Below, piece by piece: positions 1 through 64,000 of a DNA stretch of 64,000 nucleotides. The position numbers and the translations under genes are program-made. The stretch lies in the NCBI RefSeq assembly GCF_013408655.1, contig NZ_JACCBP010000002.1:620001-684000 (forward strand), given 5' to 3'. This stretch comes from Pigmentiphaga litoralis (GTDB lineage Bacteria; Pseudomonadota; Gammaproteobacteria; Burkholderiales; Burkholderiaceae_B). Position 1 is the first letter of the stretch. The number at the start of each line of letters is the position of its first letter. Under the pieces are notes generated by a model that saw only the letters and a program-made list of their open reading frames with translations, did no database searches and was not told the DNA's origin.

Positions 1-1
1 C

Positions 2-379
2 AAGGCGGTGCATGTGGTCTTGAATTCGTATGACGTGGTCGGCCCCAATTCGCCGACCGTGCTGTTCGCGACCGAAAAATTCCGCGAACAGAATCCCAAG
101 ACCTACAAGGCTTTCCAGCAGGCACTGCAGGAAGCGGCGCAATACATCCAGAAGAACCATGAAGGCGCCGCCGACACCTATCTGCGCGTGACCGGGGGCA
201 AGGCCGATCGTGCCGAGCTGATCCGCATTCTGGCCGACCCGCAAGTGCAGTTCACGACCGTGCCGAAGAACACCTTCCCGATGGCCGAGTTCCTGCATCG
301 TGTCGGCGCCATCAAGAACAAGCCCGCGTCGTGGAAAGACTATTTCTTTGACGATGCGCAGACCGCTGGAGGCAGTTGA
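2..379 (+). CDS. ABC transporter substrate-binding protein, C-terminal part (NMT1/SsuA/TauA type)
   Basis: The gene begins before the window; about 125 C-terminal residues remain, in frame from base 2 to a TGA at 377-379. The fragment has the late features of the nitrate/taurine/sulfonate binding-protein family: a FREQNPKTYKAF helix, a stretch of the TYLRVTGGKAD type, then a conserved tail mentioning FPMAEFLHRVGAI. Such proteins capture a small solute in the periplasm and deliver it to the permease. The ATPase gene starts one base after the stop and a permease gene follows, so this is the receptor of a three-gene importer. Substrate cannot be read from this part. Confidence 0.85.
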   Translation, partial: KAVHVVLNSYDVVGPNSPTVLFATEKFREQNPKTYKAFQQALQEAAQYIQKNHEGAADTYLRVTGGKADRAELIRILADPQVQFTTVPKNTFPMAEFLHRVGAIKNKPASWKDYFFDDAQTAGGS

Positions 380-380
380 G

Positions 381-1280
381 ATGACACCCCCCGCATTGAG
401 CCTGGCTTCGGCCAGTCACGGCCCGGCCGGTGCCTCGGCGCCCGCCGACTCGCCCTTGCTGCAAGTGCGCGGCGTGAGCCTGGACTACACCACGGGCAAC
501 ACCGTGGTGCGCGCAACGCATCAGGTCGACTTCAACGTGTTCCAGGCCGACCGCTTCGTGCTGCTCGGCCCGTCGGGCTGTGGCAAGTCGACCCTGCTCA
601 AGGCCATCGCCGGCTTTCATCCGACGTCGCAAGGCGAGATCGCCCTGGCCGGGGAACGTGTGGCCGAACCCGGTCCCGACCGTATCGTCGTCTTCCAGGA
701 ATTCGACCAGCTGCCCCCGTGGAAGACGGTGCTGCAGAACGTGATGTTCCCGCTGCGCGCGTCGCGCACGCTGGGCCGCAAGGAAGCCGAGGAACGCGCA
801 CGGCATTACCTGGCCAAGGTCGGCCTGTCGGCGTTTGCCGACGCCTATCCGCACACGCTGTCGGGCGGCATGAAGCAGCGCGTGGCGATCGCCCGCGCGC
901 TGGCCATGCAGCCCAAGGTGCTGTTGATGGACGAGCCGTTCGCCGCATTGGACGCACTGACGCGCCGCAAGATGCAGGAAGAGTTGCTGGCGCTGTGGGA
1001 CGACATCCATTTCACGCTGCTATTCGTGACGCATTCGATCGAAGAAGCGCTGGTGGTGGGCAACCGGATCCTGCTGCTGTCGCCGCACCCGGGGCGCGTG
1101 CGTGCCGAGATCAACGCGCATCAGTTCGGGCTGCATAGCCAGGGCGGCGCGGAATTCCAGTCGACGGCGCAGCGGATTCACCGCCTGCTGTTCGATACGC
1201 CGGCGCCGGACGCGCAGGGCGCGGCAGATGCGGCGCCCGCTGTTGATGTGCCAGGGCGCGTGCGCCTGGCGGCGGTGTGA
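381..1280 (+). CDS. ABC transporter ATP-binding protein, nitrate/sulfonate/taurine type
   Basis: Cytoplasmic ATPase that powers the importer, 299 aa. Walker A GPSGCGKST lies near residues 63-71, the Q-loop near VVFQEFDQLPPW, the signature LSGGMKQR near 160-167, and Walker B LLMDEPFAALD just after. The start at 381 is preferred over an upstream in-frame codon at 300 because GGAGG stands about 8 bases before it and because it follows the previous stop directly. The roughly 60-residue tail after the nucleotide-binding domain is Ala/Pro rich. Family resemblance to SsuB/TauB/NrtD is clear; the substrate is not. Confidence 0.95.
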   Translation: MTPPALSLASASHGPAGASAPADSPLLQVRGVSLDYTTGNTVVRATHQVDFNVFQADRFVLLGPSGCGKSTLLKAIAGFHPTSQGEIALAGERVAEPGPDRIVVFQEFDQLPPWKTVLQNVMFPLRASRTLGRKEAEERARHYLAKVGLSAFADAYPHTLSGGMKQRVAIARALAMQPKVLLMDEPFAALDALTRRKMQEELLALWDDIHFTLLFVTHSIEEALVVGNRILLLSPHPGRVRAEINAHQFGLHSQGGAEFQSTAQRIHRLLFDTPAPDAQGAADAAPAVDVPGRVRLAAV

Positions 1281-1291
1281 TGGCGATGTTC

Positions 1292-1329
1292 GCCATGCGC
1301 CTGCTGCGCCTGCCATGCGCCTGCTGCGC
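1292..1329 (+). repeat. 18-bp direct repeat, two copies
   Basis: GCCATGCGCCTGCTGCGC occurs at 1292-1309 and again at 1312-1329, in the gap between the ATPase and permease genes. The unit is not related to other repeats in the window. Confidence 0.8.
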
Positions 1330-1387
1330 GCCGGCGAACCCGCAGCCTGCCTTGCCATGACGTCTGAACATTTTTGATCGAGCAGTA

Positions 1388-2263
1388 ATGACCACCCAAA
1401 CCGTGTTTCCCCCCATCCGCCCGGAATACGAGCTGCCGCTCGCACCGGTCGGCGATCTGCCGCTGAAGCGGGACCTGCCGCTGGCCCAGCGCCTGTGGCG
1501 CCAGGCGTGGCTGCGCAAGACCGTCATCCTGGTGCTGCTGGCCGTGTTGTGGGAAGGCGTGGCTCGCTGGCAGGACAATGACCTGCTGCTGCCTGGCTTT
1601 CTGCAGACCGCGGCCGCCTTTATCGACGGCGTGGCGACCGGCGAATTGCTGACGCGGGTGCAGGCGTCCTTGTGGGTGCTGCTGCAAGGCTATGTGGCCG
1701 GCATCGTGCTCGCCTTCGTGCTGACCACGCTGGCGGTGTCCACGCAGTTCGGCCGCGATCTGTTGAGCACGCTCACGTCCATGTTCAACCCGCTGCCCGC
1801 CATCGCGCTGCTGCCACTCGCGCTGCTGTGGTTTGGTCTGGGCAATGGAAGCCTGATCTTCGTGCTGATCCATTCGGTGCTGTGGCCGCTGGCGCTCAAC
1901 ACCTACGCAGGCTTCCAGGGCGTGTCCGACACGCTGCGCATGGGCGGCCGCAACTACGGCCTGCGCGGCCTGCGCTACGTGCTGGCCATCCTGGTGCCGG
2001 CCGCCTTGCCCGCCATCCTGTCCGGCCTGAAGATCGGCTGGGCCTTTGCGTGGCGCACCCTGATCGCCGCCGAACTGGTTTTTGGCGCCTCGTCAGGTAA
2101 GGGCGGCCTGGGCTGGTACATCTTCCAGAACCGCAACGAGCTCTACACCGACAAGGTCTTTGCCGGCCTGGCGATGGTGATCGTAATCGGCCTGGTGGTG
2201 GAGAACCTGGTGTTCAACCTGCTGGAGCGCGCCACGGTCAGAAAGTGGGGCATGCAGCGGTAA
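1388..2263 (+). CDS. ABC transporter permease, nitrate/sulfonate/taurine type
   Basis: Inner-membrane channel subunit, 291 aa, BPD_transp_1 family. A polar N-terminus of about 40 residues is followed by roughly six hydrophobic segments. The EAA-type coupling loop is visible around GRNYGLRGLRYVLAI followed by PAALPAILSGLKIGWAFAW, where the ATPase docks. The 107-base gap after the ATPase gene holds a direct repeat but no terminator, so the three genes are probably one transcript. The ATG at 1388 has only a weak GAG-type ribosome site. A hairpin terminator lies about 135 bases after the stop. Confidence 0.93.
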   Translation: MTTQTVFPPIRPEYELPLAPVGDLPLKRDLPLAQRLWRQAWLRKTVILVLLAVLWEGVARWQDNDLLLPGFLQTAAAFIDGVATGELLTRVQASLWVLLQGYVAGIVLAFVLTTLAVSTQFGRDLLSTLTSMFNPLPAIALLPLALLWFGLGNGSLIFVLIHSVLWPLALNTYAGFQGVSDTLRMGGRNYGLRGLRYVLAILVPAALPAILSGLKIGWAFAWRTLIAAELVFGASSGKGGLGWYIFQNRNELYTDKVFAGLAMVIVIGLVVENLVFNLLERATVRKWGMQR

Positions 2264-2397
2264 GGCGGTTTGCGGCGAGGCGTCCTGCGCTCAGGCATTT
2301 GAGCTCAAGCATTCCGAGCTTAGGCACTGCTAGCTAATACACGCGGGGAACGCTGCAGTCGCCGCGTAGCAGGCGCCTACCGCGACTCGCACCCCTC

Positions 2398-2424
2398 AAG
2401 GCCCGGCCCAGTCCGGGCCTTTTT
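2398..2424 (+). terminator. Rho-independent terminator of the ABC importer operon
   Basis: Perfect 9-bp stem AAGGCCCGG / CCGGGCCTT around the loop CCCAGT, ending in TTTTT on the + strand. Confidence 0.9.
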
Positions 2425-2533
2425 CACGTCCGCTGCGACGTCAACACGCACTGAGATTACGTCCACCACCGTGCATCCCCGGCCATCCTGGTGCACCGCC
2501 GCACCATACGCCAGCACCTTGTAAACGCTCGCT

Positions 2534-2558
2534 GGTTTCGCTTGCCAAAGCAAACCAA
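2534..2558. promoter_or_regulatory. Inverted repeat upstream of the Rieske gene
   Basis: TGGTTT-C-GCTT, then a short spacer, then AAGC-AAACCA: a near-perfect dyad typical of a regulator site. It lies about 160-185 bases before the Rieske start codon. The binding protein is unknown; the nearest regulator gene is the TetR gene ending at 6259. Confidence 0.45.
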
Positions 2559-2578
2559 ACGGGAATACGCTGCAAAAA

Positions 2579-2598
2579 AATGGAGTAGACACTCCATT
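2579..2598. promoter_or_regulatory. Perfect 8-bp inverted repeat upstream of the Rieske gene
   Basis: AATGGAGT-AGAC-ACTCCATT, an exact dyad with a 4-base spacer in a locally AT-rich stretch. Its size and symmetry fit a dimeric repressor of the TetR, GntR or MarR type. It is about 120 bases from the start codon. Confidence 0.55.
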
Positions 2599-2692
2599 AG
2601 TTAAGTTTCCACTTACCAATCTCAAGGACGCCGCATTTCTCCAGGGCACAGTCGATCTGGCTCCGCCAGTCGACCAGTGCCGCCCCTGGGGG

Positions 2693-2707
2693 AGGCGCGA
2701 AGCGCCT
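2693..2707 (+). promoter_or_regulatory. Small GC hairpin immediately before the ribosome binding site
   Basis: AGGCGC-GAA-GCGCCT is a perfect stem with a three-base loop, flanked by G-runs (CCCCTGGGGG before, TGGGGGGG after). The second G-run doubles as the ribosome site of the ATG at 2719. It could influence translation of the Rieske gene, or be one copy of a dispersed intergenic element. Confidence 0.4.
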
Positions 2708-2718
2708 GGGGGGGATCT

Positions 2719-3759
2719 ATGTACATCAAGAACACCTGGTATCCGCTGACGTGGTCCCGCAACGTCGGCCGCACCCTGGCTCGCCACGTGGTGATCGAAG
2801 AAGATCTGGTCGTCTACCGGACCGAGGCCGGCAAGACTGTCGCGCTGGAAGACGCGTGTCCGCACAAGCTGGCGCCGCTGTCGATCGGCACGCTCAAGGG
2901 CGACACGGTCGAATGCGGCTACCACGGGCTGACCTTCGACTGCAGCGGGTCATGTACCCGCGTGCCGGGCCAGGCGAACGTGCCGGCCAGCCTCAAGGTG
3001 CGCGCCTATCCCACGGTGGAAAACATGGGCATGGTGTGGGTCTGGATGGGCGACCCGGCGCTGGCCGATCCGTCCGCCGTGTTCGACCTGCCCGAATACC
3101 ACGACCCCGCCTATAGCGTCGTCGAAGGCGACGCCTTGCCGGTCGCGGCCAGCTACCTGAACCTGGCGGACAACCTGTGCGATCCGTCGCATGTGGCCTT
3201 CGTGCACAAGTCCACCCTGTCCAATCCGGAACATGGCGACGTGCCGGTCATGTACGAACGGCAGGACGGCAAGGTCGTGACCTGGCGCTGGATCATCGAC
3301 TCGCCCCTGATTCCGATCTTCCAGGGCCTCAAGCCGTTCGAAGGCAATGTCGATCGCTGGCATTACTACCACTACTACGCGCCGTGCATCGCGGTCATCG
3401 ACTTCGGGTCCGCGCCCACGGGCACCGGTGCGCCCGAGGGCAACCGGCAGGACGCGATCCAGATGTTCGCGTGCCACTTCATTACGCCGGTGGATGCGAC
3501 GACCTGCGTGCAGCACTGGCTCTGCATCAAGAACCTGCCGGCCGACCCTGCCACGGACCGCCGCCTGGCCGCCGGCCTGCGTCTTGCCTTTGATGAAGAC
3601 AAGACCTTGCTCGAAGCGATCCAGCGCAACGAGGTCAAGCCGCGATCCACCCGCCCGGTCAAGCTGGCGATCGATGTGTCGTCGGTGCGCATGCGGCGCA
3701 TGGTGGACGAGATGATCGCTGCCGAACAGTCGGCGGAATCATCGGTGGCGACCGCCTGA
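2719..3759 (+). CDS. Rieske non-heme iron oxygenase, alpha subunit (VanA-like)
   Basis: Terminal oxygenase of 346 aa that would hydroxylate or demethylate an aromatic or heteroaromatic substrate using electrons from a separate reductase. The Rieske 2Fe-2S site is visible as CPH, 16 residues, then CGYH near residues 50-75; the mononuclear iron motif is NLCDPSHVAFVH. A start at 2719 gives MYIKNTWYPL, the usual beginning of the VanA family, behind a G-rich ribosome site; an upstream in-frame codon at 2677 would add 14 unlikely residues. No reductase gene lies nearby, so the electron donor must be encoded elsewhere. Substrate unknown. Confidence 0.9.
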   Translation: MYIKNTWYPLTWSRNVGRTLARHVVIEEDLVVYRTEAGKTVALEDACPHKLAPLSIGTLKGDTVECGYHGLTFDCSGSCTRVPGQANVPASLKVRAYPTVENMGMVWVWMGDPALADPSAVFDLPEYHDPAYSVVEGDALPVAASYLNLADNLCDPSHVAFVHKSTLSNPEHGDVPVMYERQDGKVVTWRWIIDSPLIPIFQGLKPFEGNVDRWHYYHYYAPCIAVIDFGSAPTGTGAPEGNRQDAIQMFACHFITPVDATTCVQHWLCIKNLPADPATDRRLAAGLRLAFDEDKTLLEAIQRNEVKPRSTRPVKLAIDVSSVRMRRMVDEMIAAEQSAESSVATA

Positions 3760-3803
3760 AGAATGCTGACTGCCTGAAGGGCGGTGACTGCCTGAGCCTT
3801 GCT
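3750..3803 (+). repeat. 18-bp tandem repeat, three copies, spanning the Rieske stop codon
   Basis: Units at 3750-3767, 3768-3785 and 3786-3803 share GACYGCCTGA at their start. The TGA of the oxygenase gene is inside the first unit, so a change in copy number would leave the protein intact. Confidence 0.75.
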
Positions 3804-3894
3804 CGCCGTGCAGGCGTCGTCCCTGCCTGACCTTACTTGCATTTCCCTTTCCGGCCTTCCGGCCGCAACCTGACGTCTTCTTCCGGAGAGTTCC

Positions 3895-5100
3895 ATGCCT
3901 CGTTTCCATGCGGTGTTCGCGGTGTGCCTGGCCGCCGCGGTCTGTAGCGTGAGCCCGTCGGCGCACGCCCAGGGCGTCATCATGATTGGCGAGATCAACA
4001 GCTACAAGGCGCTGCCGGCGCTGATGGTGCCCTACAAGAAAGGGTGGGAGCTGGCGCAGGACGAAATCAATACCAGCGGCGGCCTGCTCGGCAAGAAGCT
4101 CGAGACCGTCTTTCGCGACGACAACGCCAACCCCGGCGATGCCGTGCGGGTGGCCGACGAACTGCTGGTGCGCGAAAACGTCGACGTGCTGTCGGGCGTG
4201 ACGCTGTCCAACGTGGGACTGGCCGTGGCGGACTTTGCGAAGCAGCGCAAACGTTTCTTCCTGGCTTCAGGGCCGCTGAGCGACCGCATGGTCTGGGAAA
4301 ACGGCAATCGCTACACCTACCGGCTGCGGTCCGGCACGCATGTGCTGGCGGCTTCGGTCGTGGCCGAGGCGGCCAAGCTGAAGAAAAAGCGCTGGGCCAT
4401 CGTCTACCCCAACTACGAGTACGGGCAGGCGGCGGTCAAGACCTTCAAGGAAGCGCTGAAGAAGGCGCAGCCCGACGTCGAGTTCGTGGCCGAGCAGGCG
4501 CCGCCCTACGGCAAGATCGATGCGGGCGCGGTGGCGCAAGCCCTGGCGGACGCCAAGCCCGATGCCATCTTCAATGTGTTGTTTGGCGTCGACCTGACCA
4601 AGTTCGCGCGCGAAGGCAAGACACGCGGCCTGTTCGAGGGCAGGGAAGTGGTCAGCTTGCTGACGGGTGAGCCCGAGTATCTGGACCCGTTGAAAGACGA
4701 TGCGCCGGACAACTGGATCACCACCGGCTACCCCTATTACAGCATCGACACGCCGGAACACAAGGCTTTCGTGGCGGCCTATCAGAAGAAGTACAACGAC
4801 TATCCGCGCCTGAATTCGGTGGTCGGCTATGCCACCGTGAAGGCGATTGCGGCGGGCATCAAGAAGGCGGGGTCGACGGACAGCGAGAAGCTGGCGACGG
4901 CGTTCAGTGGCCTGTCGTTCGACACGCCGTTCGGCCCGTCCATGTTTCGGGCCATCGACAACCAGTCCACCTTCGGCATCTACGTGGGCCGCCTGGGTGT
5001 CAAGGAGGGCAAGGGCTACATGAAGACCGCCGCGTATATCGATGGCGCGACGCTGCAGCCGACCGACGATCAGGTGCGTGCGTGGCGGACGGCGCCATGA
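3895..5100 (+). CDS. Liv-type ABC transporter substrate-binding protein (periplasmic binding protein type 1)
   Basis: 401 aa, with a signal peptide of about 25 residues ending ...SPSAHAQG. The mature part begins VIMIGEINSYKALPALM and carries the hallmark GWELAQDEINTSGGLLGKKLE of the Leu/Ile/Val family. It should bind a solute in the periplasm. The ribosome site CCGGAGAG precedes the ATG. It is followed with a 4-base overlap by a TIM-barrel protein gene; no permease genes are adjacent, so it may share the LivHMGF importer encoded at 8716-12172. Substrate unknown; neighbours suggest an aromatic or heterocyclic acid. Confidence 0.9.
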   Translation: MPRFHAVFAVCLAAAVCSVSPSAHAQGVIMIGEINSYKALPALMVPYKKGWELAQDEINTSGGLLGKKLETVFRDDNANPGDAVRVADELLVRENVDVLSGVTLSNVGLAVADFAKQRKRFFLASGPLSDRMVWENGNRYTYRLRSGTHVLAASVVAEAAKLKKKRWAIVYPNYEYGQAAVKTFKEALKKAQPDVEFVAEQAPPYGKIDAGAVAQALADAKPDAIFNVLFGVDLTKFAREGKTRGLFEGREVVSLLTGEPEYLDPLKDDAPDNWITTGYPYYSIDTPEHKAFVAAYQKKYNDYPRLNSVVGYATVKAIAAGIKKAGSTDSEKLATAFSGLSFDTPFGPSMFRAIDNQSTFGIYVGRLGVKEGKGYMKTAAYIDGATLQPTDDQVRAWRTAP

Positions 5101-5150
5101 GGGGTGATGCCGCCATGAGGGGTGATGCCGCCATGAGGGGTGATGCCGCC
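5097..5150 (+). repeat. 18-bp tandem repeat with a start codon in every unit
   Basis: ATGAGGGGTGATGCCGCC is present three times without a mismatch (5097-5114, 5115-5132, 5133-5150), followed by the partial unit ATGAGGG. In the reading frame of the next gene each unit encodes MRGDAA and offers its own ATG, preceded by the AGGGG of the unit before. Confidence 0.95.
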
Positions 5151-6293
5151 ATGAGGGAAGCCAGTCACCAGGCCGGCGCCCGAGCCGGGCATCAAGCGGA
5201 AGCCCAGCCCGGCGACCGAGCCTACGCAAGCGTCGACGCCCTGCGCCCGTTGTGCCCCATCGGCTGCAACGGCCGCGGCGTGCAGGACTCGTCGATCGCA
5301 TCGCCGGTGTCGATGGCCGAACCGTCGATTGAAGAACAGTTCCGGCTCGTCAAACGCGCGGGGGTATTTGACTGCTTCGACCGGCTGCCCTTGCCCGATC
5401 AGGTCGATACCTTCCTGGCCTGCATGGACACCTACGGCCTGCCGGTGCACACCACCAGCTGGTTCTATGAAATGGGTACCGACGATCATAAGTACGCTGA
5501 CAATCTGCGGCTGAGCGCACGCGTGGGCGCCAGCACGCACAACGTGATGGTGTACGCGCGCCACGCCGACGGGCGGGTGGTCACCAATGACGAGATCGTC
5601 GACTGCTATCTGCGGGTGTATGACGAAGGCACGAAGCAGGGCGTCGAACCCAGCTTCGAGCTGCACACCAATATGTGGAGTGAAGACCCGCGACGCGTGA
5701 CGCCCGTGGCCGAAGCCGTCATGCGGCGGGGCGTGCCCTTCAACTTCACGCTGGACTACAGCCACGTGCTCTACAAGATCGGCAACGATGAAGAGTTGGA
5801 CGTGGCCGGGATGCGCGAGGACGTTCACGCGGGCCGCGTGGTGCTCGACCCCTTCGAGCCCGGCAACCTGGTGGACGAGTGGCTGGCCCTGGGCATCGTG
5901 CGCTGGATGCAGGTGCGCGCGGCCGTGCCGAACGGGCCGCGCAACGTGTGGGCGCGCCATGATCCCGATGCGCAGGTGGCGGCCTTGCCGCGGTATCCCA
6001 GCTTGCCGGTCAAGCGCGGCGATCCGGGGCGGGGCATCCTGTATCCCTTCTTGAAGCCCGCGCCTGGGGAGTGGCATGCGCCCTGGAACGCCTACCTGCT
6101 GGAGCCGACCAAGGAAGTGGTGCGCAAGGTGCTGGCGCACCACCACCGCACACCGTCATCGCAGTTGCGGTTCATCACCACCGAGATGATCACGCTGCCG
6201 GATTACGCGCTGAACGCGAAGTTTTCGTTGATCGGGCAGAACGCCGCAATCGCCCGATTCATTCGCGAGACGTGGGACGCGTTGCCGGGGTAG
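5097..6293 (+). CDS. Xylose-isomerase-like TIM-barrel protein (sugar phosphate isomerase/epimerase superfamily)
   Basis: About 398 aa. The core runs from an RPLCPIGCNGRGVQDSS stretch through EEQFRLVKRAGVFDCFDRLP, and has acidic/histidine barrel-end motifs such as EPSFELHTNMW and FNFTLDYSH, as in AP-endonuclease family 2 enzymes that isomerise or cleave small sugars and acids. The start is ambiguous: ATGs at 5097, 5115, 5133 and 5151 are all in frame because of the 18-bp repeat, and another lies at 5313. 5097 overlaps the upstream stop as ATGA, which favours coupled translation. The 3' end overlaps the convergent TetR gene by 35 bases. Reaction unknown. Confidence 0.8.
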   Translation: MRGDAAMRGDAAMRGDAAMREASHQAGARAGHQAEAQPGDRAYASVDALRPLCPIGCNGRGVQDSSIASPVSMAEPSIEEQFRLVKRAGVFDCFDRLPLPDQVDTFLACMDTYGLPVHTTSWFYEMGTDDHKYADNLRLSARVGASTHNVMVYARHADGRVVTNDEIVDCYLRVYDEGTKQGVEPSFELHTNMWSEDPRRVTPVAEAVMRRGVPFNFTLDYSHVLYKIGNDEELDVAGMREDVHAGRVVLDPFEPGNLVDEWLALGIVRWMQVRAAVPNGPRNVWARHDPDAQVAALPRYPSLPVKRGDPGRGILYPFLKPAPGEWHAPWNAYLLEPTKEVVRKVLAHHHRTPSSQLRFITTEMITLPDYALNAKFSLIGQNAAIARFIRETWDALPG

Positions 6294-7155
6294 CAACTTT
6301 CCCCGTCGTGAGTGGCGCAGCTTTTCCGGTCGGCTGCAGATGCGTCAGCACCACATCCGTAATGTGCTCCAGCCAAGCCGCCCGCCGCGCGTCATCGGCC
6401 AGGTCCACGCCCAGCCACTGCGAACACGTGTAGTGGTTCGACACGTAGAAGAACGCCAGCGACATGATGCTCATCAAGACGAACTCGGGCTCGACGTCGG
6501 TGCGGAACAGCTTGCGGGCCTGACCGGCCGTCAGAATGCCGTTGACGGTCTCAACCAACGGAAAGGACACGTCCTTGATGGTCGGCGACTTCCGGATGTG
6601 CTTGCCGCGCATCAGGTTCTCGGTCATCAGCAGGCGGACCAGTTCCGGATGCGATGAATAGTGTTCCCAGGAATGGGCGATCAATTGGCGCATGCCGGCC
6701 ACTGGATCATCGGGCGGTGTGACGAACGTGCGTTGCGCGCCGATCATTGCCGCGTACACATGTTCCAGCACGGCCTGGTACAGCCGTTCCTTGTTGCCGA
6801 AGTAGTAGTACAGCATCCGGTCCACGGTCTTGGCCCGCTTGCTGATACGGTCGATGCGGCCGCCCGAAAACCCATGCTCTGAAAATTCCACGATCGCCGC
6901 ATCCAGGATGCGCGCGTTCAGTTCTTCGGGACTGCGCCGGCTCTTGGCAGGGCGGGTAGGGGCGCCGGTGGCGGCAGGCTTGCGCGCGCGCGTGGCGGTC
7001 TTGGCGGGAGCGTTGGTGGCGTTCTTGGCGGCGTGTTTGGCGGCGCTCTTGGTAGCAGGCTTGGCGCGGGCCTTTGGAGTGGCCGCGTCTTCTGCTTGCG
7101 TCTTTGCGGGCATGCGAACCTTAGGTGGAGAGGTCGTCAATTGGGTAGGGCTCAT
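6259..7155 (-). CDS. TetR-family regulator with a basic, Ala/Lys-rich N-terminal extension
   Basis: 298 aa. A helix-turn-helix region starts near residue 80 (NARILDAAIVEFSEHGF, then GGRIDRISKRAKT) and is followed by the TetR helix YYYFGNKERLY and a ligand-binding half. Before it lie about 75 residues of Lys/Ala/Pro/Thr repeats (ARAKPATKSAAKHAAK-like), resembling bacterial histone-H1-like tails and much longer than the normal TetR N-terminus. The start at 7155 has GAGAG upstream; a longer frame up to 7326 is not convincing. It is divergent from the Liv/nic operon, whose upstream region has three TTAATTAA palindromes, so it probably controls that operon and itself. Confidence 0.88.
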   Translation of the reverse strand: MSPTQLTTSPPKVRMPAKTQAEDAATPKARAKPATKSAAKHAAKNATNAPAKTATRARKPAATGAPTRPAKSRRSPEELNARILDAAIVEFSEHGFSGGRIDRISKRAKTVDRMLYYYFGNKERLYQAVLEHVYAAMIGAQRTFVTPPDDPVAGMRQLIAHSWEHYSSHPELVRLLMTENLMRGKHIRKSPTIKDVSFPLVETVNGILTAGQARKLFRTDVEPEFVLMSIMSLAFFYVSNHYTCSQWLGVDLADDARRAAWLEHITDVVLTHLQPTGKAAPLTTGKVATPATRPTSRE

Positions 7156-7337
7156 GGCAGGCTCTCGACTCGATAGGCGATTGTATGTGCGTTGCCAACG
7201 GCACACCGGATGGAACAGGCTGCCCTCCCCACAACGGATCGTGAACAGTCGCGTTGATGGTGCGGGCGCGATCGATACTGGTGCGTCGTCCCAACACCTA
7301 GCGCTGCACCTCCCAGCAATCCCCAACTCTCACTCCA

Positions 7338-7355
7338 TTGGCACGCTTTCTGCTT
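7338..7355 (+). promoter_or_regulatory. Sigma-54 (-24/-12) promoter of the Liv/nic operon
   Basis: TTGGCACGCTTTCTGCTT has GG, ten bases, then GC, and matches the RpoN consensus YTGGCACGRNNNTTGCW at all but two positions. The expected start of transcription near 7365 leaves a leader of about 175 bases before the ATG at 7540, which contains the TTAATTAA sites. Confidence 0.7.
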
Positions 7356-7388
7356 AAGAAAACCGCATCCATCAGAATTATTGACCTG

Positions 7389-7464
7389 ATTAATTAATTT
7401 GCGATTCAGCCGCAAAAACCGCTGGACACAGCCCTGCCGCTTAATTAATTATATGTTTAATTAA
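7389..7464. promoter_or_regulatory. Three TTAATTAA palindromes, likely TetR operators
   Basis: Exact TTAATTAA occurs at 7390-7397, 7441-7448 and 7457-7464; the last two are 16 bases apart start to start, the first two 51 bases. A fourth copy (20724-20731) lies in front of the other TetR gene of the window. Located after the sigma-54 promoter they would suit a repressor acting as a roadblock. Confidence 0.55.
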
Positions 7465-7539
7465 TCTTGCGGCCGGGTCGGTGACCATGGTCTGGGCGGT
7501 ATGGCGTTTCCCCTGAACATTCATCCTCGAGAGGTTGTC

Positions 7540-8676
7540 ATGCGTAAGTTGTCCATAGCCTTGGTGCTGGCGGGTATTGCCGGTGGAACGATGTCCGCTG
7601 CGTCCGCGCAGGAAACCATCAAGATCGGCGTGATCCAGCCAGTGACCGGTTCCGTCGCCTACAACGGGCTGACCTATGTCAATGGCGCCAAGCTCGCGGT
7701 GGAACGCCGCAACGCCGCCGGCGGCGTGCTGGGCAAGAAAATCGAACTGGTCATTGAAGACGGCCAGTGCCAGCCGGCCAAGTCCGTCAACGCGGCCGAA
7801 AAGCTGATCGCGCGGGACAAGGTCGTGGCGCTCAGCGGCGCCTTCTGCAGCTCGGCGACCGCCGCCGTCATGCCCGTGGCCGAGAAATACAAGATGCCCT
7901 TCCTGACCGGGGTGTCGTCCAAGGCGGACCTGACCGAGAAGGGCATGCAGTACTTCTTCCGGTCGGCCGAGACCGATCGCCTGATGTCCAAGACCTTCAG
8001 CAAGATCCTGGTCGACAAGCTTCAACTGAAGCGCGTGGCCTATATCGGTGTGAACGATGACTGGGGCCGCGGCGGGGTCGAGGACTTTTCGAAAGACATG
8101 GCTGCGCTGGGCGTGACCACCGTCATGAAAGAGTACTTCGATCATGGCGCCACCGACTTCTACACCCTGCTGACCAAGCTGCGTTCTGCCAATGTGGACG
8201 GCGTGTTCGTCGCGGCTGAAACGCAAGACGGTTCGATCCTGGTCAAGCAGTTCAAGGAATTCGGCCTGAAGACCAAGGTGTTCGGCGTGGGCTCGTGGGC
8301 CACGGCGGACTTCATCGGCCTGACCGGTGACGCATCCGAAGGTATCTACGCGGCCGTGCCGTATGCGTCGAGCATGCCAGGCGATCGCAACAAGGCCTTC
8401 GTCGAGCAATACCAGAAGGCCTACAAGGAAAAGCCCGGCAAGTACGGCGCGGCTGGCTTCAACGCCATGAACATCCTGATGGAAGGCGTGGCCCGCGCGG
8501 GCAACACGCAGTCCGATGCCATCCGCGATGCGCTGCGCAAGACCGAGTACCAGGCGCCGAACGGCACCTACCGTTTCACCGACAAGGGCGAAGGCTACGG
8601 CTTTGACGTCGTGCTGGTGCAGATCCAGAACAAGGAACCGAAAGTCGTGGCCGAAGCCCCGACCGAGAAGCCGTAA
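7540..8676 (+). CDS. Liv-type ABC transporter substrate-binding protein
   Basis: 378 aa, periplasmic. The signal peptide MRKLSIALVLAGIAGGTMSAASA is followed by QETIKIGVIQPVTGSVAYNG and the family motif GAKLAVERRNAAGGVLGKKIEL. The start at 7540 has GAGAGG upstream; an earlier frame start at 7501 is rejected because it would bury the signal peptide. It is the first gene of a receptor-LivH-LivM-LivG-LivF series with short gaps, continued by NicC-like and NicX genes. The ligand is therefore likely a pyridine carboxylate or related ring acid and not an amino acid; that is inference from context. Confidence 0.93.
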   Translation: MRKLSIALVLAGIAGGTMSAASAQETIKIGVIQPVTGSVAYNGLTYVNGAKLAVERRNAAGGVLGKKIELVIEDGQCQPAKSVNAAEKLIARDKVVALSGAFCSSATAAVMPVAEKYKMPFLTGVSSKADLTEKGMQYFFRSAETDRLMSKTFSKILVDKLQLKRVAYIGVNDDWGRGGVEDFSKDMAALGVTTVMKEYFDHGATDFYTLLTKLRSANVDGVFVAAETQDGSILVKQFKEFGLKTKVFGVGSWATADFIGLTGDASEGIYAAVPYASSMPGDRNKAFVEQYQKAYKEKPGKYGAAGFNAMNILMEGVARAGNTQSDAIRDALRKTEYQAPNGTYRFTDKGEGYGFDVVLVQIQNKEPKVVAEAPTEKP

Positions 8677-8715
8677 GGGCAGCGCGATTCCTGCATTGAA
8701 AGGTACGGAGGCACG

Positions 8716-9588
8716 ATGGATTTTTTGCCGCAGTTGCTTGCCAACGGGCTGGTGACGGGGTCGTTCTATGCGCTCTCGGCGCTGGGACTGACCCTGATCC
8801 TGGGCTTGATGCGCGTCGTCAATTTCGCGCACGGCGAGTTGTACATGCTGGGCGGCGTGATGGGCTGGTGGGCCACCACCTACCTGGGCCTGGATTTCTT
8901 TTCCGGCCTGGCGCTCGTCGCGATCACCATGGCCGCCTTCGGGTGGCTGATCGATCGGTTCCTGATCGAGCGCATCCGCGGGCAGGGTGAAGAGGCGGGC
9001 ATCCTGCTGACCATCGGCCTGTCGATCTTCCTGGCCAACACCGCGTTGCTGGTGGTGGGCACGGCTCCGCTCAAGATCGACAGCCCGGTCGCCAGCGGTC
9101 CGCTGTTCTTCGGCCCGGTGGTCGTGACCAAGCTGCGCCTGTTCGCGGTGGCGGTCTGCGCGGTGCTAATCCTGGGCGCCTATCTGTTGATCCAGAAGAC
9201 CCGGCTGGGCCGCGCCATGCGCGCGACCTTCCAGGATCCGATGGCGGCGCAGCTGGCAGGCATCAAGACGGCCAATATCTACGCCTGCACCTTTGCCCTG
9301 GGCAGCGCGATCGCGGCCATGGCCGGGATGCTGCTGGGGTCGATCTATTCGGCGCAGGTGGCGATCGGCGGCGTGGTCAGCATGAAGGCCTTCGTGGTCG
9401 TGATCCTGGGGGGCATGGGCAGCTTTGCCGGCGCCATCCTGGGCGGCCTGGTGCTGGGCCTGGCCGAGGCGATCTGGGGCGGCTATATCGCGACGGGCTG
9501 GGTCGACATCATCGGCTTTGCCATCGTGATCCTGACGCTGGTGTTCCGGCCCTACGGGCTGTTTTCGAAACGTGCGGAGCGGGCCTGA
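8716..9588 (+). CDS. livH: Branched-chain-type ABC transporter permease LivH
   Basis: 290 aa inner-membrane permease with about eight hydrophobic segments. The LivH motif LGLTLILGLMRVVNFAHGE lies near residues 20-40 and MAAQLAGIKTANIYACTFAL near 175-195. A strong GGAGG ribosome site precedes the ATG. It pairs with LivM, whose gene begins two bases after this stop. Confidence 0.95.
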   Translation: MDFLPQLLANGLVTGSFYALSALGLTLILGLMRVVNFAHGELYMLGGVMGWWATTYLGLDFFSGLALVAITMAAFGWLIDRFLIERIRGQGEEAGILLTIGLSIFLANTALLVVGTAPLKIDSPVASGPLFFGPVVVTKLRLFAVAVCAVLILGAYLLIQKTRLGRAMRATFQDPMAAQLAGIKTANIYACTFALGSAIAAMAGMLLGSIYSAQVAIGGVVSMKAFVVVILGGMGSFAGAILGGLVLGLAEAIWGGYIATGWVDIIGFAIVILTLVFRPYGLFSKRAERA

Positions 9589-9589
9589 C

Positions 9590-10609
9590 ATGACCTTCGA
9601 ACGAAATGCGATCCTCGGCTTCATGCTGATCGCAGCCTTGCTGCCCGTGGTGGTGCAAGACCAATACGTGCTGCACATCGCCATCATGGTGCTGTTCTTT
9701 GCGGTGCTGGCGACCAGCCTGAATCTGGTCGTCGGGTACGTGGGCGAGTTCTCGCTGGGCCACACGGCCTTCCTGGGCATGGGCGCATACACCGCGGCCA
9801 TCCTGTCGACCCAATATGGCTGGCCGATGTGGGCCACCATCCCGGTCGCGGGCATTGTCGCGGCGATGACCGGGCTGGTCATTGGCGCGATCACGCTCCG
9901 GCTGCAGGGGCCGTTCTTTGTGATCGTGACCTTGTCGTTTGCCGAGGTGCTGCGCCTGGTGGCGGACAACTGGATCGGCCTGACCAACGGCCCGATGGGC
10001 ATCGCGGGCGTGCCGCAGCCGTCGGTGCTGGCAGGTGTCAGCAATGTGGGCGCCAAGCAGTTCTATTTCTATATCGGCTGGGTGGTGCTGGCCGTGGCCA
10101 TGTACCTGTCGTACCGCTTCGTGTATTCGAATGCGGGCCGGGCCGCCGTGGCGGTGCGCGAGAACCGCTATGTGGCACAGTCGGTCGGCATCCGCCCGTT
10201 CACCTACGCCATGCTGGCCCTGGTGCTGGGCGCGTTCCTGACCGGCATGGCGGGTGGCTTTTATGCGCACTACATCTCGTTCGTGGGTCCGGAAGTGTTC
10301 CGCTTCGCCTTCATGGCCAGCATGATCATCATGGTGCTGATCGGCGGCAAGGGCACGCTGGTGGGGCCGCTGATCGGCGCGCTGCTGGTCACCTTTCTTG
10401 AGGAATACCTGCGCGAAGCCAAGGAACTGCGCCTGTCGCTGTTCGGCCTGGCCGTGATGGCGATCGTGCTGTTCCTGCCGCGCGGGCTGATGGGCTTCCT
10501 GACCCATCGCCGTGAAAGCCGCAGCCATACGCCGGCCGCGGATGCGCCATCGTCCCCCACGCCATCCACCCCCACACCGGCGGCCGTCGCGCGCCGCCAG
10601 GGAGCCTGA
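9590..10609 (+). CDS. livM: Branched-chain-type ABC transporter permease LivM
   Basis: 339 aa inner-membrane permease. The motif LNLVVGYVGEFSLGHTAFLG is near residues 40-60, the conserved LRGPFF-like turn appears as LQGPFFVIVTLSFAEVLRL, and the end carries LIGGKGTLVGPLIGA. The ATG at 9590 follows the livH stop by one base. The last 35 or so residues are a Pro/Thr/Ala-rich cytoplasmic tail, longer than usual. It forms the channel with LivH. Confidence 0.95.
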   Translation: MTFERNAILGFMLIAALLPVVVQDQYVLHIAIMVLFFAVLATSLNLVVGYVGEFSLGHTAFLGMGAYTAAILSTQYGWPMWATIPVAGIVAAMTGLVIGAITLRLQGPFFVIVTLSFAEVLRLVADNWIGLTNGPMGIAGVPQPSVLAGVSNVGAKQFYFYIGWVVLAVAMYLSYRFVYSNAGRAAVAVRENRYVAQSVGIRPFTYAMLALVLGAFLTGMAGGFYAHYISFVGPEVFRFAFMASMIIMVLIGGKGTLVGPLIGALLVTFLEEYLREAKELRLSLFGLAVMAIVLFLPRGLMGFLTHRRESRSHTPAADAPSSPTPSTPTPAAVARRQGA

Positions 10610-10610
10610 C

Positions 10611-11402
10611 ATGACGCTGTCTTCATCGACGTCGCCGATGCTGGCCGTGCGCGGCCTGTCGAAAACCTTTGGTGGCCTCAAGGCCGTGCAGGACATCAGT
10701 TTCGATGTGGGCGCCGGCGAGATCGTCGGCCTGATCGGGCCGAACGGCGCGGGCAAGACAACCTGCTTCAACCTGATCACCGGTTTCTACACGCCCACGT
10801 CGGGCAAGGTGCATTTCAAGGGCGAGGACGTGACCGGCGAAAAGCCCTATCGCATGGCGCGCCGGGGCATCGTCCGCAGCTTTCAGAAGACCAACATCCT
10901 GAAGTCGCTGACGGTGTTCGAAAACGTGCTGACCGGGCACTACCTGAACGCGCACCAGAGCCTGCTGCGCACCTTCTTTCCGGGCAAGGCCGTGCACGAG
11001 GCCGAGCAGGCCGCGCGTGACAGCGCCGAACGCATCGTCAACGTCATGGGCCTGGGCGCGCGCATGAATGCGCCGGCCTACCTGCTGTCGTGCGGCGAAT
11101 TGCGGCTGCTGGAGGTGGCGCTGGCATTGTCGGCCAAACCGGACATTCTGATGCTGGACGAGCCGGCGGCCGGCCTGAACAGCCAGGAGGCGGCCGAACT
11201 CGGCCACATCCTAAAGCGGCTGCGCGGCACGATGGTCCAGTCGATTCTGATCGTGGAGCACAACATGGGTCTGGTGATGGCGGTGTCGGACCGCGTGGTG
11301 GTGATGCACTTCGGCGCGAAGTTGGCGGAAGGCACGCCGCTGGAAGTGCAGCGTCATCCGCAAGTGATCGAGGCCTACCTGGGCCGGGGAGCGCAGGCAT
11401 GA
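10611..11402 (+). CDS. livG: Branched-chain-type ABC transporter ATPase LivG
   Basis: 263 aa. Walker A GPNGAGKTTCFN lies near residue 45, the long LivG insertion contains IVRSFQKTNILKSLTVFENV, the signature is LLSCGELRLLEVA (an atypical SCGE in place of SGGE or SYGE) and Walker B is ILMLDEPAAGLN. The ATG follows the livM stop by one base and an upstream in-frame start at 10512 would overlap livM, so 10611 is used. Confidence 0.95.
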   Translation: MTLSSSTSPMLAVRGLSKTFGGLKAVQDISFDVGAGEIVGLIGPNGAGKTTCFNLITGFYTPTSGKVHFKGEDVTGEKPYRMARRGIVRSFQKTNILKSLTVFENVLTGHYLNAHQSLLRTFFPGKAVHEAEQAARDSAERIVNVMGLGARMNAPAYLLSCGELRLLEVALALSAKPDILMLDEPAAGLNSQEAAELGHILKRLRGTMVQSILIVEHNMGLVMAVSDRVVVMHFGAKLAEGTPLEVQRHPQVIEAYLGRGAQA

Positions 11403-12172
11403 GCGCCGTTCTGAATGCGCCCGGCGCCGTGTCGGGAACGCGGCCCGCCGTGGCGACCGGCACGCCCTTGCTCGAGATCGACAACCTGCACGTGAGCTAT
11501 GGCAAGACCGCCGCGCTGCATGGCGTGACGCTGTCGGTGCAGCCGGGCGAGGTGGTTGCCCTGATCGGTGCGAACGGCGCGGGAAAAAGCACGACGCTGC
11601 GCGCCATCTCGGGTCTGCTCAAGCCGACCCGCGGCAGCATCCGCTTCAAGGGCAAGGATATCGGCGGCATGCCGGCGGATCGTGTCGTGGGGCTGGGCAT
11701 TGCGCAAAGCCCCGAAGAACGGCACGTGTGGTCGGCCATGACGGTGTACGAGAACCTGACCCTGGGCGCCTACCTGTGCAAGTCGCGCGAAGTGGTGCAG
11801 CAGCGCGTGGGCATGGTGTATCACCGCTTTCCGCGGCTGAAGGAGCGGCATCAGCAACTGGCCGGCACCCTGAGCGGCGGCGAGCAGCAGATGCTGGCCA
11901 TTGGCCGCGCGCTGATGTCCGAGCCCGAACTGCTGTTGCTGGACGAGCCCAGCCTGGGCCTGAGTCCCAAGATGGCCGATGAAGTCTTTGACGTGGTGCG
12001 CGAGATCAATGCCCATGGCGTGACCGTGCTGCTGGTGGAGCAGAACGTGCACAACGCCTTGTCGGCCGCGTCGCGTGCGTATGTGTTCGAGACGGGCCGT
12101 GTCGTCGCCGATCGCGATGCCGCCGGCCTGCTCCAGGATCCGGAATTGTTGAGCGCCTATCTGGGCGGTTAA
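11399..12172 (+). CDS. livF: Branched-chain-type ABC transporter ATPase LivF
   Basis: 257 aa. Walker A GANGAGKSTTLRA, signature LSGGEQQMLAIGRAL and Walker B LLLDEPSLGLSP are all intact. The ATG at 11399 overlaps the livG stop as ATGA, which sets the start. A short Ala/Thr-rich N-terminus precedes the domain. It completes a full importer of the HAAT family. Confidence 0.96.
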   Translation: MSAVLNAPGAVSGTRPAVATGTPLLEIDNLHVSYGKTAALHGVTLSVQPGEVVALIGANGAGKSTTLRAISGLLKPTRGSIRFKGKDIGGMPADRVVGLGIAQSPEERHVWSAMTVYENLTLGAYLCKSREVVQQRVGMVYHRFPRLKERHQQLAGTLSGGEQQMLAIGRALMSEPELLLLDEPSLGLSPKMADEVFDVVREINAHGVTVLLVEQNVHNALSAASRAYVFETGRVVADRDAAGLLQDPELLSAYLGG

Positions 12173-12184
12173 GGAGAACAAGAC

Positions 12185-13435
12185 ATGAATAAACCTGTGG
12201 ATAGACCTCTTCGTGTGGGCATCATCGGCGGCGGCATTGGCGGCGTGGCGCTGTCGCGCGCGCTGATGCTGCGCGGCATTGAATGCCATGTGTTCGAACG
12301 TGCCGCGGCCTTTGGCGAAGTCGGCGCCGGCGTCCAGATGACGCCGAACGGCGTCAAGGTCTTGCGCGCCCTGGGCCTGGCCGATCCGCTGGCCAAGGTC
12401 GGCTTCCTGCCGCAGGCGATGGTGGGCCGCAACTGGCGATCGGCGCGCGAACTGTTCCGCACGCCGCTCAAGGGCCACTGCCCCGAGCTGTATGGCGCGG
12501 ACTTCTATCACGTGCACCGCGCGGACCTGCACGCCATCCTGTCGTCGCATCTTGAGAAGGGCGGCGCGACGCTGGGCGTGCGCTGCGTGTCGGTGCGCGA
12601 TGAAGGCGACAAATCGGTCGCCGTGTTCGATGACGGCACCGAATACGAAGCCGACCTGATCGTGGGCGCGGATGGCCTGCGCTCGGTCGTGCGCGATGCG
12701 CTGTGGGGCGCCGAGACAGCCAAGTTCACCGGCCACATGTGCTGGCGCGCGCTGGTGCCGGTCGATAAATTCCCGCTGCCGTATGTCAGCCCCGATTCGT
12801 CCTTCTGGATGGGGCCGCACGGTCACCTGGTGACCTACTACGTGAACGGGGGCAAGTCGGTCAACATCGTCGCCGTGAACGAGAGCAAGGACTGGGTTGA
12901 AGAATCCTGGAACAAGCCGAGCAGCCGGGAAGAACTGATGGCCGCCTATGAAGGCTGGCATCCCAACATCATCGAGCTCTTCAGCCGCACCGAGAACGTC
13001 TACAAGTGGGGCCTGTTCGACCGCGACCCGATGACGGCTTGGTCCAAGGGCCGCATCACCCTGCTGGGCGACGCCGCCCACCCGATGCTGCCCTTCCTGT
13101 CGCAAGGCGCCGCCATGGCGATCGAAGACGGCTATGTGCTGGCCGAAGCCCTGGCCAAGTACGGCCGCGACATTCCGGCTGCCCTCAAGGCCTACGAGAT
13201 CGAACGCCTGCCGCGCACCAGCCGCGTGCAGCTCGAAGCCCGCGAACGTGGTCGCACCTATCACCTGCCGTCGCCGTGGGCGCAGTTCAAGCGCGACCTG
13301 GCCTACCGCTGGCGCGAATGGATGAACCCCAACGCCGTCGGCATCCAGGCCAACTGGGTGTACGCCTACGACGCCACCACCTGCGCCGAACGTTTCGGCA
13401 AGACCGCGCCGGTGCAAAAGGCCGTGACGGCCTGA
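12185..13435 (+). CDS. FAD-dependent aromatic hydroxylase, 6-hydroxynicotinate 3-monooxygenase (NicC)-like
   Basis: 416 aa, cytosolic group A flavoprotein monooxygenase. FAD-binding GGGIGG lies near residues 14-19, the DG motif is LIVGADGLRS near 160, and the GD motif is ITLLGDAAHPMLPFLSQGAA near 295. Overall pattern and length fit the NicC/salicylate hydroxylase group, including a WVYAYDA stretch near the C-terminus like the NicC end. Good AGGAGA ribosome site. The very next gene is NicX-like, whose substrate 2,5-dihydroxypyridine is the product of NicC, which favours NicC over salicylate hydroxylase. The exact substrate is inferred. Confidence 0.78.
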   Translation: MNKPVDRPLRVGIIGGGIGGVALSRALMLRGIECHVFERAAAFGEVGAGVQMTPNGVKVLRALGLADPLAKVGFLPQAMVGRNWRSARELFRTPLKGHCPELYGADFYHVHRADLHAILSSHLEKGGATLGVRCVSVRDEGDKSVAVFDDGTEYEADLIVGADGLRSVVRDALWGAETAKFTGHMCWRALVPVDKFPLPYVSPDSSFWMGPHGHLVTYYVNGGKSVNIVAVNESKDWVEESWNKPSSREELMAAYEGWHPNIIELFSRTENVYKWGLFDRDPMTAWSKGRITLLGDAAHPMLPFLSQGAAMAIEDGYVLAEALAKYGRDIPAALKAYEIERLPRTSRVQLEARERGRTYHLPSPWAQFKRDLAYRWREWMNPNAVGIQANWVYAYDATTCAERFGKTAPVQKAVTA

Positions 13436-13472
13436 ATGCAAGCCTGAATCCTTGTTGAGTTAGGAGCCCGAT

Positions 13473-14528
13473 ATGCCTGTCAGCGATGCCGACATGGTCA
13501 AGGCCTGGACCCAGGTCCTGACCCTGTCGAACCTAAAGCCCGGCGACATCGTCACTGTACTGACGACCGAAGGCGTGACCCACCCGCAGACCCTGCGCAC
13601 CGCCATGACGGCGGCAGGGTTGCTTGGGGCTACCGTGAACCGGCTGGACCTGTCGCCCGTCAATGGCGAGAAGTCCCTGAGCCGCGACACGCTGGCCTAC
13701 CTGGGCACCACGCCGCTGACCGGCAACCGCGCGGCGATTGCGGCGCTCAAGGCCAGCGACCTGGTGCTGGACCTGATGACGCTGCTGTTCTCGCCCGAAC
13801 AGCACGACATCCTGCAAGGCGGCGGCAAGATCCTGCTGGCCGTCGAGCCGCCCGAAATCCTGCTGCGCATGGTGCCTACCGAGGCCGATCGGCAACGCGT
13901 CAAGGCATCCGCCGCGCTGCTCGAAGGCGCGAAGTCGATGCGCATCACGTCCGAAGCCGGCACCGACCTGACCTGCCCGCTGGGGGAATTTCCGGTGGTG
14001 AAGGAATATGGCTTTGTCGATGAGCCTGGCCGGTGGGACCACTGGCCCAGCGGCTTTGCGCTGACCTGGCCCAACGAAGGCGGCACCGAAGGCCGCATCG
14101 TGGTCGACAAGGGCGACATCCTGCTGCCCATGAAGTCCTATGTGAACGGACGCATCGTGATGGAAGTGCGCGGCGGCTACGTGCGGTCGATCACGGGCGG
14201 CATGGACGCCGACCTGTTGAACGACTACATGGAATCGTTCAACGATCCCGAAGCCTACGCCATGTCGCACATCGGCTGGGGCATGCAGGACCGCGCCCGC
14301 TGGTCGACGCTGGGCCTGTACGACCGCGAAGCCACCATCGGCATGGACGCCCGCGCCTTTGCCGGCAATTTCCTGTTCTCGCTCGGCCCGAACAACGAAG
14401 TGGGCGGCTCGCGCACGACCGCCTGCCACATGGACATTCCGCTGCGCCGCTGCACGGTCACGGTGGATGGCAAGGAGGTGGTGGTGGCGGGCAAGGTGGT
14501 GGAAGAGGCGATGGCCGTCCTGGCTTGA
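13473..14528 (+). CDS. nicX: 2,5-dihydroxypyridine 5,6-dioxygenase (NicX family)
   Basis: 351 aa, cytosolic Fe(II) ring-cleavage dioxygenase that converts 2,5-dihydroxypyridine to N-formylmaleamate. It resembles my recollection of Pseudomonas putida NicX along its whole length, for example LLAVEPPEILLRM, DEPGRWDHWPSGF, SHIGWGMQ and ACHMDIPLRRC. The expected iron ligands fall at His266, His319 and Asp321, one residue offset from the His265/His318/Asp320 I recall for P. putida NicX. AGGAG ribosome site. No NicD deformylase or NicF amidase gene adjoins it, unlike the classical nic cluster. Confidence 0.88.
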   Translation: MPVSDADMVKAWTQVLTLSNLKPGDIVTVLTTEGVTHPQTLRTAMTAAGLLGATVNRLDLSPVNGEKSLSRDTLAYLGTTPLTGNRAAIAALKASDLVLDLMTLLFSPEQHDILQGGGKILLAVEPPEILLRMVPTEADRQRVKASAALLEGAKSMRITSEAGTDLTCPLGEFPVVKEYGFVDEPGRWDHWPSGFALTWPNEGGTEGRIVVDKGDILLPMKSYVNGRIVMEVRGGYVRSITGGMDADLLNDYMESFNDPEAYAMSHIGWGMQDRARWSTLGLYDREATIGMDARAFAGNFLFSLGPNNEVGGSRTTACHMDIPLRRCTVTVDGKEVVVAGKVVEEAMAVLA

Positions 14529-14556
14529 CCCTTGAGGCAGGGGAGGACATCGAACC

Positions 14557-14578
14557 GCCTGCCTGCACCGAGGCAGGC
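14557..14578. terminator. Hairpin between convergent nicX and amidohydrolase genes
   Basis: GCCTGCCT-GCACCG-AGGCAGGC is a perfect 8-bp stem placed between two converging genes. There is no T-run on either side, so intrinsic termination is uncertain. Confidence 0.45.
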
Positions 14579-14604
14579 TACCAAGGCAGTGCACTCCCCC
14601 CGAC

Positions 14605-15411
14605 TTACGAGAAATACAGCCGCAACGCGTTTTCGCCCATGATCTTGCGGCGCTCCGCGGCGTCCGGCACGACGTTGGCCAGCCAGTCGATGGTGCTTTG
14701 ATACTTGGTGGCTTCGTCGCCCACGAACGGGCAGTCGCTGGCCCAGACCATGTGATCGGTGCCAACCTGGCGGCAGAGCTCGCGGGCCTGCTCGGCGGCT
14801 TGCGGGCCCAGCCGGTAGGCGCCGGACAGCTTCACCCAGGTGCGCCCGTTTTCCATTGCACGCGCCATGGCCTTGAAGCCTTCGCTATGAATGCCTTGCA
14901 CCGGGTCGGGCCGGCCGATGTGGTCGAGCACCAGCTTGACGCCGGACCGTTCCAGTTGCGGCAGCACCTGCGGAATGCGCGGACCGTCCAGATGCAGGTG
15001 GACGTGCCAGTCCAGCTCGGCAATGCGATACAGGAATTTGCGATAGTCCCAGCTGTCCAGGTCGGGCAGTGTCTTCATGCTGATGAAGGGCAGGCGTACG
15101 CCGACGATGCCGTCGCGCGTCATCTGTTCCATCGTGTACAGGTCGGTCGACGGGTCCAGGATGACGGTGCCGCGCCACCGCGGCCGGGTCCGCAACGACC
15201 GGATCACGTAGTCGTTGCAGTCGCCCCAGGGGCTGGCCGCGGCAATGACGCAGAACTGCACGCCATGTGCATCAAGCACGCCTTGCAGTTGCTCGGCGGT
15301 GAACTCGTAGGTGGGGGCATGCCGGGGATCGGGCACCAGCGGCATGGTCTTGCGGAAGATGTGGACGTGCGTATCGACCAGGGGGCGATCGCCGGCTGGA
15401 GTGTCGGTCAT
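14605..15411 (-). CDS. Amidohydrolase family 2 protein, 2-pyrone-4,6-dicarboxylate hydrolase (LigI)-like
   Basis: 268 aa TIM-barrel hydrolase. The metal/substrate motif DTHVHIF is near residue 14, the barrel motifs VHLHLDGP and LVLDHIGRPD are in the middle, and the end has MVWASDCPF followed by the usual ENALRLYF. LigI-type enzymes open lactone rings. It is last in a leftward set LysR - Bug receptor - this gene, separated from the receptor stop by a 38-base gap filled with a TTCA repeat. Because it also abuts nicX tail to tail, it could act on a pyridine-derived intermediate, but this is a guess. Confidence 0.85.
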   Translation of the reverse strand: MTDTPAGDRPLVDTHVHIFRKTMPLVPDPRHAPTYEFTAEQLQGVLDAHGVQFCVIAAASPWGDCNDYVIRSLRTRPRWRGTVILDPSTDLYTMEQMTRDGIVGVRLPFISMKTLPDLDSWDYRKFLYRIAELDWHVHLHLDGPRIPQVLPQLERSGVKLVLDHIGRPDPVQGIHSEGFKAMARAMENGRTWVKLSGAYRLGPQAAEQARELCRQVGTDHMVWASDCPFVGDEATKYQSTIDWLANVVPDAAERRKIMGENALRLYFS

Positions 15412-15428
15412 GTTCGGGTCCTTGTCAG

Positions 15429-15454
15429 TTCATTCATTCATTCATTCATTCATT
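15429..15454 (-). repeat. Tetranucleotide repeat (TTCA/TGAA)6
   Basis: TTCA six times plus TT on the + strand; on the coding (-) strand this reads as overlapping ATGA units. The last bases include the TGA stop of the Bug receptor gene (15450-15452), and the repeat fills most of the gap to the next start codon at 15411. Confidence 0.95.
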
Positions 15455-16496
15455 GCGGCTTGATGCCGGCCTGCCGAATCACGGCGGCCCATTTCTGGGT
15501 GTCGCGGCAGAACACCTCGGCCAGTTCCGCGGGGCTGCTCGGCTTCGGGTCGGTGCCCAGGTCCAGCAGGCGCTGGCGCACGTCGGGCAGGGCCAGCACC
15601 TCGCGCATGTGGCGGTTCAGGGTCTCGACAACCGCAGCGGGTACGCCTGCGGGGGCGTACAACGCGTTCCAACCGGTCACTTCATAGCCGGGCAAACCGG
15701 CTTCGCGCACGGTGGGCACCTTGGGCAGCCACGAGGATCGTGTCGGGCCCGTGGCCGCGATCACCGATACCTGACCCGCATCGACCGCGCCCTTCAGCGC
15801 GGCATAGGATTCGAACGCGACGTCCACATCGCCGCGCATCAATGCGGCCAGGACTTCGGACGTGCTTTTGTACGGCACGAGGTCGGCATTCAGTTTGGCG
15901 ACCGACTTGAACAGTTCACCCGACAGGTTTTGCGTGCTGCCCGGATTGATGGTGCCAAGGGTCAGCCGGCGTGTCTTGCCCGCGGCCAGCAAGGCCTGCA
16001 GGTCAGTGATCGGGCCGTCCTTTTTGGTCAGCAGGATCAGGTCGAAGTAGGCCAGTGTGGATATCGGCGTGAAGTCTTTTTCGGGGTCGTACTTCAGGTT
16101 GAACAAAGACTTGCCGATCGCGGTGCCATTGGTGAACAGGATCAGCGTGTGCCCGTCCTTGGGCGCACCCAGGGTGGACGTGGCCGCCACCACGCCGCCC
16201 GCACCGGGGCGGTTGTCCACGATGATGGGGTGGCCCAGCCGCTCGCCCAGTTTCTGGCCGATCAGGCGCATGGAAATGTCGGCCAGCCCCCCGGGGCCGA
16301 AGGGCACGATCACGCGGATCGGCTGCGAGGGATAGGTGCCTTGCGCCACGGCGGCGCGGAACGGGGTGGTCAAGGCGGCGGTGATGGCGGCGCCGGTCGC
16401 AACCCGGGTTGCAACGCTTGTGGCAACGCCCGTGGCAACGCCTTTGAGCAGGGTGCGCCGCCCACGATTCGGCGGCGCAGGGAATGAGGTGGGCAT
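15450..16496 (-). CDS. Bug/TctC-family periplasmic tricarboxylate-type receptor
   Basis: 348 aa. Mature part from about residue 53 (QGTYPSQPIRVIVPFGPGG) with the family motifs IIVDNRPGAGG, and VPTVREAGLPGYEVTGW near the end. These soluble receptors bind carboxylated ligands for TctAB transporters. The signal peptide is unusually long and contains four VATx units coded by a 12-bp repeat (16392-16439), with an arginine-rich start RGRR. No tctA or tctB gene is near. Leftward with the amidohydrolase and, upstream, the LysR gene. Confidence 0.92.
   Translation of the reverse strand: MPTSFPAPPNRGRRTLLKGVATGVATSVATRVATGAAITAALTTPFRAAVAQGTYPSQPIRVIVPFGPGGLADISMRLIGQKLGERLGHPIIVDNRPGAGGVVAATSTLGAPKDGHTLILFTNGTAIGKSLFNLKYDPEKDFTPISTLAYFDLILLTKKDGPITDLQALLAAGKTRRLTLGTINPGSTQNLSGELFKSVAKLNADLVPYKSTSEVLAALMRGDVDVAFESYAALKGAVDAGQVSVIAATGPTRSSWLPKVPTVREAGLPGYEVTGWNALYAPAGVPAAVVETLNRHMREVLALPDVRQRLLDLGTDPKPSSPAELAEVFCRDTQKWAAVIRQAGIKPQ
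16392..16439 (-). repeat. 12-bp tandem repeat in a signal peptide (four units)
   Basis: Units at 16392-16403, 16404-16415, 16416-16427 and 16428-16439 all end in GCAAC on the + strand and encode VATG, VATS, VATR and VATG on the - strand, inside the hydrophobic part of the receptor's signal peptide. Confidence 0.9.
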
Positions 16497-16622
16497 GCAC
16501 GGTCTCCGTTGATGTGCCTGGCAGGGATGCCAGGGGGCCTGTCGGGCCTCGGAGAAAGTGTAGGGAGGGCAGGGGACGGGAACAAATGAATGTTTCGTGC
16601 CGACCCATGCGCCAGATTCATG

Positions 16623-17534
16623 TCAGGGCACATCACCTTTCACGTGTGCCTTGATCAGCGCCACGGCGCGGTCCTTGACCCAGGTGTCTTCGGCGCTCAG
16701 CACCGTATCGCGTCGCGTGACGACGCACAGCGCGCGGACGACCGGCGGGTCCGCGATCGTCAGTGTGCGCAGTCCCTGGCCACCCACCACCGACAGTTTG
16801 GGCACGATCGTCAGCCCCAGCCCGCCGCGCACCATTTCCAGCGCCATGCCGTTGTGCTGCGCTTCGTACCGCCACCGCAGCGTGTCGCGTTGTGCACCCA
16901 GGGTGTCATCGATCGTCATGCTGTTGCCCGACGGCAGGCTGATGCGGATCAAGGATTCGTGCTGCAGGTCATGCCAGCGGACATGATCGCGCAAGGCCAG
17001 GTCATGGCCTTCCGGGCAGACCAATACGAAGGGTTCGTCGATCACACGTTCCACCGCCAGTTCGGGCCGCGCGCTCTGCAGTACGGTGATGCCGAAGGCT
17101 GCGGTGCGCGAGGCCACCAGTTCGGCAATCTCGATCACGGAGTTGTCGAACACCCGCACGGGCACGTCGGGCCAGCGTTCGCGGCAGGCCAGCAGCAGCG
17201 GCGTCAGGATGCCGATGGCGACCGTGGGCAGGCAGGCGATGGTGAGCCAGTCGTTGGCATGCTGTCCGTGCTTGCGCACCGTGTCGCACGAACTGGCCAG
17301 TTCCTTGACCGCGCTTCGGGCGCGGGGCAGCAGTGCGCGGCCGGCCTCGGTCAGGGTGACTTCGCGCGTGGTGCGGACGACCAGGCGCACGCCCAGGCTG
17401 TCTTCCAGCTTGCGCATGCGGTGGCTGATGGCGGTCTGCGACAGGTTCAGCTGCGACGCGGCAAGCTGGAAACTGCCCGTTTCGACAATGGCCAGGAAGG
17501 CCTGGATGCCCAGGAAATCAATCTGCGACGACAT
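16623..17534 (-). CDS. LysR-family transcriptional regulator
   Basis: 303 aa. Winged helix-turn-helix in the first 65 residues (FLGIQAFLAIVETGSFQLAA, SQTAISHRMRKLEDSLGVRL), then an effector-binding domain. It is transcribed away from the Bug receptor gene at 17646, with a 111-base control region between, and toward the Bug receptor and amidohydrolase genes at 16496-14605. It could therefore control either or both neighbouring Bug/amidohydrolase pairs. The effector is probably the substrate or product of those enzymes. Confidence 0.92.
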   Translation of the reverse strand: MSSQIDFLGIQAFLAIVETGSFQLAASQLNLSQTAISHRMRKLEDSLGVRLVVRTTREVTLTEAGRALLPRARSAVKELASSCDTVRKHGQHANDWLTIACLPTVAIGILTPLLLACRERWPDVPVRVFDNSVIEIAELVASRTAAFGITVLQSARPELAVERVIDEPFVLVCPEGHDLALRDHVRWHDLQHESLIRISLPSGNSMTIDDTLGAQRDTLRWRYEAQHNGMALEMVRGGLGLTIVPKLSVVGGQGLRTLTIADPPVVRALCVVTRRDTVLSAEDTWVKDRAVALIKAHVKGDVP

Positions 17535-17571
17535 GGCGTCCGAGGTGAAAAAGGTTCATCGATAGCTGCAT

Positions 17572-17584
17572 ACAAATCATTTGT
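17572..17584. promoter_or_regulatory. Dyad in the LysR/Bug divergent promoter
   Basis: ACAAA-TCA-TTTGT, preceded by TGCAT, in the only AT-rich part of the 111-base gap. It is a reasonable LysR site (T-N11-A geometry) but not a strong one. Confidence 0.4.
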
Positions 17585-17645
17585 CGGGGGTGCATGCCGA
17601 TGCTGTACTGCCGGGACAAGACGTCATAGTCGCAGGAGACAGGAC

Positions 17646-18800
17646 ATGCACCAGCAAACGGGACCCGCGCTTTTAGCCGGCAGACGACAGGTGTCCGGGG
17701 GCCAGGCTGAGGCAATGAATGCGGCTTCCGGTACGCCATTGAGTGCGCCATTGCTTGCTTCATCCACTGCTTCATCCACTGCTTCATCCGTTGCTTCATT
17801 CACGGCGTCACTCGCTGCGGCAATCAGGGCGCCTTTCGCCGTGGCATGCGCGGCAGCAGTGGTGTCGGCCCTTGCCGCGGCGGTTCCTGCCACGGCCCAG
17901 GCCGCCTGGCCCGATCGGCCGGTGCGGCTGATCTTACCGTTTCCGGCCGGCGGCACGGTGGATGTCGTGGCGCGCCTGGTCGCGGCCAATCTGGGCCAGC
18001 AACTGCACACCCAGTTCGTGGTCGAGAACGTTCCCGGCGCGGGCGGCACCATCGCCACCGCACGCGTGGCACGGGCCGAGCCCGACGGCTACACCGTGCT
18101 GTTCACGACGCCCAATCACACCATCAACCCGTCGATCATCGCGAAGCTGCCCTTCGATACCGAGAAGGACCTGGTGCCGGTGTCGCTGGTCGCCCAGATC
18201 CCCGAACTGGTCGTTGCGAATGGCAACCAACCGTTCACCGACTTCAAGGGCTTTGTGGCGTATGCGCGAGCGAACCCGGGCAAGCTGGATTACGCGTCGG
18301 CCGGCGCGGGCACCTTGCCGCACGTGACGATGGAACTGCTGCTGCAGAAACTCGACATCAAGGTCACGCACATTCCCTACAAGGGCGCGGCCCCGGCCAT
18401 GAACGATCTGCTGGGCGGGCAGGTGGCGTTGAAGATGGACACCATTGCCACCTCGGCCCCGCAGATCGGCACGGGCAAGCTGCGACCCCTGGCGATCGCC
18501 AGCCTGAAGCGTTCGCCCTTGATGCCCGACGTACCGACCGTGGCGGAGTCGGGCGTGCCCGGCTATCAGGCCACCTTGTGGATGGGGATGCTGGTGCCCA
18601 AGGGGACGTCGCCCGCGATTGTCAGTACGCTGAACACTGCGATTGCGGCGGTGGCGAAACAGCCGGCGTATCGGAAGCAGCTGGATGCGGCCGGGGTGGA
18701 ATCGGTTGCGACCGGCCCCGACGCGTTTCGCTCGCTGATCCATCAAGAAATCGGGCAGTGGGCCGACGTGGTCCGTAAATCGAATATCAAGGCGCAATGA
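17646..18800 (+). CDS. Bug/TctC-family periplasmic receptor with a very long N-terminus
   Basis: 384 aa from the ATG at 17646, chosen because AGGAG stands seven bases upstream; an in-frame ATG at 17715 would give 361 aa. The mature domain begins near AAWPDRPVRLILPFPAGG and has VVENVPGAGGTIATARVA and VPTVAESGVPGYQATLW. The N-terminus before it is about 85 residues, including four ASSx units from a 12-bp repeat, so the export signal is 40-60 residues longer than normal. The downstream amidohydrolase gene overlaps the stop by 4 bases. No TctAB in the window. Confidence 0.9.
   Translation: MHQQTGPALLAGRRQVSGGQAEAMNAASGTPLSAPLLASSTASSTASSVASFTASLAAAIRAPFAVACAAAVVSALAAAVPATAQAAWPDRPVRLILPFPAGGTVDVVARLVAANLGQQLHTQFVVENVPGAGGTIATARVARAEPDGYTVLFTTPNHTINPSIIAKLPFDTEKDLVPVSLVAQIPELVVANGNQPFTDFKGFVAYARANPGKLDYASAGAGTLPHVTMELLLQKLDIKVTHIPYKGAAPAMNDLLGGQVALKMDTIATSAPQIGTGKLRPLAIASLKRSPLMPDVPTVAESGVPGYQATLWMGMLVPKGTSPAIVSTLNTAIAAVAKQPAYRKQLDAAGVESVATGPDAFRSLIHQEIGQWADVVRKSNIKAQ
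17757..17804 (+). repeat. 12-bp tandem repeat in a signal region (four units)
   Basis: GCTTCATCCACT twice exactly, then GCTTCATCCGTT and GCTTCATTCACG. It encodes ASST, ASST, ASSV, ASFT in the N-terminal region of the Bug receptor. The unit is unrelated to that of the neighbouring receptor gene (16392-16439), although unit length and copy number are the same. Confidence 0.92.
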
Positions 18801-19831
18801 CCATGACGTCGACATCGCAGGCCCACGCATCGCCTGCAGCATCCGCAGCATCGCTTGCATCCGCCGCATCGCCTGCATCCGCCTCATCGCCTGGGTCCTC
18901 GGCCGCATCGCCTGCGTCCTCGGCCGCATCATCCCCACGCCCCACCCCGCCGCGCACGCAACCGCCGGATCCCCACCCCTATCGTCCGCGCACCGCGTGT
19001 CCACCCGGCGCGATCGATTGCCATGTGCATCTGTTCGGCCCGGCAGCGCAACACCCCTTCCATCCGGACAGCAAGTACGTGTCGGACGACGCTTTGCCCG
19101 AAACGAATATCGCGCTGCAGGACACGCTGGGCCTGGCTGGCGCGGTCGTAGTGAGTGGCGGCGGATATGGGCGCAGCACCACGCATCTGGCGCAGGTGCT
19201 GGAAGCGCATCCGGACCGATTCAGGGGCGTGGCCTTGCTGCCCGACGACATCACCGATCCGGCATTGGAACGGCTGGATGCACTGGGCGTTGTGGGTGCG
19301 CGGTTCGTGAGCCCGGGGCACCGGGGCGACTTGCCGCGGCTGCCGTCGTCCATGGTTGGCCGCGTGCGGGACCTGGGGTGGCACATCCAATACTATCCGT
19401 CGGGAACGGACCTGCTTGCGCATGCCGATGCGCTGGAAGCCCTGAACATGGTGGTCGTGCTGGACCACTTTGCGGCGGTGCCCGCGCGCGGCGGGGTGGA
19501 CCAGCCGGCCATGCATCGGCTGCTGCAGCTGCTGGATACGGGAAGGTTCTGGGTCAAGCTGTCGGGCCCGATGCGGTGTACCGACGGCGATTACCCCTAC
19601 GATGCCGTTACCCCGATTGCGCAGGCATTGATCGCCGCCGCGCCGGAACGGCTGGTGTGGGGCACCGACTGGCCGCACGTCAACATGAACGGGCGTGGCA
19701 TGCCCAATGACGGAGACCTGTTCGACTTGCTGGCGACCTGGGCGCCCGATGCGGCCGTTCGGCAGCGCATTCTGGTGGACAACCCCCGGGCCTTGTATGG
19801 CGCATTCGGAAAGGGCGTGACGCCGGCCTGA
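18797..19831 (+). CDS. Amidohydrolase family 2 protein, 2-pyrone-4,6-dicarboxylate hydrolase-like
   Basis: 344 aa. After a low-complexity Ala/Ser/Pro leader of about 60 residues the enzyme begins ACPPGAIDCHVHLFGP, with IQYYPSGTDLL, VVLDHFAAVPARGG and LVWGTDWPHVNMNG. These are the residues of the LigI/PDC hydrolase group. ATG at 18797 overlaps the receptor stop (ATGA), with an alternative at 18803. The leader is made of short DNA repeats (18827-18931) and is not a convincing export signal. Forms a two-gene unit with the Bug receptor, suggesting uptake and hydrolysis of one substrate. Confidence 0.87.
   Translation: MTMTSTSQAHASPAASAASLASAASPASASSPGSSAASPASSAASSPRPTPPRTQPPDPHPYRPRTACPPGAIDCHVHLFGPAAQHPFHPDSKYVSDDALPETNIALQDTLGLAGAVVVSGGGYGRSTTHLAQVLEAHPDRFRGVALLPDDITDPALERLDALGVVGARFVSPGHRGDLPRLPSSMVGRVRDLGWHIQYYPSGTDLLAHADALEALNMVVVLDHFAAVPARGGVDQPAMHRLLQLLDTGRFWVKLSGPMRCTDGDYPYDAVTPIAQALIAAAPERLVWGTDWPHVNMNGRGMPNDGDLFDLLATWAPDAAVRQRILVDNPRALYGAFGKGVTPA
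18827..18931 (+). repeat. Degenerate GCATCSSC-type repeats coding the Ala/Ser leader
   Basis: Repeated GCATCGCCTGC and GTCCTCGGCCGCATC elements, the last ones in a 21-bp arrangement. It encodes a run of SPAAS/SAAS/SPAS elements at the N-terminus of the amidohydrolase. Confidence 0.7.
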
Positions 19832-19890
19832 ACGGCCGAGCCTGCATGGCCTGCGGGGCCTGCGGGCCGTACCGTTTGCGCACCCCACCG

Positions 19891-19970
19891 CCCGAACGCC
19901 TGCACACCCGAACGCCTGCACACCCGGACACCTGCACGCCCGAACACCTGCACGCCCGGACACCTGCCGT
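19891..19970. repeat. 16-bp minisatellite, five copies
   Basis: Units at 19891, 19907, 19923, 19939 and 19955; the first two are identical (CCCGAACGCCTGCACA) and the rest differ at two to four places. It lies between two converging genes (amidohydrolase ending 19831, TetR ending 20003). There is no spacer between units, and 16 is not a multiple of three, so it is not coding. Confidence 0.93.
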
Positions 19971-20002
19971 CCTCGCGCCCGCCAGGCAGGTTGCCTCGGC
20001 CC

Positions 20003-20713
20003 CTAGGGCGCCAGCAGCCCCGCTGTCACAAATCGCGTGACCTGTTCGATCAGGTCATTCGTATCTTCGGGGTCATAGACCCCCGGCGGCATCATCTCTT
20101 CCATCCGGTGCGTGTCCGAAAACGCATACAGATACGTGCCCACCATGAAGGTCACGCGCCAGGTCGCATCCAGCTCCGACAGGTGCGGCAATGCCGCGCG
20201 CAAGGCGTTCACATAGTCGCGCGTGGACGTGCCGTAGGCGTTGGTGCGAAGCTGATACGAGATCTGCGGCGGCTCGGTATGCAGGCGGGCCTGCAGGCGC
20301 AGGAACGAACGTCCTTCGGCGGTATCGCGAAACGCCAGCGTCGGCATCAGGAAGGCCTGGACGATGTCGCGCACCGACGGCTTGTCCGAACTTGCCTGCA
20401 GCGCGGCCAGGTTTTCGGTGCGGGCGTCGGCAATGATCTGGCTGCGGCGCAGAAAGACTTCTTCAAACAGGCCATACTTGGACCCGAAGTAGTAGTTGAT
20501 CAGCGCCTGCGTCACGTTGGCTTCGTTGGCCACTTCGCGCAGCGTGGTGCCGGCATAGCCCAGGTTCGCAAAGATGCCTTCAGCGGCGTTCAGGATCGTT
20601 TCGCGGACGACGCTGGTGCCTTCCGGACGGCCGGGGCCTTTCTGGGTGCCGCGCTTGGGTTTGCGCGAGGGCGGCGCGGCCACATCGCCGCGGCGGCCGG
20701 TCACTGCATTCAT
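20003..20713 (-). CDS. TetR-family transcriptional regulator
   Basis: 236 aa. A basic leader (PSRKPKRGTQKGPGRPEG) precedes the DNA-binding domain, with ILNAAEGIFANLGYAGTTL, VANEANVTQALINYYFGSK typical of TetR. The C-terminal half resembles the group with PF17939-type ligand domains. Its promoter region, shared with the divergent GntR gene, carries a TTAATTAA palindrome 11 bases before the start, like those before the Liv/nic operon. It probably represses itself. Confidence 0.92.
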   Translation of the reverse strand: MNAVTGRRGDVAAPPSRKPKRGTQKGPGRPEGTSVVRETILNAAEGIFANLGYAGTTLREVANEANVTQALINYYFGSKYGLFEEVFLRRSQIIADARTENLAALQASSDKPSVRDIVQAFLMPTLAFRDTAEGRSFLRLQARLHTEPPQISYQLRTNAYGTSTRDYVNALRAALPHLSELDATWRVTFMVGTYLYAFSDTHRMEEMMPPGVYDPEDTNDLIEQVTRFVTAGLLAP

Positions 20714-20723
20714 AATCGGTCGC

Positions 20724-20731
20724 TTAATTAA
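20724..20731. promoter_or_regulatory. TTAATTAA palindrome in front of the TetR gene
   Basis: GCTTAATTAATTT context, nearly the same as the sites at 7390-7464. Likely an autoregulatory operator of this TetR protein. Confidence 0.5.
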
Positions 20732-20789
20732 TTTCGCAAGCCTCCATGCTACGGGGTTTCCCGGGGAAATCCGTCAGTTGTTTGCAGCA

Positions 20790-20813
20790 TATATTTTTGT
20801 ATGCAAAAATATA
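20790..20813. promoter_or_regulatory. GntR-type operator (10-bp perfect dyad)
   Basis: TATATTTTTG-TATG-CAAAAATATA, exact on both arms, with a core TTGTATGCAA close to the known FadR/VanR-subfamily operator form. It ends 13 bases before the GntR start codon, so autoregulation is likely. Confidence 0.65.
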
Positions 20814-20826
20814 CCCAGAGACGAAT

Positions 20827-21462
20827 ATGCCTACAGCCAAGACCAACACGCAGGCGCTGGCCGCCTATAACGAGATCAAGCAGCGCATCCTGACCGGGCT
20901 GTTCACGGCCAATGACAGGCTGCGCGAGATCGACGTCGCCAATCAGCTCGACATGGGGCGTACCCCGGTTCGTGAAGCACTCAAGCGCATTCAGGACGAA
21001 GGGCTGCTGACCCATGAACCGCGCCGCGGCCTGGTCGTCACGCAGATGGACCAGCAGGGCGTGTCCGAGCTGTACGCCATGCGCGAAGTGCTGGAAGGCG
21101 CGGCCGCCGGCTTCGCGGCGCGGCACGCGACCGATGCCGAGATCGCCAACATGGAAGCGATCCTGGATGAAGCCGATCACGACGCCGATCCGGTCGCACT
21201 GAACCTGCAGTTCCATCAGGCCATCTACAGCGCGGCGCACAACCGCCATCTGATCCGTTCGCTGCAGTCGCTGACGGACACCACCTATCTGCTCGGGCGC
21301 AGCACGTTGATGACGCCCGCCCGTGCCGACAAGGCGCTGATCGAACATCGCGCGATCGTCGATGCGATCCGGACGCGCGATCCGCAGCGGGCCGACGCCG
21401 TGGCCCGCGCCCATATTCATCAGGCCTTGCTCGAACGCCTGAAGATGCTCAGGCAGCGCTGA
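20827..21462 (+). CDS. GntR-family transcriptional regulator (FadR subfamily)
   Basis: 211 aa. N-terminal winged helix (AYNEIKQRILTGLFTANDRL, MGRTPVREALKRIQDEGLL) and an all-helical FCD ligand domain with the metal-binding pattern around FHQAIYSAAHN and EHRAIVDAIRTRD. The start at 20827 leaves the dyad at 20790-20813 just upstream. It is followed after 59 bases by the receptor/dehydrogenase/amidohydrolase operon it most likely controls. Confidence 0.93.
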   Translation: MPTAKTNTQALAAYNEIKQRILTGLFTANDRLREIDVANQLDMGRTPVREALKRIQDEGLLTHEPRRGLVVTQMDQQGVSELYAMREVLEGAAAGFAARHATDAEIANMEAILDEADHDADPVALNLQFHQAIYSAAHNRHLIRSLQSLTDTTYLLGRSTLMTPARADKALIEHRAIVDAIRTRDPQRADAVARAHIHQALLERLKMLRQR

Positions 21463-21521
21463 CCGCGCATCCCGAGTCATCCAAAAAATCAAGAACACCC
21501 ACATCCCTCTGGAGACACGAT

Positions 21522-22493
21522 ATGAACCGCACCCCCTTGTTGCACTGGACCGCCGCCGCGGCGCTGGGCGTCCTTCCCGCGCTGGCATCCGCCCAGACCT
21601 ATCCCACCCGCCCCATCACGCTGGTCGTGCCCTTCGCGGCTGGCGGCGGCACGGACAGCATTGCGCGCGACGTGGCCAAGACGCTGGGCGACAAGCTGGG
21701 GCAGACGGTGGTGGTGGACAACCGGGGCGGTGGCGGCGGATCGATTGGCGCGACGATGGTGGCCAACGCCAAGCCCGATGGCTATACCCTGCTGTTTGCC
21801 ACGTCGACCTTCGTGACGAACGCGGCGTCGGAAATCAACGCGACCTATGACGTGGAGAAGTCGTATGCGCCGGTTGCGATGATCGGCCGCGGCCCGCTGT
21901 TTGTGGTGACCAGCAAGGAGCTGGGCGTCAAGAACATCACGCAGTTGCGTGCGCTGGGCCAGGCGCGTGCCGACGGCATCAACTTCTGCTCGGCTGGTAA
22001 TGGCAGCATCAACCATCTGGCGGGCGAGCTGTTCCATCAGCGCAGCGGCCTGAACATGACGCACGTGCCCTACAAGGGCAGTGGCCCCGCGACGGTGGAC
22101 CTGCTGGCAGGCCGTGTGCAGCTGTTCTTTGCCACCGTGCCAACCATCCTGACGCACGTGCAGTCCAACCGCGTCGACCTGCTGGCCGTGACCGGCGCCA
22201 AGCGGTCGCCCCTGTTCCCTGACGTGCCGACCATGGCGGAAGCGGGCGTGCCGAACTTCAACATCACGACGTGGTGGGGCGTGCTGGCCCCGGCCAAGAC
22301 ACCGGTTGCACTCGTCAACCAATTGAATCAGGCCATCAACGACGTGGCCGCCGCCGACCTGGTGCGCAATCGCCTGGTCCATGAAGGCGCCGATCCGATC
22401 AGCGGCTCGCCCGCCGACTTCAAGCGCGCGCTGTCCAGCGAACTTGCGCTGTGGAAGGGCGTCGTCAAGACGTCGGGCATGAAGCTGCAATAA
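21522..22493 (+). CDS. Bug/TctC-family periplasmic receptor
   Basis: 323 aa with a normal signal peptide ending ALASAQ. Family motifs TLVVPFAAGGGTDSIAR, VVVDNRGGGGGSIGA, HVPYKGSGPATVDLL and VPTMAEAGVPNFNITTWWG. GGAGA ribosome site. First of four genes in one direction (two receptors, a dehydrogenase, an amidohydrolase) behind the GntR gene. Confidence 0.94.
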   Translation: MNRTPLLHWTAAAALGVLPALASAQTYPTRPITLVVPFAAGGGTDSIARDVAKTLGDKLGQTVVVDNRGGGGGSIGATMVANAKPDGYTLLFATSTFVTNAASEINATYDVEKSYAPVAMIGRGPLFVVTSKELGVKNITQLRALGQARADGINFCSAGNGSINHLAGELFHQRSGLNMTHVPYKGSGPATVDLLAGRVQLFFATVPTILTHVQSNRVDLLAVTGAKRSPLFPDVPTMAEAGVPNFNITTWWGVLAPAKTPVALVNQLNQAINDVAAADLVRNRLVHEGADPISGSPADFKRALSSELALWKGVVKTSGMKLQ

Positions 22494-22518
22494 GACCAGA
22501 ACAACATAGGAGACATCC

Positions 22519-23514
22519 ATGAACCATTCCTTCCAACCTGCCCGCCGCCATGTGCTGGCCGCCGCCGGCGCGCTCATGTTGAGCACGTTCAGTGGCGCGG
22601 CGCTGGCCCAGGACAGCTATCCGTCCAAGCCCATCACCATCATCGTTCCCTACGCCCCCGGCGGGCAGGGCGATGTGTTCGCGCGCCTGATCGGCGAACG
22701 GCTGGGCACGGCGCTCAAGCAGCCGGTAATCGTGGACAACCGCCCGGGCGCATCCGGCGCGCTGGGTACCCGTATCGCGGCACGGGCCAAGGGTGACGGC
22801 TACACGCTGTTGCTCGGCCAGACCGGCGAAATGGCCGTGAACCAGTTCGTGGTCAAGGAGCTGGGCTACGACCCGCTCAAGGACTTCAAGCCGGTGGTGC
22901 TGGTGGGCGACGCGCCGCTGGTCATGGCGGTGCCTGCGAACTCGAAATACAAGACCCTGCAGGACCTGGTAAAGGCCGCGCAGGTCAAGCCCGAGGCGGT
23001 TGCGTATGCGTCGTCGGGCACGGCCACGCCGGGGCATCTCGCTGCCGCCGCGCTGGCGCTGGGCGTCAAGTCCAGCATGGTCCACGTTCCCTACAAGGGC
23101 GCCGGCCAGGCCATGACGGACCTGCTGGGCGGCCAGGTCGACTTCTTCTTTTCCAGTGCATCGGCTGTCATGGGCTACGTGACCAGCAACCGCCTGCGCG
23201 CCTTGGCGGTGTCGACGCCCAAACGCATGCCGACTCTACCTAACGTGCCGACCGTGGCGGAAAGCGGTGTGCCGGACTTCAGCTTCAGCTTGTGGGGCGG
23301 TGTGTTCGCGCCCGCTGAAACGCCCGACGCGATCGTCACCCGCCTGAATGCCGAGATCAACAAGATCCTGGCCGAACCGGCGATCCGCGGCCGCCTTGAA
23401 TCCGATGGCAGCGCGGTCCGCCAGAACACCCCCGCCGAATTTGCCGACTTCGTGAAGCGTGACGCAGCCAAGTACCAAGGCCTCGTCAAGGCTACCGGCA
23501 TCCAGGCTGATTGA
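22519..23514 (+). CDS. Bug/TctC-family periplasmic receptor, second of a pair
   Basis: 331 aa; signal peptide ending GAALAQ, then SYPSKPITIIVPYAPGGQGD, VIVDNRPGASGALGT and VPTVAESGVPDFSFSLW. It lies 25 bases after another receptor gene but is well diverged from it, so it probably binds a different ligand and is not a recent duplicate. AGGAGA ribosome site. Confidence 0.94.
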   Translation: MNHSFQPARRHVLAAAGALMLSTFSGAALAQDSYPSKPITIIVPYAPGGQGDVFARLIGERLGTALKQPVIVDNRPGASGALGTRIAARAKGDGYTLLLGQTGEMAVNQFVVKELGYDPLKDFKPVVLVGDAPLVMAVPANSKYKTLQDLVKAAQVKPEAVAYASSGTATPGHLAAAALALGVKSSMVHVPYKGAGQAMTDLLGGQVDFFFSSASAVMGYVTSNRLRALAVSTPKRMPTLPNVPTVAESGVPDFSFSLWGGVFAPAETPDAIVTRLNAEINKILAEPAIRGRLESDGSAVRQNTPAEFADFVKRDAAKYQGLVKATGIQAD

Positions 23515-23544
23515 ACTTCCCCTCATTTCCTTAAAGGCTAGACC

Positions 23545-24606
23545 ATGAAAATCGTAGTGATCCCCGGCGACGGCATCGGTCCTGAAACCATGGCCACGAC
23601 GGTCGACGTTCTGGAAGCCGCGTCCAAGCGCTTCAACCTGAACCTCGACTTGCAGCATGACATTGCGGGCCACGAAAGCCTGAAGCGCAACGGCGCCACG
23701 GTCACCCCGGAACTGCTGGAAAAAGTGCGCGCGGCCGACGGCCTGATGCTCGGCCCCATGGCCACCTACGACTTCAAGGACGAAGCCAAGGGCGAAGTGA
23801 ACCCGTCGAAGTTCTTCCGCAAGAGCCTCGATCTGTACGCCAACATCCGCCCGGCGCGGACCTATCCCGGCATGCCCGCGCGCCTGGGCGAGTTCGATCT
23901 GGTGGTGGTGCGCGAGAACACCGAAGGCTTCTACGCAGACCGCAACGTCGAGTCGGGCGGCAGCGAAATGCTGATCACGCCGGACGTGGTGATTTCGCTG
24001 CGCCGGATCACGCGCCTGTGCTGCGAACGTATCGCGCGCTCGGCCTTCGAGCTGGCCATGACCCGCAAGAAGCATGTGACGATCGTCCACAAGGCGAACG
24101 TGCTCAAGATTGCCGATGGCATGTTCATCGACATCTGCCATCAGGTCGGCAAGGAGTTCCCGGAAGTCACGATCGATGACTTCATCGTCGACGCGATGAT
24201 GGCCCACGTGGTGCGTGCACCGCAGCGCTTCGACGTGATCGTCACGACCAATATGTTCGGTGACATTTTGTCGGACCTGACGGCCGAACTGTCGGGCAGC
24301 CTGGGCCTGGGCGGCTCGCTGAACGCCGGCACCGACCATGCCATGGGCCAGGCCGCGCACGGCTCGGCGCCGGATATTGCCGGTCAGAACATTGCCAATC
24401 CCTTCTCGCTGATCCTGTCGGCGGCCATGCTGCTGGGCTGGTATGGCCAGCGCAAGGGCCAGCAGGCGTTCAACGACGCGGCGGCGGCGATCTTTGATGT
24501 GGTGGCCGATGCGATTGCAGCAGGTGAAGCAACGCGCGACGTGGGCGGCAAGCTGGGCACCAAGGAAACGGGCGAAGCGGTCGTGCGCCGCCTGGCTGCG
24601 GGCTAA
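23545..24606 (+). CDS. Isocitrate/isopropylmalate dehydrogenase family enzyme
   Basis: 353 aa beta-decarboxylating dehydrogenase. N-terminal VIPGDGIGPE, catalytic and substrate residues in LYANIRPART, VVVRENTEGFYA and the Tyr/Lys region, and the signature NMFGDILSDLTAELSGSLG near 230-250. It is an NAD(P)- and metal-dependent oxidoreductase acting on a 2-hydroxy acid with a 3-substituent. Being between Bug receptors and a lactonase-like enzyme, it is more likely a catabolic tartrate/malate-type dehydrogenase than the leucine-pathway enzyme. Confidence 0.88.
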   Translation: MKIVVIPGDGIGPETMATTVDVLEAASKRFNLNLDLQHDIAGHESLKRNGATVTPELLEKVRAADGLMLGPMATYDFKDEAKGEVNPSKFFRKSLDLYANIRPARTYPGMPARLGEFDLVVVRENTEGFYADRNVESGGSEMLITPDVVISLRRITRLCCERIARSAFELAMTRKKHVTIVHKANVLKIADGMFIDICHQVGKEFPEVTIDDFIVDAMMAHVVRAPQRFDVIVTTNMFGDILSDLTAELSGSLGLGGSLNAGTDHAMGQAAHGSAPDIAGQNIANPFSLILSAAMLLGWYGQRKGQQAFNDAAAAIFDVVADAIAAGEATRDVGGKLGTKETGEAVVRRLAAG

Positions 24607-24608
24607 GC

Positions 24609-25472
24609 ATGACGGGCGTTTTCCCCGCCGGAAGCTGCGACTGCCACGTGCATGTCATCGGCCCCGCCGATGCCTATCCGATGGTGGCCGACCGGCATTA
24701 CACGCCGGGACTGGCGTCGCATGACGACCTGCTGGCGCACCTGGCCCGCAACGGCCTGTCGCGGGCGGTGATCATCCAGCCCAGCGTGTATGGCACCGAC
24801 AATCGCTGCACCCTGGACAGCGTGCGGCGGCTGGGCGATGCGGGCCGTGCTGTGGCGGTCGTTGACGATCACATCGATCTGGCCGGACTGAAGGAACTGC
24901 ATGCGGCCGGTGTGCGCGGCTTGCGGGTCAATGTCGAAAGTGCGGGGGCACAAGACCCGCAACGCATCGTCGACGCCCTGGTCTATTGGACCGGGAAAGT
25001 GGCGCCCTTGGGTTGGCATGTGCAGGTGTATGCGTCGTTGACGGCACTGGCCGCCGCGATTCCGTTGTTGCCTTCATTGCCGGCGCCCATCGTGCTGGAC
25101 CACTTTGCGATGGTGCCCGCCGGCACGCCGCTTAGTGCGCTGGACGTGACGACCGTGCTCGGCCTGGTGCGGGACGGGCGGGCCTACATCAAGCTGTCGG
25201 CGGCCTACCGGATCATGCCGGTGGACCCGTCGGAAGGCGACGCCACCGCCGTGGCGCGACTGGCTGCGGCGTTCATCGAGGCCAATGCCGAACGGGTACT
25301 GTGGGGCAGCGACTGGCCGCATACCAATCGCGAGGCGGGGAAGGGTCCGCTGGAAGTGAGCGCGTATCGGAAGATAAGCGGGCTGGTCGATAGCGCGATG
25401 GCGTGGATGCCCGACGCCGCCGTGCGGCAGCAGGTGCTGGTGGATAACCCGGCGCGGTTGTACGGGTTCTGA
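24609..25472 (+). CDS. Amidohydrolase family 2 protein, 2-pyrone-4,6-dicarboxylate hydrolase-like
   Basis: 287 aa. Begins directly with FPAGSCDCHVHVIGP, then AVIIQPSVYGTDNRC, IVLDHFAMVPAG and VLWGSDWPHTN. Starts two bases after the dehydrogenase stop, so it is the last gene of the GntR-linked operon. It is the third enzyme of this family in the window; this one has no N-terminal leader. Likely hydrolyses a lactone produced by the dehydrogenase or taken up by the receptors. Confidence 0.88.
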   Translation: MTGVFPAGSCDCHVHVIGPADAYPMVADRHYTPGLASHDDLLAHLARNGLSRAVIIQPSVYGTDNRCTLDSVRRLGDAGRAVAVVDDHIDLAGLKELHAAGVRGLRVNVESAGAQDPQRIVDALVYWTGKVAPLGWHVQVYASLTALAAAIPLLPSLPAPIVLDHFAMVPAGTPLSALDVTTVLGLVRDGRAYIKLSAAYRIMPVDPSEGDATAVARLAAAFIEANAERVLWGSDWPHTNREAGKGPLEVSAYRKISGLVDSAMAWMPDAAVRQQVLVDNPARLYGF

Positions 25473-25601
25473 TTTGGCGGCGCCCTGTGCGCTGACGATG
25501 CGCTTGCAATAGCTTCAGGCAAGGATGGCAGACGAATGCGGCTTTTCATGCGGGGGCGGCTTGCCTAGCATGGCATGACGTTCCCTCAATCAAGGAAAGT
25601 C

Positions 25602-26114
25602 ATGAAGCCGCCGCATCGTTTGAACATCAAGCATGCCGACAACCTGGCCACCCGGTTCGCCGCGCTCCCAGCGGTTGCTGCCATCGCCGTCACGATTTTC
25701 ATGGCAGTGCCGCCATCGGCGCACGCCTCAACGACAGAAGAACGCAGCCAGCGCGGCGCAGCCGTCATCACGGAGCTGAATCGCGGCCAGCCGCAACCTG
25801 CGCTGGAGGCCATGCGTCGCGAATTTCCCTTTCTGGCCGAAGCCACCGAAGCCTATGCCTTGGGGGATGTGTGGAGCCGGCCGGGCCTGGATCATCGCAC
25901 GCGCCAACTGGCGACCGTGGCCGCCATGGCCGCGATGGGCGAGACGGCCACGATGAAGATCCACGCCGGCTACGCCCTGAACGTGGGCGCGACCGAAGAC
26001 GAGTTGAAAGAGATCGTCTACCTGATCACCGTGCCCGCGGGATTTCCCAAGGCGATTGCCGCTTCGCAGGTGCTGTCGCAGCTGTTTGCCGAACGGCGCG
26101 CGGCGGCGAAGTAG
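25602..26114 (+). CDS. Exported carboxymuconolactone-decarboxylase-family protein
   Basis: 170 aa. A signal peptide (hydrophobic AALPAVAAIAVTIFMAVPPS, cut near AHAS) precedes a CMD domain: LDHRTRQLATVAAMAAMGE, then KIHAGYALNVGATEDEL and EIVYLITVPAGFPKAI. The domain lacks the CxxC of AhpD-like members, so it belongs to the gamma-CMD type. Most CMD enzymes are cytosolic, which makes export unusual. The start at 25602 has AAGGAAAG upstream. It is 129 bases after the amidohydrolase gene, with its own leader. Confidence 0.85.
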   Translation: MKPPHRLNIKHADNLATRFAALPAVAAIAVTIFMAVPPSAHASTTEERSQRGAAVITELNRGQPQPALEAMRREFPFLAEATEAYALGDVWSRPGLDHRTRQLATVAAMAAMGETATMKIHAGYALNVGATEDELKEIVYLITVPAGFPKAIAASQVLSQLFAERRAAAK

Positions 26115-26176
26115 AGGATCCTTGCCGCCGGGCCGCATGACACCGCATGACAACACGTGCTGAATATCGACCGCGC

Positions 26177-27193
26177 TCAATCCAGCGACAGATTGATCGT
26201 CTTGACGACCTTGGCGTACTGCGCCGATTCCTTGTCGATCAGCGCCCGCACGTCGGCCGGTTTGATGGCCAGCGGCATGTAGCCGAAGTCCATCATGCGC
26301 GGCTGCATGTCGGGTGTCGCGACGATGGCGGCGATGTCCCGGTTGATCTTGTCAACGATGTCGGGCGGTGTGCCGGCCGGTGCGAACAGGCCGACCCAGC
26401 CGGAGGCTTCAAAGCCTTTGGGTCCGCCGGCGTCGCCGATGGTCGGCACGTCGGGATGCGTGGACAGGCGTTCCGGACCCGCCAGCGCCAGGAAACGCAG
26501 CTTGCCGGCCTTCTGCAGCGGGCCGGCGCTGCCTGCGGTGCCGAAGGCCCAGTCCACTTCGCCGTTCGCCACCGACGTGTAGAGCTGGCTGTTGTCCTTG
26601 AAGGGCACGTGCGTCATGCGTGTGCCCGACGCGGCTTCAAGCTGCGCGCCGCCCAGGTGGGCCACGCTGCCGATCTGCCATGAACCGTAGGTGACCGTGC
26701 CGGGTTTGGCCTTGGCGGCGGCCAGCATGTCGCCGGCCGTCTTCCATGGCGAATTTGCTGCCACGGCCACAAAGAAGTAGCTGTGATGCAGCGGAATCAC
26801 CGGCATGAAATCCTTGACCGGGTCATACGGCAGCTTCTTGTACATGTGCGGGATGGCCGTGAAGTTCAGGCCGTCCGCATGGAACAAGGTGTTGCCATCG
26901 GGCGTGGCCCGTTTAGCGTCATTGGCCGCGATGAAGCCGCTGCCGCCAGGTTTGTTCTCGACCACGACCTGCTGGCCCCACGTGCGCGACAGGCGGTCCG
27001 CCACCAGCCGCAACATGGCGTCGGGGCCGGACCCGGTCGAAAACGCCGACACGACGCGCACCGGCCGTGTAGGCCAGTTCGCGTCGGCGGCGGTGGCCAG
27101 CGACGGCAGGCTGGCCATTGCGGCCAGGGACAGGGCAAAGGACGCGGCAAGGCGGGTCACGCCAGGCGCACCGGTAGGTCGGTTCAAAGTCAT
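26177..27193 (-). CDS. Bug/TctC-family periplasmic receptor
   Basis: 338 aa. Signal peptide ending LATAAD, then WPTRPVRVVSAFSTGSGPD, VVVENKPGGSG and VPTIGDAGGPKGFEASGW. The PFGPGG-type loop is replaced by AFSTGSGP, which suggests an altered ligand. GGGAGAC ribosome site. Leftward, converging with the CMD gene and following the SDR gene by 110 bases; possibly in the operon that starts at 29333. Confidence 0.93.
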   Translation of the reverse strand: MTLNRPTGAPGVTRLAASFALSLAAMASLPSLATAADANWPTRPVRVVSAFSTGSGPDAMLRLVADRLSRTWGQQVVVENKPGGSGFIAANDAKRATPDGNTLFHADGLNFTAIPHMYKKLPYDPVKDFMPVIPLHHSYFFVAVAANSPWKTAGDMLAAAKAKPGTVTYGSWQIGSVAHLGGAQLEAASGTRMTHVPFKDNSQLYTSVANGEVDWAFGTAGSAGPLQKAGKLRFLALAGPERLSTHPDVPTIGDAGGPKGFEASGWVGLFAPAGTPPDIVDKINRDIAAIVATPDMQPRMMDFGYMPLAIKPADVRALIDKESAQYAKVVKTINLSLD

Positions 27194-27303
27194 GGTGTCT
27201 CCCCCACGAATACGGTTGGATGCGTGATCACTGCGTCCGCGTCGGGCGGATCTGGGATCACGGCAGGTTTAAGGCGTTGGATCTGCGTTGCCTGTTCCGC
27301 TCG

Positions 27304-28047
27304 TCACACGAAGGTCGACCCGCCATCCACGACCAGCGTCTGGCCGGTCATGAACGCAGCGTCCTTGCCCAACAAGAACGCGACCGTGCCCACCAGATCG
27401 TCAGGCTGCTGATCTCGCTTGAGGGCGCGGCCGGCTTTGCCGATGTCGCGGAACAGCTCGACGTGTTCGGTATTGGTCATGATGCCGTCGCTAAGCGTAA
27501 AGCCCGGCGCCAGCGCATTCACGGTGATACCGTGGGCGCCCAGTTCGCGGGCTAATGAGCGTGTCATGGCAATCACTGCGCCCTTGCTCGCCACGTAATG
27601 CAGCATGCCCGTCACGCCCTTCAGGGGCGAGGTCGACGCCACGTTCACGATGCGGCCCTGGCCATGCTGGCGCATGTGCGGTACGACTTCGCGCACGCCC
27701 AGATAGGGGCCCAGCGTGTTCACTTCCATGACCTTCATCCACTCGGTCGGGTCGACCGTGTCGAAGGCCTGCACCTGCAGGCTGGCGAACAGCGCGGCGT
27801 TGTTCACGAGGCCGTACACCGCGTGCTGCGCGGCCACGTCATCGATGATGGTTTTCCAGTCATCGGCTTTCGTGACGTCGCCGCGATAGGCCGAGACGCT
27901 GGCGCCGCCGGCCGCCAGGCGGCTGGCCGCGGCGTCGATATCACCCACGTCGACCAGGGCCAGGTGGTAGTCCTGCGCGGCCAGCCGCTGCGCGAACGCA
28001 AAGCCGATGCCGCGCGCCGCGCCTGTGATGACGATGGCTTTTTTCAT
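27304..28047 (-). CDS. Short-chain dehydrogenase/reductase
   Basis: 247 aa classical SDR: cofactor loop TGAARGIG, Asp for NAD at LALVDVGD, NNAA, catalytic Ser in NVASTSPL and YVASK. The end TGQTLVVDGG is typical. Start at 28047 behind GGAGGAGAC, in preference to 28074, which overlaps the upstream stop. It is 26 bases after the flavin monooxygenase gene and so probably reoxidises an intermediate of that pathway. Confidence 0.92.
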   Translation of the reverse strand: MKKAIVITGAARGIGFAFAQRLAAQDYHLALVDVGDIDAAASRLAAGGASVSAYRGDVTKADDWKTIIDDVAAQHAVYGLVNNAALFASLQVQAFDTVDPTEWMKVMEVNTLGPYLGVREVVPHMRQHGQGRIVNVASTSPLKGVTGMLHYVASKGAVIAMTRSLARELGAHGITVNALAPGFTLSDGIMTNTEHVELFRDIGKAGRALKRDQQPDDLVGTVAFLLGKDAAFMTGQTLVVDGGSTFV

Positions 28048-28073
28048 GCTGTTGTCTCCTCCACCGTCAGCCA

Positions 28074-29333
28074 TTACAGGAAGGACGGACGGGCACGCAG
28101 TTCTTCGGGTGCGTAGCCGGCGATCTTCTTGTAGTTGCTGGTGATCTCTTGCAGTTCTTCTTGCGTGACGACGTCGTCAAGGTTGTCGACCCGCTTGCCG
28201 CCGGTGCGATCGAACACGACACGCAGCACGGTATCGGGCGGATTGACGCGGTTGGTCAGCACCACCTGGGTGGTCTGCTTCACGCGTACTTCGTCATAGG
28301 CCTTCAAGGCCTCCGGACCCACGCCCATTTCCTTCAGGCGGCCCGCCAGGTAACGGGCGTCGATGATGGACTGACCCGCGCCGTTCGAACCGCGCGGCAC
28401 CATGGGGTGAGCGGCGTCACCAAGGAGCGTCATGCGGCCGTCGGTCCAGGTGGGCAGCGGGTCCTGGTCGACCATCGGATATTCCAGGATCGAGTCCGAC
28501 GCCCTGACCATGGCCGGCACGTCCAGCCAGTCAAACTTCCAGTTTTCGAAGGCAGGCAGGAAGTCTTCGAGGCGGCCCGGACGGCTCCAGTCGCGGATGG
28601 CCGGCGTTTCGTCATTGATCTCGGCGACCCAGTTGATCAACTGGTTGCCTTCCTCATCGATATTGTTGCGGATGGGATAGATCACCATCTTGCCGATTTC
28701 GAGCCAGCCGACGCGGGTCATGCTGGCGCCGCTCAGGAAGGGCTTGAGCTTGGCGGTGCCGCGCCACATGTTGACGCCGGAATAGCGCGGCGCCCCTTCG
28801 TTCGGGTAGAGCTGCTTGCGCAGGGCCGAGTGGATGCCGTCGCTGCCGACCACGACCTTGGCGCTGACGGAGGGCAGGGCAGTGCCTTCAGGCGACACGA
28901 AATGTGCCGTGGCGCGTTCGCCATCCTGCGTCACGCCGGTGCACTTGTAGCCACAGACCACGCTGTCAGCGCCGAGGCGTTCCAGCACGGCGTTGAGCAG
29001 CACGGTTTGCAGGTCGCCGCGGTGGATCGAGTATTGGGGCCAGTCGTAGCCGGCTGCCGTGCCCGACGGTTCGCTGTACACGAATTGGCCGTGTTCGGTA
29101 AAGAAAGCGGATTCCGCAGTGCGGACGCCGACCTTGTCGAGTTCGGGCAACAGGCCCAGTTCCGCCAGTTCGCGCGCGGCGTGGGGCAGCACGTTGATGC
29201 CGACACCCAGCGGCTTGAGTTCGGGCACGGCCTCGTAGATGCGGCAGGAAATGCCGGCCTGATGCAGGCTGAGCGCCAGGGTCAGGCCACCGATGCCGGA
29301 ACCGATGATGAGGACGTCGACGTCTTGGGACAT
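28074..29333 (-). CDS. FAD-dependent monooxygenase (PhzS/salicylate-hydroxylase-like)
   Basis: 419 aa. FAD motif VLIIGSGIGGLTLALSL at the N-terminus, DG motif VVVGSDGIHSALRK, GD motif MTLLGDAAHPMVPRGSNGAG. The domain pattern resembles flavin oxidoreductases of the PhzS type that hydroxylate aromatic acids. The ATG at 29333 is used; the longer frame would begin at a TTG and add five residues. No clear ribosome site is visible. Divergent from a LysR gene with a short control region. Confidence 0.9.
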   Translation of the reverse strand: MSQDVDVLIIGSGIGGLTLALSLHQAGISCRIYEAVPELKPLGVGINVLPHAARELAELGLLPELDKVGVRTAESAFFTEHGQFVYSEPSGTAAGYDWPQYSIHRGDLQTVLLNAVLERLGADSVVCGYKCTGVTQDGERATAHFVSPEGTALPSVSAKVVVGSDGIHSALRKQLYPNEGAPRYSGVNMWRGTAKLKPFLSGASMTRVGWLEIGKMVIYPIRNNIDEEGNQLINWVAEINDETPAIRDWSRPGRLEDFLPAFENWKFDWLDVPAMVRASDSILEYPMVDQDPLPTWTDGRMTLLGDAAHPMVPRGSNGAGQSIIDARYLAGRLKEMGVGPEALKAYDEVRVKQTTQVVLTNRVNPPDTVLRVVFDRTGGKRVDNLDDVVTQEELQEITSNYKKIAGYAPEELRARPSFL

Positions 29334-29406
29334 GGAAAGGACTCGCAAGGAAATTGAACGATGGCGCTATTAGGAACCGGATCCGGGCATTTGGGAAATT
29401 TAGATA

Positions 29407-29424
29407 TCATATGGATAAATATGA
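29407..29424. promoter_or_regulatory. LysR-type dyad between monooxygenase and LysR genes
   Basis: TCATA-TGGATAAA-TATGA in an AT-rich island of about 40 bases. Placement between divergent genes fits the recognition site of the LysR protein starting at 29457. Confidence 0.45.
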
Positions 29425-29456
29425 ATTCCTTATGATCGTCGGAGATTGGGCACCTC

Positions 29457-30374
29457 ATGAACCTGTCGCTTCGCCAATTGCGTGTGTTCGTGCACGTTGC
29501 CCGCATCGGCAACTTCACGCGCGCGGCCGAGCAAGCCCACATGACCCAGGCGGGCCTGAGCATCATGATGCGCGAGATGGAAAAGCAGCTGGATTGCCGG
29601 CTGTTCGACCGCACGACGCGGATGGTGGTGCTGACCGATGCGGGGCGGGACCTGCTGCCGGTCGCGCAGCGCGTGATCGCGGATATCGATGGCGTGGTGG
29701 CCCACCTTGGCGAAAGCGGCCGCAAGGCGCGCCAGACCTTACGCATCGCGGCCACGCCGCTGGTGTCGTCCAACATCCTGCCGGGCCTGTTCGCGCAGTT
29801 TCGGCGCAGCCACCCGCATGTGGAACTGCGGCTGACCGATGCCGACCTGAACCAGATCCAGGCGATGGTCAGCGCAGGCGATGTGGATCTGGGGCTGGGC
29901 TTTTTCTTCAAGCAGATGCCGGGCATCGTGCGCACGCCGGTCGGGACGTTCCGGCTGATGCGGGTCGCGGCGGCCAACGGGCCGCAGGACTTTTCGACCG
30001 GATCGGCGCCGTGGGCCAGCCTGCAGGCCGAACCGCTGATCAGCCTGCCTGCGAGCAATCCGATTCAGAAGCTGGTGGAAACGCATCTGGGGGCGATCGG
30101 CCGGGGCGATGAAGAACGTCCGGCCTTCAACTTCTTCAACACCCTGATCGCGATGGTGGAAGCGGGCATGGGCACGGCGGTGATCCCGTCCTTCGCGCTG
30201 GCGGCCTGCCATCGGCATCGGGTCACGACCGACCTGCTGGTGGACCCGGCGGTCGAGTTGAGCCTGTATCTGGTGAGCCGTCGCGGCATCAAGGAAACCG
30301 AGACCGCATCGGACTTTCGGGAGGCGCTGGCGGCGGCGCTGCCGTCGGCCGCATCGCCTGCGTCGCCCGGGTAG
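29457..30374 (+). CDS. LysR-family transcriptional regulator
   Basis: 305 aa. DNA-binding domain LSLRQLRVFVHVARIGNFTRAA and MTQAGLSIMMREMEKQLDCRLF in the first 60 residues, then the substrate-binding-protein-like effector domain. Divergent from the monooxygenase-SDR genes (28074-29333, 27304-28047), which it probably activates. A distant GGAGA is the only candidate ribosome site. Confidence 0.92.
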   Translation: MNLSLRQLRVFVHVARIGNFTRAAEQAHMTQAGLSIMMREMEKQLDCRLFDRTTRMVVLTDAGRDLLPVAQRVIADIDGVVAHLGESGRKARQTLRIAATPLVSSNILPGLFAQFRRSHPHVELRLTDADLNQIQAMVSAGDVDLGLGFFFKQMPGIVRTPVGTFRLMRVAAANGPQDFSTGSAPWASLQAEPLISLPASNPIQKLVETHLGAIGRGDEERPAFNFFNTLIAMVEAGMGTAVIPSFALAACHRHRVTTDLLVDPAVELSLYLVSRRGIKETETASDFREALAAALPSAASPASPG

Positions 30375-30460
30375 TCACAGGGTGTAATGCCATGGGCTGC
30401 GGCTCATCATCTGTTGCAAAGCGCCGTTGTGCCAGGGCGCGGCAACTGATTCACTGACGT

Positions 30461-33178
30461 ATGCCCGAATCCCATACCCGAACCCAGACCAAGTCCAAGA
30501 CCCAGTCCAAGACGTCGCCAGACATCGACCCTGCTGACACGCCACACCCTGGACGCACCGACATCGACCCCGCTGACACGCATCGTTTCGTGCGTGTGCG
30601 CGGCGCGCGTGAACACAATCTGCGCGACGTCGACGTGGATATCCCCCGTGACGCGCTGGTCGTGTTCTCGGGCGTATCCGGGTCCGGCAAATCGTCGCTG
30701 GCCTTTGGCACCCTGTATGCCGAAGCGCAGCGCCGCTACTTCGAATCGGTCGCTCCCTATGCGCGTCGATTGATCGATCAGGTAGGCGTGCCCGATGTCG
30801 ACACCATCGATGGTTTGCCGCCCGCGGTCGCGCTGCAGCAGCAACGCGGCACCCCCAGCGTGCGATCGTCCGTGGGCAGTGTGACGACGCTGTCGAGCCT
30901 GGTGCGCATGCTGTACTCGCGTGCCGGCACCTATCCCGCGAAGCAGCCGATGCTGTACGCCGAAGACTTTTCCCCCAACACAGCGCAGGGCGCATGCCCC
31001 AACTGCCACGGCCTGGGGCGGGTGTATGAGGTGACCGAGGCATCGATGGTGCCCGACGACAGCCTGACGATCCGCGAACGGGCGATCGCCGCGTGGCCGC
31101 CGGCGTGGCATGGCCAGAACCTGCGCGATATTCTGGTGACGCTGGGCTATGACGTGGACACGCCGTGGCGCGACCTGCCGCGCAAGGACCGCGACTGGAT
31201 CCTGTTCACGGATGAGCAGCCGACGGTGCCGGTGTATGCCGGCTTCAGCCCGGCCGAGACCAAGGCCGCACTGCGCCGCAAGATGGAGCCGAGCTATCAG
31301 GGCACGTTCACCGGCGTGCGCAAGTACGTGCTGCAGACCTTTGCGACGACGCAAAGCGCATTGATGAAGAAGCGGGTGTCTCGCTATATGGTGGGCAGCC
31401 TGTGCCCGGTGTGCGACGGCAAGCGCCTGAAGCGCGAGGCCTTGTCGGTCACGTTCGCGGGCCTGGATATCGGGGATTTGTCGGCGCTGTCGATGGACCG
31501 GTTGGCCGACGTGCTGGCGCCGTTTGCGCAGGGTCGATTTGAAGATGGCGCGGAGGCGGCCGTGCTGGACCGCGCCACGGCCAAGGCCGACACCGCGCGC
31601 CGTGTGGCTGCCGGCGGATCGGCGCACCAGGCGGCACCCGACGTGCGGCGCACGCCCAACCTGTCCGAAGAAAAGCGCCTGGCCGCGCAGCGCATCACGC
31701 AAGATCTGGTGTCGCGGGTGGCGACCTTGCAGGCATTGGGCCTGGGGTATCTGTCCTTGGAGCGCAGTACGCCAACCTTGTCGCCGGGCGAATTGCAGCG
31801 GCTGCGGTTGGCCACGCAGATCCGGTCCAATCTGTTTGGCGTGGTGTATGTGCTGGATGAGCCGTCGGCCGGCCTGCATCCGGCGGATGGCGAAGCCCTG
31901 ATCCAGTCGCTGGCGCAACTGAAGGCCGCGGGTAATTCTTTGTTCGTGGTCGAGCATGACCTGGACATGATGCGCCGTGCGGATTGGCTGGTGGATGTCG
32001 GGCCGGAAGCGGGTGAACGCGGCGGGCACGTGCTGTACAGCGGTCCGCCCGAAGGCTTGCGCAAGGTCGCGGAGTCCACCACGGCCAAGTACCTGTTTGC
32101 CGAGGCGGCACCCGTGCGGCGCACCCCGCGCACGCCAACGGCCTGGCTGGAACTGCGTGGCGTGACGCGCAACAACCTGGACGGGCTGGATGCCAAGTTT
32201 CCGCTGGGCGTGTTGACCGCCGTGACTGGCGTGTCGGGATCGGGCAAGTCCAGCCTGGTCAGCCAGGCCCTGGTCGACCTGGTGCAGGACCACTTTGGCG
32301 AAGACGCCCCCGCGCCGGAAGACGAGTCCGACGATGGCGAGCCGCAGGTAATTGCGCGCAGCGGTGGCCACATTCATGCGGGCATCGAACACATCAAACG
32401 GTTGGTGCGCGTGGACCAGAAGCCGATCGGCCGCACGCCGCGGTCCAACCTGGCCACCTACACGGGCCTGTTCGACCACGTGCGCAAGCTGTTCGCCGCC
32501 ACGCCGCAAGCGCGCAAGAAAAAATTCGATGCCGGCCGGTTCTCGTTCAACGTGGCCAAGGGCCGCTGCGAAACGTGCGAAGGCGAAGGGTTTGTCAGCG
32601 TCGAACTGCTGTTCATGCCTAGCGTGTATGCGCCATGCCCGACCTGCCATGGCGCGCGCTACAACGCCGACACACTTGCCATTACCTGGCATGACAAGAC
32701 GATTGCCGACGTGCTGGGCATGACGGTGGAAGAGGCCGTGGACTTTTTTGCGGACGAGTCCGCCGTGGCTCGTCCGTTGACGCTGCTGCGTGCTATCGGC
32801 CTGGGCTACCTGCGGCTGGGCCAGCCCGCAACCGAGCTGTCAGGCGGCGAGGCGCAGCGCATCAAGCTGGCGACCGAACTGCAGCGCGCGCAGCGGGGCG
32901 ATGCCTTGTATGTGCTGGATGAGCCGACCACGGGCCTGCATCCATCCGATGTGGACAAGCTGATGGCGCAGTTGAATGGGCTCGTTGACGCGGGCAATAC
33001 CGTGATCGTGGTCGAACATGAAATGCGCGTGGTGGCCGATGCCGACTGGGTGATCGACGTGGGCCCGGCCGCAGGCGAAGGCGGCGGGCGCATCGTCGCG
33101 GCCGGCACGCCGCAGGAAGTGTGTCAGGCGAAGGACAGCAAGACGGCGCCGTATCTGCGGCGGCAGTTCGAGGCCTGA
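30461..33178 (+). CDS. UvrA2-like ABC ATPase without the UvrB-binding domain
   Basis: 905 aa. Two ATPase modules: Walker A GVSGSGKSS near residue 71 and again near 590. Zinc-finger cysteines are at CPNCHG (179), CPVCDG and CETCEGEG/CPTCHG. Only about 108 residues separate the first Walker A from the first zinc finger, against roughly 220 in E. coli UvrA, so the UvrB-binding domain is missing, as in the UvrA2 class linked to drug tolerance. The first signature is LSPGELQRL, the second a normal LSGGEAQRI. The first 40 residues are low-complexity and include DIDPADT twice. It stands alone, converging with the E1 gene. Confidence 0.9.
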   Translation: MPESHTRTQTKSKTQSKTSPDIDPADTPHPGRTDIDPADTHRFVRVRGAREHNLRDVDVDIPRDALVVFSGVSGSGKSSLAFGTLYAEAQRRYFESVAPYARRLIDQVGVPDVDTIDGLPPAVALQQQRGTPSVRSSVGSVTTLSSLVRMLYSRAGTYPAKQPMLYAEDFSPNTAQGACPNCHGLGRVYEVTEASMVPDDSLTIRERAIAAWPPAWHGQNLRDILVTLGYDVDTPWRDLPRKDRDWILFTDEQPTVPVYAGFSPAETKAALRRKMEPSYQGTFTGVRKYVLQTFATTQSALMKKRVSRYMVGSLCPVCDGKRLKREALSVTFAGLDIGDLSALSMDRLADVLAPFAQGRFEDGAEAAVLDRATAKADTARRVAAGGSAHQAAPDVRRTPNLSEEKRLAAQRITQDLVSRVATLQALGLGYLSLERSTPTLSPGELQRLRLATQIRSNLFGVVYVLDEPSAGLHPADGEALIQSLAQLKAAGNSLFVVEHDLDMMRRADWLVDVGPEAGERGGHVLYSGPPEGLRKVAESTTAKYLFAEAAPVRRTPRTPTAWLELRGVTRNNLDGLDAKFPLGVLTAVTGVSGSGKSSLVSQALVDLVQDHFGEDAPAPEDESDDGEPQVIARSGGHIHAGIEHIKRLVRVDQKPIGRTPRSNLATYTGLFDHVRKLFAATPQARKKKFDAGRFSFNVAKGRCETCEGEGFVSVELLFMPSVYAPCPTCHGARYNADTLAITWHDKTIADVLGMTVEEAVDFFADESAVARPLTLLRAIGLGYLRLGQPATELSGGEAQRIKLATELQRAQRGDALYVLDEPTTGLHPSDVDKLMAQLNGLVDAGNTVIVVEHEMRVVADADWVIDVGPAAGEGGGRIVAAGTPQEVCQAKDSKTAPYLRRQFEA

Positions 33179-33202
33179 TGACAGTCAGCCCCTGGGCCTT
33201 GT

Positions 33203-35923
33203 TCAACACGTCCAGGGTGACGGCGCGTCGGTATCGATGCCATACGCAACGATCGCCTGCGCGCACACGTCCGCCGACACGGTCCCCCTGAGCCGCAACG
33301 CTTGCAGCGCGGCCAGCACCACATGGTGCCGGTCCACTTCAAAGAACCGGCGCAGGGCCGCGCGGCTGTCGCTGCGGCCGAAGCCATCGGTGCCAAGGAT
33401 CGTCATGGGCGCATCGATGTCATTCGCAACCATCTGCGGCACGGCGCGCACGTAGTCGGTCGCGGCGATGACCGGCGCATCCCCTTCCAGGCAGGCCGCG
33501 ACATGGCTGCGGCCGGCCGGCTGCCGTGGATGCAGGCGGGCATGGCGCGCGACGTCTGCCGCATCACGCGACAGTTCGCTGTAGCTCGTCACGCTCCACA
33601 CTTCGCTATCGATGCCCCAATCCTGCGCAAGCAGGTCGGCGGCGGCAAGCACCTCGGCCAGGATCGCACCGGAACCGAGCAGCCGCACCGCTGCGCTGCC
33701 GTTGCCGTGGCCGTCACCGCCGGCGCGCACCCGATACATCCCCTTGATCACGCCCACCTCAACCCCGTCCGGCAACGACGGCTGCGGCAGGTTCTCGTTC
33801 ATCAAGGTCAGGTAGTAGAAGACATCAACCTGTTCTACCAGCATCTGCCGCATGCCGTAATCCAGGATCACGGCCAGTTCGCCCGCAGTGGCCGGATCGT
33901 AGGCCCGGCAGTTCGGCACCGTGGCCGCGACCAGGTGGCTGCTGCCATCCTGATGCTGCAGCCCTTCGCCGCCCAGGGTGGTGCGGCCTGCGGTTGCGCC
34001 GAGCAAAAAGCCCCGCGCACGTTGATCGGCCGCGGCCCAGATCAGGTCGCCGATGCGCTGGAAGCCGAACATGGAGTAGTAGATGTAGAAGGGCAGCATG
34101 GCCAGGCCGTGCACGCTGTAGCTGGTGGCGGCCGCGACCCAGGAACTGATGGCGCCGGCTTCGCTGATGCCTTCTTCCAGGATCTGGCCATCGCGTGCCT
34201 CGCGGTAACTGAGCACCGACCCGATGTCTTCGGGTTCGTATTGCTGCCCCGACCGCGAGTAGATGCCGATCTGCTTGAACAGGTTGGCCATGCCAAAGGT
34301 GCGCGCTTCGTCGGCCACGATGGGAACGATGCGCGGGCCAAGCTGCGTGTCCTTCAACAGCTGCGTCAGCATGCGCACAAAGGCCATGGTGGTCGACATC
34401 TCCTTGCCATCAGCCTGCAGCGCAAAGGTGGCGAAGCTGCCGATCGCGGGCACCGGCACGGCCGGAGCGCCCACGGCACGCGAAGGCAGGCTGCCGCCCA
34501 GCGCCGCGCGGCGCGCGTGCAGGTACTGCATTTCGGGGCTGTCGGCCGCCGGCTTGTAGAAGGCCAGCGACTCGGTCGCCTCGTCCGACAGGGGCAGGTC
34601 GAAGCGGTCCCGAAAGGCGAGCAGGGCGTCGCGGTCCAGCTTTTTCTGCTGGTGGGTGGTCATGCGGCCCTGACCCGCATCGCCCATGCCGTAGCCCTTC
34701 TTGGTCTGGGCAAGGATCACGGTGGGTGCGCCCCGATGGCGGCGCGCGGCATCGTAGGCCGCGTGGATCTTGACGAGGTCGTGGCCGCCCCGCTTCAGAC
34801 GGTCGATCTGCGCGTCGGTCAGGCCCGCCGCCAGGGCCTGCAAGGCGGGCGACTGGCCAAAGAAGTGTTCACGGTTGAAGGCGCCGTCCTTGGCCGCGAA
34901 GGTCTGCAACTGCCCGTCCACGGTCGTTGAAAAAGCCTGGGCCAGCGCCCCGGTCACGTCCTGCGCAAACAGCGGATCCCAGTCGGCGCCCCACACCAGC
35001 TTGATGACGTTCCAGCCCGCGCCGCCGAACAGGGTTTCCAGTTCGTCGATGATGCGGCCGTTGCCACGCACCGGTCCGTCCAGTCGTTGCAGATTGCAAT
35101 TGACGACCCAGGTCAGGTTGTCGAGCCCTTCGCGCGCGGCCAGCGTCAGGGCCGACATGCTTTCGGGTTCGTCCATTTCGCCGTCGCCAAACACGCCCCA
35201 CACCGTGCGGTCTGCCGTGTCGAGCAGGCCGCGATGGTCCAGGTAACGCATGAAGCGCGCATGGTAGATCGAGCTGATCGGCCCGATGCCCATCGACCCG
35301 GTCGGGAACTGCCAGAAGTCCGGCATCAACCACGGATGCGGATAGCTGGACAGTCCGCGCGTACCTTGCTTGCGTGCGGTGATTTCCTGCCGGTACATGG
35401 CCAGGTCGCGTTCTTCCAGCCGGCCTTCCAGAAAGGCGCGCGCATAGACCCCGGGGGCCGAGTGCGGCTGGAAGAACACCAGGTCCGCCTGGGCCGCCGC
35501 ACCCGCTTTGAAGAAGTGGTTGAAGCCGACTTCGAACAGGTCGGCCGCGCTGGCATAGCTGGCGATGTGTCCGCCCAGATCGCCATAGGCCTGGTTGGCG
35601 CGCACCACCATGGCCAGCGCGTTCCAGCGCATGGTCGACGCCAGCTTTTCTTCGATCGCCAGGTCGCCCGGAAAGGCGGGCTCGTGATCAGGCGCAATGG
35701 TGTTGACGTAGGGCGTGCCGCGCGGACCGGTCCAGGGCGCACCCGCTGCCCGGCAGTCCGCCGCCAGCCGATCCAGGATCTGCCGGGCGCGCTCGGGACC
35801 CGCTTCTCGCAGCAAGGATGCCAGCGCGTCGCGCCATTCGGCGGTTTCCTGGGGGTCCGGGTCGTCAGCGCCGCCCAGGGTCAGATTGGCAAGCAAGGCA
35901 TGTTGGCGCGCGTCGTCTTTCAC
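33203..35923 (-). CDS. aceE: Pyruvate dehydrogenase E1 component, homodimeric AceE type (possible 2-oxobutyrate dehydrogenase)
   Basis: 906 aa thiamine-diphosphate enzyme that decarboxylates a 2-oxo acid and passes the acyl group to a lipoyl E2. Visible: GHIASYASAADLFEVGFNHFF, the ThDP motif GDGEMDEPES near 235, NCNLQRLDGPVRGNG, and VFYYLTLMNEN later. The GTG at 35923 is chosen for its CGGAGA ribosome site; the frame open to 36013 lacks one. No E2 or E3 gene adjoins, so it is not the main pyruvate dehydrogenase operon. Divergent from an Lrp gene, it resembles Pseudomonas MdeB, a 2-oxobutyrate dehydrogenase. Confidence 0.9.
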   Translation of the reverse strand: MKDDARQHALLANLTLGGADDPDPQETAEWRDALASLLREAGPERARQILDRLAADCRAAGAPWTGPRGTPYVNTIAPDHEPAFPGDLAIEEKLASTMRWNALAMVVRANQAYGDLGGHIASYASAADLFEVGFNHFFKAGAAAQADLVFFQPHSAPGVYARAFLEGRLEERDLAMYRQEITARKQGTRGLSSYPHPWLMPDFWQFPTGSMGIGPISSIYHARFMRYLDHRGLLDTADRTVWGVFGDGEMDEPESMSALTLAAREGLDNLTWVVNCNLQRLDGPVRGNGRIIDELETLFGGAGWNVIKLVWGADWDPLFAQDVTGALAQAFSTTVDGQLQTFAAKDGAFNREHFFGQSPALQALAAGLTDAQIDRLKRGGHDLVKIHAAYDAARRHRGAPTVILAQTKKGYGMGDAGQGRMTTHQQKKLDRDALLAFRDRFDLPLSDEATESLAFYKPAADSPEMQYLHARRAALGGSLPSRAVGAPAVPVPAIGSFATFALQADGKEMSTTMAFVRMLTQLLKDTQLGPRIVPIVADEARTFGMANLFKQIGIYSRSGQQYEPEDIGSVLSYREARDGQILEEGISEAGAISSWVAAATSYSVHGLAMLPFYIYYSMFGFQRIGDLIWAAADQRARGFLLGATAGRTTLGGEGLQHQDGSSHLVAATVPNCRAYDPATAGELAVILDYGMRQMLVEQVDVFYYLTLMNENLPQPSLPDGVEVGVIKGMYRVRAGGDGHGNGSAAVRLLGSGAILAEVLAAADLLAQDWGIDSEVWSVTSYSELSRDAADVARHARLHPRQPAGRSHVAACLEGDAPVIAATDYVRAVPQMVANDIDAPMTILGTDGFGRSDSRAALRRFFEVDRHHVVLAALQALRLRGTVSADVCAQAIVAYGIDTDAPSPWTC

Positions 35924-36055
35924 TGCAGTCTCCGTGGGATGCGTCGATCCAACGGAAAAGTTTATGCCTGCGTGGCCCGCATAGGGCGCTGAATAGGTAG
36001 CGTGCAGGCGCAATCGTCAGCACAATGTGCCGTGACCTGACCCTGGAGCAGCACA

Positions 36056-36520
36056 ATGACGCTGGATGACACCGATCGCCGCATTCTGGCTGCCTTGCAG
36101 GCCGACGCCAGCCTGTCGAACGTGGAACTGGCGCGGCGCGTGCATCTGTCGCCGTCGCCCTGTCTGGCACGCGTGCGTGCGCTGGAAGCCGCAGGGCTGA
36201 TCCGTCAATACGTCGCGCTGCTCGACCCCAAGCAGCTGGGTCTGCATTTGAACGTGTTCATTTCGATCAGCCTGAAGCAGCAGAGCCGGCAGGCGCTGCA
36301 GGCCTTTGAAGATGCCGTGTGCGCCCGCGAAGAAGTGATGGAGTGCTATCTGATGACCGGCGACGCGGACTACCTGATCCGCGTCGCCGTGCCCGACATG
36401 CCGGCGCTGGAAAGCTTCATTCTTGAGCACCTGTCGCCAATTGCCGAGATCGAAAAGATCCGGTCCAGCTTTGCACTGAAGCAGGTGCGCTACAAGACCG
36501 CGCTGCCGCTGCACGGCTAG
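36056..36520 (+). CDS. Lrp/AsnC-family transcriptional regulator
   Basis: 154 aa. Helix-turn-helix DDTDRRILAALQADASLSNV / ARRVHLSPSPCLARVRALE, then the RAM ligand domain with VMECYLMTGDADYLIRVAV. GGAGCAGC ribosome site. Divergent from the aceE-like gene with a 132-base gap, so it most likely regulates that gene in response to an amino acid, in the way MdeR acts on mdeAB. Its stop is four bases from that of the convergent Ggt gene. Confidence 0.93.
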   Translation: MTLDDTDRRILAALQADASLSNVELARRVHLSPSPCLARVRALEAAGLIRQYVALLDPKQLGLHLNVFISISLKQQSRQALQAFEDAVCAREEVMECYLMTGDADYLIRVAVPDMPALESFILEHLSPIAEIEKIRSSFALKQVRYKTALPLHG

Positions 36521-36524
36521 GGGT

Positions 36525-38129
36525 TCAATACCCCAGCGCGATGCCGTCCTTGCGGTGATCCGACGCGGCCACATAGCCGCCGCCATCCAGCCGCATGGCC
36601 ATCTGCGCGCAACCGAATTCGGTGTCGAAGCGCGGGGCCACGGTAATGTCGTGACCGCGCTCGCGCAGCCCGGCCACGGTCGCCTCGGGCATGTTCCATT
36701 CGACCGCCACGCCGCGGTTGTCGTCCTTGACGCGCCAGCGCGGCGCATCGCTTGCGGCTTGCGGGTTCTGGCCGAAGTCGGCAATGCGGCAGGCCACTTG
36801 CACGTGGCCCTGCGCCTGCATGGATCCGCCCATCAGGCCGAAGCTCATCAAGGGCTTGCCGTCGCGCATCAGGAAGCCCGGGATGATGGTGTGGAACGGG
36901 CGCTTGTTGGGTGCGACCTGGTTGGGGTGACCGGCCTGCGTGCTGAACCCCCAGCCGCGGTTATGCAGCGCGATGCCGGTGTTCGGCACCACCACGCCCG
37001 ACCCGAAGCCCTTGAAGTTGGACTGGATGAACGAGACCATCATGCCCTTGCTGTCGGCCGCGGTCATGTAGACCGTGCCGCCCTGATGCGGCGTGCCGGG
37101 GCCCGGATAGCGCGCCTCGTTCCAGTCGATGGCCTGCGCGCGGCGCGCCAGGTAGCCGCGGTCCAGCAGGTGTTCCTTGGTCACGGTCAGCATGTGATCG
37201 GGATCGGCCACGTAGGCGTACATGTCGGCAAACGCCAGCTTCATGGCTTCGATCTGCAGGTGCAGCATCTGCGCCGAATCGACCGGAACGCGCGACAGGT
37301 CCAGGCTGTCGAGCATGCCCAGCGCCATCAGCGCGCCAATGCCTTGCCCGCTGGGCCCGATCTCGACCAGTTCGATGTCGCGGTAGGCCATGCGCACCGG
37401 CGTGACCCAGTCCAGCTTGTGCGCAGCCAGGTCCTGCTCGTCAATCAGGCCGCCCGTGTTGCGGGCATGGTCGGCAATCGCCTTGGCCAGGTCGCCGCGG
37501 TAGAAGGCTTCGCCGCCGGTTCGGGCAATCGTTTCCAGGGTATCGGCCTGGCCCGGACAGACGAAGCGTTCACCCGGCAAGGGCGCGCGGCCCTGCGGCG
37601 CGAAGGCTTCCTTGTAGCCGGGCTGCGCCGACATGTCGGCCACCTGGGCCTGCCATTGGCGATGCACGGTGGGCGACACGATGAAGCCATCGCGGGCGTA
37701 CCGCAGCGCGGGTTCAAACAAGGTTTCGAACGGCATCGTGCCGAACTTGTCGGACACCGCTTTCCACGCCGAGACCGTGCCCGGGACGGTCACGCTGCCC
37801 CAACCGCGCGGGGCCATGCTGTCCAGGCCTGCAAAACGTTCGCTGGTCCAGTGGCGCGAGGCGCGGCCGCTGGCGTTCAGGCCGTGCAGTTCCTTGCCGT
37901 CCCAGATGATGGCGAAGGCGTCGCCGCCAATGCCGTTCATGCAGGGCTCGACCACGGTCAGCGCAATGGCGGTGGCCAGTGCGGCATCAACGGCATTGCC
38001 ACCGCGATGGAACATCTGCAAGCCGGCGGCGGAAGCGAGCGGCTGCGACGTGCTGACGACGTTGTCGGCCAGCACGGGCATGCGTTGCGAGGTGTAGGGA
38101 TAGGACAGCAGATCGGGGGAAGAAGACAT
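36525..38129 (-). CDS. ggt: Gamma-glutamyltransferase family protein, no export signal
   Basis: 534 aa Ntn-hydrolase. The conserved start AGLQMFHRGGNAVDAALAT, the NGIGGDAF motif and the autoprocessing Thr352 in HQGGTVYMTAAD are all present, followed by the small-subunit loop. It should self-cleave and transfer or hydrolyse gamma-glutamyl groups, or act as a cephalosporin-acylase-like amidase. Unlike periplasmic GGT of E. coli there is no signal peptide from the ATG at 38129. Leftward, 94 bases after a Bug receptor gene. Confidence 0.9.
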   Translation of the reverse strand: MSSSPDLLSYPYTSQRMPVLADNVVSTSQPLASAAGLQMFHRGGNAVDAALATAIALTVVEPCMNGIGGDAFAIIWDGKELHGLNASGRASRHWTSERFAGLDSMAPRGWGSVTVPGTVSAWKAVSDKFGTMPFETLFEPALRYARDGFIVSPTVHRQWQAQVADMSAQPGYKEAFAPQGRAPLPGERFVCPGQADTLETIARTGGEAFYRGDLAKAIADHARNTGGLIDEQDLAAHKLDWVTPVRMAYRDIELVEIGPSGQGIGALMALGMLDSLDLSRVPVDSAQMLHLQIEAMKLAFADMYAYVADPDHMLTVTKEHLLDRGYLARRAQAIDWNEARYPGPGTPHQGGTVYMTAADSKGMMVSFIQSNFKGFGSGVVVPNTGIALHNRGWGFSTQAGHPNQVAPNKRPFHTIIPGFLMRDGKPLMSFGLMGGSMQAQGHVQVACRIADFGQNPQAASDAPRWRVKDDNRGVAVEWNMPEATVAGLRERGHDITVAPRFDTEFGCAQMAMRLDGGGYVAASDHRKDGIALGY

Positions 38130-38223
38130 GGTGTCGGGCCATCGAGAAAACGCGCCAACAGGCCTGGCAAGGCCGGCGCAACGCGTCATGATAGGTCAAC
38201 TCCCCCGGGGAAATCGACCCGTC

Positions 38224-39234
38224 TTACTCCACGGTTACCTTCGCGGCGGACACCACGTCGGCCCACGTCTTGTGTTCCTGGCGGATCATCTGGCCAAAGG
38301 GCTCGGCCGGGGTGTAGATCAGCTCGGCGCCCTGGGCGGCCAGGGACTTCTTCAAATCGGGGGACGCCAGCACTTTTTTCAGCGCGGCTTCGATGGTGTC
38401 GAGTGCTTCCTTGGGGGTGCCCTTGGGCGCGGTAAAGCCGAACAGGTTGTTGGCTTCGACGCCCTTGACGCCTGCCTCGGCCATGGTCGGCACATCGGGC
38501 AGCAGCGTGACGCGCGTGGTCGACGCCACCGCCAGGAACTTGAGCTTGCCGGCCTGCACCAGCGCCATTGAACCCGGAATGCTGTCGAACATCATCGACG
38601 ACGATCCGTTGGCCAGTTCGGGCAGGGCCTGCACGCTGCCCTTGTACGGAATGTGCGTCATCGACACGCCCGTCTTGAGCGCGAAGAGTTCGGATTCCAG
38701 ATGCGACAGCGTGCCCGTGCCCTGCGACGCAAAGTTGTATTTGCCCGGCGCGGCCTTGAGCAGTGCGATCAGTCCGGCCACATCCTTGACTGGCAAGGAC
38801 GTTGGCACCACCACGGCATGCGGCACGTTGCCCACGCCTGCGATCGGCACAAAGTCTTCCACCAGGCTGACGGGCTGGTTCTTGTAGATGCTGGCGGCGA
38901 TCGCCTGGTTGGTGACGGCGGCCAGGTGCAGGGTGTAGCCATCGCGCGCGGCACGCGCCGCGGCGCCCAGGCCGATGGCGCCACCGGCGCCAGGACGGTT
39001 TTCGATGACCACGGTCTGCTTCAGTTCAACGCCCAGTTGCTGGCCGATGGCGCGCGCCAGCACGTCCGTTGCGCCAGCGGGCGGGAAGGAAATGATGACG
39101 GTGATGGGGCGGTCGGGGTAGGCCGCGACGGCAAAGCTGCTGGCGGCTGCGGCGAGCAGCGCGCCGGCCAGGGTGGCGAAGCGCAGGCGGTGAGTGCGGT
39201 GGCGCGTCGAGACAGCGGGTACGGCGTAGGTCAT
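38224..39234 (-). CDS. Bug/TctC-family periplasmic receptor
   Basis: 336 aa. Signal peptide with core FATLAGALLAAAASSFAVAA, then YPDRPITVIISFPPAGATD, VVIENRPGAGGAIGL, HIPYKGSVQALPELANG and VPTMAEAGVKGVEANNLFG. Lies between the riboswitch-controlled DadA gene and the Ggt gene, all leftward, which hints at uptake of an amino-acid-like or gamma-glutamyl compound. Confidence 0.93.
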   Translation of the reverse strand: MTYAVPAVSTRHRTHRLRFATLAGALLAAAASSFAVAAYPDRPITVIISFPPAGATDVLARAIGQQLGVELKQTVVIENRPGAGGAIGLGAAARAARDGYTLHLAAVTNQAIAASIYKNQPVSLVEDFVPIAGVGNVPHAVVVPTSLPVKDVAGLIALLKAAPGKYNFASQGTGTLSHLESELFALKTGVSMTHIPYKGSVQALPELANGSSSMMFDSIPGSMALVQAGKLKFLAVASTTRVTLLPDVPTMAEAGVKGVEANNLFGFTAPKGTPKEALDTIEAALKKVLASPDLKKSLAAQGAELIYTPAEPFGQMIRQEHKTWADVVSAAKVTVE

Positions 39235-39336
39235 TGCATTCCTTGATCGGGAGCCGGCGGCAACAGCGCTTGCAGCTGCCAGGCGTAGATCGATAGCGAA
39301 GCAATATCCGTGCTAGTTGGCGGCCATGACTCCAGG

Positions 39337-39369
39337 CGGACGATGGCCGCGGCGGCGCGCCATCGTCCG
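39337..39369 (-). terminator. Perfect 10-bp hairpin between dadA and the Bug receptor gene
   Basis: CGGACGATGG / CCATCGTCCG with a 13-base GC loop, about 40 bases after the dadA stop. There is no T-run, so it may be an attenuator or an mRNA-end stabiliser and not a terminator. Confidence 0.45.
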
Positions 39370-39409
39370 TGCACGCCATGGTGCGTGCCTGCGCCTCAAC
39401 GGTGCAGCG

Positions 39410-40783
39410 TCACGCCTTGACGGGATGTCCCGGCAGGCCCATCGCGCCCGTCCCCCTGGGTGCGCGCACGGCCGCTTCGACTTGCGCGGCCAGTATCTGC
39501 GCGGTGGCGGCGGACAGGGTCCAGCCAAGATGGCCGTGCCCGGTGTTGTAGAACACGCCGGGCAGGCGGCCCGGGCTCACGCGCGGCATCATGTCCGGCA
39601 TCATCGGGCGCAGGCCGGCCCAGGGCGATACATGGTGGGTCGGCACGCCCGGGAATTCGCGGCGGGTCCAGGCCACCAGCGGCGCGATCCGGTCCGCGCG
39701 GATGTCGCGGTTTTCGCCATTGAATTCGGCGGTGCCTGCGACGCGCAGGCGGTTGGCGCCCAGGCGGCTGGTCACGATCTTGGCGGACTCGTCGAGCAGG
39801 CTGACCCACGGGGCGGCGGCGCGGCCCTCGTCGGTGTCCAGGTCCAGCGTGATCGAGTATCCCTTGACCGGGTAGATGTTGACGGTGTCGCCCAGCATGG
39901 CCGCAAAACGCCGGCTGGCCACGCCGGCGCAGATCACGACGGCATCGGCCTGGATCACGTCGTCGTGGCCGGCATCGCCCCGCGCGGCGGCGGGGGTGGA
40001 CGTATCCGCGCTAAGGGTATCGGCCCGCTGCACCGCCGCGGCGTCCTGGGTCATGCCGTCTTGCGTGGCGCCGCGCGCAACACGCAGGCGGTAGCCGCCG
40101 TCGCCGGGCCGGTCGATGGCCTGCACGTCGGCATCCATGACAAAACGCACGCCGCGGCGCGCGCAGGCATCGGCCAGGCCGCGCGTGAAGCGGTGGATGT
40201 CGCCGGTCGCATCCGACGGCGTGAAGTAGCCGCCGTAGCAATCGCGGCCCAGGGACGGCTCGATGGCGCGGGCTTCGGCCGACGTCACGGCGTAGCGTTC
40301 CAGGCCGCCTTCGACCAGCAGCTGGTTGACCAGGCCGGCCGCGTCGAAGCTGGCCTTGTCATGGTAGATGTGCAGAATGCCGCGCTGTTCCAAGTCGAAT
40401 TCGATGCCTTCATCGGCGGCCATCTGGTACAGATGCTTGCGCGATTCGATGGCCAGCCGGGTGGTGGCGATGGTGTTGCTGCGGTAGTCGCGGATGTGGC
40501 TCAGGAACTGCGCCACCCACGTGTACTTGTGCCAGCTGGGCAGCGGATTGAAGAGCAGGGGAGCGTTGCGCTGGGTCATCCACTTCAGCCCTTTGACGAG
40601 GGTGCTGCGGTGGTTCCAGACTTCGGCGTTGCTGGCGGACAGCTGGCCGCCGTTGGCGAATGACGTTTCCATCGCGGCATAACGGTGCCGGTCGATGACG
40701 GTCACATCGTGGCCGAGTTTGCTGAGCGCGTAGGCGGAAGTGACGCCGGTAATGCCGGCGCCGATGATGGCGATACGGGACAT
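39410..40783 (-). CDS. dadA: DadA-like FAD D-amino-acid dehydrogenase (possible glycine oxidase/dehydrogenase)
   Basis: 457 aa, membrane-associated flavoprotein of the DAO superfamily. FAD motif IAIIGAGITGVTSAYAL at the start, the DadA marker ETSFANGGQLSASNAEVWN near residue 40, and GVFYNTGHGHLGWTLSAATA near the end. An insertion of about 35 low-complexity residues around 245-280 (QDGMTQDAAAVQRADT onward) is not typical. A tandem glycine riboswitch precedes it, so its substrate may be glycine or a compound that yields glycine. It would deaminate the amino acid to the 2-oxo acid and feed electrons to quinone. Confidence 0.9.
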   Translation of the reverse strand: MSRIAIIGAGITGVTSAYALSKLGHDVTVIDRHRYAAMETSFANGGQLSASNAEVWNHRSTLVKGLKWMTQRNAPLLFNPLPSWHKYTWVAQFLSHIRDYRSNTIATTRLAIESRKHLYQMAADEGIEFDLEQRGILHIYHDKASFDAAGLVNQLLVEGGLERYAVTSAEARAIEPSLGRDCYGGYFTPSDATGDIHRFTRGLADACARRGVRFVMDADVQAIDRPGDGGYRLRVARGATQDGMTQDAAAVQRADTLSADTSTPAAARGDAGHDDVIQADAVVICAGVASRRFAAMLGDTVNIYPVKGYSITLDLDTDEGRAAAPWVSLLDESAKIVTSRLGANRLRVAGTAEFNGENRDIRADRIAPLVAWTRREFPGVPTHHVSPWAGLRPMMPDMMPRVSPGRLPGVFYNTGHGHLGWTLSAATAQILAAQVEAAVRAPRGTGAMGLPGHPVKA

Positions 40784-40803
40784 GAGGGCACTCGCAGGAC
40801 GTA

Positions 40804-40836
40804 GGGGTGGATGGCCGTGTTGCCACGGATCACCCC
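40804..40836 (-). promoter_or_regulatory. Hairpin between riboswitch and dadA, probable expression platform
   Basis: On the - strand GGGGTG-AT-CCGTG-GCAA-CACGG-(CCATC)-CACCCC: an outer 6-bp stem and an inner 5-bp stem capped by a GNRA loop. The 5' GGGGTG arm adjoins the last helix of the second aptamer, so pairing could be switched by glycine. No T-run follows, pointing to control of translation. Confidence 0.55.
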
Positions 40837-40837
40837 A

Positions 40838-41007
40838 TCTGTCCTGTTACCTGAGAGCTTCACCGGCCTGATGTTCAGACCGGTTCCCCTTCGGTGGATG
40901 CCCCGAAGGCATCTCTCTCCAGATCGTCTGTCCCGCGCAGTCCTGGTTGCCTGAGAGATTCCGGGGTGGTTGCTCCTTCGGCGCCGGCACGTGGCCGGAC
41001 TCTTCTA
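40838..41007 (-). ncRNA. Tandem glycine riboswitch
   Basis: Read on the - strand, two aptamers follow each other. The first has GCCGAAGGAGCAACC, then GGAATCTCTCAGGCAACCAG and GACTG. The second starts at GGAGAGA and has ACCGAAGGGGAACC, then GTGAAGCTCTCAGGTAACAG and GACAGA. These are the conserved glycine-riboswitch elements in the correct order, with a short linker. Tandem aptamers usually turn on glycine-degradation genes; here the only gene downstream is the DadA-like oxidase at 40783. Confidence 0.95.
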
Positions 41008-41103
41008 CGCGGTCGTTGAGTCGACGATTCAAGATAGTCGATGCAGCGGGGGCGGCGCAACCCCTTCGATGGTTGAGGAGCGGATTTGGTCGACGCGCTG
41101 CGC

Positions 41104-41883
41104 TCATCCCGGCGTGGCGTTCGCCTGTCCGCCGTCCAGGTCGATGACCGATCCGCTCAGGTACGCGGCGCGCGGCGAGCAGCAAAAGACGACCATGCTC
41201 GCGACTTCTTCCGGCTCCATCAGGCGGCCAAAGGGCAGGCCCTTGGTCAGCTCTTCCCAGCGGTCGCTGTCGCCCAGGCGGGTGGCGGCCAGGTCCTTGC
41301 TGACCGACACGATGCGCTGCGTGCGGGTCTGGCTCGGGTTGACGCCAAACACGCGCACGTTGTCGCGCGGGGACGCGCCGCCGACGGCTTTGGTAAACGC
41401 CATCAACGCCGCATTGGCGGTGCTGCCGGCCACGTATTCGTTACGCGGTTCGGCGCCGGCCATGCCGATGATGTTGGCAATCACGCCGCTGCGCCGCGCC
41501 TGCATGGCGGGCAGGCAGGCACGCACCAGGTTGATGTAGCCGTACAGCTTGAGTTCCCAGGCGGCGCGCCAGCGGGCATCGTCGACCTTGTCGAGCGACC
41601 CGCCGGGAATGGCGCCGGCATTGTTGACGAGGATGTCGACTTCGCCCGCCGCATCGGCCAGGCGCTGCGCCGCACCGTCTTCGCCCAGGTCGGCCGGAAT
41701 GCATACCGGGGTGATGCCGGTGGCGGCGGCGATCGCTGCCGCGGCCAGTTCCAGCTTGGCCGGATCGCGCGCGGCCATGATGGGCGTGGCGCCTTCCTGT
41801 GCGAAAGCCAGCGCGCACGCGTAGCCGATGCCCTGCGATGCGCCGGTCACCAGCACGCGTTTGCCGTTCAGTTGCAGATCCAT
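41104..41883 (-). CDS. Atypical short-chain dehydrogenase/reductase family protein
   Basis: 259 aa. The cofactor half is normal (LVTGASQGIG near 12-20, NNAG at 87-90). The catalytic half is not: Tyr150 is kept, but the YxxxK lysine is Ser154 (YVAGSTANAAL) and the usual serine position reads NIIG. SDRs need Ser, Tyr and Lys, so this protein may have a different reaction or role. The ATG at 41883 follows the upstream stop by one base. Last gene of a six-gene leftward operon beginning at 46549. Confidence 0.85.
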   Translation of the reverse strand: MDLQLNGKRVLVTGASQGIGYACALAFAQEGATPIMAARDPAKLELAAAAIAAATGITPVCIPADLGEDGAAQRLADAAGEVDILVNNAGAIPGGSLDKVDDARWRAAWELKLYGYINLVRACLPAMQARRSGVIANIIGMAGAEPRNEYVAGSTANAALMAFTKAVGGASPRDNVRVFGVNPSQTRTQRIVSVSKDLAATRLGDSDRWEELTKGLPFGRLMEPEEVASMVVFCCSPRAAYLSGSVIDLDGGQANATPG

Positions 41884-41884
41884 G

Positions 41885-42763
41885 TCAGTCCTTGTCGGCC
41901 GGCGATTGCTCGGCATACCAGTCGGCGATTTCACTGCCGGTAAAGAAGCCCACGCCCGGAGTCCGTTGCAGCAGGTCCAGCATCTGTTCCAGGTAGCCGA
42001 AACGATGCGGCACGCCGATCAGGTGGGGGTGCAGGCCCAGGGCCAGCACGCGCGGGCGATGGGTCGATTCGCGTTCGAACAGCGCCAGCGTGTTCTGCAG
42101 GCGCAGCAGCATTTCGGGTGACGAATGCTTTTCGATCGCGTAGATGATCGAGTCGTTGACTTCCAGGTTGTAGGGCAGGCCCAGCAAGGGACCCTTGGTC
42201 GTCGTCAACCAGTCGGGCAGGTCATCGATGACCCAGTCGCACACGTAGTCGACGCCGGCAGCCTTGAGCAGCTCGGGGGTGTCGACGGTTTCGCGCAGGC
42301 CCGGGCTGAGCCAGCCGCGCGGCCGCGTGCCGGTAAAGCCTTCGATCTTGCTCAGGGTCGCATCGATCAGCTCGGCTTCGGATCCGGCATGGTTGATCGA
42401 TTTCTGATGCAGGCCATGGCCGATGAATTCCCAGCCGGCTTCGTGCATGGCGGCCGCGGCGCGCGGGTAGGCGTCGATCACGCTGGCGTTGAAGCTGGTC
42501 GATGCCGGCAGGCCGCGGTCGGCGATCGCGCGAATGATGCGCGGCAGGCCGGCGCGCATGCCGTAGTCGACCCAGCTGAAGTTGGGGACGTCGGGCACGG
42601 TTTCCTTGCCGTGCGGCGGCGTGATGATGGTGCGGGGCATGGCGTTCTCGAACTGCCAGTGCTCCACATTGACGACCAGGTGCACCATGATCCGGCCCTT
42701 GGGATGGGCGGTCAGCGGGGGGCGGTCGTCAGAGAAACGGTAGGGGACGCGGGGATTGGCCAT
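41885..42763 (-). CDS. Polysaccharide-deacetylase-fold hydrolase (PuuE/allantoinase-like)
   Basis: 292 aa NodB-type barrel. An acidic motif NVEHWQFE takes the place of the usual metal-binding Asp pair, as in PuuE-type cyclic-amide hydrolases; FIGHGLHQKSINH supplies the His pattern and GWLSPGLRETVDT follows. No signal peptide, so a cytosolic small-molecule substrate is expected and not a cell-wall polymer. Fifth gene of the leftward operon, one base before the SDR gene. Confidence 0.82.
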   Translation of the reverse strand: MANPRVPYRFSDDRPPLTAHPKGRIMVHLVVNVEHWQFENAMPRTIITPPHGKETVPDVPNFSWVDYGMRAGLPRIIRAIADRGLPASTSFNASVIDAYPRAAAAMHEAGWEFIGHGLHQKSINHAGSEAELIDATLSKIEGFTGTRPRGWLSPGLRETVDTPELLKAAGVDYVCDWVIDDLPDWLTTTKGPLLGLPYNLEVNDSIIYAIEKHSSPEMLLRLQNTLALFERESTHRPRVLALGLHPHLIGVPHRFGYLEQMLDLLQRTPGVGFFTGSEIADWYAEQSPADKD

Positions 42764-42817
42764 CGAATGCTGCCTTGTCAGGAAGGGTGAAGTTCGGGTG
42801 CCCCGAGAGGGAGTCGC

Positions 42818-43600
42818 TTACTTGCCGGTAAATGCCGGCGGGCGTTTTTCCATGAAGGCGCGGCGGCCTTCGATATAGTCGGCGCTGGCAAAACACGCAT
42901 CGACCGCGGCGTCGACCGCGGCGGCGTCACGGTCGGCCGGATCGCGCAGGGCATGCGCGATCGCGAGCTTGGCGGCACGCAGTGTCAGGGGCGCGTTGCC
43001 GGCAATCGCCGTCGCGACCGCATGCACTTCGGCGTCCAGCGCGTCGGCGTCGTGCGCGCGATGCACCAGGCCGATCCGCTCGGCTTCCGTGCCGTCGAAC
43101 GTGGACGCGGTATAGAACAGTTCGGCGGTGCGTGCAGCGCCAATGGCATCCACGGTGTGACGGATGCCATCGAAGCCATAACCCAGACCCAGCCGCGCAG
43201 CCGGCATCCGGAAGCGCGAGGTGCGCGCGCAATAACGCAGGTCGCACGCCAACGCCAGCCCGATGCCGCCGCCCATGCACACGCCATGGATATTGGCGAT
43301 GACGGGCAGCGGGAAATCGGTCAACGCATTCTGCGCGCGTGCCACCGCGGCGTTGTACGCCTCGACCGCATCGGCGCTGCCGCGCTGGGTTTCGAATTCG
43401 GAAATGTCGGCGCCCGACACGAAGGCTTTTTCACCCGCGCCGCGCAGCACCAGCACCCGCACGTCGTCGCGGCCCACCAGGGATTCGACAATGTCGCCCA
43501 GGCTCGTCCACATGCCGAAGCTCATGGCGTTGTAGCGGGCAGGGTTCGACAGCGTGATGTGGGCAATGCCGTCGGTCAGGGTCAGGTCGACCTGGCTCAT
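42818..43600 (-). CDS. Crotonase-fold (enoyl-CoA hydratase/isomerase) protein with altered active site
   Basis: 260 aa. Oxyanion-hole segments are recognisable: AFVSGADISEF and GVCMGGGIGLALACDLRYC. However, the two glutamates of classical hydratases are absent: GGGxE reads GGGIG, and the PExxLG motif reads PAARLG. The enzyme could be an isomerase, hydrolase or decarboxylase of the family and not a hydratase. The start at 43600 (AAAGGAATCC upstream) is preferred over 43636, which would overlap the previous gene. In the operon after the CoA-transferase, so its substrate is probably the CoA ester made there. Confidence 0.87.
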   Translation of the reverse strand: MSQVDLTLTDGIAHITLSNPARYNAMSFGMWTSLGDIVESLVGRDDVRVLVLRGAGEKAFVSGADISEFETQRGSADAVEAYNAAVARAQNALTDFPLPVIANIHGVCMGGGIGLALACDLRYCARTSRFRMPAARLGLGYGFDGIRHTVDAIGAARTAELFYTASTFDGTEAERIGLVHRAHDADALDAEVHAVATAIAGNAPLTLRAAKLAIAHALRDPADRDAAAVDAAVDACFASADYIEGRRAFMEKRPPAFTGK

Positions 43601-43616
43601 AAGGATTCCTTTGGGA

Positions 43617-44813
43617 TCAGACCGCGCCGCTGGCACGCATGGAACGGATCGCGTCGTCGTCGAACCCGATTTCTTTCAGGATCTCGTCGGTGTGCTCGCC
43701 CCAGTCCGGCGCTGATCGGGCAATGGCCGACGGCGTGCGTTCCAGGTGCACGGGCTGCGTGATGTATTGCTTGGTCGGGCCTTGCGGCGTGGTGGATTCG
43801 GCAACGACCTGCAGGTGCTGCACCTGGGGATCGTCGAACAGTTGCGGCACCGAATATACCGGGCCGGCCGGCACGCTGGCCTCGTTGAGCAGGTCCACCC
43901 AATGCGCCACCGTCTTGGGCGCAAAGATTTCCTGGATTTCGCGATTCAGGCGTTCGCGATGTTTGACGCGCAGCTTTTCGGTCTTGAATTCCGGGTCGCT
44001 GAGCCAGTCTTCCCTGCCGACGGCCTTGGCGAAACGGACCCAGCTGCCTTCCCCCGACGCGCCTAGGTTGAAGTAGCCGTCGGACGCGCTGAACAGGCCC
44101 ATGGGGCTGCTGGTCGGATGGTCGTTGCCGACCTGGACCGGAATGTCGCCATCGTTCAGATACCGCGCGACCTGGAAGTCCATCATGGCGATCTGCGCGT
44201 GCAGCAGCGATACGTGCACCCACTGGCCCACGCCCGACTGCTCGCGTTCCAGCAGCGCCGTCATGATGCCGAGCGCGGCATACAGGCCCGAACTGGAATC
44301 CGCCACGGCCAGGCCCGCACGCACCGGGCCCTGGTCCGGATGCCCCGTGACCGACATCAGGCCGCCCATGCCCTGGACGATCTGATCGAACCCCGGCCGG
44401 CCGGCGTAGGGGCCGTCCTGGCCGAAGCCAGAAATGCTGGCCAGGATGATGCGCGGGTTGATTTTCTTGAGCGATTCATAGTCCAGGCCCAGCCGCGCCT
44501 TGACGTCCGGACGCCAGTTTTCGACCAGCACGTCGGCATCCTTGACCAGGCGCTTGATGATCTCGAGCGCTTCGGGCTTTTTCAGGTTCAGCGTCAGGGA
44601 CCGCTTGTTCCGGTTCAGGTTCTGGAAGTCGCCGCCCAGCCGGTCGGCCGCGAACATGGCTTCGTTCGGGTCCACACCCGGCGGCGGTTCGACACGGATC
44701 ACATCGGCGCCGAAGTCGGCAAGCATGCGGACGCAGGTCGGGCCCGCACGCACGCGCGACAGGTCGAGCACGCGAAATCGGGACAAGGCTTTGGAGGCGG
44801 AAATCTTGGGCAT
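43617..44813 (-). CDS. Class III CoA-transferase (CaiB/BaiF family)
   Basis: 398 aa. Family motifs RVLDLSRVRAGPTCVRMLAD at the N-terminus, VLVENWRPDVKARLGLDYE, FGQDGPYAGRPGFDQIVQGM and the region with the catalytic aspartate AVADSSSGLYAALGI. It moves coenzyme A between acids, activating the substrate for the crotonase encoded next. Six bases after the amidase gene. Donor and acceptor unknown. Confidence 0.93.
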   Translation of the reverse strand: MPKISASKALSRFRVLDLSRVRAGPTCVRMLADFGADVIRVEPPPGVDPNEAMFAADRLGGDFQNLNRNKRSLTLNLKKPEALEIIKRLVKDADVLVENWRPDVKARLGLDYESLKKINPRIILASISGFGQDGPYAGRPGFDQIVQGMGGLMSVTGHPDQGPVRAGLAVADSSSGLYAALGIMTALLEREQSGVGQWVHVSLLHAQIAMMDFQVARYLNDGDIPVQVGNDHPTSSPMGLFSASDGYFNLGASGEGSWVRFAKAVGREDWLSDPEFKTEKLRVKHRERLNREIQEIFAPKTVAHWVDLLNEASVPAGPVYSVPQLFDDPQVQHLQVVAESTTPQGPTKQYITQPVHLERTPSAIARSAPDWGEHTDEILKEIGFDDDAIRSMRASGAV

Positions 44814-44819
44814 GGTGAT

Positions 44820-46280
44820 CTATCGAAGAGTCGCCGACGAGGTGCGGGCGGAGGGGGACGGTATGGACAGGCTGGCAAGGCCGCGGTCATACCGATGGGC
44901 GAAGGCGAGGAGCACGGCTTCGGCGTGGGGGCGCGCGACGGCTTGCGCGGTGACGGGACGGCCGCGGCGATCGTGGCCTATCGGGAAAACAATTGCGGGC
45001 AGCCCCAGGTAATTGACGAAGGGCATCCAGCGGTGCAGCGCCAGCAACTGGTGCACATCGAAACCGGGGGCGCCGGGGGTGACGGTGTCCCAATCGGGCA
45101 CGGGGCGGGGCAGGGCGGGCACCAGCAGCACGTCGGCATCGCCAAACACCGTGTCCACAAAGGCGTGCAGGCGGGCGCCACGCTGCGCGAGGGCGTCGTG
45201 ATACCAGGCTTCGGGCATCGCGGCGCCAGGGATCAGCACGGCGCGGGCTGACGCACCCAATTGCGCGTCAGGGTCCTGCAACAAGGCGCGATGCGCGGCG
45301 GCGGCTTCGACATGCAGCACGACATGGGCGAGCCGCGACAGCGCGTCGAGTTGCGGCAGGTCGACCGCGTGCACGTCATGGTCGTCGCTGACGCGGGCAA
45401 TGAAAGCCTGCAGTGCACTGATGACATCGTCATCGGGCGCAGCGGGTGGAAGGTGGGTGGCGACGCGCAAGGGCCTGGCCGCCGACAGCCACTCGGCGAT
45501 GCCGTGGGGCGTCGCCGCCGCGTCGGTCAGTTCAGGCGCCACGGCCTGCGCGGCGCATGCATAGACCAGCGCGGCGTCGGCCACGGTCCGGGCAATGACG
45601 CCGACCGTATCGAGTGACGGCGCCAGCGGATGCACGCCCTGGCGCGAGAGGGCGTCCCAGGTCGGCTTGAAGCCGATCAGTCCGCAGGTGGCGGCGGGGA
45701 TGCGGACGGAGCCGGCGGTGTCGGTGCCCAGCGAGGCATAACAGAGGCCGGCCGCCACCGCGGCGGCCGATCCGCCTGACGATCCCCCCACCACGGCGTC
45801 GATCGATACGGCGTTGATGGGGCGAGGCGACCAGGGCGACTCGCCGGTGGACCCGCAGGCCAGCTCGGCCATGGACAGGGCCGCCAGATTGGTGGCGCCG
45901 GCCTGCGCCAGGCGGGTCAGCACGTCGGCATCGCGTTCGGCCACGGGATCGGGCGGCTGCCCGCGTCCGCATCCGGCCTGCTGGCCGGCGATCGCAAAGA
46001 TGTCTTTATGGGCCAGGGCGATACCGGACAGCGGACCGGCGGTGGCGCGGTCCGCCGGTGCACCGCTTTCGTGCCACCGCACCACCGACTGGCAGGCGGC
46101 GTCGGCCACGCGGGCCTGCGCCCACTGCGCGGCAAGCGCGTCGGCGCTCGACAGGCGGCCGGTGCGCAGTTGGTCGCGCAGGCCGGCCATATCCGCTGGC
46201 AAGGTCCTTGCATCATCCGGGTGCAGGGGTGCCTGTGCACCACGATGGTCCGGGCGGAAGGGGGGCGACGCGTGCGTCAC
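44820..46280 (-). CDS. Amidase signature enzyme, AtzE-like
   Basis: 486 aa. Ser-cisSer-Lys triad: Lys in LAHKDIFAIAG, cis-Ser in VVGGSSGGSAAAV, nucleophile Ser in LGTDTAGSVRIPAA. It hydrolyses a carboxamide, releasing ammonia. It starts with GTG, overlapping the stop of the upstream small ORF as GTGA. Having a DUF4089/AtzG-like partner upstream is the arrangement of 1-carboxybiuret hydrolase (AtzE with AtzG), where the small subunit supports the amidase as GatC supports GatA. The substrate is not necessarily a biuret. Confidence 0.88.
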   Translation of the reverse strand: MTHASPPFRPDHRGAQAPLHPDDARTLPADMAGLRDQLRTGRLSSADALAAQWAQARVADAACQSVVRWHESGAPADRATAGPLSGIALAHKDIFAIAGQQAGCGRGQPPDPVAERDADVLTRLAQAGATNLAALSMAELACGSTGESPWSPRPINAVSIDAVVGGSSGGSAAAVAAGLCYASLGTDTAGSVRIPAATCGLIGFKPTWDALSRQGVHPLAPSLDTVGVIARTVADAALVYACAAQAVAPELTDAAATPHGIAEWLSAARPLRVATHLPPAAPDDDVISALQAFIARVSDDHDVHAVDLPQLDALSRLAHVVLHVEAAAAHRALLQDPDAQLGASARAVLIPGAAMPEAWYHDALAQRGARLHAFVDTVFGDADVLLVPALPRPVPDWDTVTPGAPGFDVHQLLALHRWMPFVNYLGLPAIVFPIGHDRRGRPVTAQAVARPHAEAVLLAFAHRYDRGLASLSIPSPSARTSSATLR

Positions 46281-46549
46281 GCCAGCTTCCTCAGCAGCGC
46301 GGCATACGCCGCCAGCCGGTCCGACGCCGGATCCATCGACCCGTCAACCGAGTTTGTCTGGATAGCCAAGCGAGGGGCGTACGCGGTATCCCTATAGGCG
46401 GCATCCGTTAATACCGGTTGCAGCCGACCCAGCGCCTTGGCCACGCCCGTGGCTTCCGGCAGCGTCAATACGACGCCGGCGCGCGCCGCCATCGCCATGC
46501 ATGCCGCCGCATCCGGCCTGGCATCCAGCTCGGGATGAGCATCCACCAT
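46277..46549 (-). CDS. AtzG/DUF4089-like small amidase subunit
   Basis: 90 aa. The middle part, ACMAMAARAGVVLTLPEATG followed by VAKALGRLQPVL, resembles the DUF4089/AtzG helix pair that wraps around AtzE. The remaining tail is polar. The 4-base overlap with the amidase gene supports a subunit role. First gene of the six-gene operon; its promoter is in the AT-rich region to the right. Confidence 0.7.
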   Translation of the reverse strand: MVDAHPELDARPDAAACMAMAARAGVVLTLPEATGVAKALGRLQPVLTDAAYRDTAYAPRLAIQTNSVDGSMDPASDRLAAYAALLRKLA

Positions 46550-46566
46550 CGTTATTTCCCCCGGCT

Positions 46567-46623
46567 ATAAAAATATTGACACTGCATCGTCCGTATATTT
46601 ATAGTTAATTCAAATATTTTTAT
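46567..46623. promoter_or_regulatory. Divergent control region: 11-bp inverted repeat flanking a sigma-70 promoter
   Basis: Arms ATAAAAATATT (46567-46577) and AATATTTTTAT (46613-46623) are exact inverted copies 35 bases apart. Between them lies TTGACA (46576-46581), 18 bases, TATAGT (46600-46605), pointing to the monooxygenase gene at 46722. The region separates two divergent operons; no regulator gene is adjacent. Confidence 0.65.
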
Positions 46624-46721
46624 CAACACAATTCATCAGGACTCTCGCACCGCGACGGGTCGTGACCGCCTGATTCAGGGTGCGCTCCGTGCGCGTCCAG
46701 GCCCTTCACTCTGGAGTTTGC

Positions 46722-47942
46722 ATGGCAGCGCATCAACACAACCCAGGCGTCATCGTGGCGGGTGCAGGTCCGGTCGGACTGGCTGCCGCGGTGGCCCTGG
46801 CGGATCAGGGCATCCCGGTCACGGTGCTCGAGTCCGAACCCCAGCTGCAGCATGACCTGCGCGCTGGCACCTTTCATCCGCCCACCATGGAAATGCTGGC
46901 GCCGTACGGCGTGACGGCGACCATGCTGGAGCAGGGCATCAAGGTGCCCCTGTGGCAGGTGCGGGATCGCAAGGAAGGCGTGATTGCCGAATGGGACATG
47001 AGTGTCATGTCCGACATCACGCCCTATCCGTTCCGCCTGCATCTGGAACAGCACAAGCTGGCCCGCATCATCGTGGACAAGCTGGCGACCTATCCGCATG
47101 CCAAGGTGATGTTCGGCGCGGCATTGAGCGGCATCGAGCAGGACGACACCGGCGTGCGCGCCACCATCACGCAAAACGGCGAAGAGATCGTGCTGACGGC
47201 CGACTGGCTGATCGGGGCGGATGGCGGCCGCAGCTTTACGCGCAAGGCCATCGGCACCGAATTCGAAGGCTTTACCTGGCCGGAACGCTTCGCCGTCATC
47301 AGCACCGATTACGATCTTGCGCAGCACGGCTACGCGATGAATGCCTACATTGCCGACCCTACCGAATGGGTGGCCGTGTTCTGCGTGCCGCACAACGGCC
47401 CCCCGGGTCTGTGGCGCGCCGTGTTCCCGATCGCCAATGCCGATCAGCCGGACGAAGAAGTGCTGTCGGACAAGGAAACGCAGGCCCGCCTGCGCGGCTT
47501 CATGCCCTGGCAGGACCGCTATCACGTGCCGTATTCCAGCATCTACCGCGTGCATCAGCGCGTGGCCAAGGACTGGCGCGTGAACCGCGTGCTGCTGGCG
47601 GGCGATGCGGCGCACGTCAACAATCCGCTGGGCGCGTTCGGCCTGAACGGCGGGTTGCATGACGCGATGAACCTGGCCGAGAAGCTGGGCCAGGTGTGGC
47701 GCAAGGAAGCCGACGTGTCGCTGCTGGACCGCTATGTGCGCCAGCGCCGCACTACCAATATCGAGTTCGTCCAGGCGAACTCGATCCGCAACAAACGCAT
47801 GTTGGAAGAGACCGATCCGGCCGTGCGTGCGCAGCGTTTTGACGAACTGCGCGCCCAGGCGTCCGACCCCAAGTCGGCGCTGCCATTCCTGATGCAAAGC
47901 TCGATGATCATGAGCCTGCGCCGCGCCGCCGAGATCGAATGA
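46722..47942 (+). CDS. FAD-dependent monooxygenase, MhpA/phenol-hydroxylase-like
   Basis: 406 aa. FAD motif VAGAGPVGLAAAVALADQG, DG motif LIGADGGRSFTRKAIG and GD motif VLLAGDAAHVNNPLGAFGLN. The NPLGAFGLNGGLHDA stretch is typical of 3-(3-hydroxyphenyl)propionate hydroxylase-like enzymes, but the C-terminal thioredoxin-like domain of MhpA is missing. TGGAG ribosome site at the ATG 46722. First gene of the rightward arm of the locus, likely performing the initial hydroxylation or ring attack. Confidence 0.9.
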   Translation: MAAHQHNPGVIVAGAGPVGLAAAVALADQGIPVTVLESEPQLQHDLRAGTFHPPTMEMLAPYGVTATMLEQGIKVPLWQVRDRKEGVIAEWDMSVMSDITPYPFRLHLEQHKLARIIVDKLATYPHAKVMFGAALSGIEQDDTGVRATITQNGEEIVLTADWLIGADGGRSFTRKAIGTEFEGFTWPERFAVISTDYDLAQHGYAMNAYIADPTEWVAVFCVPHNGPPGLWRAVFPIANADQPDEEVLSDKETQARLRGFMPWQDRYHVPYSSIYRVHQRVAKDWRVNRVLLAGDAAHVNNPLGAFGLNGGLHDAMNLAEKLGQVWRKEADVSLLDRYVRQRRTTNIEFVQANSIRNKRMLEETDPAVRAQRFDELRAQASDPKSALPFLMQSSMIMSLRRAAEIE

Positions 47943-47980
47943 TGCCGCAGCGAATGACGCCGCGGCGAATGATGCCGCGG
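47936..47980 (+). repeat. 15-bp tandem repeat, three copies, at the monooxygenase stop codon
   Basis: CGAATGATGCCGCAG, CGAATGACGCCGCGG, CGAATGATGCCGCGG. The TGA stop (47940-47942) is in the first unit, and the other units lie after the gene. Confidence 0.9.
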
Positions 47981-48063
47981 TGCTGCACGACCCCATAAGA
48001 AGAAGCAGTTCGAGGGCTGGAGGCGTTGACGAAACACGTGGGTTCAATCAACTGGGAAGCAGC

Positions 48064-49032
48064 ATGACATTCAGGCATTTCTTCACTCTGTCCGCAACGC
48101 TCTGTCTGCTGGGGGCGGCGTCGGCCAGCCACGCGCAGGAATGGCCGCAGCGTCCGATCCGCCTCATCGTTCCGTTCGCGGTCGGCGGCAATACCGATGG
48201 CATTGCGCGGGTCACCGCCGAACGCCTGACCAATGCGCTGGGCCAGACTGTCGTGGTCGAAAACAAGCCGGGCGCCAATGGCATGATCGCCGCGCAGCAG
48301 GTGCAGCGCGCGCCGTCGGACGGCTACACGCTGCTGGTGGCGGCCATGCCGGTCATTGCCATCCTGCCCAAGATTGCGTCGGTGCCCTATGACCCGATCA
48401 AGGACTTCGTGCCTGTGACCAACCTGGGCAGCAATCCTTTCGTGCTGGGCGTGAACAAGAACGTGCCCGCCAAGAACGTCAAGGAATTCGTCGAGATGGT
48501 CAAGGCGGCGCCGGGCAAGTACAACTTTGCGTCGGGCGGATCGGGCAGCGTGTCGCATCTGTCGGGCGCGCTGTTCCAGAAGCGGGCCGGCCTGGACATG
48601 ATGCACATCAATTACAAGGGTGATGCGCCTGCCATGGCGGGCCTGATCGGCGGCGAAGTCACCATGTACTTCGGCAATTTTTCGGCACTGGCGCCGCAGG
48701 CCAAGTCGGGTGCGATCCACCTGATCGGCGTGTCGAGCGAAAAGCGCTCGCCGCAATTCCCGGACGTGCCCACCATTGCCGAGTCCTATCCGGGCTTTCG
48801 TACCGAAACGTGGAACGGCCTGATGGCGCCGGCCGGCACCCCACGTGCGATTGTTGAACGCATCGCCCGTGAAGTGCAAAAGATCGCCAAGGATCCTGTC
48901 TATATCGAACGCATGACCAATTTCGGCGTCGAGATCGTTGCCGACACGCCGGAACATTTTGCCCAGACCATCAAGACCGACATCGATGTCTGGTCGGATG
49001 CAGTCAAGGCGGCCAACCTGAAAGTGGAATAA
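48064..49032 (+). CDS. Bug/TctC-family periplasmic receptor
   Basis: 322 aa. Signal peptide ending GAASASHAQ, then EWPQRPIRLIVPFAVGGNTD, VVVENKPGANGMIAA and VPTIAESYPGFRTETWNG. The ATG at 48064 has GGAAGC upstream. It lies between the monooxygenase and the racemase-fold gene and three bases before the latter, so it is part of the rightward arm. No TctAB genes. Confidence 0.94.
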   Translation: MTFRHFFTLSATLCLLGAASASHAQEWPQRPIRLIVPFAVGGNTDGIARVTAERLTNALGQTVVVENKPGANGMIAAQQVQRAPSDGYTLLVAAMPVIAILPKIASVPYDPIKDFVPVTNLGSNPFVLGVNKNVPAKNVKEFVEMVKAAPGKYNFASGGSGSVSHLSGALFQKRAGLDMMHINYKGDAPAMAGLIGGEVTMYFGNFSALAPQAKSGAIHLIGVSSEKRSPQFPDVPTIAESYPGFRTETWNGLMAPAGTPRAIVERIAREVQKIAKDPVYIERMTNFGVEIVADTPEHFAQTIKTDIDVWSDAVKAANLKVE

Positions 49033-49035
49033 ACC

Positions 49036-49797
49036 ATGGCTAAGTCTTCTCCGATTCCCGATACCCTCGGCTACCGCGCCATTCTTGGCGCGATCGTCCC
49101 CTCCACCAACACAGTGGTGCAGCCTGAATACGAAGGCATGCGTGTTCCGGGCGTGACCAACCACGTGATGCGCATGGAGTTGCCGACCCGCCCTTACGAC
49201 GATATGAAGAAGTATCGCGAGGCGCTCGACACGGAAGAGGGCAATCTGGCCGAAGCCGTCCGCCTGCTCGTCAATTGCGAGCCGGACGTCATCGCGCACG
49301 GGCATTCGATCCATTCCTTCCGCGGCAACATCGACCGCGCGCAGGCCGACCAGGACCGCCTGGCGCAGCTGGCCGGCGTGCCGTTCATGACGCCGTCGGT
49401 GTCGGTGGTCCGCGGCCTGGAAGCCATGGGCTTCAAGCGTATCGCGGTGCTGACGCCCTACTGGCCGCCGGCCGACGAATTGATCCGCTCGTTTTTCGTG
49501 GATAGCGGCTTTGACGTCGTGTCGCAGGTGGGCCTGAAGTGCCAGGGTCCGACCAATGTGGCGCGCACGTCGCTCGACACCATCCGCAAGGCCTTCCTGG
49601 AACTGGACCACCCCGATGCCGAAGCCTTCGTGCACGTGGGCACCAACCTGCCCGTGAGCGCCATTACCGAAGATATCGAGAAGGCCAGTGGCAAGCCGCT
49701 GATCGGCGTGAACGTCGCGACCTACTGGAACGCTCTGCGCAGCATCGGCATCCAGGATCGCAAGGAAGGCTACGGCCGTCTGTTTGCCGAATTCTGA
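49036..49797 (+). CDS. Asp/Glu racemase superfamily protein, maleate-isomerase/arylmalonate-decarboxylase-like, catalytic cysteines apparently missing
   Basis: 253 aa. It starts GYRAILGAIVPSTNTVVQPE, the N-terminus typical of maleate cis-trans isomerases, and has MTPSVSVVRGLEAMGFKRIA and LTPYWPPADELIRSFF in the right places. Members use two cysteines at the ends of two strands. Here the first position reads VIAHGHSIHSF (His90) and the second VHVGTNLP (Gly202). Cys81 is elsewhere in the chain. It may act on a similar diacid by another mechanism. Directly after the Bug receptor gene. Confidence 0.85.
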   Translation: MAKSSPIPDTLGYRAILGAIVPSTNTVVQPEYEGMRVPGVTNHVMRMELPTRPYDDMKKYREALDTEEGNLAEAVRLLVNCEPDVIAHGHSIHSFRGNIDRAQADQDRLAQLAGVPFMTPSVSVVRGLEAMGFKRIAVLTPYWPPADELIRSFFVDSGFDVVSQVGLKCQGPTNVARTSLDTIRKAFLELDHPDAEAFVHVGTNLPVSAITEDIEKASGKPLIGVNVATYWNALRSIGIQDRKEGYGRLFAEF

Positions 49798-49890
49798 TCG
49801 CTGCCGCAACCGCACCATCTGCTGTACCGCCGGCCCGCCACCATGGCGCGCCGGCGTTTCCATTCCTCCAATAAGAACCAGGGGTAAGGC

Positions 49891-50874
49891 ATGAAGATCC
49901 AGCACCGTGTACTGAGCATTGCACTCCTCGCCGCCTACGCCGGTGGCGCCTTTGCGGTCGGCCCGCAGCCGGCCCCATCGCCGCGCAAGGAAACCCTGAC
50001 GATCGGGTACGTGAAGGTCGGTCACCTGTCGCCCATGATGGACGTGGCCGAGCCGCTCAAGGCCTGCAACGTCGAGGTCAAGCCGGTCGAATTCGTCCGG
50101 TATGCCGATGCGCGCACGGCCTTGCTGTCGGGGTCGGTGGACGTGTCGGGCATTGGCCCGGCCGACCTGGCGATCGCCTTGTCGCAAGGCAGCGACCGCA
50201 TCGTCGGCCTGTCAGGCGTGGCGTCGTCGCCTAAGTACCTGGTGGTCAAGAAAGGCGTGAAGCTGGAAGACTGGGCCGACCTGAAAGGCAAGCGCATCGG
50301 TATCGCGCCAGGGTCCGCCGTGTGGTTCCAGTGGGCGGCCACGCTGACCGAAAAGAACATTCCGTACACCTCGTTCACGGCCGTCAACATCCAGGGCGGC
50401 GGCACGGCCTTCGTGCAGGCGCTGGAACGCGGCGACGTCGATGCGGTGGCCGTGTGGGAACCGTTCGAATCGCAACTGGTGGCCAAGAACACCGCCTTCT
50501 TTGCACGCAAGATCGAGTACAGCCAGTCCAAGGCCGTGGGCGCCGAACTGGGCCTGCTCGCCGCCACGCGGGAAGCGCTCAAGAACAAGCCCGAGGCCTT
50601 GAAGTGCTTCATGTGGGCCTATAAAAGCGCCGAAGAAAAGATGGCGAAAGACCCCGAAGGGTTCGCGCAGGCCTATGCCAAATACACTGGCCTGCCGATC
50701 GAAGTCACGCGCGAATCGGTCAAGCTGATCAAGCTGGGCGGCGTGCTGGACCTGCCGCAGTTGCAGCGCCAGGCCAAGACCTTCAACACGCTGGGCATCA
50801 TTCCCAAGGACGTGAGCGGCACCGTCAACACGGTGTGGGATCCGTCGCTGGCCGAAGCGGTCATGAAGCGCTAA
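49891..50874 (+). CDS. ABC transporter substrate-binding protein, NMT1/SsuA type
   Basis: 327 aa. Signal peptide MKIQHRVLSIALLAAYAGGA, cut near FAVG, then ETLTIGYVKVGHLSPMM and the binding-cleft motif LLSGSVDVSGIGPADLAIAL, ending with AVWEPFESQL. AGGGGTAAGG ribosome site. It heads a complete TauABC-like importer. The ligand is probably a small anion that enters the pathway of this locus. Confidence 0.93.
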   Translation: MKIQHRVLSIALLAAYAGGAFAVGPQPAPSPRKETLTIGYVKVGHLSPMMDVAEPLKACNVEVKPVEFVRYADARTALLSGSVDVSGIGPADLAIALSQGSDRIVGLSGVASSPKYLVVKKGVKLEDWADLKGKRIGIAPGSAVWFQWAATLTEKNIPYTSFTAVNIQGGGTAFVQALERGDVDAVAVWEPFESQLVAKNTAFFARKIEYSQSKAVGAELGLLAATREALKNKPEALKCFMWAYKSAEEKMAKDPEGFAQAYAKYTGLPIEVTRESVKLIKLGGVLDLPQLQRQAKTFNTLGIIPKDVSGTVNTVWDPSLAEAVMKR

Positions 50875-50966
50875 GCACGTCGTACGGCAACCGGGCGGCG
50901 TGGAACACGCGTTGGCCCGGTGGCTATTGCGCGGCCGATTTCCGGCCGCGTTTCTGGAGAAGCTGA

Positions 50967-51815
50967 ATGACCACTTCCGTATTGAAGCCGGCAACTGTGC
51001 CGTCCGGCGCCTGGGCCGGGTCGAGCCGCGCACTGGGCCGCTTCGCACTGGGTGCCTGCGTGCCGGTGCTGATCCTGGTGCTGTGGCAACTGGTGGGCCA
51101 ATCGAGCGCCATGTCGGGCGTCGTGCCCGTGCCGATGCAGGTCGGCCGCGCCTGGTATGACTGGATGTTCGGGAATCCGGGCATGGGCTTGAACCCCTAC
51201 CTGGGCACCTGGTTCGGTAACGTGCAATACAGCACGATGCGCGTCGCGCAAGGATTCATCCTGGCCATGGCGCTGGGCATTCCGATCGGGCTGGCCATCG
51301 GCTGGAGCCGCGTCACGTCATTGATGCTGGACCCGCTGGTGCAGGGCATGCGCCCGATTCCTATCACTGCCTGGCTGCCGTTTTCGATCGCCGTGTTCGG
51401 CATCCGCGACATGGGCTCGATCTTCCTGATCTTCCTGGGCGGCTTCTACGCCATCATCGTCAACACCACCCAGGGCGCGCGCGACGTCGACCGCAATCTG
51501 GTCCGTGCCGCCCGCATGATGGGCGCGTCGTCGGGCCAGGTGCTGCGCCGCGTGGTGTTGCCGGCTGCCATGCCTTCGATCTTTACCGGGCTGCGCATCG
51601 GCCTGGGCATTTCGTGGACGGCCGTGATCGTGTCCGAAATGGTCGCGGTCAAGTCGGGCCTGGGCTATGTGCTGTGGGACGCGTATTACGTGGGCCGCAT
51701 GGACATCGTGCTGGCCGACATGGTGTCGATCGGCCTGATGGGTTTCATCAGCGATCGCCTGATCGTGCTCATCGAACGTCGCGTGCTGGTCTGGCGCATT
51801 CTGCAAAATCATTGA
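50967..51815 (+). CDS. ABC transporter permease, nitrate/sulfonate/taurine type
   Basis: 282 aa inner-membrane protein with about six hydrophobic segments and the coupling loop RAARMMGASSGQVLRRVVLP followed by AAMPSIFTGLRIGLGISW. Ribosome site TGGAGAAGC. It is distinct from the permease at 1388, so the two importers are not copies of each other. Confidence 0.95.
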   Translation: MTTSVLKPATVPSGAWAGSSRALGRFALGACVPVLILVLWQLVGQSSAMSGVVPVPMQVGRAWYDWMFGNPGMGLNPYLGTWFGNVQYSTMRVAQGFILAMALGIPIGLAIGWSRVTSLMLDPLVQGMRPIPITAWLPFSIAVFGIRDMGSIFLIFLGGFYAIIVNTTQGARDVDRNLVRAARMMGASSGQVLRRVVLPAAMPSIFTGLRIGLGISWTAVIVSEMVAVKSGLGYVLWDAYYVGRMDIVLADMVSIGLMGFISDRLIVLIERRVLVWRILQNH

Positions 51816-51822
51816 GCCCCAG

Positions 51823-52572
51823 ATGTCAGACATTTCCATTTCGCAACTGAGCAAGACCTATCCCGGCGCCACGCCGGTCCACGCCCTCGACAACATCGAC
51901 CTGCACGTCCAGGCCGGCGAATTCGTGGCCCTGCTGGGCCCGTCGGGCTGCGGCAAGTCCACGCTGCTGAACATGATCGCGGGCTTCGAGTCGGCGTCGG
52001 GCGGCAGCCTGCTGGTCGGCGGCAAGCCGGTCACCCGGCCAGGGCCGGAACGGGGCGTGGTGTTCCAGGAAGCCGCGCTGTTTCCCTGGCTGAACGTATG
52101 GGAAAACGTGATCTTCGGCCCCAAGACGGCGGGTCTGCCCAAGGCGCAGTACGAACAGCGCGCCAAGGACATGCTCGAGATCACCGGCCTGTCGGCCTTC
52201 ACCAAAGCCTTGCCCGTGCAGTTGTCGGGCGGCATGCGCCAGCGCGTGGGCATCGCCCGGGTGCTGACGCTGGGCTCGCAAGTGCTGTTGATGGACGAGC
52301 CGTTTGGCGCGCTGGATGCCCAGACCCGCCTGACCATGCAGGAATTGCTGCTGTCGGTCTGGCAGAACCTGCGGACCACGGTGGTGTTCGTCACGCACGA
52401 TATCGATGAAGCCATTCTGCTGGCGGACACCATCTACGTGATGTCGGCCCGGCCGGGGCGGATCGCCACGCGGATTCCCGTGCCGATCGAACGGCCGCGC
52501 ACGCTCGACCTGATCACGGGTGACGTGTTCAACGAGCTGAAGCGGGACATCCTGCAAAAGATGCGGCACTGA
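51823..52572 (+). CDS. ABC transporter ATP-binding protein, nitrate/sulfonate/taurine type
   Basis: 249 aa. Walker A GPSGCGKSTLLNM near residue 40, Q-loop GVVFQEAALFPW, signature LSGGMRQRVGIARVL, Walker B LLMDEPFGALD, and the H-loop FVTHDIDEAI. Seven bases after the permease stop. Confidence 0.96.
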   Translation: MSDISISQLSKTYPGATPVHALDNIDLHVQAGEFVALLGPSGCGKSTLLNMIAGFESASGGSLLVGGKPVTRPGPERGVVFQEAALFPWLNVWENVIFGPKTAGLPKAQYEQRAKDMLEITGLSAFTKALPVQLSGGMRQRVGIARVLTLGSQVLLMDEPFGALDAQTRLTMQELLLSVWQNLRTTVVFVTHDIDEAILLADTIYVMSARPGRIATRIPVPIERPRTLDLITGDVFNELKRDILQKMRH

Positions 52573-52582
52573 GGACGTGGCC

Positions 52583-54040
52583 ATGGCTGCCCTGACCGCC
52601 GGGACCTTGCCCATGGCCCGCCAACTGGCCGACATCCTGGCCCGGCCCGTGGCCGACGCCGATCGGCGCCGCGCCTTCCGGCACCTGTCGTACTGGACCG
52701 GCGCGGCGGCCCGCGTCGCCGCCGCGGAACTGGGCGAGCCGCTGTGGCAGGCCGCGAGCCTGGGCCTGCCGGTCATGTCGTCCACCGACATGGCCCACTT
52801 TCTGTTCGAGGCTTCCCTGGGCAGCCTCGATGAACTCGACGACACCCATCGCGCGGCCCTGGTCCATCCCGGCCCGGTCGTGATTCCGGTCGTGCGGCAT
52901 CTGGCCCGTGTGCTCGGCAGTTCGGCCGCGGACATGGCCGATGCCATCGTGCGGGGCTACGACGCCGCCATTCGGGCGGGGCTGTCGGTCGGCCCGGCGC
53001 ATTATGTCCAGTGGCACACGACCGCCACGTGCGGCGGATTTGGCGCGGCCGCCGCCGCGGCGTCGATGTTCGGCCTGGATGCGGCCGCCACCGCGCACGC
53101 GTTGTCGCTGGCCGCGACGCGGGCGTCCGGGCTATGGCAGATTCGCCTGGAACCGAGCGACGGCAAGCCGTGGCATACCTCGCAGGCCAGCCAGCTTGGC
53201 CTGGCTGCCGCGGCAATGGCGCGCGCCGGCCTGCGCGGCCCGGCGCACGCGTTCGAGGGTGACAAGGGCTTCTTCAAGGTCATGTGTCCCGACGCGCAGC
53301 CCGACCGGCTGGTGTCCGATCCGCAGGGCGCATGGCGACTGCACGAGACCAGCTTCAAGCCCTGGCCGGCCTGCCGCCACGCGCATCCGGCGATGGCGGC
53401 GGCGCTGGCGGCACGCGCCGCGTTCGGTGCCACCGGCGCGGCGTCGCCGGCAAGCCGCGGCGTCAGCCTGGACTCCGGCCGTGCCGCGACGCCAGAAGCC
53501 ACTCCGCCCGCCACCCCGCCCGCCATCACCTCGATCATCGTCCAGACCTACCCCGACGCCATTGCTTTCTGTGATGCGCCGTCGCCGACCGACCTGCAGC
53601 AGGCGCGCTTCAGCCTGCAGCACGCCGTGGCGATCACCTTGCTGCGCGGGTCCCCGGGCTTCGACGCCTTTGAAGCCGGGGCGCGCCAGGATCCCGACGT
53701 CGCCCGGCTGCGCGCCAAGGTCACCCTGGCTGTCTCCCCAGCCATGACGCAGGCCTACCCCGCCCACTTCGGGGCAAGCCTGGCGTTCACGATGGCAGAC
53801 GGGACGACCCGTTCCTTCGACGCCCCCGACGCCCCAGGCGATCCGGAATGCCCGCTCTCCGATGGCGAACTGGATGCACTGATCGAGCGCCTGCTGCGCG
53901 CCGGCGCCTGGTCGGACGACGCCGTGCGCCTGCACCAGGATCGTTACGCCGACCTGTGGACGCCAGCCGGCGCATCAGGCGTAGTAGACGGATTAGGCGA
54001 TGGCGCAACACTTGCCATGCCGCTGCGCAGCCACGCCTGA
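52583..54040 (+). CDS. MmgE/PrpD family protein
   Basis: 485 aa. Features of the 2-methylcitrate dehydratase/iminodisuccinate epimerase superfamily: HPGPVVIPVVRHLARVLG, AIVRGYDAAIRAG, WHTTATCGGFGAAAAAASMF, FEGDKGFFKV, then FKPWPACRHAHPAMAAALA. Such enzymes dehydrate or isomerise tricarboxylic or dicarboxylic acids. An Ala/Pro/Thr-rich stretch of about 25 residues (residues 295-315) interrupts the C-terminal domain. The ATG at 52583 is taken over the GTG at 52577. Ten bases after the ATPase stop, so it closes the rightward arm. Confidence 0.87.
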   Translation: MAALTAGTLPMARQLADILARPVADADRRRAFRHLSYWTGAAARVAAAELGEPLWQAASLGLPVMSSTDMAHFLFEASLGSLDELDDTHRAALVHPGPVVIPVVRHLARVLGSSAADMADAIVRGYDAAIRAGLSVGPAHYVQWHTTATCGGFGAAAAAASMFGLDAAATAHALSLAATRASGLWQIRLEPSDGKPWHTSQASQLGLAAAAMARAGLRGPAHAFEGDKGFFKVMCPDAQPDRLVSDPQGAWRLHETSFKPWPACRHAHPAMAAALAARAAFGATGAASPASRGVSLDSGRAATPEATPPATPPAITSIIVQTYPDAIAFCDAPSPTDLQQARFSLQHAVAITLLRGSPGFDAFEAGARQDPDVARLRAKVTLAVSPAMTQAYPAHFGASLAFTMADGTTRSFDAPDAPGDPECPLSDGELDALIERLLRAGAWSDDAVRLHQDRYADLWTPAGASGVVDGLGDGATLAMPLRSHA

Positions 54041-54170
54041 CCCCTGCTGATCCGTGGGAAATGCAGTGCTGGCGCGGACTGCGTCAGGGCACGCCTTGGC
54101 ACCCGTTGATCCGGTCGCCTCGCCGTAACGTACTGGGGCTTCATCCCGCTTCAACCCATGGATTATCCTT

Positions 54171-55973
54171 GTGGCTACCATCATCGGATACCACCGGGAC
54201 ATCATGCGCGACGACGCAGAAAGGGAACAGGCGCGCCTGGATGTGTTGCACGCGCTCGATCTGCTGGACATCGTGCATGACGAGAATTTCGATCAGATCA
54301 CGCGGCTGGCGGCCTTCTGTTTCGACATGCCGGTAGTGCTCATTTCCCTGGTGGATCGCGATCGGCAGAAGTTCATGTCGCGGGTCGGGACCGACTTGAC
54401 CGGCACGGCGCGCGAAGTCTCCATCTGCGCCCACGCCATCCAGCAACGCGGCCTGTTCGAGGTCGCCGACCTGACCACCGACACCCGCTTTTCCAGCAAC
54501 CCGCTCGTCATTGACAGCCCCGGTATCCAGTTCTATGCCGGCGCCCCGCTGGTGACCGACTCGGGGCATGCCATCGGCACCCTCTGCCTGATCGATTTCC
54601 GCCCTCGCAGCCTGACGGATATCGAGCGTACACACTTGTTGTCCCTGGCCCAGATGGTCATGACGCAGGTGGCGCTGCGCCAGGTGGTGGGCCATCGCGA
54701 CGCGGTCAGCGGCCTGCCCAACCGCCAGCAGTTCGTGCGCCACCTGCAGGCGCTTCCCACCCTGTACCGCGGCGAAGACCGGTTGCTGGTGCTGATCGAA
54801 GTCATGGATCTGGCCCGCGCCATCGACATGGGGCAGGCGCTCAGCATCAAGGCGGTCGAAACCCTGATCTACGAAGTGGGCGTCAATGTCAGCAAGCATC
54901 TGGCGGGCGTCGCCACGCTGTATCACGTGGGCACCAGCCGCTATGCCTTCGTGATGGCGAACGATCGCACGACGGATCATCACGCCTTCCTGACCGAACT
55001 GATTGCCGTGGCCAGCCGCACGCTGGTGATCGAATCGGTGCCGCTGCAGCCCGATGTGCACCTGGGCCTGGTCGAACTGCGGCTGGAAGACGGCGGCCTG
55101 GGGGATGCGCTGCGGCAGGCCATGAGCGCGGTCACCGCGTCGTTGAAGGAACACCGTCCGTGGACCTGGTACGACGCCGATCGCGACGCGCGCTTTCGCC
55201 GCAACTTCCGGCTGGCCGTCGACATGCCCCGGGCGTTGGCCGAGCATCAGCTGTATCTGGTCTACCAGCCGCGGGTGGACCTGACCTCGGGCCGGGTCAC
55301 GGCAGTCGAAGCCTTGCTGAGGTGGGCGCATCCCAGGCTAGGGGAAGTCGGCCCGGCCGAATTCATTCCGGTGGTCGAGCGCACGGCCCTGATGCAGCCG
55401 CTGACCTTGTGGGTCGTGGACGCGGCCCTGGCGCAACTGGCGCGGTGGTCTTCCACCTGCCCGGACCTGCGTGTGTCGGTCAATCTGTCGGCGCGGGATT
55501 TCGACGGGGACGCCTTGCCGGATGCCTTGCGCGACGCCTGCGCACGGCACGGCATTGCCCCCGATCGGCTGGAAGTCGAAGTGACGGAAGGGGAGTGGCT
55601 GTACCGCAATGCATCCGTCGCGCGGCAACTGGCCGACATGGTGGCCGATGGCGTGAACCTGGCGATCGATGACTTTGGCACGGGCTACAGCAACTTCGGC
55701 TACCTGAGCGACATCCCGGCCAGCATCGTCAAGCTCGACCAGAGCCTGGTGCGGCACCTGCCCGACATCCCACGCGACCAGCACATCACGCGCGCGATCC
55801 TGGACCTGGCCCGCGACCTGGGCTATCGCACCGTGGCCGAAGGCGTGGAAGATGCGCGCACCCTGCGCCTGCTGCAGGACTGGCAGTGTGACGAGGCGCA
55901 GGGCTATTACCTGTCGCGGCCGATCCCGGCGTCAGACATCGACGCCTTCGTTCGCGAGTATCGCGGCGGATAG
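54171..55973 (+). CDS. GAF - degenerate GGDEF - EAL protein (cyclic-di-GMP phosphodiesterase)
   Basis: 600 aa. GAF domain about 25-165, GGDEF-like domain about 170-330, EAL domain about 350-600. The GGDEF motif is lost (TSRYAF at that place), so no cyclase activity is expected. The EAL site looks complete: VEALLRW, LSVNLSARDF-like strand, IDDFGTGYSNFGYL and KLDQSLV, fitting hydrolysis of cyclic-di-GMP. No transmembrane segment. A GTG start at 54171 or ATG at 54204 are both possible; neither has a strong ribosome site. Its stop is 14 bases from that of convergent ohr. Confidence 0.92.
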   Translation: MATIIGYHRDIMRDDAEREQARLDVLHALDLLDIVHDENFDQITRLAAFCFDMPVVLISLVDRDRQKFMSRVGTDLTGTAREVSICAHAIQQRGLFEVADLTTDTRFSSNPLVIDSPGIQFYAGAPLVTDSGHAIGTLCLIDFRPRSLTDIERTHLLSLAQMVMTQVALRQVVGHRDAVSGLPNRQQFVRHLQALPTLYRGEDRLLVLIEVMDLARAIDMGQALSIKAVETLIYEVGVNVSKHLAGVATLYHVGTSRYAFVMANDRTTDHHAFLTELIAVASRTLVIESVPLQPDVHLGLVELRLEDGGLGDALRQAMSAVTASLKEHRPWTWYDADRDARFRRNFRLAVDMPRALAEHQLYLVYQPRVDLTSGRVTAVEALLRWAHPRLGEVGPAEFIPVVERTALMQPLTLWVVDAALAQLARWSSTCPDLRVSVNLSARDFDGDALPDALRDACARHGIAPDRLEVEVTEGEWLYRNASVARQLADMVADGVNLAIDDFGTGYSNFGYLSDIPASIVKLDQSLVRHLPDIPRDQHITRAILDLARDLGYRTVAEGVEDARTLRLLQDWQCDEAQGYYLSRPIPASDIDAFVREYRGG

Positions 55974-55987
55974 CAATCTGCCCGCGT

Positions 55988-56413
55988 TTACAGGATCGTC
56001 AGGGTGACGTCGATGTTGCCGCGCGTTGCGTTCGAATACGGGCACACGATGTGGGCGGCGTTCACCAGGCGTTCGGCTTCGTCACGGGCGAGGCCTGGCA
56101 GGGCGATCTGCAGTTCCACCTGGATGCCGAAGCCGGTCGGGATCGGGCCGATGCTGACTGCACCATGGACGGTAGTCGCAGCCGGAACGGCGATCTTGTC
56201 GCGGCCGCCAACAAATTTCATGGCGCCCAGGAAGCATGCCGAGTAGCCCGCCGCGAACAGCTGCTCCGGGTTGGTGCCTTCGGCGCCGTTGCCGCCCAGT
56301 TCGCGCGGGGTGGTCAGCTTGACGTCGAGCACGTTGTCGGAAGACACGGCACGGCCTTCACGGCCTCCGGTAGCGGTAGCGTTGGCGGTATACAGGACTT
56401 TATCGAGCGACAT
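55988..56413 (-). CDS. ohr: Organic hydroperoxide resistance protein Ohr
   Basis: 141 aa OsmC/Ohr fold. The two redox cysteines are Cys60 ([12 protein letters not shown]) and Cys124 ([14 protein letters not shown]), with Arg21 for peroxide activation. It reduces organic hydroperoxides using lipoylated partners. The start at 56413 gives the usual [17 protein letters not shown]; the longer frame to 56473 is rejected because it would run through the operator region. Regulated most likely by the OhrR encoded next to it. Confidence 0.96.
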
Positions 56414-56445
56414 GGTGATTCCTTGAAGATTATATTGTTGGTGAA

Positions 56446-56467
56446 TAAATCGCGTGCTATTTAAATA
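56446..56467. promoter_or_regulatory. OhrR operator in front of ohr
   Basis: AAATCGCGTGCTATTTAAATA; the same sequence, in inverted orientation and with four to six changes, lies in front of ohrR (56971-56991). The common form is ATCGCRYGCTATYTAAWAT. Confidence 0.65.
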
Positions 56468-56474
56468 AGCCAAT

Positions 56475-56499
56475 AAAAAACCGGGTGGGTCGGCCCGGT
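56475..56499 (-). terminator. Rho-independent terminator of ohrR
   Basis: On the - strand ACCGGG-(CCGACCCA)-CCCGGT followed by TTTTTT. The stem begins within the ohrR stop codon. Confidence 0.85.
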
Positions 56500-56963
56500 C
56501 AGCCGTTCTGGATCAGTCGGGCACGCAGGCCCGCCAGTTGGCGAGTCATGGTGTCCAGTTCATCGATACTGCATTCGGTTGCGCAAAACACACCCGTCGG
56601 GACCCCGATGGCCTGCTCGCGCAGGTCTCGCCCGGTGTCGGTCAATGACACGATGACTTGACGTTCATCGTGCGCAGCCCGCACCCGGCTCACCAGACCC
56701 GCCGCCTCAAGCCGCTTCAGCAGCGGGGTGAGCGTGGCCGAGTCCAGGAACAGATGCTCGCCAATCTCGGACACCGTCACAGCGTCTTTTTCCCACAGCA
56801 CCAGCATGACCAGGTATTGCGGGTAGGTCAGGTTCAGGTCCTTGAGCAGCTTGCGATACACCTTGCTCATGGCCAGCGAGGTGGAATACAGGGCAAAACA
56901 CAGCTGGCCGTCGAGCGCCAGAAGATTGCGGGTTGCCGGATCGGGCAATGTCTTCGTGTCCAT
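56499..56963 (-). CDS. ohrR: MarR-family peroxide sensor OhrR
   Basis: 154 aa. Winged-helix MarR fold with [23 protein letters not shown]-type recognition helix. With the ATG at 56963 the cysteines fall at 22, 127 and 131, the positions I recall for Xanthomonas OhrR, where Cys22 senses hydroperoxide and Cys127 forms the disulfide. This numbering is the main reason for choosing that start; longer frames would run into the operator and the ZIP gene. It should repress ohr and itself until oxidised. Confidence 0.95.
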
Positions 56964-56970
56964 GGCTTGC

Positions 56971-56991
56971 ATATTAGATAGCGTGCGATTG
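56971..56991. promoter_or_regulatory. OhrR operator in front of ohrR
   Basis: ATATTAGATAGCGTGCGATTG, the inverted counterpart of the site before ohr. It ends eight bases upstream of the ohrR start codon, as expected for autorepression. Confidence 0.6.
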
Positions 56992-57058
56992 AATGTCAAA
57001 CGATTTGATTGTGCAGAGTCGGAAAGGTCGTCGGCACGGTGGTCGTTGCGGTCGTCGT

Positions 57059-57976
57059 TCATGACAGGGCCGTATCCAGCAGCATCATCACCACAAAGCC
57101 CAGCATCAGGCCCACCGTGGCGCAGGTCTCGTGCCCCTGGCGATGCGATTCGGGAATGATTTCGTGGCTTATCACGAACAGCATGGCGCCTGCGGCCATG
57201 GCCAGGCCCCAGGGCAGCAGGCCTGCCGACAGGCCGATCGCCGCGGCGCCGAACACAGCCGCGATTGGTTCGATCAGCCCCGACAGAATCCCCAGCCCCA
57301 CGGCGGTCAGCTTGCGGTAGCCCACGCCGCGCAGGGCCATGGCCACGACCAGGCCTTCCGGCATGTCCTGAATCGAAATGCCGGTGGCCAGCGCCTGCGC
57401 GCCCAGCGTGTCGGTGCCGCCAAAGGCCACGCCGATCGCCATGCCTTCAGGCAGGTTGTGCAAGGTGATGGCCAGCACGAACAGCCACACGCGTTTCATG
57501 GCGCGGGCGCTCGGACCTTCCAGACCCTTCACGAAGTGTTCGTGCGGCACCAGCCGGTCCAGCAGCAACAGCAGCAGGGCGCCCACCAGGATGCCGCCGC
57601 CCACGATCCCGCCCGCACCCCACGCCCCGGCGCCTTGCGCCTTGGCCGCGGCAATGCCCGGGATCACCAATGAAAACGCGCTGGCGGCAAGCATCACGCC
57701 CGCGCCAAAGCCCATCACGGAGTCGGACACGCGTTGGGAAAAAGTCTGGGACAGCGCCACGGGCACGGTGCCCAGGGCCGTCGCGAAGGCGGCAAGCGAA
57801 CCCGCCAGCAACGCGTCCTGCACCCGCGGGTTTTGCGCCGCGAGCCAAAAATAGAGGTCGCCCAGCAGCACCATGACACCGGTCGCGACAATGCCGAAGC
57901 CGAGCAGCCGCCGCCACGTCCAGGCGGAAGGATGATCCGGGCGTTTACCGGAAGACTCCAGGGCAGAGCTGTCCAT
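57059..57976 (-). CDS. ZIP-family metal transporter
   Basis: 305 aa inner-membrane protein with about eight hydrophobic segments. ZIP metal-site motifs [15 protein letters not shown] and, in the next helix, [11 protein letters not shown], then HEIIPES. Imports zinc or a related divalent metal; the GufA-like form is likely given its length. GAGGAG ribosome site. It is 96 bases upstream of ohrR in the same direction. Confidence 0.93.
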
Positions 57977-58024
57977 GTCGGACTCCTCGCTGACGGGTGG
58001 TCAGGGTGTGCGGGGAACGTGCGG

Positions 58025-58069
58025 AAAAAAGGGCAGGGCGCGCGGCGGTGCAAGCACTTGCCGCGCGCC
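58025..58069 (-). terminator. Hairpin terminator after the ferritin-like gene
   Basis: On the - strand a perfect 10-bp stem GGCGCGCGGC / GCCGCGCGCC with a 13-base loop, then CTGCCC and TTTTTT. The six bases between stem and T-run weaken the match slightly. Confidence 0.75.
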
Positions 58070-58082
58070 ATCCTTCATGACA

Positions 58083-59039
58083 TCAGTTAGGCGCGCTCAT
58101 CGCAAGCGTTCCGTTGACCCCTGCAGGGAAAAACCCACCCTGCGTCACGGCGGCCTTGTTCAGGAACACGATGTTCAGCACCTGGCCCGGCGTGCGGCTG
58201 TAGGCGATGCCATTGGCATCCAGCGGCACGATGTTGGACACGGTAGCGGTCCCGATGCCCTGGTCCAGATCGGTGGCACCATCCAGCGAATCGCGGGCAT
58301 CCGAAATGGCTTGCGCTTGAGATGTCAGGCCCTTCGAGTACAGCACCGCGCGGACCAGGCCGGCGTGATAGGCCTCGGCCGCCAGGATGCCGGCCGCGGC
58401 TTCCAGGAAGGTCTTGTTCTGGATCAGCGGCGATGCGCCCTTGTACGCCGTCACACCCACGTCTTCGAAAATGTAGGCGCCCAGCAGGAAGCTGTTGTCG
58501 TCGGCGTACGGATCGAAGGTCTGGCCGGCGGTGATCAGGCCGGCGGCACGCGCCGCGACCGAGAACGCACCGGTTGCACTGGCGCCGTCAATGTTGATGG
58601 CAGGTTGCGCCACGGCAGCCGAGCCCAGGGCGGCACGCAGGAAAGCGACGTGAGCGACTTCGTCGTCCGCGATTTCCTTGGCGTATGCAGCCACCAGCGG
58701 ATCCTTGAACGGGACGATGTGCCCGCCGCTGACCGCGCCTTGGCGTCCGGCACCCGTCAGCAGGTTGGCCGGCAGGGTCCGGCCGTAGGCGGCCATCTGA
58801 TAGAACTGGGCTTCCAGGTATTCCAGGTTCAGTGCGAAGTTCAGGATTTCGGGATCGGTTGGGCCGGTCTGCGCGACAGCGTCGTCGCCTGAACTGCCGC
58901 AGGCGCCAAGGATGACACCCGTTGCCAGCCCGGCGGTCAGGCCGGCGGACTTCCGGAAGAAGTGCCGGCGTTGCTCTTGTTTGCGTACCCGCTTGTCGAG
59001 CAGGTCGATGATGGCATTGTCGTTGTCGTTCTGGAACAT
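58083..59039 (-). CDS. Exported ferritin-like domain protein (Ferritin_2 type)
   Basis: 318 aa. The N-terminus has RRHFFRKSAGLTAGLATGV then LGACGSSGDD: a twin-arginine-like start combined with a lipobox cysteine, so a lipid-anchored exported protein is possible. The rest matches ferritin-like bundles: ILNFALNLEYLEAQFY, DDEVAHVAFLRAALG and LAAEAYHAGLVRAVL supply the Glu/His metal ligands. The start at 59039 follows CAGGAG. Function in Proteobacteria is unclear; it may help against desiccation or metal stress. Confidence 0.85.
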   Translation of the reverse strand: MFQNDNDNAIIDLLDKRVRKQEQRRHFFRKSAGLTAGLATGVILGACGSSGDDAVAQTGPTDPEILNFALNLEYLEAQFYQMAAYGRTLPANLLTGAGRQGAVSGGHIVPFKDPLVAAYAKEIADDEVAHVAFLRAALGSAAVAQPAINIDGASATGAFSVAARAAGLITAGQTFDPYADDNSFLLGAYIFEDVGVTAYKGASPLIQNKTFLEAAAGILAAEAYHAGLVRAVLYSKGLTSQAQAISDARDSLDGATDLDQGIGTATVSNIVPLDANGIAYSRTPGQVLNIVFLNKAAVTQGGFFPAGVNGTLAMSAPN

Positions 59040-59336
59040 CGTGGATACTCCTGGAGAACTCACTGAGAGACACGGTGCGCAAGGGCGCGGAAGGTCTCTT
59101 TCGCCGGATGGCGGGCCAGGCGCAGACGGGTCCGGGGGCGCATCGCGCGTGTGCGAGGCAGCCGCTCGGGCGGGCCGGTGTCGGTATGAGTGCTAACCGC
59201 CAGGAAACGGCGCAGATGCAGGGGTAAACACCATGAGATGGATCGAAATGCTACGACTTCTCACCTGGAGGTCACGCAAAGGGCAACCGGGATGACGGGG
59301 GATGCGCCGTCATGCATAAAAGTGCGCTCCAGCGGT
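59040..59336. other. 297-base intergenic region
   Basis: Leader of the ferritin-like gene on the left and the region downstream of phhA on the right. I see no gene, dyad or terminator beyond the CAGGAG ribosome site of the ferritin-like gene. Confidence 0.6.
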
Positions 59337-60212
59337 TCAGCCGTGGTAGGCACCCGTGCCGCGTGAAATCACGGTGTCCGTTGGCAGCACCTGCCCCGGG
59401 GCCAGTTCTTCGCGCTGCCACACCCGTTCGTATACCGGCGCAAAGTCGATGCTGGCCAGGTCCAGGACCGCTTCCAGGCTGTCGACCACAAAATAGGTCT
59501 CCTGGAAGTCATCGATGCGGTACCGGGTCGCCATCACCCGTTCCAGATCGAACGCCACGCGGTTGGGCGACGGATCGTCCAGCGCGAACCGGGTTTCCGT
59601 CAACGACGACGCAATCCCGGCGCCATAGATGCGCAGCCCGCCCGCCTCGCGCATCAGGCCGAATTCCACCGTGTACCAATAGACGCGCGCCAGTTGCGCC
59701 AGGGTGCCAAGCTGCTGCGCGCGCAGTCCGCCCTTGCCGTAGGCCTGGATGTAATCGGCAATGGCCGGATTCATCAGCATCGGCACATGGCCGAACACGT
59801 CGTGGAAGATATCGGGTTCTTCCAGATAGTCGAGCTGGTCGGGCCGCCGGATGAACTGGCCCGCCGGAAAGCGGCGGTTGGCCAAATGATCGAAAAACAC
59901 TTCGTCGGGCACCAGGCCCGGCACCGCCACCACCTGCCAGCCGGTGCGCGCCATCAGCACCTCGCTCAGCGCATCGAATTCGGGAATCTGGTCGGCCGCG
60001 ATCGGCAGATCGCGCATGCCCTGCACGAATGCGTCGCAAGCCCGCCCCGGCAGCAGCCGGGATTGCCGCTCGAACAGCGTCTTCCAGGTGGCATGGTCTT
60101 CCGGGCCATAGCGGGACCAGTCTTGCGGAATGGTCCAGTCAGGCCGCTCGGGCGGCGGGGCGTCGGCGGCAGCCAGGCCGTGCTTGGCCGCGGGGGATGT
60201 CGGCATCCGCAT
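59337..60212 (-). CDS. phhA: Phenylalanine 4-monooxygenase
   Basis: 291 aa, bacterial monomeric form that converts phenylalanine to tyrosine with tetrahydropterin and Fe(II). Iron ligands are visible in DIFHDVFGHVPML (two His) and VYWYTVEFGL (Glu). Conserved FPAGQFIRRPDQLDYLEEPD precedes them and GTGAYHG ends the chain. ATGs at 60212 and 60206 are both possible; the longer frame overlaps the upstream gene. It follows the pterin dehydratase gene by five bases, the usual recycling partner. Confidence 0.95.
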   Translation of the reverse strand: MRMPTSPAAKHGLAAADAPPPERPDWTIPQDWSRYGPEDHATWKTLFERQSRLLPGRACDAFVQGMRDLPIAADQIPEFDALSEVLMARTGWQVVAVPGLVPDEVFFDHLANRRFPAGQFIRRPDQLDYLEEPDIFHDVFGHVPMLMNPAIADYIQAYGKGGLRAQQLGTLAQLARVYWYTVEFGLMREAGGLRIYGAGIASSLTETRFALDDPSPNRVAFDLERVMATRYRIDDFQETYFVVDSLEAVLDLASIDFAPVYERVWQREELAPGQVLPTDTVISRGTGAYHG

Positions 60213-60217
60213 GATGG

Positions 60218-60517
60218 CTAGCGCGCAAAACGGGCGTAGGCTTCGTCGGCAAACTTGGCGAGGTCGATGTCCCGATGGGTCAGGCCGTTGGCTTCGTGGG
60301 TCGTCAACAGGATGTGGACCTTGTTGTAGACGTTGGACCACTCGGGATGATGGTCGCGCTTTTCGGCGGTGATGGCGATCTGGGTCATGAACGCGAACGC
60401 CTGCGCAAAATCCTTGAACTTGAAGTCGCGGGTGATGGCGCCCCGGGCTTCGTCGAAATGCCATTGGGGCAGGCTGGCCAGCTGAACGTGTGCGGTATGT
60501 GCCGTCATCTTTTCCAT
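60218..60517 (-). CDS. phhB: Pterin-4a-carbinolamine dehydratase
   Basis: 99 aa. Core motif [19 protein letters not shown] with the catalytic histidines, then [20 protein letters not shown]. It regenerates the pterin cofactor for PhhA. ATG at 60517 has GGAGAG just upstream. First gene of a two-gene leftward operon. Confidence 0.95.
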
Positions 60518-60745
60518 GATTCTCTCCTGACTGGTGGGGCAGCCGGCGGTCGCACTAAGGCGGTGCGCATTGCCGGCCTCGACCCTGCCAGTTTCCTCCA
60601 GGCTCGGCCGTCAAGGCCAGACATCGTGGCATTTGATTCAAAAAACCGGCCCCAGGACAGATTTGCCCATGCTGCACCGCCACTAACGCCCCGGGTCACC
60701 GTACTATGCCCAAGTGCGCGCGGAAGGTCCGCGTGTGTGGTCTGG

Positions 60746-60763
60746 ATTGGCATGCTTTCTGCT
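60746..60763 (+). promoter_or_regulatory. Sigma-54-like promoter match before the transglutaminase gene
   Basis: ATTGGCATGCTTTCTGCTTG has GG, ten bases, then GC, and differs from the site at 7338-7355 at only one of 18 positions. Transcription would start about 40 bases before the GTG at 60812. Confidence 0.5.
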
Positions 60764-60811
60764 TGAATCCACGCTCTTGTCTTAACGGTATCGTCACCCT
60801 CGGAGCCGCTC

Positions 60812-63800
60812 GTGGCCATTCAAGTTGCCTTAAAACACGTCACGCATTACCGCTACGACCGTCCCGTTACCCTCTCGCCGCAAGTCGTGCGGCTGCGTCC
60901 CGCGCCGCATTCGCGCACGCCCATCCTGTCGTATTCGCTCACGATCGAACCGGCCGAACACTTTGTGAACTGGCAGCAGGACCCGTTCGCCAACTACCTG
61001 GCGCGGCTGACCTTCCCCAGCAAGACCACCGAATTCAAGATCACCGTCGATCTGGTCGCCGAAATGTCGGTGCTCAATCCGTTCGACTTCTTTCTTGAAC
61101 CCGAAGGCGAGCACTTCCCGTTCAAGTACGACGACGCCTTGGCGCGCGAACTCGCGCCTTACCTCGTCAAAGGCGAACTGACGCCGCTGTTCAAGAAGTT
61201 TGTCGACCGGATCGACGTCAGCCCGCGCCGCACGATCGATTTCCTGGTTGCCCTGAACCAGCTGGTGCATGACGACATCAGCTACCTGATTCGCATGGAA
61301 CCGGGCGTGCAGACGCCTGAAGAAACCCTGGAACTGGCGGCGGGTTCGTGCCGCGATTCGGGCTGGCTGCTGGTTGAAGCCCTGCGCCAGCTGGGCCTGG
61401 CCGCGCGGTTCGTGTCCGGCTACCTGATCCAGCTCAAGCCCGACGTCAAGTCGCTGGACGGCCCGTCGGGCGCCGAGGCGGACTTTACCGACCTGCACGC
61501 CTGGTGCGAGGTCTATCTGCCGGGCGCAGGCTGGGTCGGCCTGGATCCCACGTCGGGCCTCTTCGCGGGCGAAGGGCACATCCCCCTGGCCGCGACGCCG
61601 GAACCGAGCAGCGCGGCCCCCGTGACCGGCGCGGTCGACAAGGCCGAGGTCGAGTTCGAACACACCATGGAAGTCACGCGGGTGTTCGAAACGCCCCGGG
61701 TGACCAAGCCGTATACCGAAGACCAGTGGCAATCGGTGCTGAAGCTGGGCGAACAGGTCGATGCCGACCTGAAGGCCATGGACGTGCGCCTGACGATGGG
61801 CGGCGAGCCCACCTTCGTGTCGGTGGACGACCGCGACGGCGCCGAATGGAATATTGCCGCGCTGGGCCCGACCAAACGGGGCTTTGCCACCGAACTCGTG
61901 CACAAGCTGCGCGCCAAGTACGGCGCCGGCGGCTTTCTGCACTTTGGCCAGGGCAAGTGGTATCCCGGCGAACAGCTGCCCCGCTGGGCGCTGTCCATCT
62001 ACTGGCGTGCCGACGGCAAGCCGTGCTGGGAAGATCCTTCCCTGTTTGCCGACGAACGCGAACCGGGCAATTACACCGAAGCCGACGCCAAGCGCTTCAT
62101 CGAAAGCCTGACCACCTTGCTGGGCCTGGGCACCAGCACGATCGCGCCCGGCTATGAAGACGTCTTCTATTACCTGTGGCGCGAACGCCGCCTGCCGGTC
62201 AACGTCGACCCGTTCGACGCGCGGCTGGACGATGAAATGGAACGTGCGCGTCTGCGCAAGGTGTTCGAGCAGAAGCTGGACAAGGTGGTCGGCTACACGC
62301 TGCCCATTCGCCGCAACGACGCCAACACCGGCCCGGCGTGGCTGACCGGACCGTGGTTCTTCCGCGACGAACGGATGTACCTGTTCCCGGGTGATTCGCC
62401 CATGGGCTATCGCCTGCCGCTCGATTCGCTGCCGTGGGTGTCCGAAGCCGACGCCGTGCAGCAGTTCGACCGTGATCCTTTCGCACCCCGTGGCGGCCTG
62501 GCCGACCCGGTGCAGATCCGGGCGCAGCTGCCGGGCATGGCCGCGGAACGCAATGCGGCGGGCGATCCGTCGCGTGCCAGTGCCGCCGCGCCCGCTGCGC
62601 CGGGGCGTGCGCCCGATGCCGGCCGCAATGCCGGAACGGGTATTGCCGGACGTGATGGAGCGACAGGTGCTGGTGCGGGTGCGGGTGCTGGTGCTGGTGC
62701 CGGCGCCGCCCCGTCCGAGTCCGACCGCGTGCCGGCGCCGTTCGAGTCCGCCTCGTGGATCAACCGTACGGCGCTGTGCGTCGAAGCGCGCCAGGGCATC
62801 GTCTATATCTTCATGCCGCCGCTGGCCGACGTCGAACACTATCTGGAACTGGTCGCCGCCGTGGAAGCCACGGCACGCAAGCTGGCCATGCGTATCGTGA
62901 TCGAGGGCTATCCGCCCCCACGCGATCCGCGCCTGAAGCTGCTGGCCGTCACACCGGATCCGGGCGTGATCGAGGTCAACATCCATCCGTCCAGCAATTG
63001 GGCTGATCTGGTTGATCACACCGAATTCCTGTACCAGGCGGCGTTCGAGACGCGGCTGTCGACCGAAAAATTCATGCTCGACGGCCGCCATACCGGCACC
63101 GGCGGCGGCAACCACTTCGTGCTGGGCGGCGCCACGCCGGCCGACAGCCCGTTCCTGCGCCGCCCCGACGTCCTGACCAGCCTGATCGCGTACTGGATCA
63201 ACCACCCGTCCTTGTCCTATCTGTTCTCGGGCATGTTCATCGGGCCGACCAGCCAGGCGCCGCGGGTGGACGAAGCGCGCAACGACCAGATCTACGAACT
63301 CGAACTCGCCATTCAAGAGATCGACAAGCAGATGGCCGCCAATGGCGGCAACTGCCCGCCGTGGATGGTCGACCGCGCCTTGCGCAACATCCTGATCGAC
63401 GTCACCGGCAACACCCACCGGTCGGAATTCTGCATCGACAAGCTCTATTCGCCCGACAGTTCCACCGGCCGCCTGGGCCTGCTGGAACTGCGCGCGTTCG
63501 AAATGCCGCCGCATGCCCGCATGAGCCTGTCGCAGCAGTTGCTGCTGCGGGCCCTGGTCGCCTACTTCTGGAAGCGGCCGTACAAGGCGCGGATCACGCG
63601 CTGGGGCACCGAACTGCACGACCGTTTCCTGCTGCCCACCTACGTGGCCATGGACTTCGACGACGTGCTGGACGAACTGAACGAGGCCGGCTACGCGTTC
63701 GACCGCGCCTGGTTCGCGCCGCACTTCGAATTCCGCTTCCCGCTGTTCGGGGAAGTGGCGGCGCGCAGCGTGCAGCTGCAGATCCGGTCGGCCCTGGAAC

Positions 63801-64000
63801 CGTGGCATGTCATGGGCGAAGAAAGCTCGTCCACCGGCACGGCGCGGTATGTGGATTCGTCGCTGGAACGGGTCGAGGTCAAGGTCACCGGCCTGAACGA
63901 CAACCGCTACGTGGTCACGGTCAACGGCCGCGCCTTGCCTTTGCAGCCCACGGGCCGCGTGGGTGAATTCGTGGCAGGCGTGCGCTACAAGGCCTGGGCG
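60812..64000 (+). CDS. Transglutaminase-like/DUF2126 protein, N-terminal 1063 residues
   Basis: Starts at GTG 60812 behind GGAG and is still open at the window end. The first 300 residues are a Bact_transglu_N domain plus a transglutaminase core with the triad in AAGSCRDSGWLLVEAL (Cys), DFTDLHAWCEVYL (His) and GLDPTSG (Asp). The following 700 residues are DUF2126, with RLTMGGEPTFVSVDD and HTGTGGGNHFVLGGATPAD. Such proteins occur next to circularly permuted ATP-grasp (alpha-E) proteins and are linked to peptide modification. A linker near 618-632 is Ala-Gly repeat coded by a hexanucleotide repeat. Opposite long frames are shadows. Confidence 0.93.
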   Translation, partial: MAIQVALKHVTHYRYDRPVTLSPQVVRLRPAPHSRTPILSYSLTIEPAEHFVNWQQDPFANYLARLTFPSKTTEFKITVDLVAEMSVLNPFDFFLEPEGEHFPFKYDDALARELAPYLVKGELTPLFKKFVDRIDVSPRRTIDFLVALNQLVHDDISYLIRMEPGVQTPEETLELAAGSCRDSGWLLVEALRQLGLAARFVSGYLIQLKPDVKSLDGPSGAEADFTDLHAWCEVYLPGAGWVGLDPTSGLFAGEGHIPLAATPEPSSAAPVTGAVDKAEVEFEHTMEVTRVFETPRVTKPYTEDQWQSVLKLGEQVDADLKAMDVRLTMGGEPTFVSVDDRDGAEWNIAALGPTKRGFATELVHKLRAKYGAGGFLHFGQGKWYPGEQLPRWALSIYWRADGKPCWEDPSLFADEREPGNYTEADAKRFIESLTTLLGLGTSTIAPGYEDVFYYLWRERRLPVNVDPFDARLDDEMERARLRKVFEQKLDKVVGYTLPIRRNDANTGPAWLTGPWFFRDERMYLFPGDSPMGYRLPLDSLPWVSEADAVQQFDRDPFAPRGGLADPVQIRAQLPGMAAERNAAGDPSRASAAAPAAPGRAPDAGRNAGTGIAGRDGATGAGAGAGAGAGAGAAPSESDRVPAPFESASWINRTALCVEARQGIVYIFMPPLADVEHYLELVAAVEATARKLAMRIVIEGYPPPRDPRLKLLAVTPDPGVIEVNIHPSSNWADLVDHTEFLYQAAFETRLSTEKFMLDGRHTGTGGGNHFVLGGATPADSPFLRRPDVLTSLIAYWINHPSLSYLFSGMFIGPTSQAPRVDEARNDQIYELELAIQEIDKQMAANGGNCPPWMVDRALRNILIDVTGNTHRSEFCIDKLYSPDSSTGRLGLLELRAFEMPPHARMSLSQQLLLRALVAYFWKRPYKARITRWGTELHDRFLLPTYVAMDFDDVLDELNEAGYAFDRAWFAPHFEFRFPLFGEVAARSVQLQIRSALEPWHVMGEESSSTGTARYVDSSLERVEVKVTGLNDNRYVVTVNGRALPLQPTGRVGEFVAGVRYKAWA
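62666..62707 (+). repeat. Hexanucleotide repeat GGTGCN, seven units
   Basis: GGTGCT, GGTGCG, GGTGCG, GGTGCT, GGTGCT, GGTGCC, GGCGCC in frame, coding seven Gly-Ala pairs in a linker of the DUF2126 protein. Gains or losses would keep the reading frame. Confidence 0.92.

Follow-up and report, generated by a model that had tools for sequence, protein, structure and literature searches.

The locus and its genes

The window analyzed here, a 64,000-nucleotide stretch of a Pigmentiphaga genome, contains a locus of 13 genes arranged divergently around an AT-rich control region. Six run leftward (AtzG, AtzE, CaiB, crotonase, PuuE-like and SDR) and seven rightward (FMO, Bug, Rac, TauA, TauC, TauB and MmgE). 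A sequence-only reading had already described two divergent arms with a common control region; profile searches of the locus proteins bore out this layout, together with the coordinates and family of every gene it named, and corrected its count of twelve genes. The features are listed below from left to right, where "core" and "add-on" refer to the two gene groups defined in later sections.

40837-41017, minus strand: tandem glycine riboswitch, the left boundary; belongs to the next operon
41104..41934, minus strand: SDR-family protein, last gene of the left arm, likely start 41883 (ATG) (PF00106/PF13561, NCBIfam NF004779 above cut-off; 3ai1 alignment; motif counts)
41885..42763, minus strand: PuuE-like cyclic C-N hydrolase of the CE4/polysaccharide-deacetylase superfamily, the core-operon marker gene
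42818..43636, minus strand: crotonase-fold protein, likely start about 43600 (PF00378, NF004781 above cut-off; PDB alignment; residue counts)
43617..44813, minus strand: class III (CaiB-type) CoA-transferase (PF02515; solved relatives; Asp172 count)
44820..46280, minus strand: AtzE-like amidase-signature hydrolase (PF01425; AtzE models below cut-off; triad motifs)
46277..46549, minus strand: AtzG-like small subunit (small-ORF survey judged by eye)
46550..46721, no strand: divergent control region with a rightward sigma-70-like promoter and A/T-rich inverted repeats
46680..47942, plus strand: class A flavin monooxygenase (FMO), PnpA/HspB-like, add-on gene (PF01494; nearest solved structures)
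47980..49032, plus strand: Bug/TctC-type periplasmic binding protein, add-on gene (PF03401)
49036..49797, plus strand: Rac, a maleate-isomerase/arylmalonate-decarboxylase-fold protein, add-on gene (PF17645; PDB alignments; family alignment; fold)
49891..50874, plus strand: TauA/SsuA-type substrate-binding protein, core gene (PF09084; TIGR01728 below cut-off; solved relatives)
50967..51815, plus strand: TauC/SsuC-type permease, core gene (PF00528)
51823..52572, plus strand: TauB/SsuB-type ATPase, core gene (PF00005)
52577..54040, plus strand: MmgE/PrpD-family protein, core in a subset of genomes (PF03972, PF19305; solved relatives; motif counts)
54171: start of a GAF-EAL gene, the right neighbor

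The control region (about 46550-46721) holds one sigma-70-like site, TTGACA-18-TATAGT (11/12 matches; shuffle mean 0.2), which points rightward and is overlapped by the inverted repeats. One of these pairs 46567-46577 with 46613-46623 (11 nt, 100% complementary) and a second pairs 46565-46580 with 46589-46604 (16 nt, 81%). In the genome comparison, the stretch carrying promoter and repeats proved nearly identical in P. litoralis. No regulator gene adjoins the control region. The FMO probably starts at the ATG at 46722, not at the GTG at 46680, since GGAG precedes the former in both genomes compared. Relative to P. litoralis, dN/dS is 0.01-0.17 in 12 of the 13 genes and 0.64 in AtzG.

A conserved operon in other genomes

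The locus of this soil bacterium is a rearranged, two-arm version of an operon that is present in several bacterial groups. The PuuE-like marker gene occurs in 42 of the 266 other genomes searched in the window's family. We fetched loci anchored on this left-arm gene for 37 of 43 listed other places and scored gene presence by set identity thresholds (for the add-on genes, 40% for FMO, 50% for Bug and 55% for Rac). PuuE lies on one strand with TauACB, which belongs to the right arm in the window, at 26 of the 37 loci, and 22 of the 37 have further left-arm genes as well. At most of these loci the arms are therefore not separate, and the earlier claim of one co-inherited catabolic unit is supported. 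Other partners are frequent, namely CaiB (32 loci), AtzE (31) and the crotonase-fold ECH (31), and core genes that passed their thresholds at most 9 kb from PuuE share its strand in 37/37 cases. The left-arm and right-arm distance matrices correlate (Mantel r 0.936, reached by 0/9999 permutations; 17 rows, one of them the window), a value that still includes host phylogeny.

The usual order elsewhere is AtzE-CaiB-crotonase-TauA-TauC-TauB-PuuE-(SDR or alpha/beta hydrolase)-(MmgE). Plasmid p3 of Azospirillum brasilense Sp7 carries the run amidase, CoA transferase, ECH, substrate-binding protein, permease, ATPase, PuuE and SDR, and a Variovorax plasmid has GntR followed by a small ORF, amidase, CoA transferase, ECH, PuuE and MmgE. 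An acyl-CoA dehydrogenase, a FAS1-like dehydratase and an alpha/beta hydrolase accompany the gene set elsewhere. No account of this operon turned up in full-text literature searches.

The make-up of the core varies to some extent, since TauACB falls below threshold at 11 of the 37 loci, TauACB and PuuE occur at four without recognizable AtzE and CaiB, and a single locus has only PuuE. The linkage is also clade-specific, as neither CaiB nor TauB was found at 60% identity or above at the 14 loci of PuuE relatives with 39-45% identity (L088-L101). Two loci from the order, L086 (PuuE 55%) and L087 (PuuE 49%), likewise have neither, which we count against the core reading.

Enzymes of the core

Members of the amidase-signature superfamily use a Lys-Ser-Ser triad. 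The AtzE-like protein belongs among them, with 242.3 bits to PF01425, Lys92 and Ser168 in 28/28 rows and a DTAGS-type motif. AtzE is its top-scoring amidase model, although it remains below both AtzE cut-offs (201.6 against 461 and 189.3 against 425.75). AtzG/AtzE is 1-carboxybiuret hydrolase, in which a small subunit directly precedes the amidase-signature subunit, as it does in the window. The window AtzG matches no Pfam or NCBIfam model, and its identity rests on position, size and the similar small ORFs seen by eye before AtzE in many core operons. By family, the 13 genes include no cyanuric-acid hydrolase.

The CaiB protein is a class III CoA-transferase (PF02515, 417.5 bits), and Asp172, presumably the catalytic aspartate, is present in 37/37 rows. 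Its best NCBIfam models are diacid CoA-transferases, all below cut-off, including succinate-glutarate CoA-transferase (NF052585, 329.2 against 750) and succinyl-CoA:mesaconate CoA-transferase (274 against 700). The best solved relatives are 10uh, 4ed9 and 9br7 (SUGCT); that the top one is annotated as a formyl-CoA transferase counts against the core reading.

By sequence and by fold, the nearest solved relatives of the PuuE-like protein are of the PuuE type (24-28% identity), and its sequence is closer to PuuE than to HP0310. It reaches 110.8 bits, below the PuuE allantoinase equivalog cut-off of 424.6 (TIGR03212). It has in common with that enzyme the fold, the overall family and conserved Glu, His and Trp positions, but carries HGLHQ and GWLSPGLR in place of the substrate-loop stretches HGYRW and GWYTGR.

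Enoyl-CoA hydratases have two catalytic glutamates, and both are visible in the 6lvp alignment with the crotonase-fold protein. Among its relatives the first is kept in 1/34 rows (L177) and the second in 0/34, which rules out an ordinary enoyl-CoA hydratase; the trimming of a CoA ester once proposed for this protein cannot be ordinary hydration. Classical SDRs have a Ser and a Tyr-x3-Lys motif. When the SDR, a core gene in only a subset of genomes, is aligned with 3ai1, Ser, Tyr and Lys become Gly157, Gly170 and Asn174, each in 9/9 scorable rows (11 rows with two truncated sequences dropped). Without Tyr-x3-Lys it is not a classical SDR.

TauA, TauC and TauB all score below the taurine-importer equivalog cut-offs (65.0/304.25, 126.5/342 and 253.2/357, respectively). 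TauA is nearest to binders of sulfonate, taurine and nitrate, as judged by TIGR01728 (below cut-off) and solved relatives, and locus L084 carries a sulfatase, so that the substrate may contain sulfur. MmgE is likewise below the 2-methylcitrate dehydratase PrpD cut-offs (27.3 and 35.8 against 458 and 575); its nearest solved relatives are of the cis-aconitate decarboxylase type and IDS epimerase, and the family motifs are intact.

An add-on module

FMO, Bug and Rac were found, at the thresholds used, at 0/37 of the PuuE-anchored operon loci, which places ring hydroxylation outside the core. The three genes form a separate add-on within the rightward arm, and their assignment to the pathway of the core is based on the common control region and five other Rac loci. 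Four of these (L083, L084, L171 and L133) have core-type neighbors (PuuE, TauACB, SDR, or ECH with CaiB), and the fifth, L170, has an FMO-Bug-Rac run; FMO is present at two, L083 and L170. Rac adjoins PuuE and SDR in L083, and TauACB, PuuE and SDR in L084. The 17 kb of L171 hold two CaiB genes together with ECH, acyl-CoA dehydrogenase, alpha/beta hydrolase and Rac, and gave no match to PuuE or AtzE. The genome of the window has a paralogous FMO locus with the order FMO-isochorismatase-Rac-Bug-GntR.

These loci bear on the view that two unrelated operons came to diverge by chance in the present lineage. That the three add-on genes pass their thresholds at none of the 37 operon loci would fit it, but in other genomes the right-arm genes TauACB and MmgE belong to the core operon, and Rac stands beside core genes in L083 and L084. 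Synteny has largely refuted this view already, and we regard it as very improbable.

The best solved relatives of the FMO are PnpA (6ain, E 5.4e-67), which we take to be p-nitrophenol 4-monooxygenase, and then HspB (7da9); their partner enzymes differ from those in the window. Rac has the fold and PF17645 in common with maleate cis-trans isomerase, arylmalonate decarboxylase and EutA, scoring 88.7 bits against the EutA model cut-off of 318. In fold it comes closest to maleate isomerase and arylmalonate decarboxylase (best match 2xed), with hydantoin/allantoin racemases far lower. Maleate isomerase and arylmalonate decarboxylase depend on catalytic cysteine(s). Unlike them, Rac has no Cys at either catalytic position in 24/24 aligned sequences and 6/6 operon rows, while a different cysteine, Cys81, occurs in 23/24.

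The racemase fold had been read as a sign of ureides, which the nearest fold and the empty cysteine positions do not support. In a ureide or hydantoin pathway, which would resemble the breakdown of allantoin or cyanuric acid, PuuE-like would open a hydantoin-type ring and AtzG/AtzE would cut the carbamoyl compound that results. The PuuE-type relatives, the rank of the AtzE model and the AtzG-like subunit agree with such a route; the replaced substrate-loop stretches and the features of Rac do not, and it is hard to see what the CoA-transferase would do with a ureido acid. We consider this route quite improbable.

Proposed pathway

We propose that the locus is one catabolic unit of two modules, a split core and the add-on FMO-Bug-Rac, acting on an amide- or imide-bearing acid, and we put the chances of this at about even. 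Module 1, AtzG-AtzE-CaiB-crotonase-TauACB-PuuE-SDR-MmgE, is the conserved operon, here split into divergent arms. The observed support consists of gene content, order and strand elsewhere, parallel divergence, purifying selection, the amidase triad motifs and the CoA-transferase Asp. The sequence-only reading is counted as supported in its proposal of activation by CoA and, as a theme, of amide or cyclic C-N chemistry.

TauACB would take up a small carboxylate that bears an amide or imide. The PuuE-like enzyme would hydrolyze a cyclic C-N bond in it, and AtzG/AtzE would free, as ammonia, the amide nitrogen that is left. With succinyl-CoA, for example, as donor, the CaiB-type enzyme could then convert the resulting (di)carboxylate to a CoA ester. 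The crotonase-fold protein, SDR and MmgE, joined in some genomes by acyl-CoA dehydrogenase or alpha/beta hydrolase, would remodel the acyl-CoA for entry into central metabolism. Module 2, which would have been gained in the present Pigmentiphaga lineage, probably supplies the core: FMO would hydroxylate an aromatic or N-heteroaromatic precursor, and Rac, by a chemistry other than the usual one with cysteines, may act on an intermediate that resembles an unsaturated dicarboxylate. A substrate with a ring would be plausible on this sequence evidence.

The closest logic described so far is that of the Hxn pathway of Aspergillus nidulans (HxnX, HxnV, HxnW, HxnM, HxnN), to which homology is partial. 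The cited portions of its descriptions report FAD monooxygenases, the SDR HxnW, the cyclic imide hydrolase HxnM of the deacetylase superfamily (CE4_HpPgdA_like, >60% identical to the imidase of P. putida) and the amidase-signature amidase HxnN (PMC9304392, PMC8478523), the same set of enzyme classes and the same hydrolytic ring opening as we propose. In a bacterial counterpart of this nicotinate route, FMO would hydroxylate a hydroxypyridine, the reduced ring would become a cyclic imide that PuuE-like opens, AtzG/AtzE would yield a hydroxyglutarate-type diacid and CaiB would activate it, so that a ring-cleaving dioxygenase would be unneeded. Besides a class III CoA-transferase, the window does hold the four classes (monooxygenase, SDR, cyclic C-N hydrolase and amidase-signature amidase); HspB, second among relatives of the FMO after PnpA, is a pyridine monooxygenase, and no ring-cleavage dioxygenase family appears among the locus-protein matches. 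However, the fungal pathway requires an OYE reductase, and those portions mention no CoA-transferase. The 13 genes include no OYE-type reductase, the SDR lacks Tyr-x3-Lys, PuuE-like is nearer in sequence to PuuE than to HP0310, whose type is the one assigned to HxnM, and may come from another branch of the superfamily than HxnM, and none of the 37 other core loci has an FMO at 40% or above. An Hxn-type pathway would combine an OYE reductase with an HxnM-type imidase and an HxnV-type monooxygenase; the locus has no OYE, and its FMO is PnpA/HspB-like. We judge this counterpart unlikely.

It is also improbable that this is a dicarboxylate or acyl-CoA pathway in which an amide in the substrate is only incidental, for example in a side chain, and PuuE-like acts on a CoA-bound or non-nitrogenous bond. 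The CoA-transferase, the crotonase and the acyl-CoA dehydrogenase, FAS1-like dehydratase and alpha/beta hydrolase that accompany the set would suit such a pathway, as would L171, where Rac lies with ECH, two CaiB and acyl-CoA dehydrogenase. Against this, AtzE is as regular beside PuuE as CaiB and ECH are, and the AtzE and PuuE superfamilies both comprise C-N hydrolases.

Extending the two-module proposal, we tentatively suggest, with considerable doubt, a widespread, so far undescribed bacterial route that would dispense with a ring-cleaving dioxygenase. A cyclic imide or N-heterocyclic acid would be opened at a C-N bond by hydrolysis, then deamidated and activated with CoA, and new reactions of crotonase-, SDR- and maleate-isomerase-fold proteins with replaced catalytic residues would follow.

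Implications

Textbook catalytic residues are missing in three protein families, so automatic annotation as enoyl-CoA hydratase, SDR or maleate isomerase would mislead on the reactions. The core operon reaches beyond the window's family to A. brasilense, a rhizosphere bacterium. Given its presence in many genomes of the family and on the Sp7 plasmid, the compound it acts on is probably common, whether natural or man-made. With a culturable strain that carries an eight-gene, single-strand version, the question of the substrate is directly testable.

Organization and boundaries of the locus

At 41104-54040 the window, which belongs to a 6.17-Mb genome (G000), carries 13 genes in two divergent arms. 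The sequence-only reading had listed the genes correctly, and only its total of twelve was one too few.

Genes of the locus and the adjoining RNA element
40837-41017, minus strand: tandem glycine riboswitch with two aptamers scoring 63.2 and 50.1 bits
Leftward arm, minus strand: AtzG-like protein, AtzE-like amidase, class III CoA-transferase (CaiB), crotonase (ECH), PuuE-like hydrolase, SDR
Rightward arm, plus strand: flavin monooxygenase (FMO), Bug, racemase-fold protein (Rac), TauA, TauC, TauB, MmgE/PrpD

The riboswitch lies directly upstream of a D-amino-acid-dehydrogenase-type (DadA) flavoenzyme (39410-40783), a Bug protein and a gamma-glutamyltranspeptidase (GGT). Since it marks the start of an operon of their own, these leftward genes were rejected as members of the locus. 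The right-hand neighbor is a GAF-EAL gene, and an ORF opposite it (54141-55331, minus strand, 396 aa), which has no family match, was judged spurious. More catabolic-type genes are found at 2677-30374 of the window, including a Rieske oxygenase, ABC importer parts, two further FAD_binding_3 monooxygenases, two Amidohydro_2 enzymes, four Bug receptors, two LysR regulators and one isocitrate/isopropylmalate-dehydrogenase-family gene.

The control region between the arms (about 46550-46721) contains a single sigma-70-like site (11 of 12 matches, versus a mean of 0.2 in shuffles), which overlaps A/T-rich inverted repeats and is nearly identical in Pigmentiphaga litoralis. The profile searches of the locus proteins revealed no regulator gene inside the locus. 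P. litoralis is the closest named relative here, with an FMO 98% identical and a collinear locus. In this comparison dN/dS is 0.01-0.17 in twelve genes and 0.64 in AtzG, with the strongest constraint on CaiB, TauB, PuuE and TauC (0.01-0.02). AtzE (89%), AtzG (81%) and MmgE (81%), located at 44820-46549 and 52577-54040, are far less similar to their P. litoralis counterparts than the other locus genes (93-100%), and the dS of MmgE is 0.72 versus 0.21-0.46 for the rest of the locus.

The core operon in other genomes

The locus is a rearranged, extended version of an operon that is common to other bacteria. Using FMO as the synteny anchor returned only P. litoralis and FMO loci without the core, and PuuE proved to be the useful anchor. 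A search of the family's 268 genomes for PuuE, with a limit of E 1e-110, gave 45 places in 44 genomes (that of the window counted); with the window and P. litoralis set aside, 43 places remain, and 37 of these make up our synteny sample.

Presence thresholds (% identity) and occurrence in the 37 PuuE-anchored loci
PuuE: 55, anchor
CaiB: 57, 32 loci
AtzE: 33, 31 loci
ECH: 44, 31 loci
TauA: 50, 26 loci
TauC: 60, 26 loci
TauB: 60, 26 loci
MmgE: 44, 10 loci
SDR: 50, 5 loci
FMO: 40, 0 loci
Bug: 50, 0 loci
Rac: 55, 0 loci

More distant MmgE proteins (26-27%) occur in six additional loci, and Bug matches below 50% in several. The usual order is AtzE-CaiB-ECH-TauA-TauC-TauB-PuuE, followed in part of the loci by an alpha/beta hydrolase or SDR and often by MmgE; all counted core genes within 9 kb of PuuE lie on its strand in 37/37 loci. 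That the two arms form one unit, as had been proposed from the sequence, is borne out by the joining of left-arm PuuE to right-arm TauACB in 26 of the 37 loci; additional left-arm genes are combined with right-arm genes in 22 of the 37. The exceptions are 11 loci without TauACB at threshold, four with TauACB and PuuE but no recognizable AtzE or CaiB, and one with PuuE alone.

As a control, CaiB and TauB at 60% or above were absent from 14 loci of PuuE relatives at 39-45% identity (L088-L101, among 20 places), and likewise from L086 (PuuE 55%) and L087 (PuuE 49%); L085 (PuuE 62%) has AtzE-CaiB-PuuE. Left-arm and right-arm gene distances are correlated across the 17 rows that contain all seven core genes, the window among them; r is 0.936, a value that 0 of 9999 permutations reached and to which shared host ancestry contributes. 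A phylum-wide PuuE search at E 1e-85 or better matched 2 of 397 genomes, i.e. the window's own and one additional; in the latter, ORFs of the 3.9-kb locus L176 (47% identity) match TauB, PuuE and CaiB.

The core operon of another genome of the genus (G005) has a FAS1-like dehydratase-region gene (PF13452; 8342-9319 of L160, minus strand) between PuuE and an acyl-CoA dehydrogenase (ACAD). A Pigmentiphaga sp. MAG has PuuE (81%) and Rac (67%), each on a contig of 797,885 bases, and therefore probably carries a third copy of the locus.

Named carriers and regulators

On plasmid p3 of Azospirillum brasilense Sp7 (D9621_RS27740-27775) the genes form a single run (LysR-amidase-CoA transferase-enoyl-CoA hydratase-SBP-permease-ATPase-‘polysaccharide deacetylase’-SDR), and seven other Azospirillum plasmids have PuuE matches at 69-70%. 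On a Variovorax paradoxus plasmid a GntR gene diverges from a run made up of a 65-aa ORF and the amidase, CoA transferase, ECH, PuuE-like and MmgE genes, in that order. Judged by eye, many loci have an AtzG-like stretch in a small ORF upstream of AtzE. By gene calling, at least 24 of 43 loci have a divergent GntR-FCD-type regulator (one of the 24 checked against Pfam); the number is a lower bound, as the gene caller missed genes in lower-GC loci and called none in several. Near the best GntR homolog in G000 (51%), relatives of the core genes are of low identity only.

The FMO-Bug-Rac module

FMO-Bug-Rac is a second module. Across the order, six of 399 genomes, among them that of the window, have a Rac match of E 1e-60 or better (60-64% identity).

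Rac loci elsewhere
L170: FMO-Bug-Rac, order as in the window
L083: ACAD-Rac-PuuE-SDR, FMO nearby
L084: sulfatase-ACAD-Rac-TauACB-PuuE-SDR
L171, 3666-8469: compact set close to ATP synthase genes; ACAD, alpha/beta hydrolase, Rac, second CaiB (opposite: ECH, CaiB)
L133: Rac-SDR on a 3.1-kb contig

The second CoA-transferase of L171 reaches only 488.7 bits with the succinate-glutarate model, whose cut-off is 750. The best-scoring models for ACAD are acryloyl-CoA reductase, with 225, and glutaryl-CoA dehydrogenase, with 208, each far under cut-off. In L137 the alpha/beta hydrolase from the ACAD cluster matches PcaD types best, likewise under cut-off. A role of Rac as a ureide racemase was rejected in view of its fold and missing cysteines.

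With a limit of E 1e-60, FMO matches number seven in G000, counting the FMO of the locus, and as many as eight elsewhere in the genus. One paralogous locus in G000 reads FMO-isochorismatase-Rac-Bug-GntR, and a Bug match is present in six of eight short FMO loci of that genome.

Predicted pathway

Protein families and gene order indicate import and a catabolic role. In the best-supported scheme, the substrate would be imported, a cyclic C-N bond and an amide would be hydrolyzed, and the resulting acid would then be loaded onto CoA and the acyl-CoA reshaped; the substrate and the order of steps are what we infer. A hydratase role of the crotonase was rejected on PDB alignment and residue counts, as the catalytic Glu residues are missing; the SDR likewise lacks its Tyr/Lys pair. 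For hematinic acid and other tetrapyrrole-derived maleimides, considered as substrates, the open-access full text searched offered no support.

The nearest described logic is, by analogy, the Hxn route of Aspergillus nidulans, in which, according to PMC9304392 and PMC8478523, a cyclic imide hydrolase opens what an SDR has produced and an amidase-signature enzyme carries out the deamidation. HxnM probably belongs to another branch than the PuuE-like protein of the window, and our locus has no OYE reductase. No description of the operon came up in open-access full-text searches on imidases and cyclic imide hydrolases, on this set of genes and on gene clusters of Pigmentiphaga.

The locus is real, conserved and uncharacterized, a catabolic operon whose enzymes stand a moderate chance of performing new chemistry.
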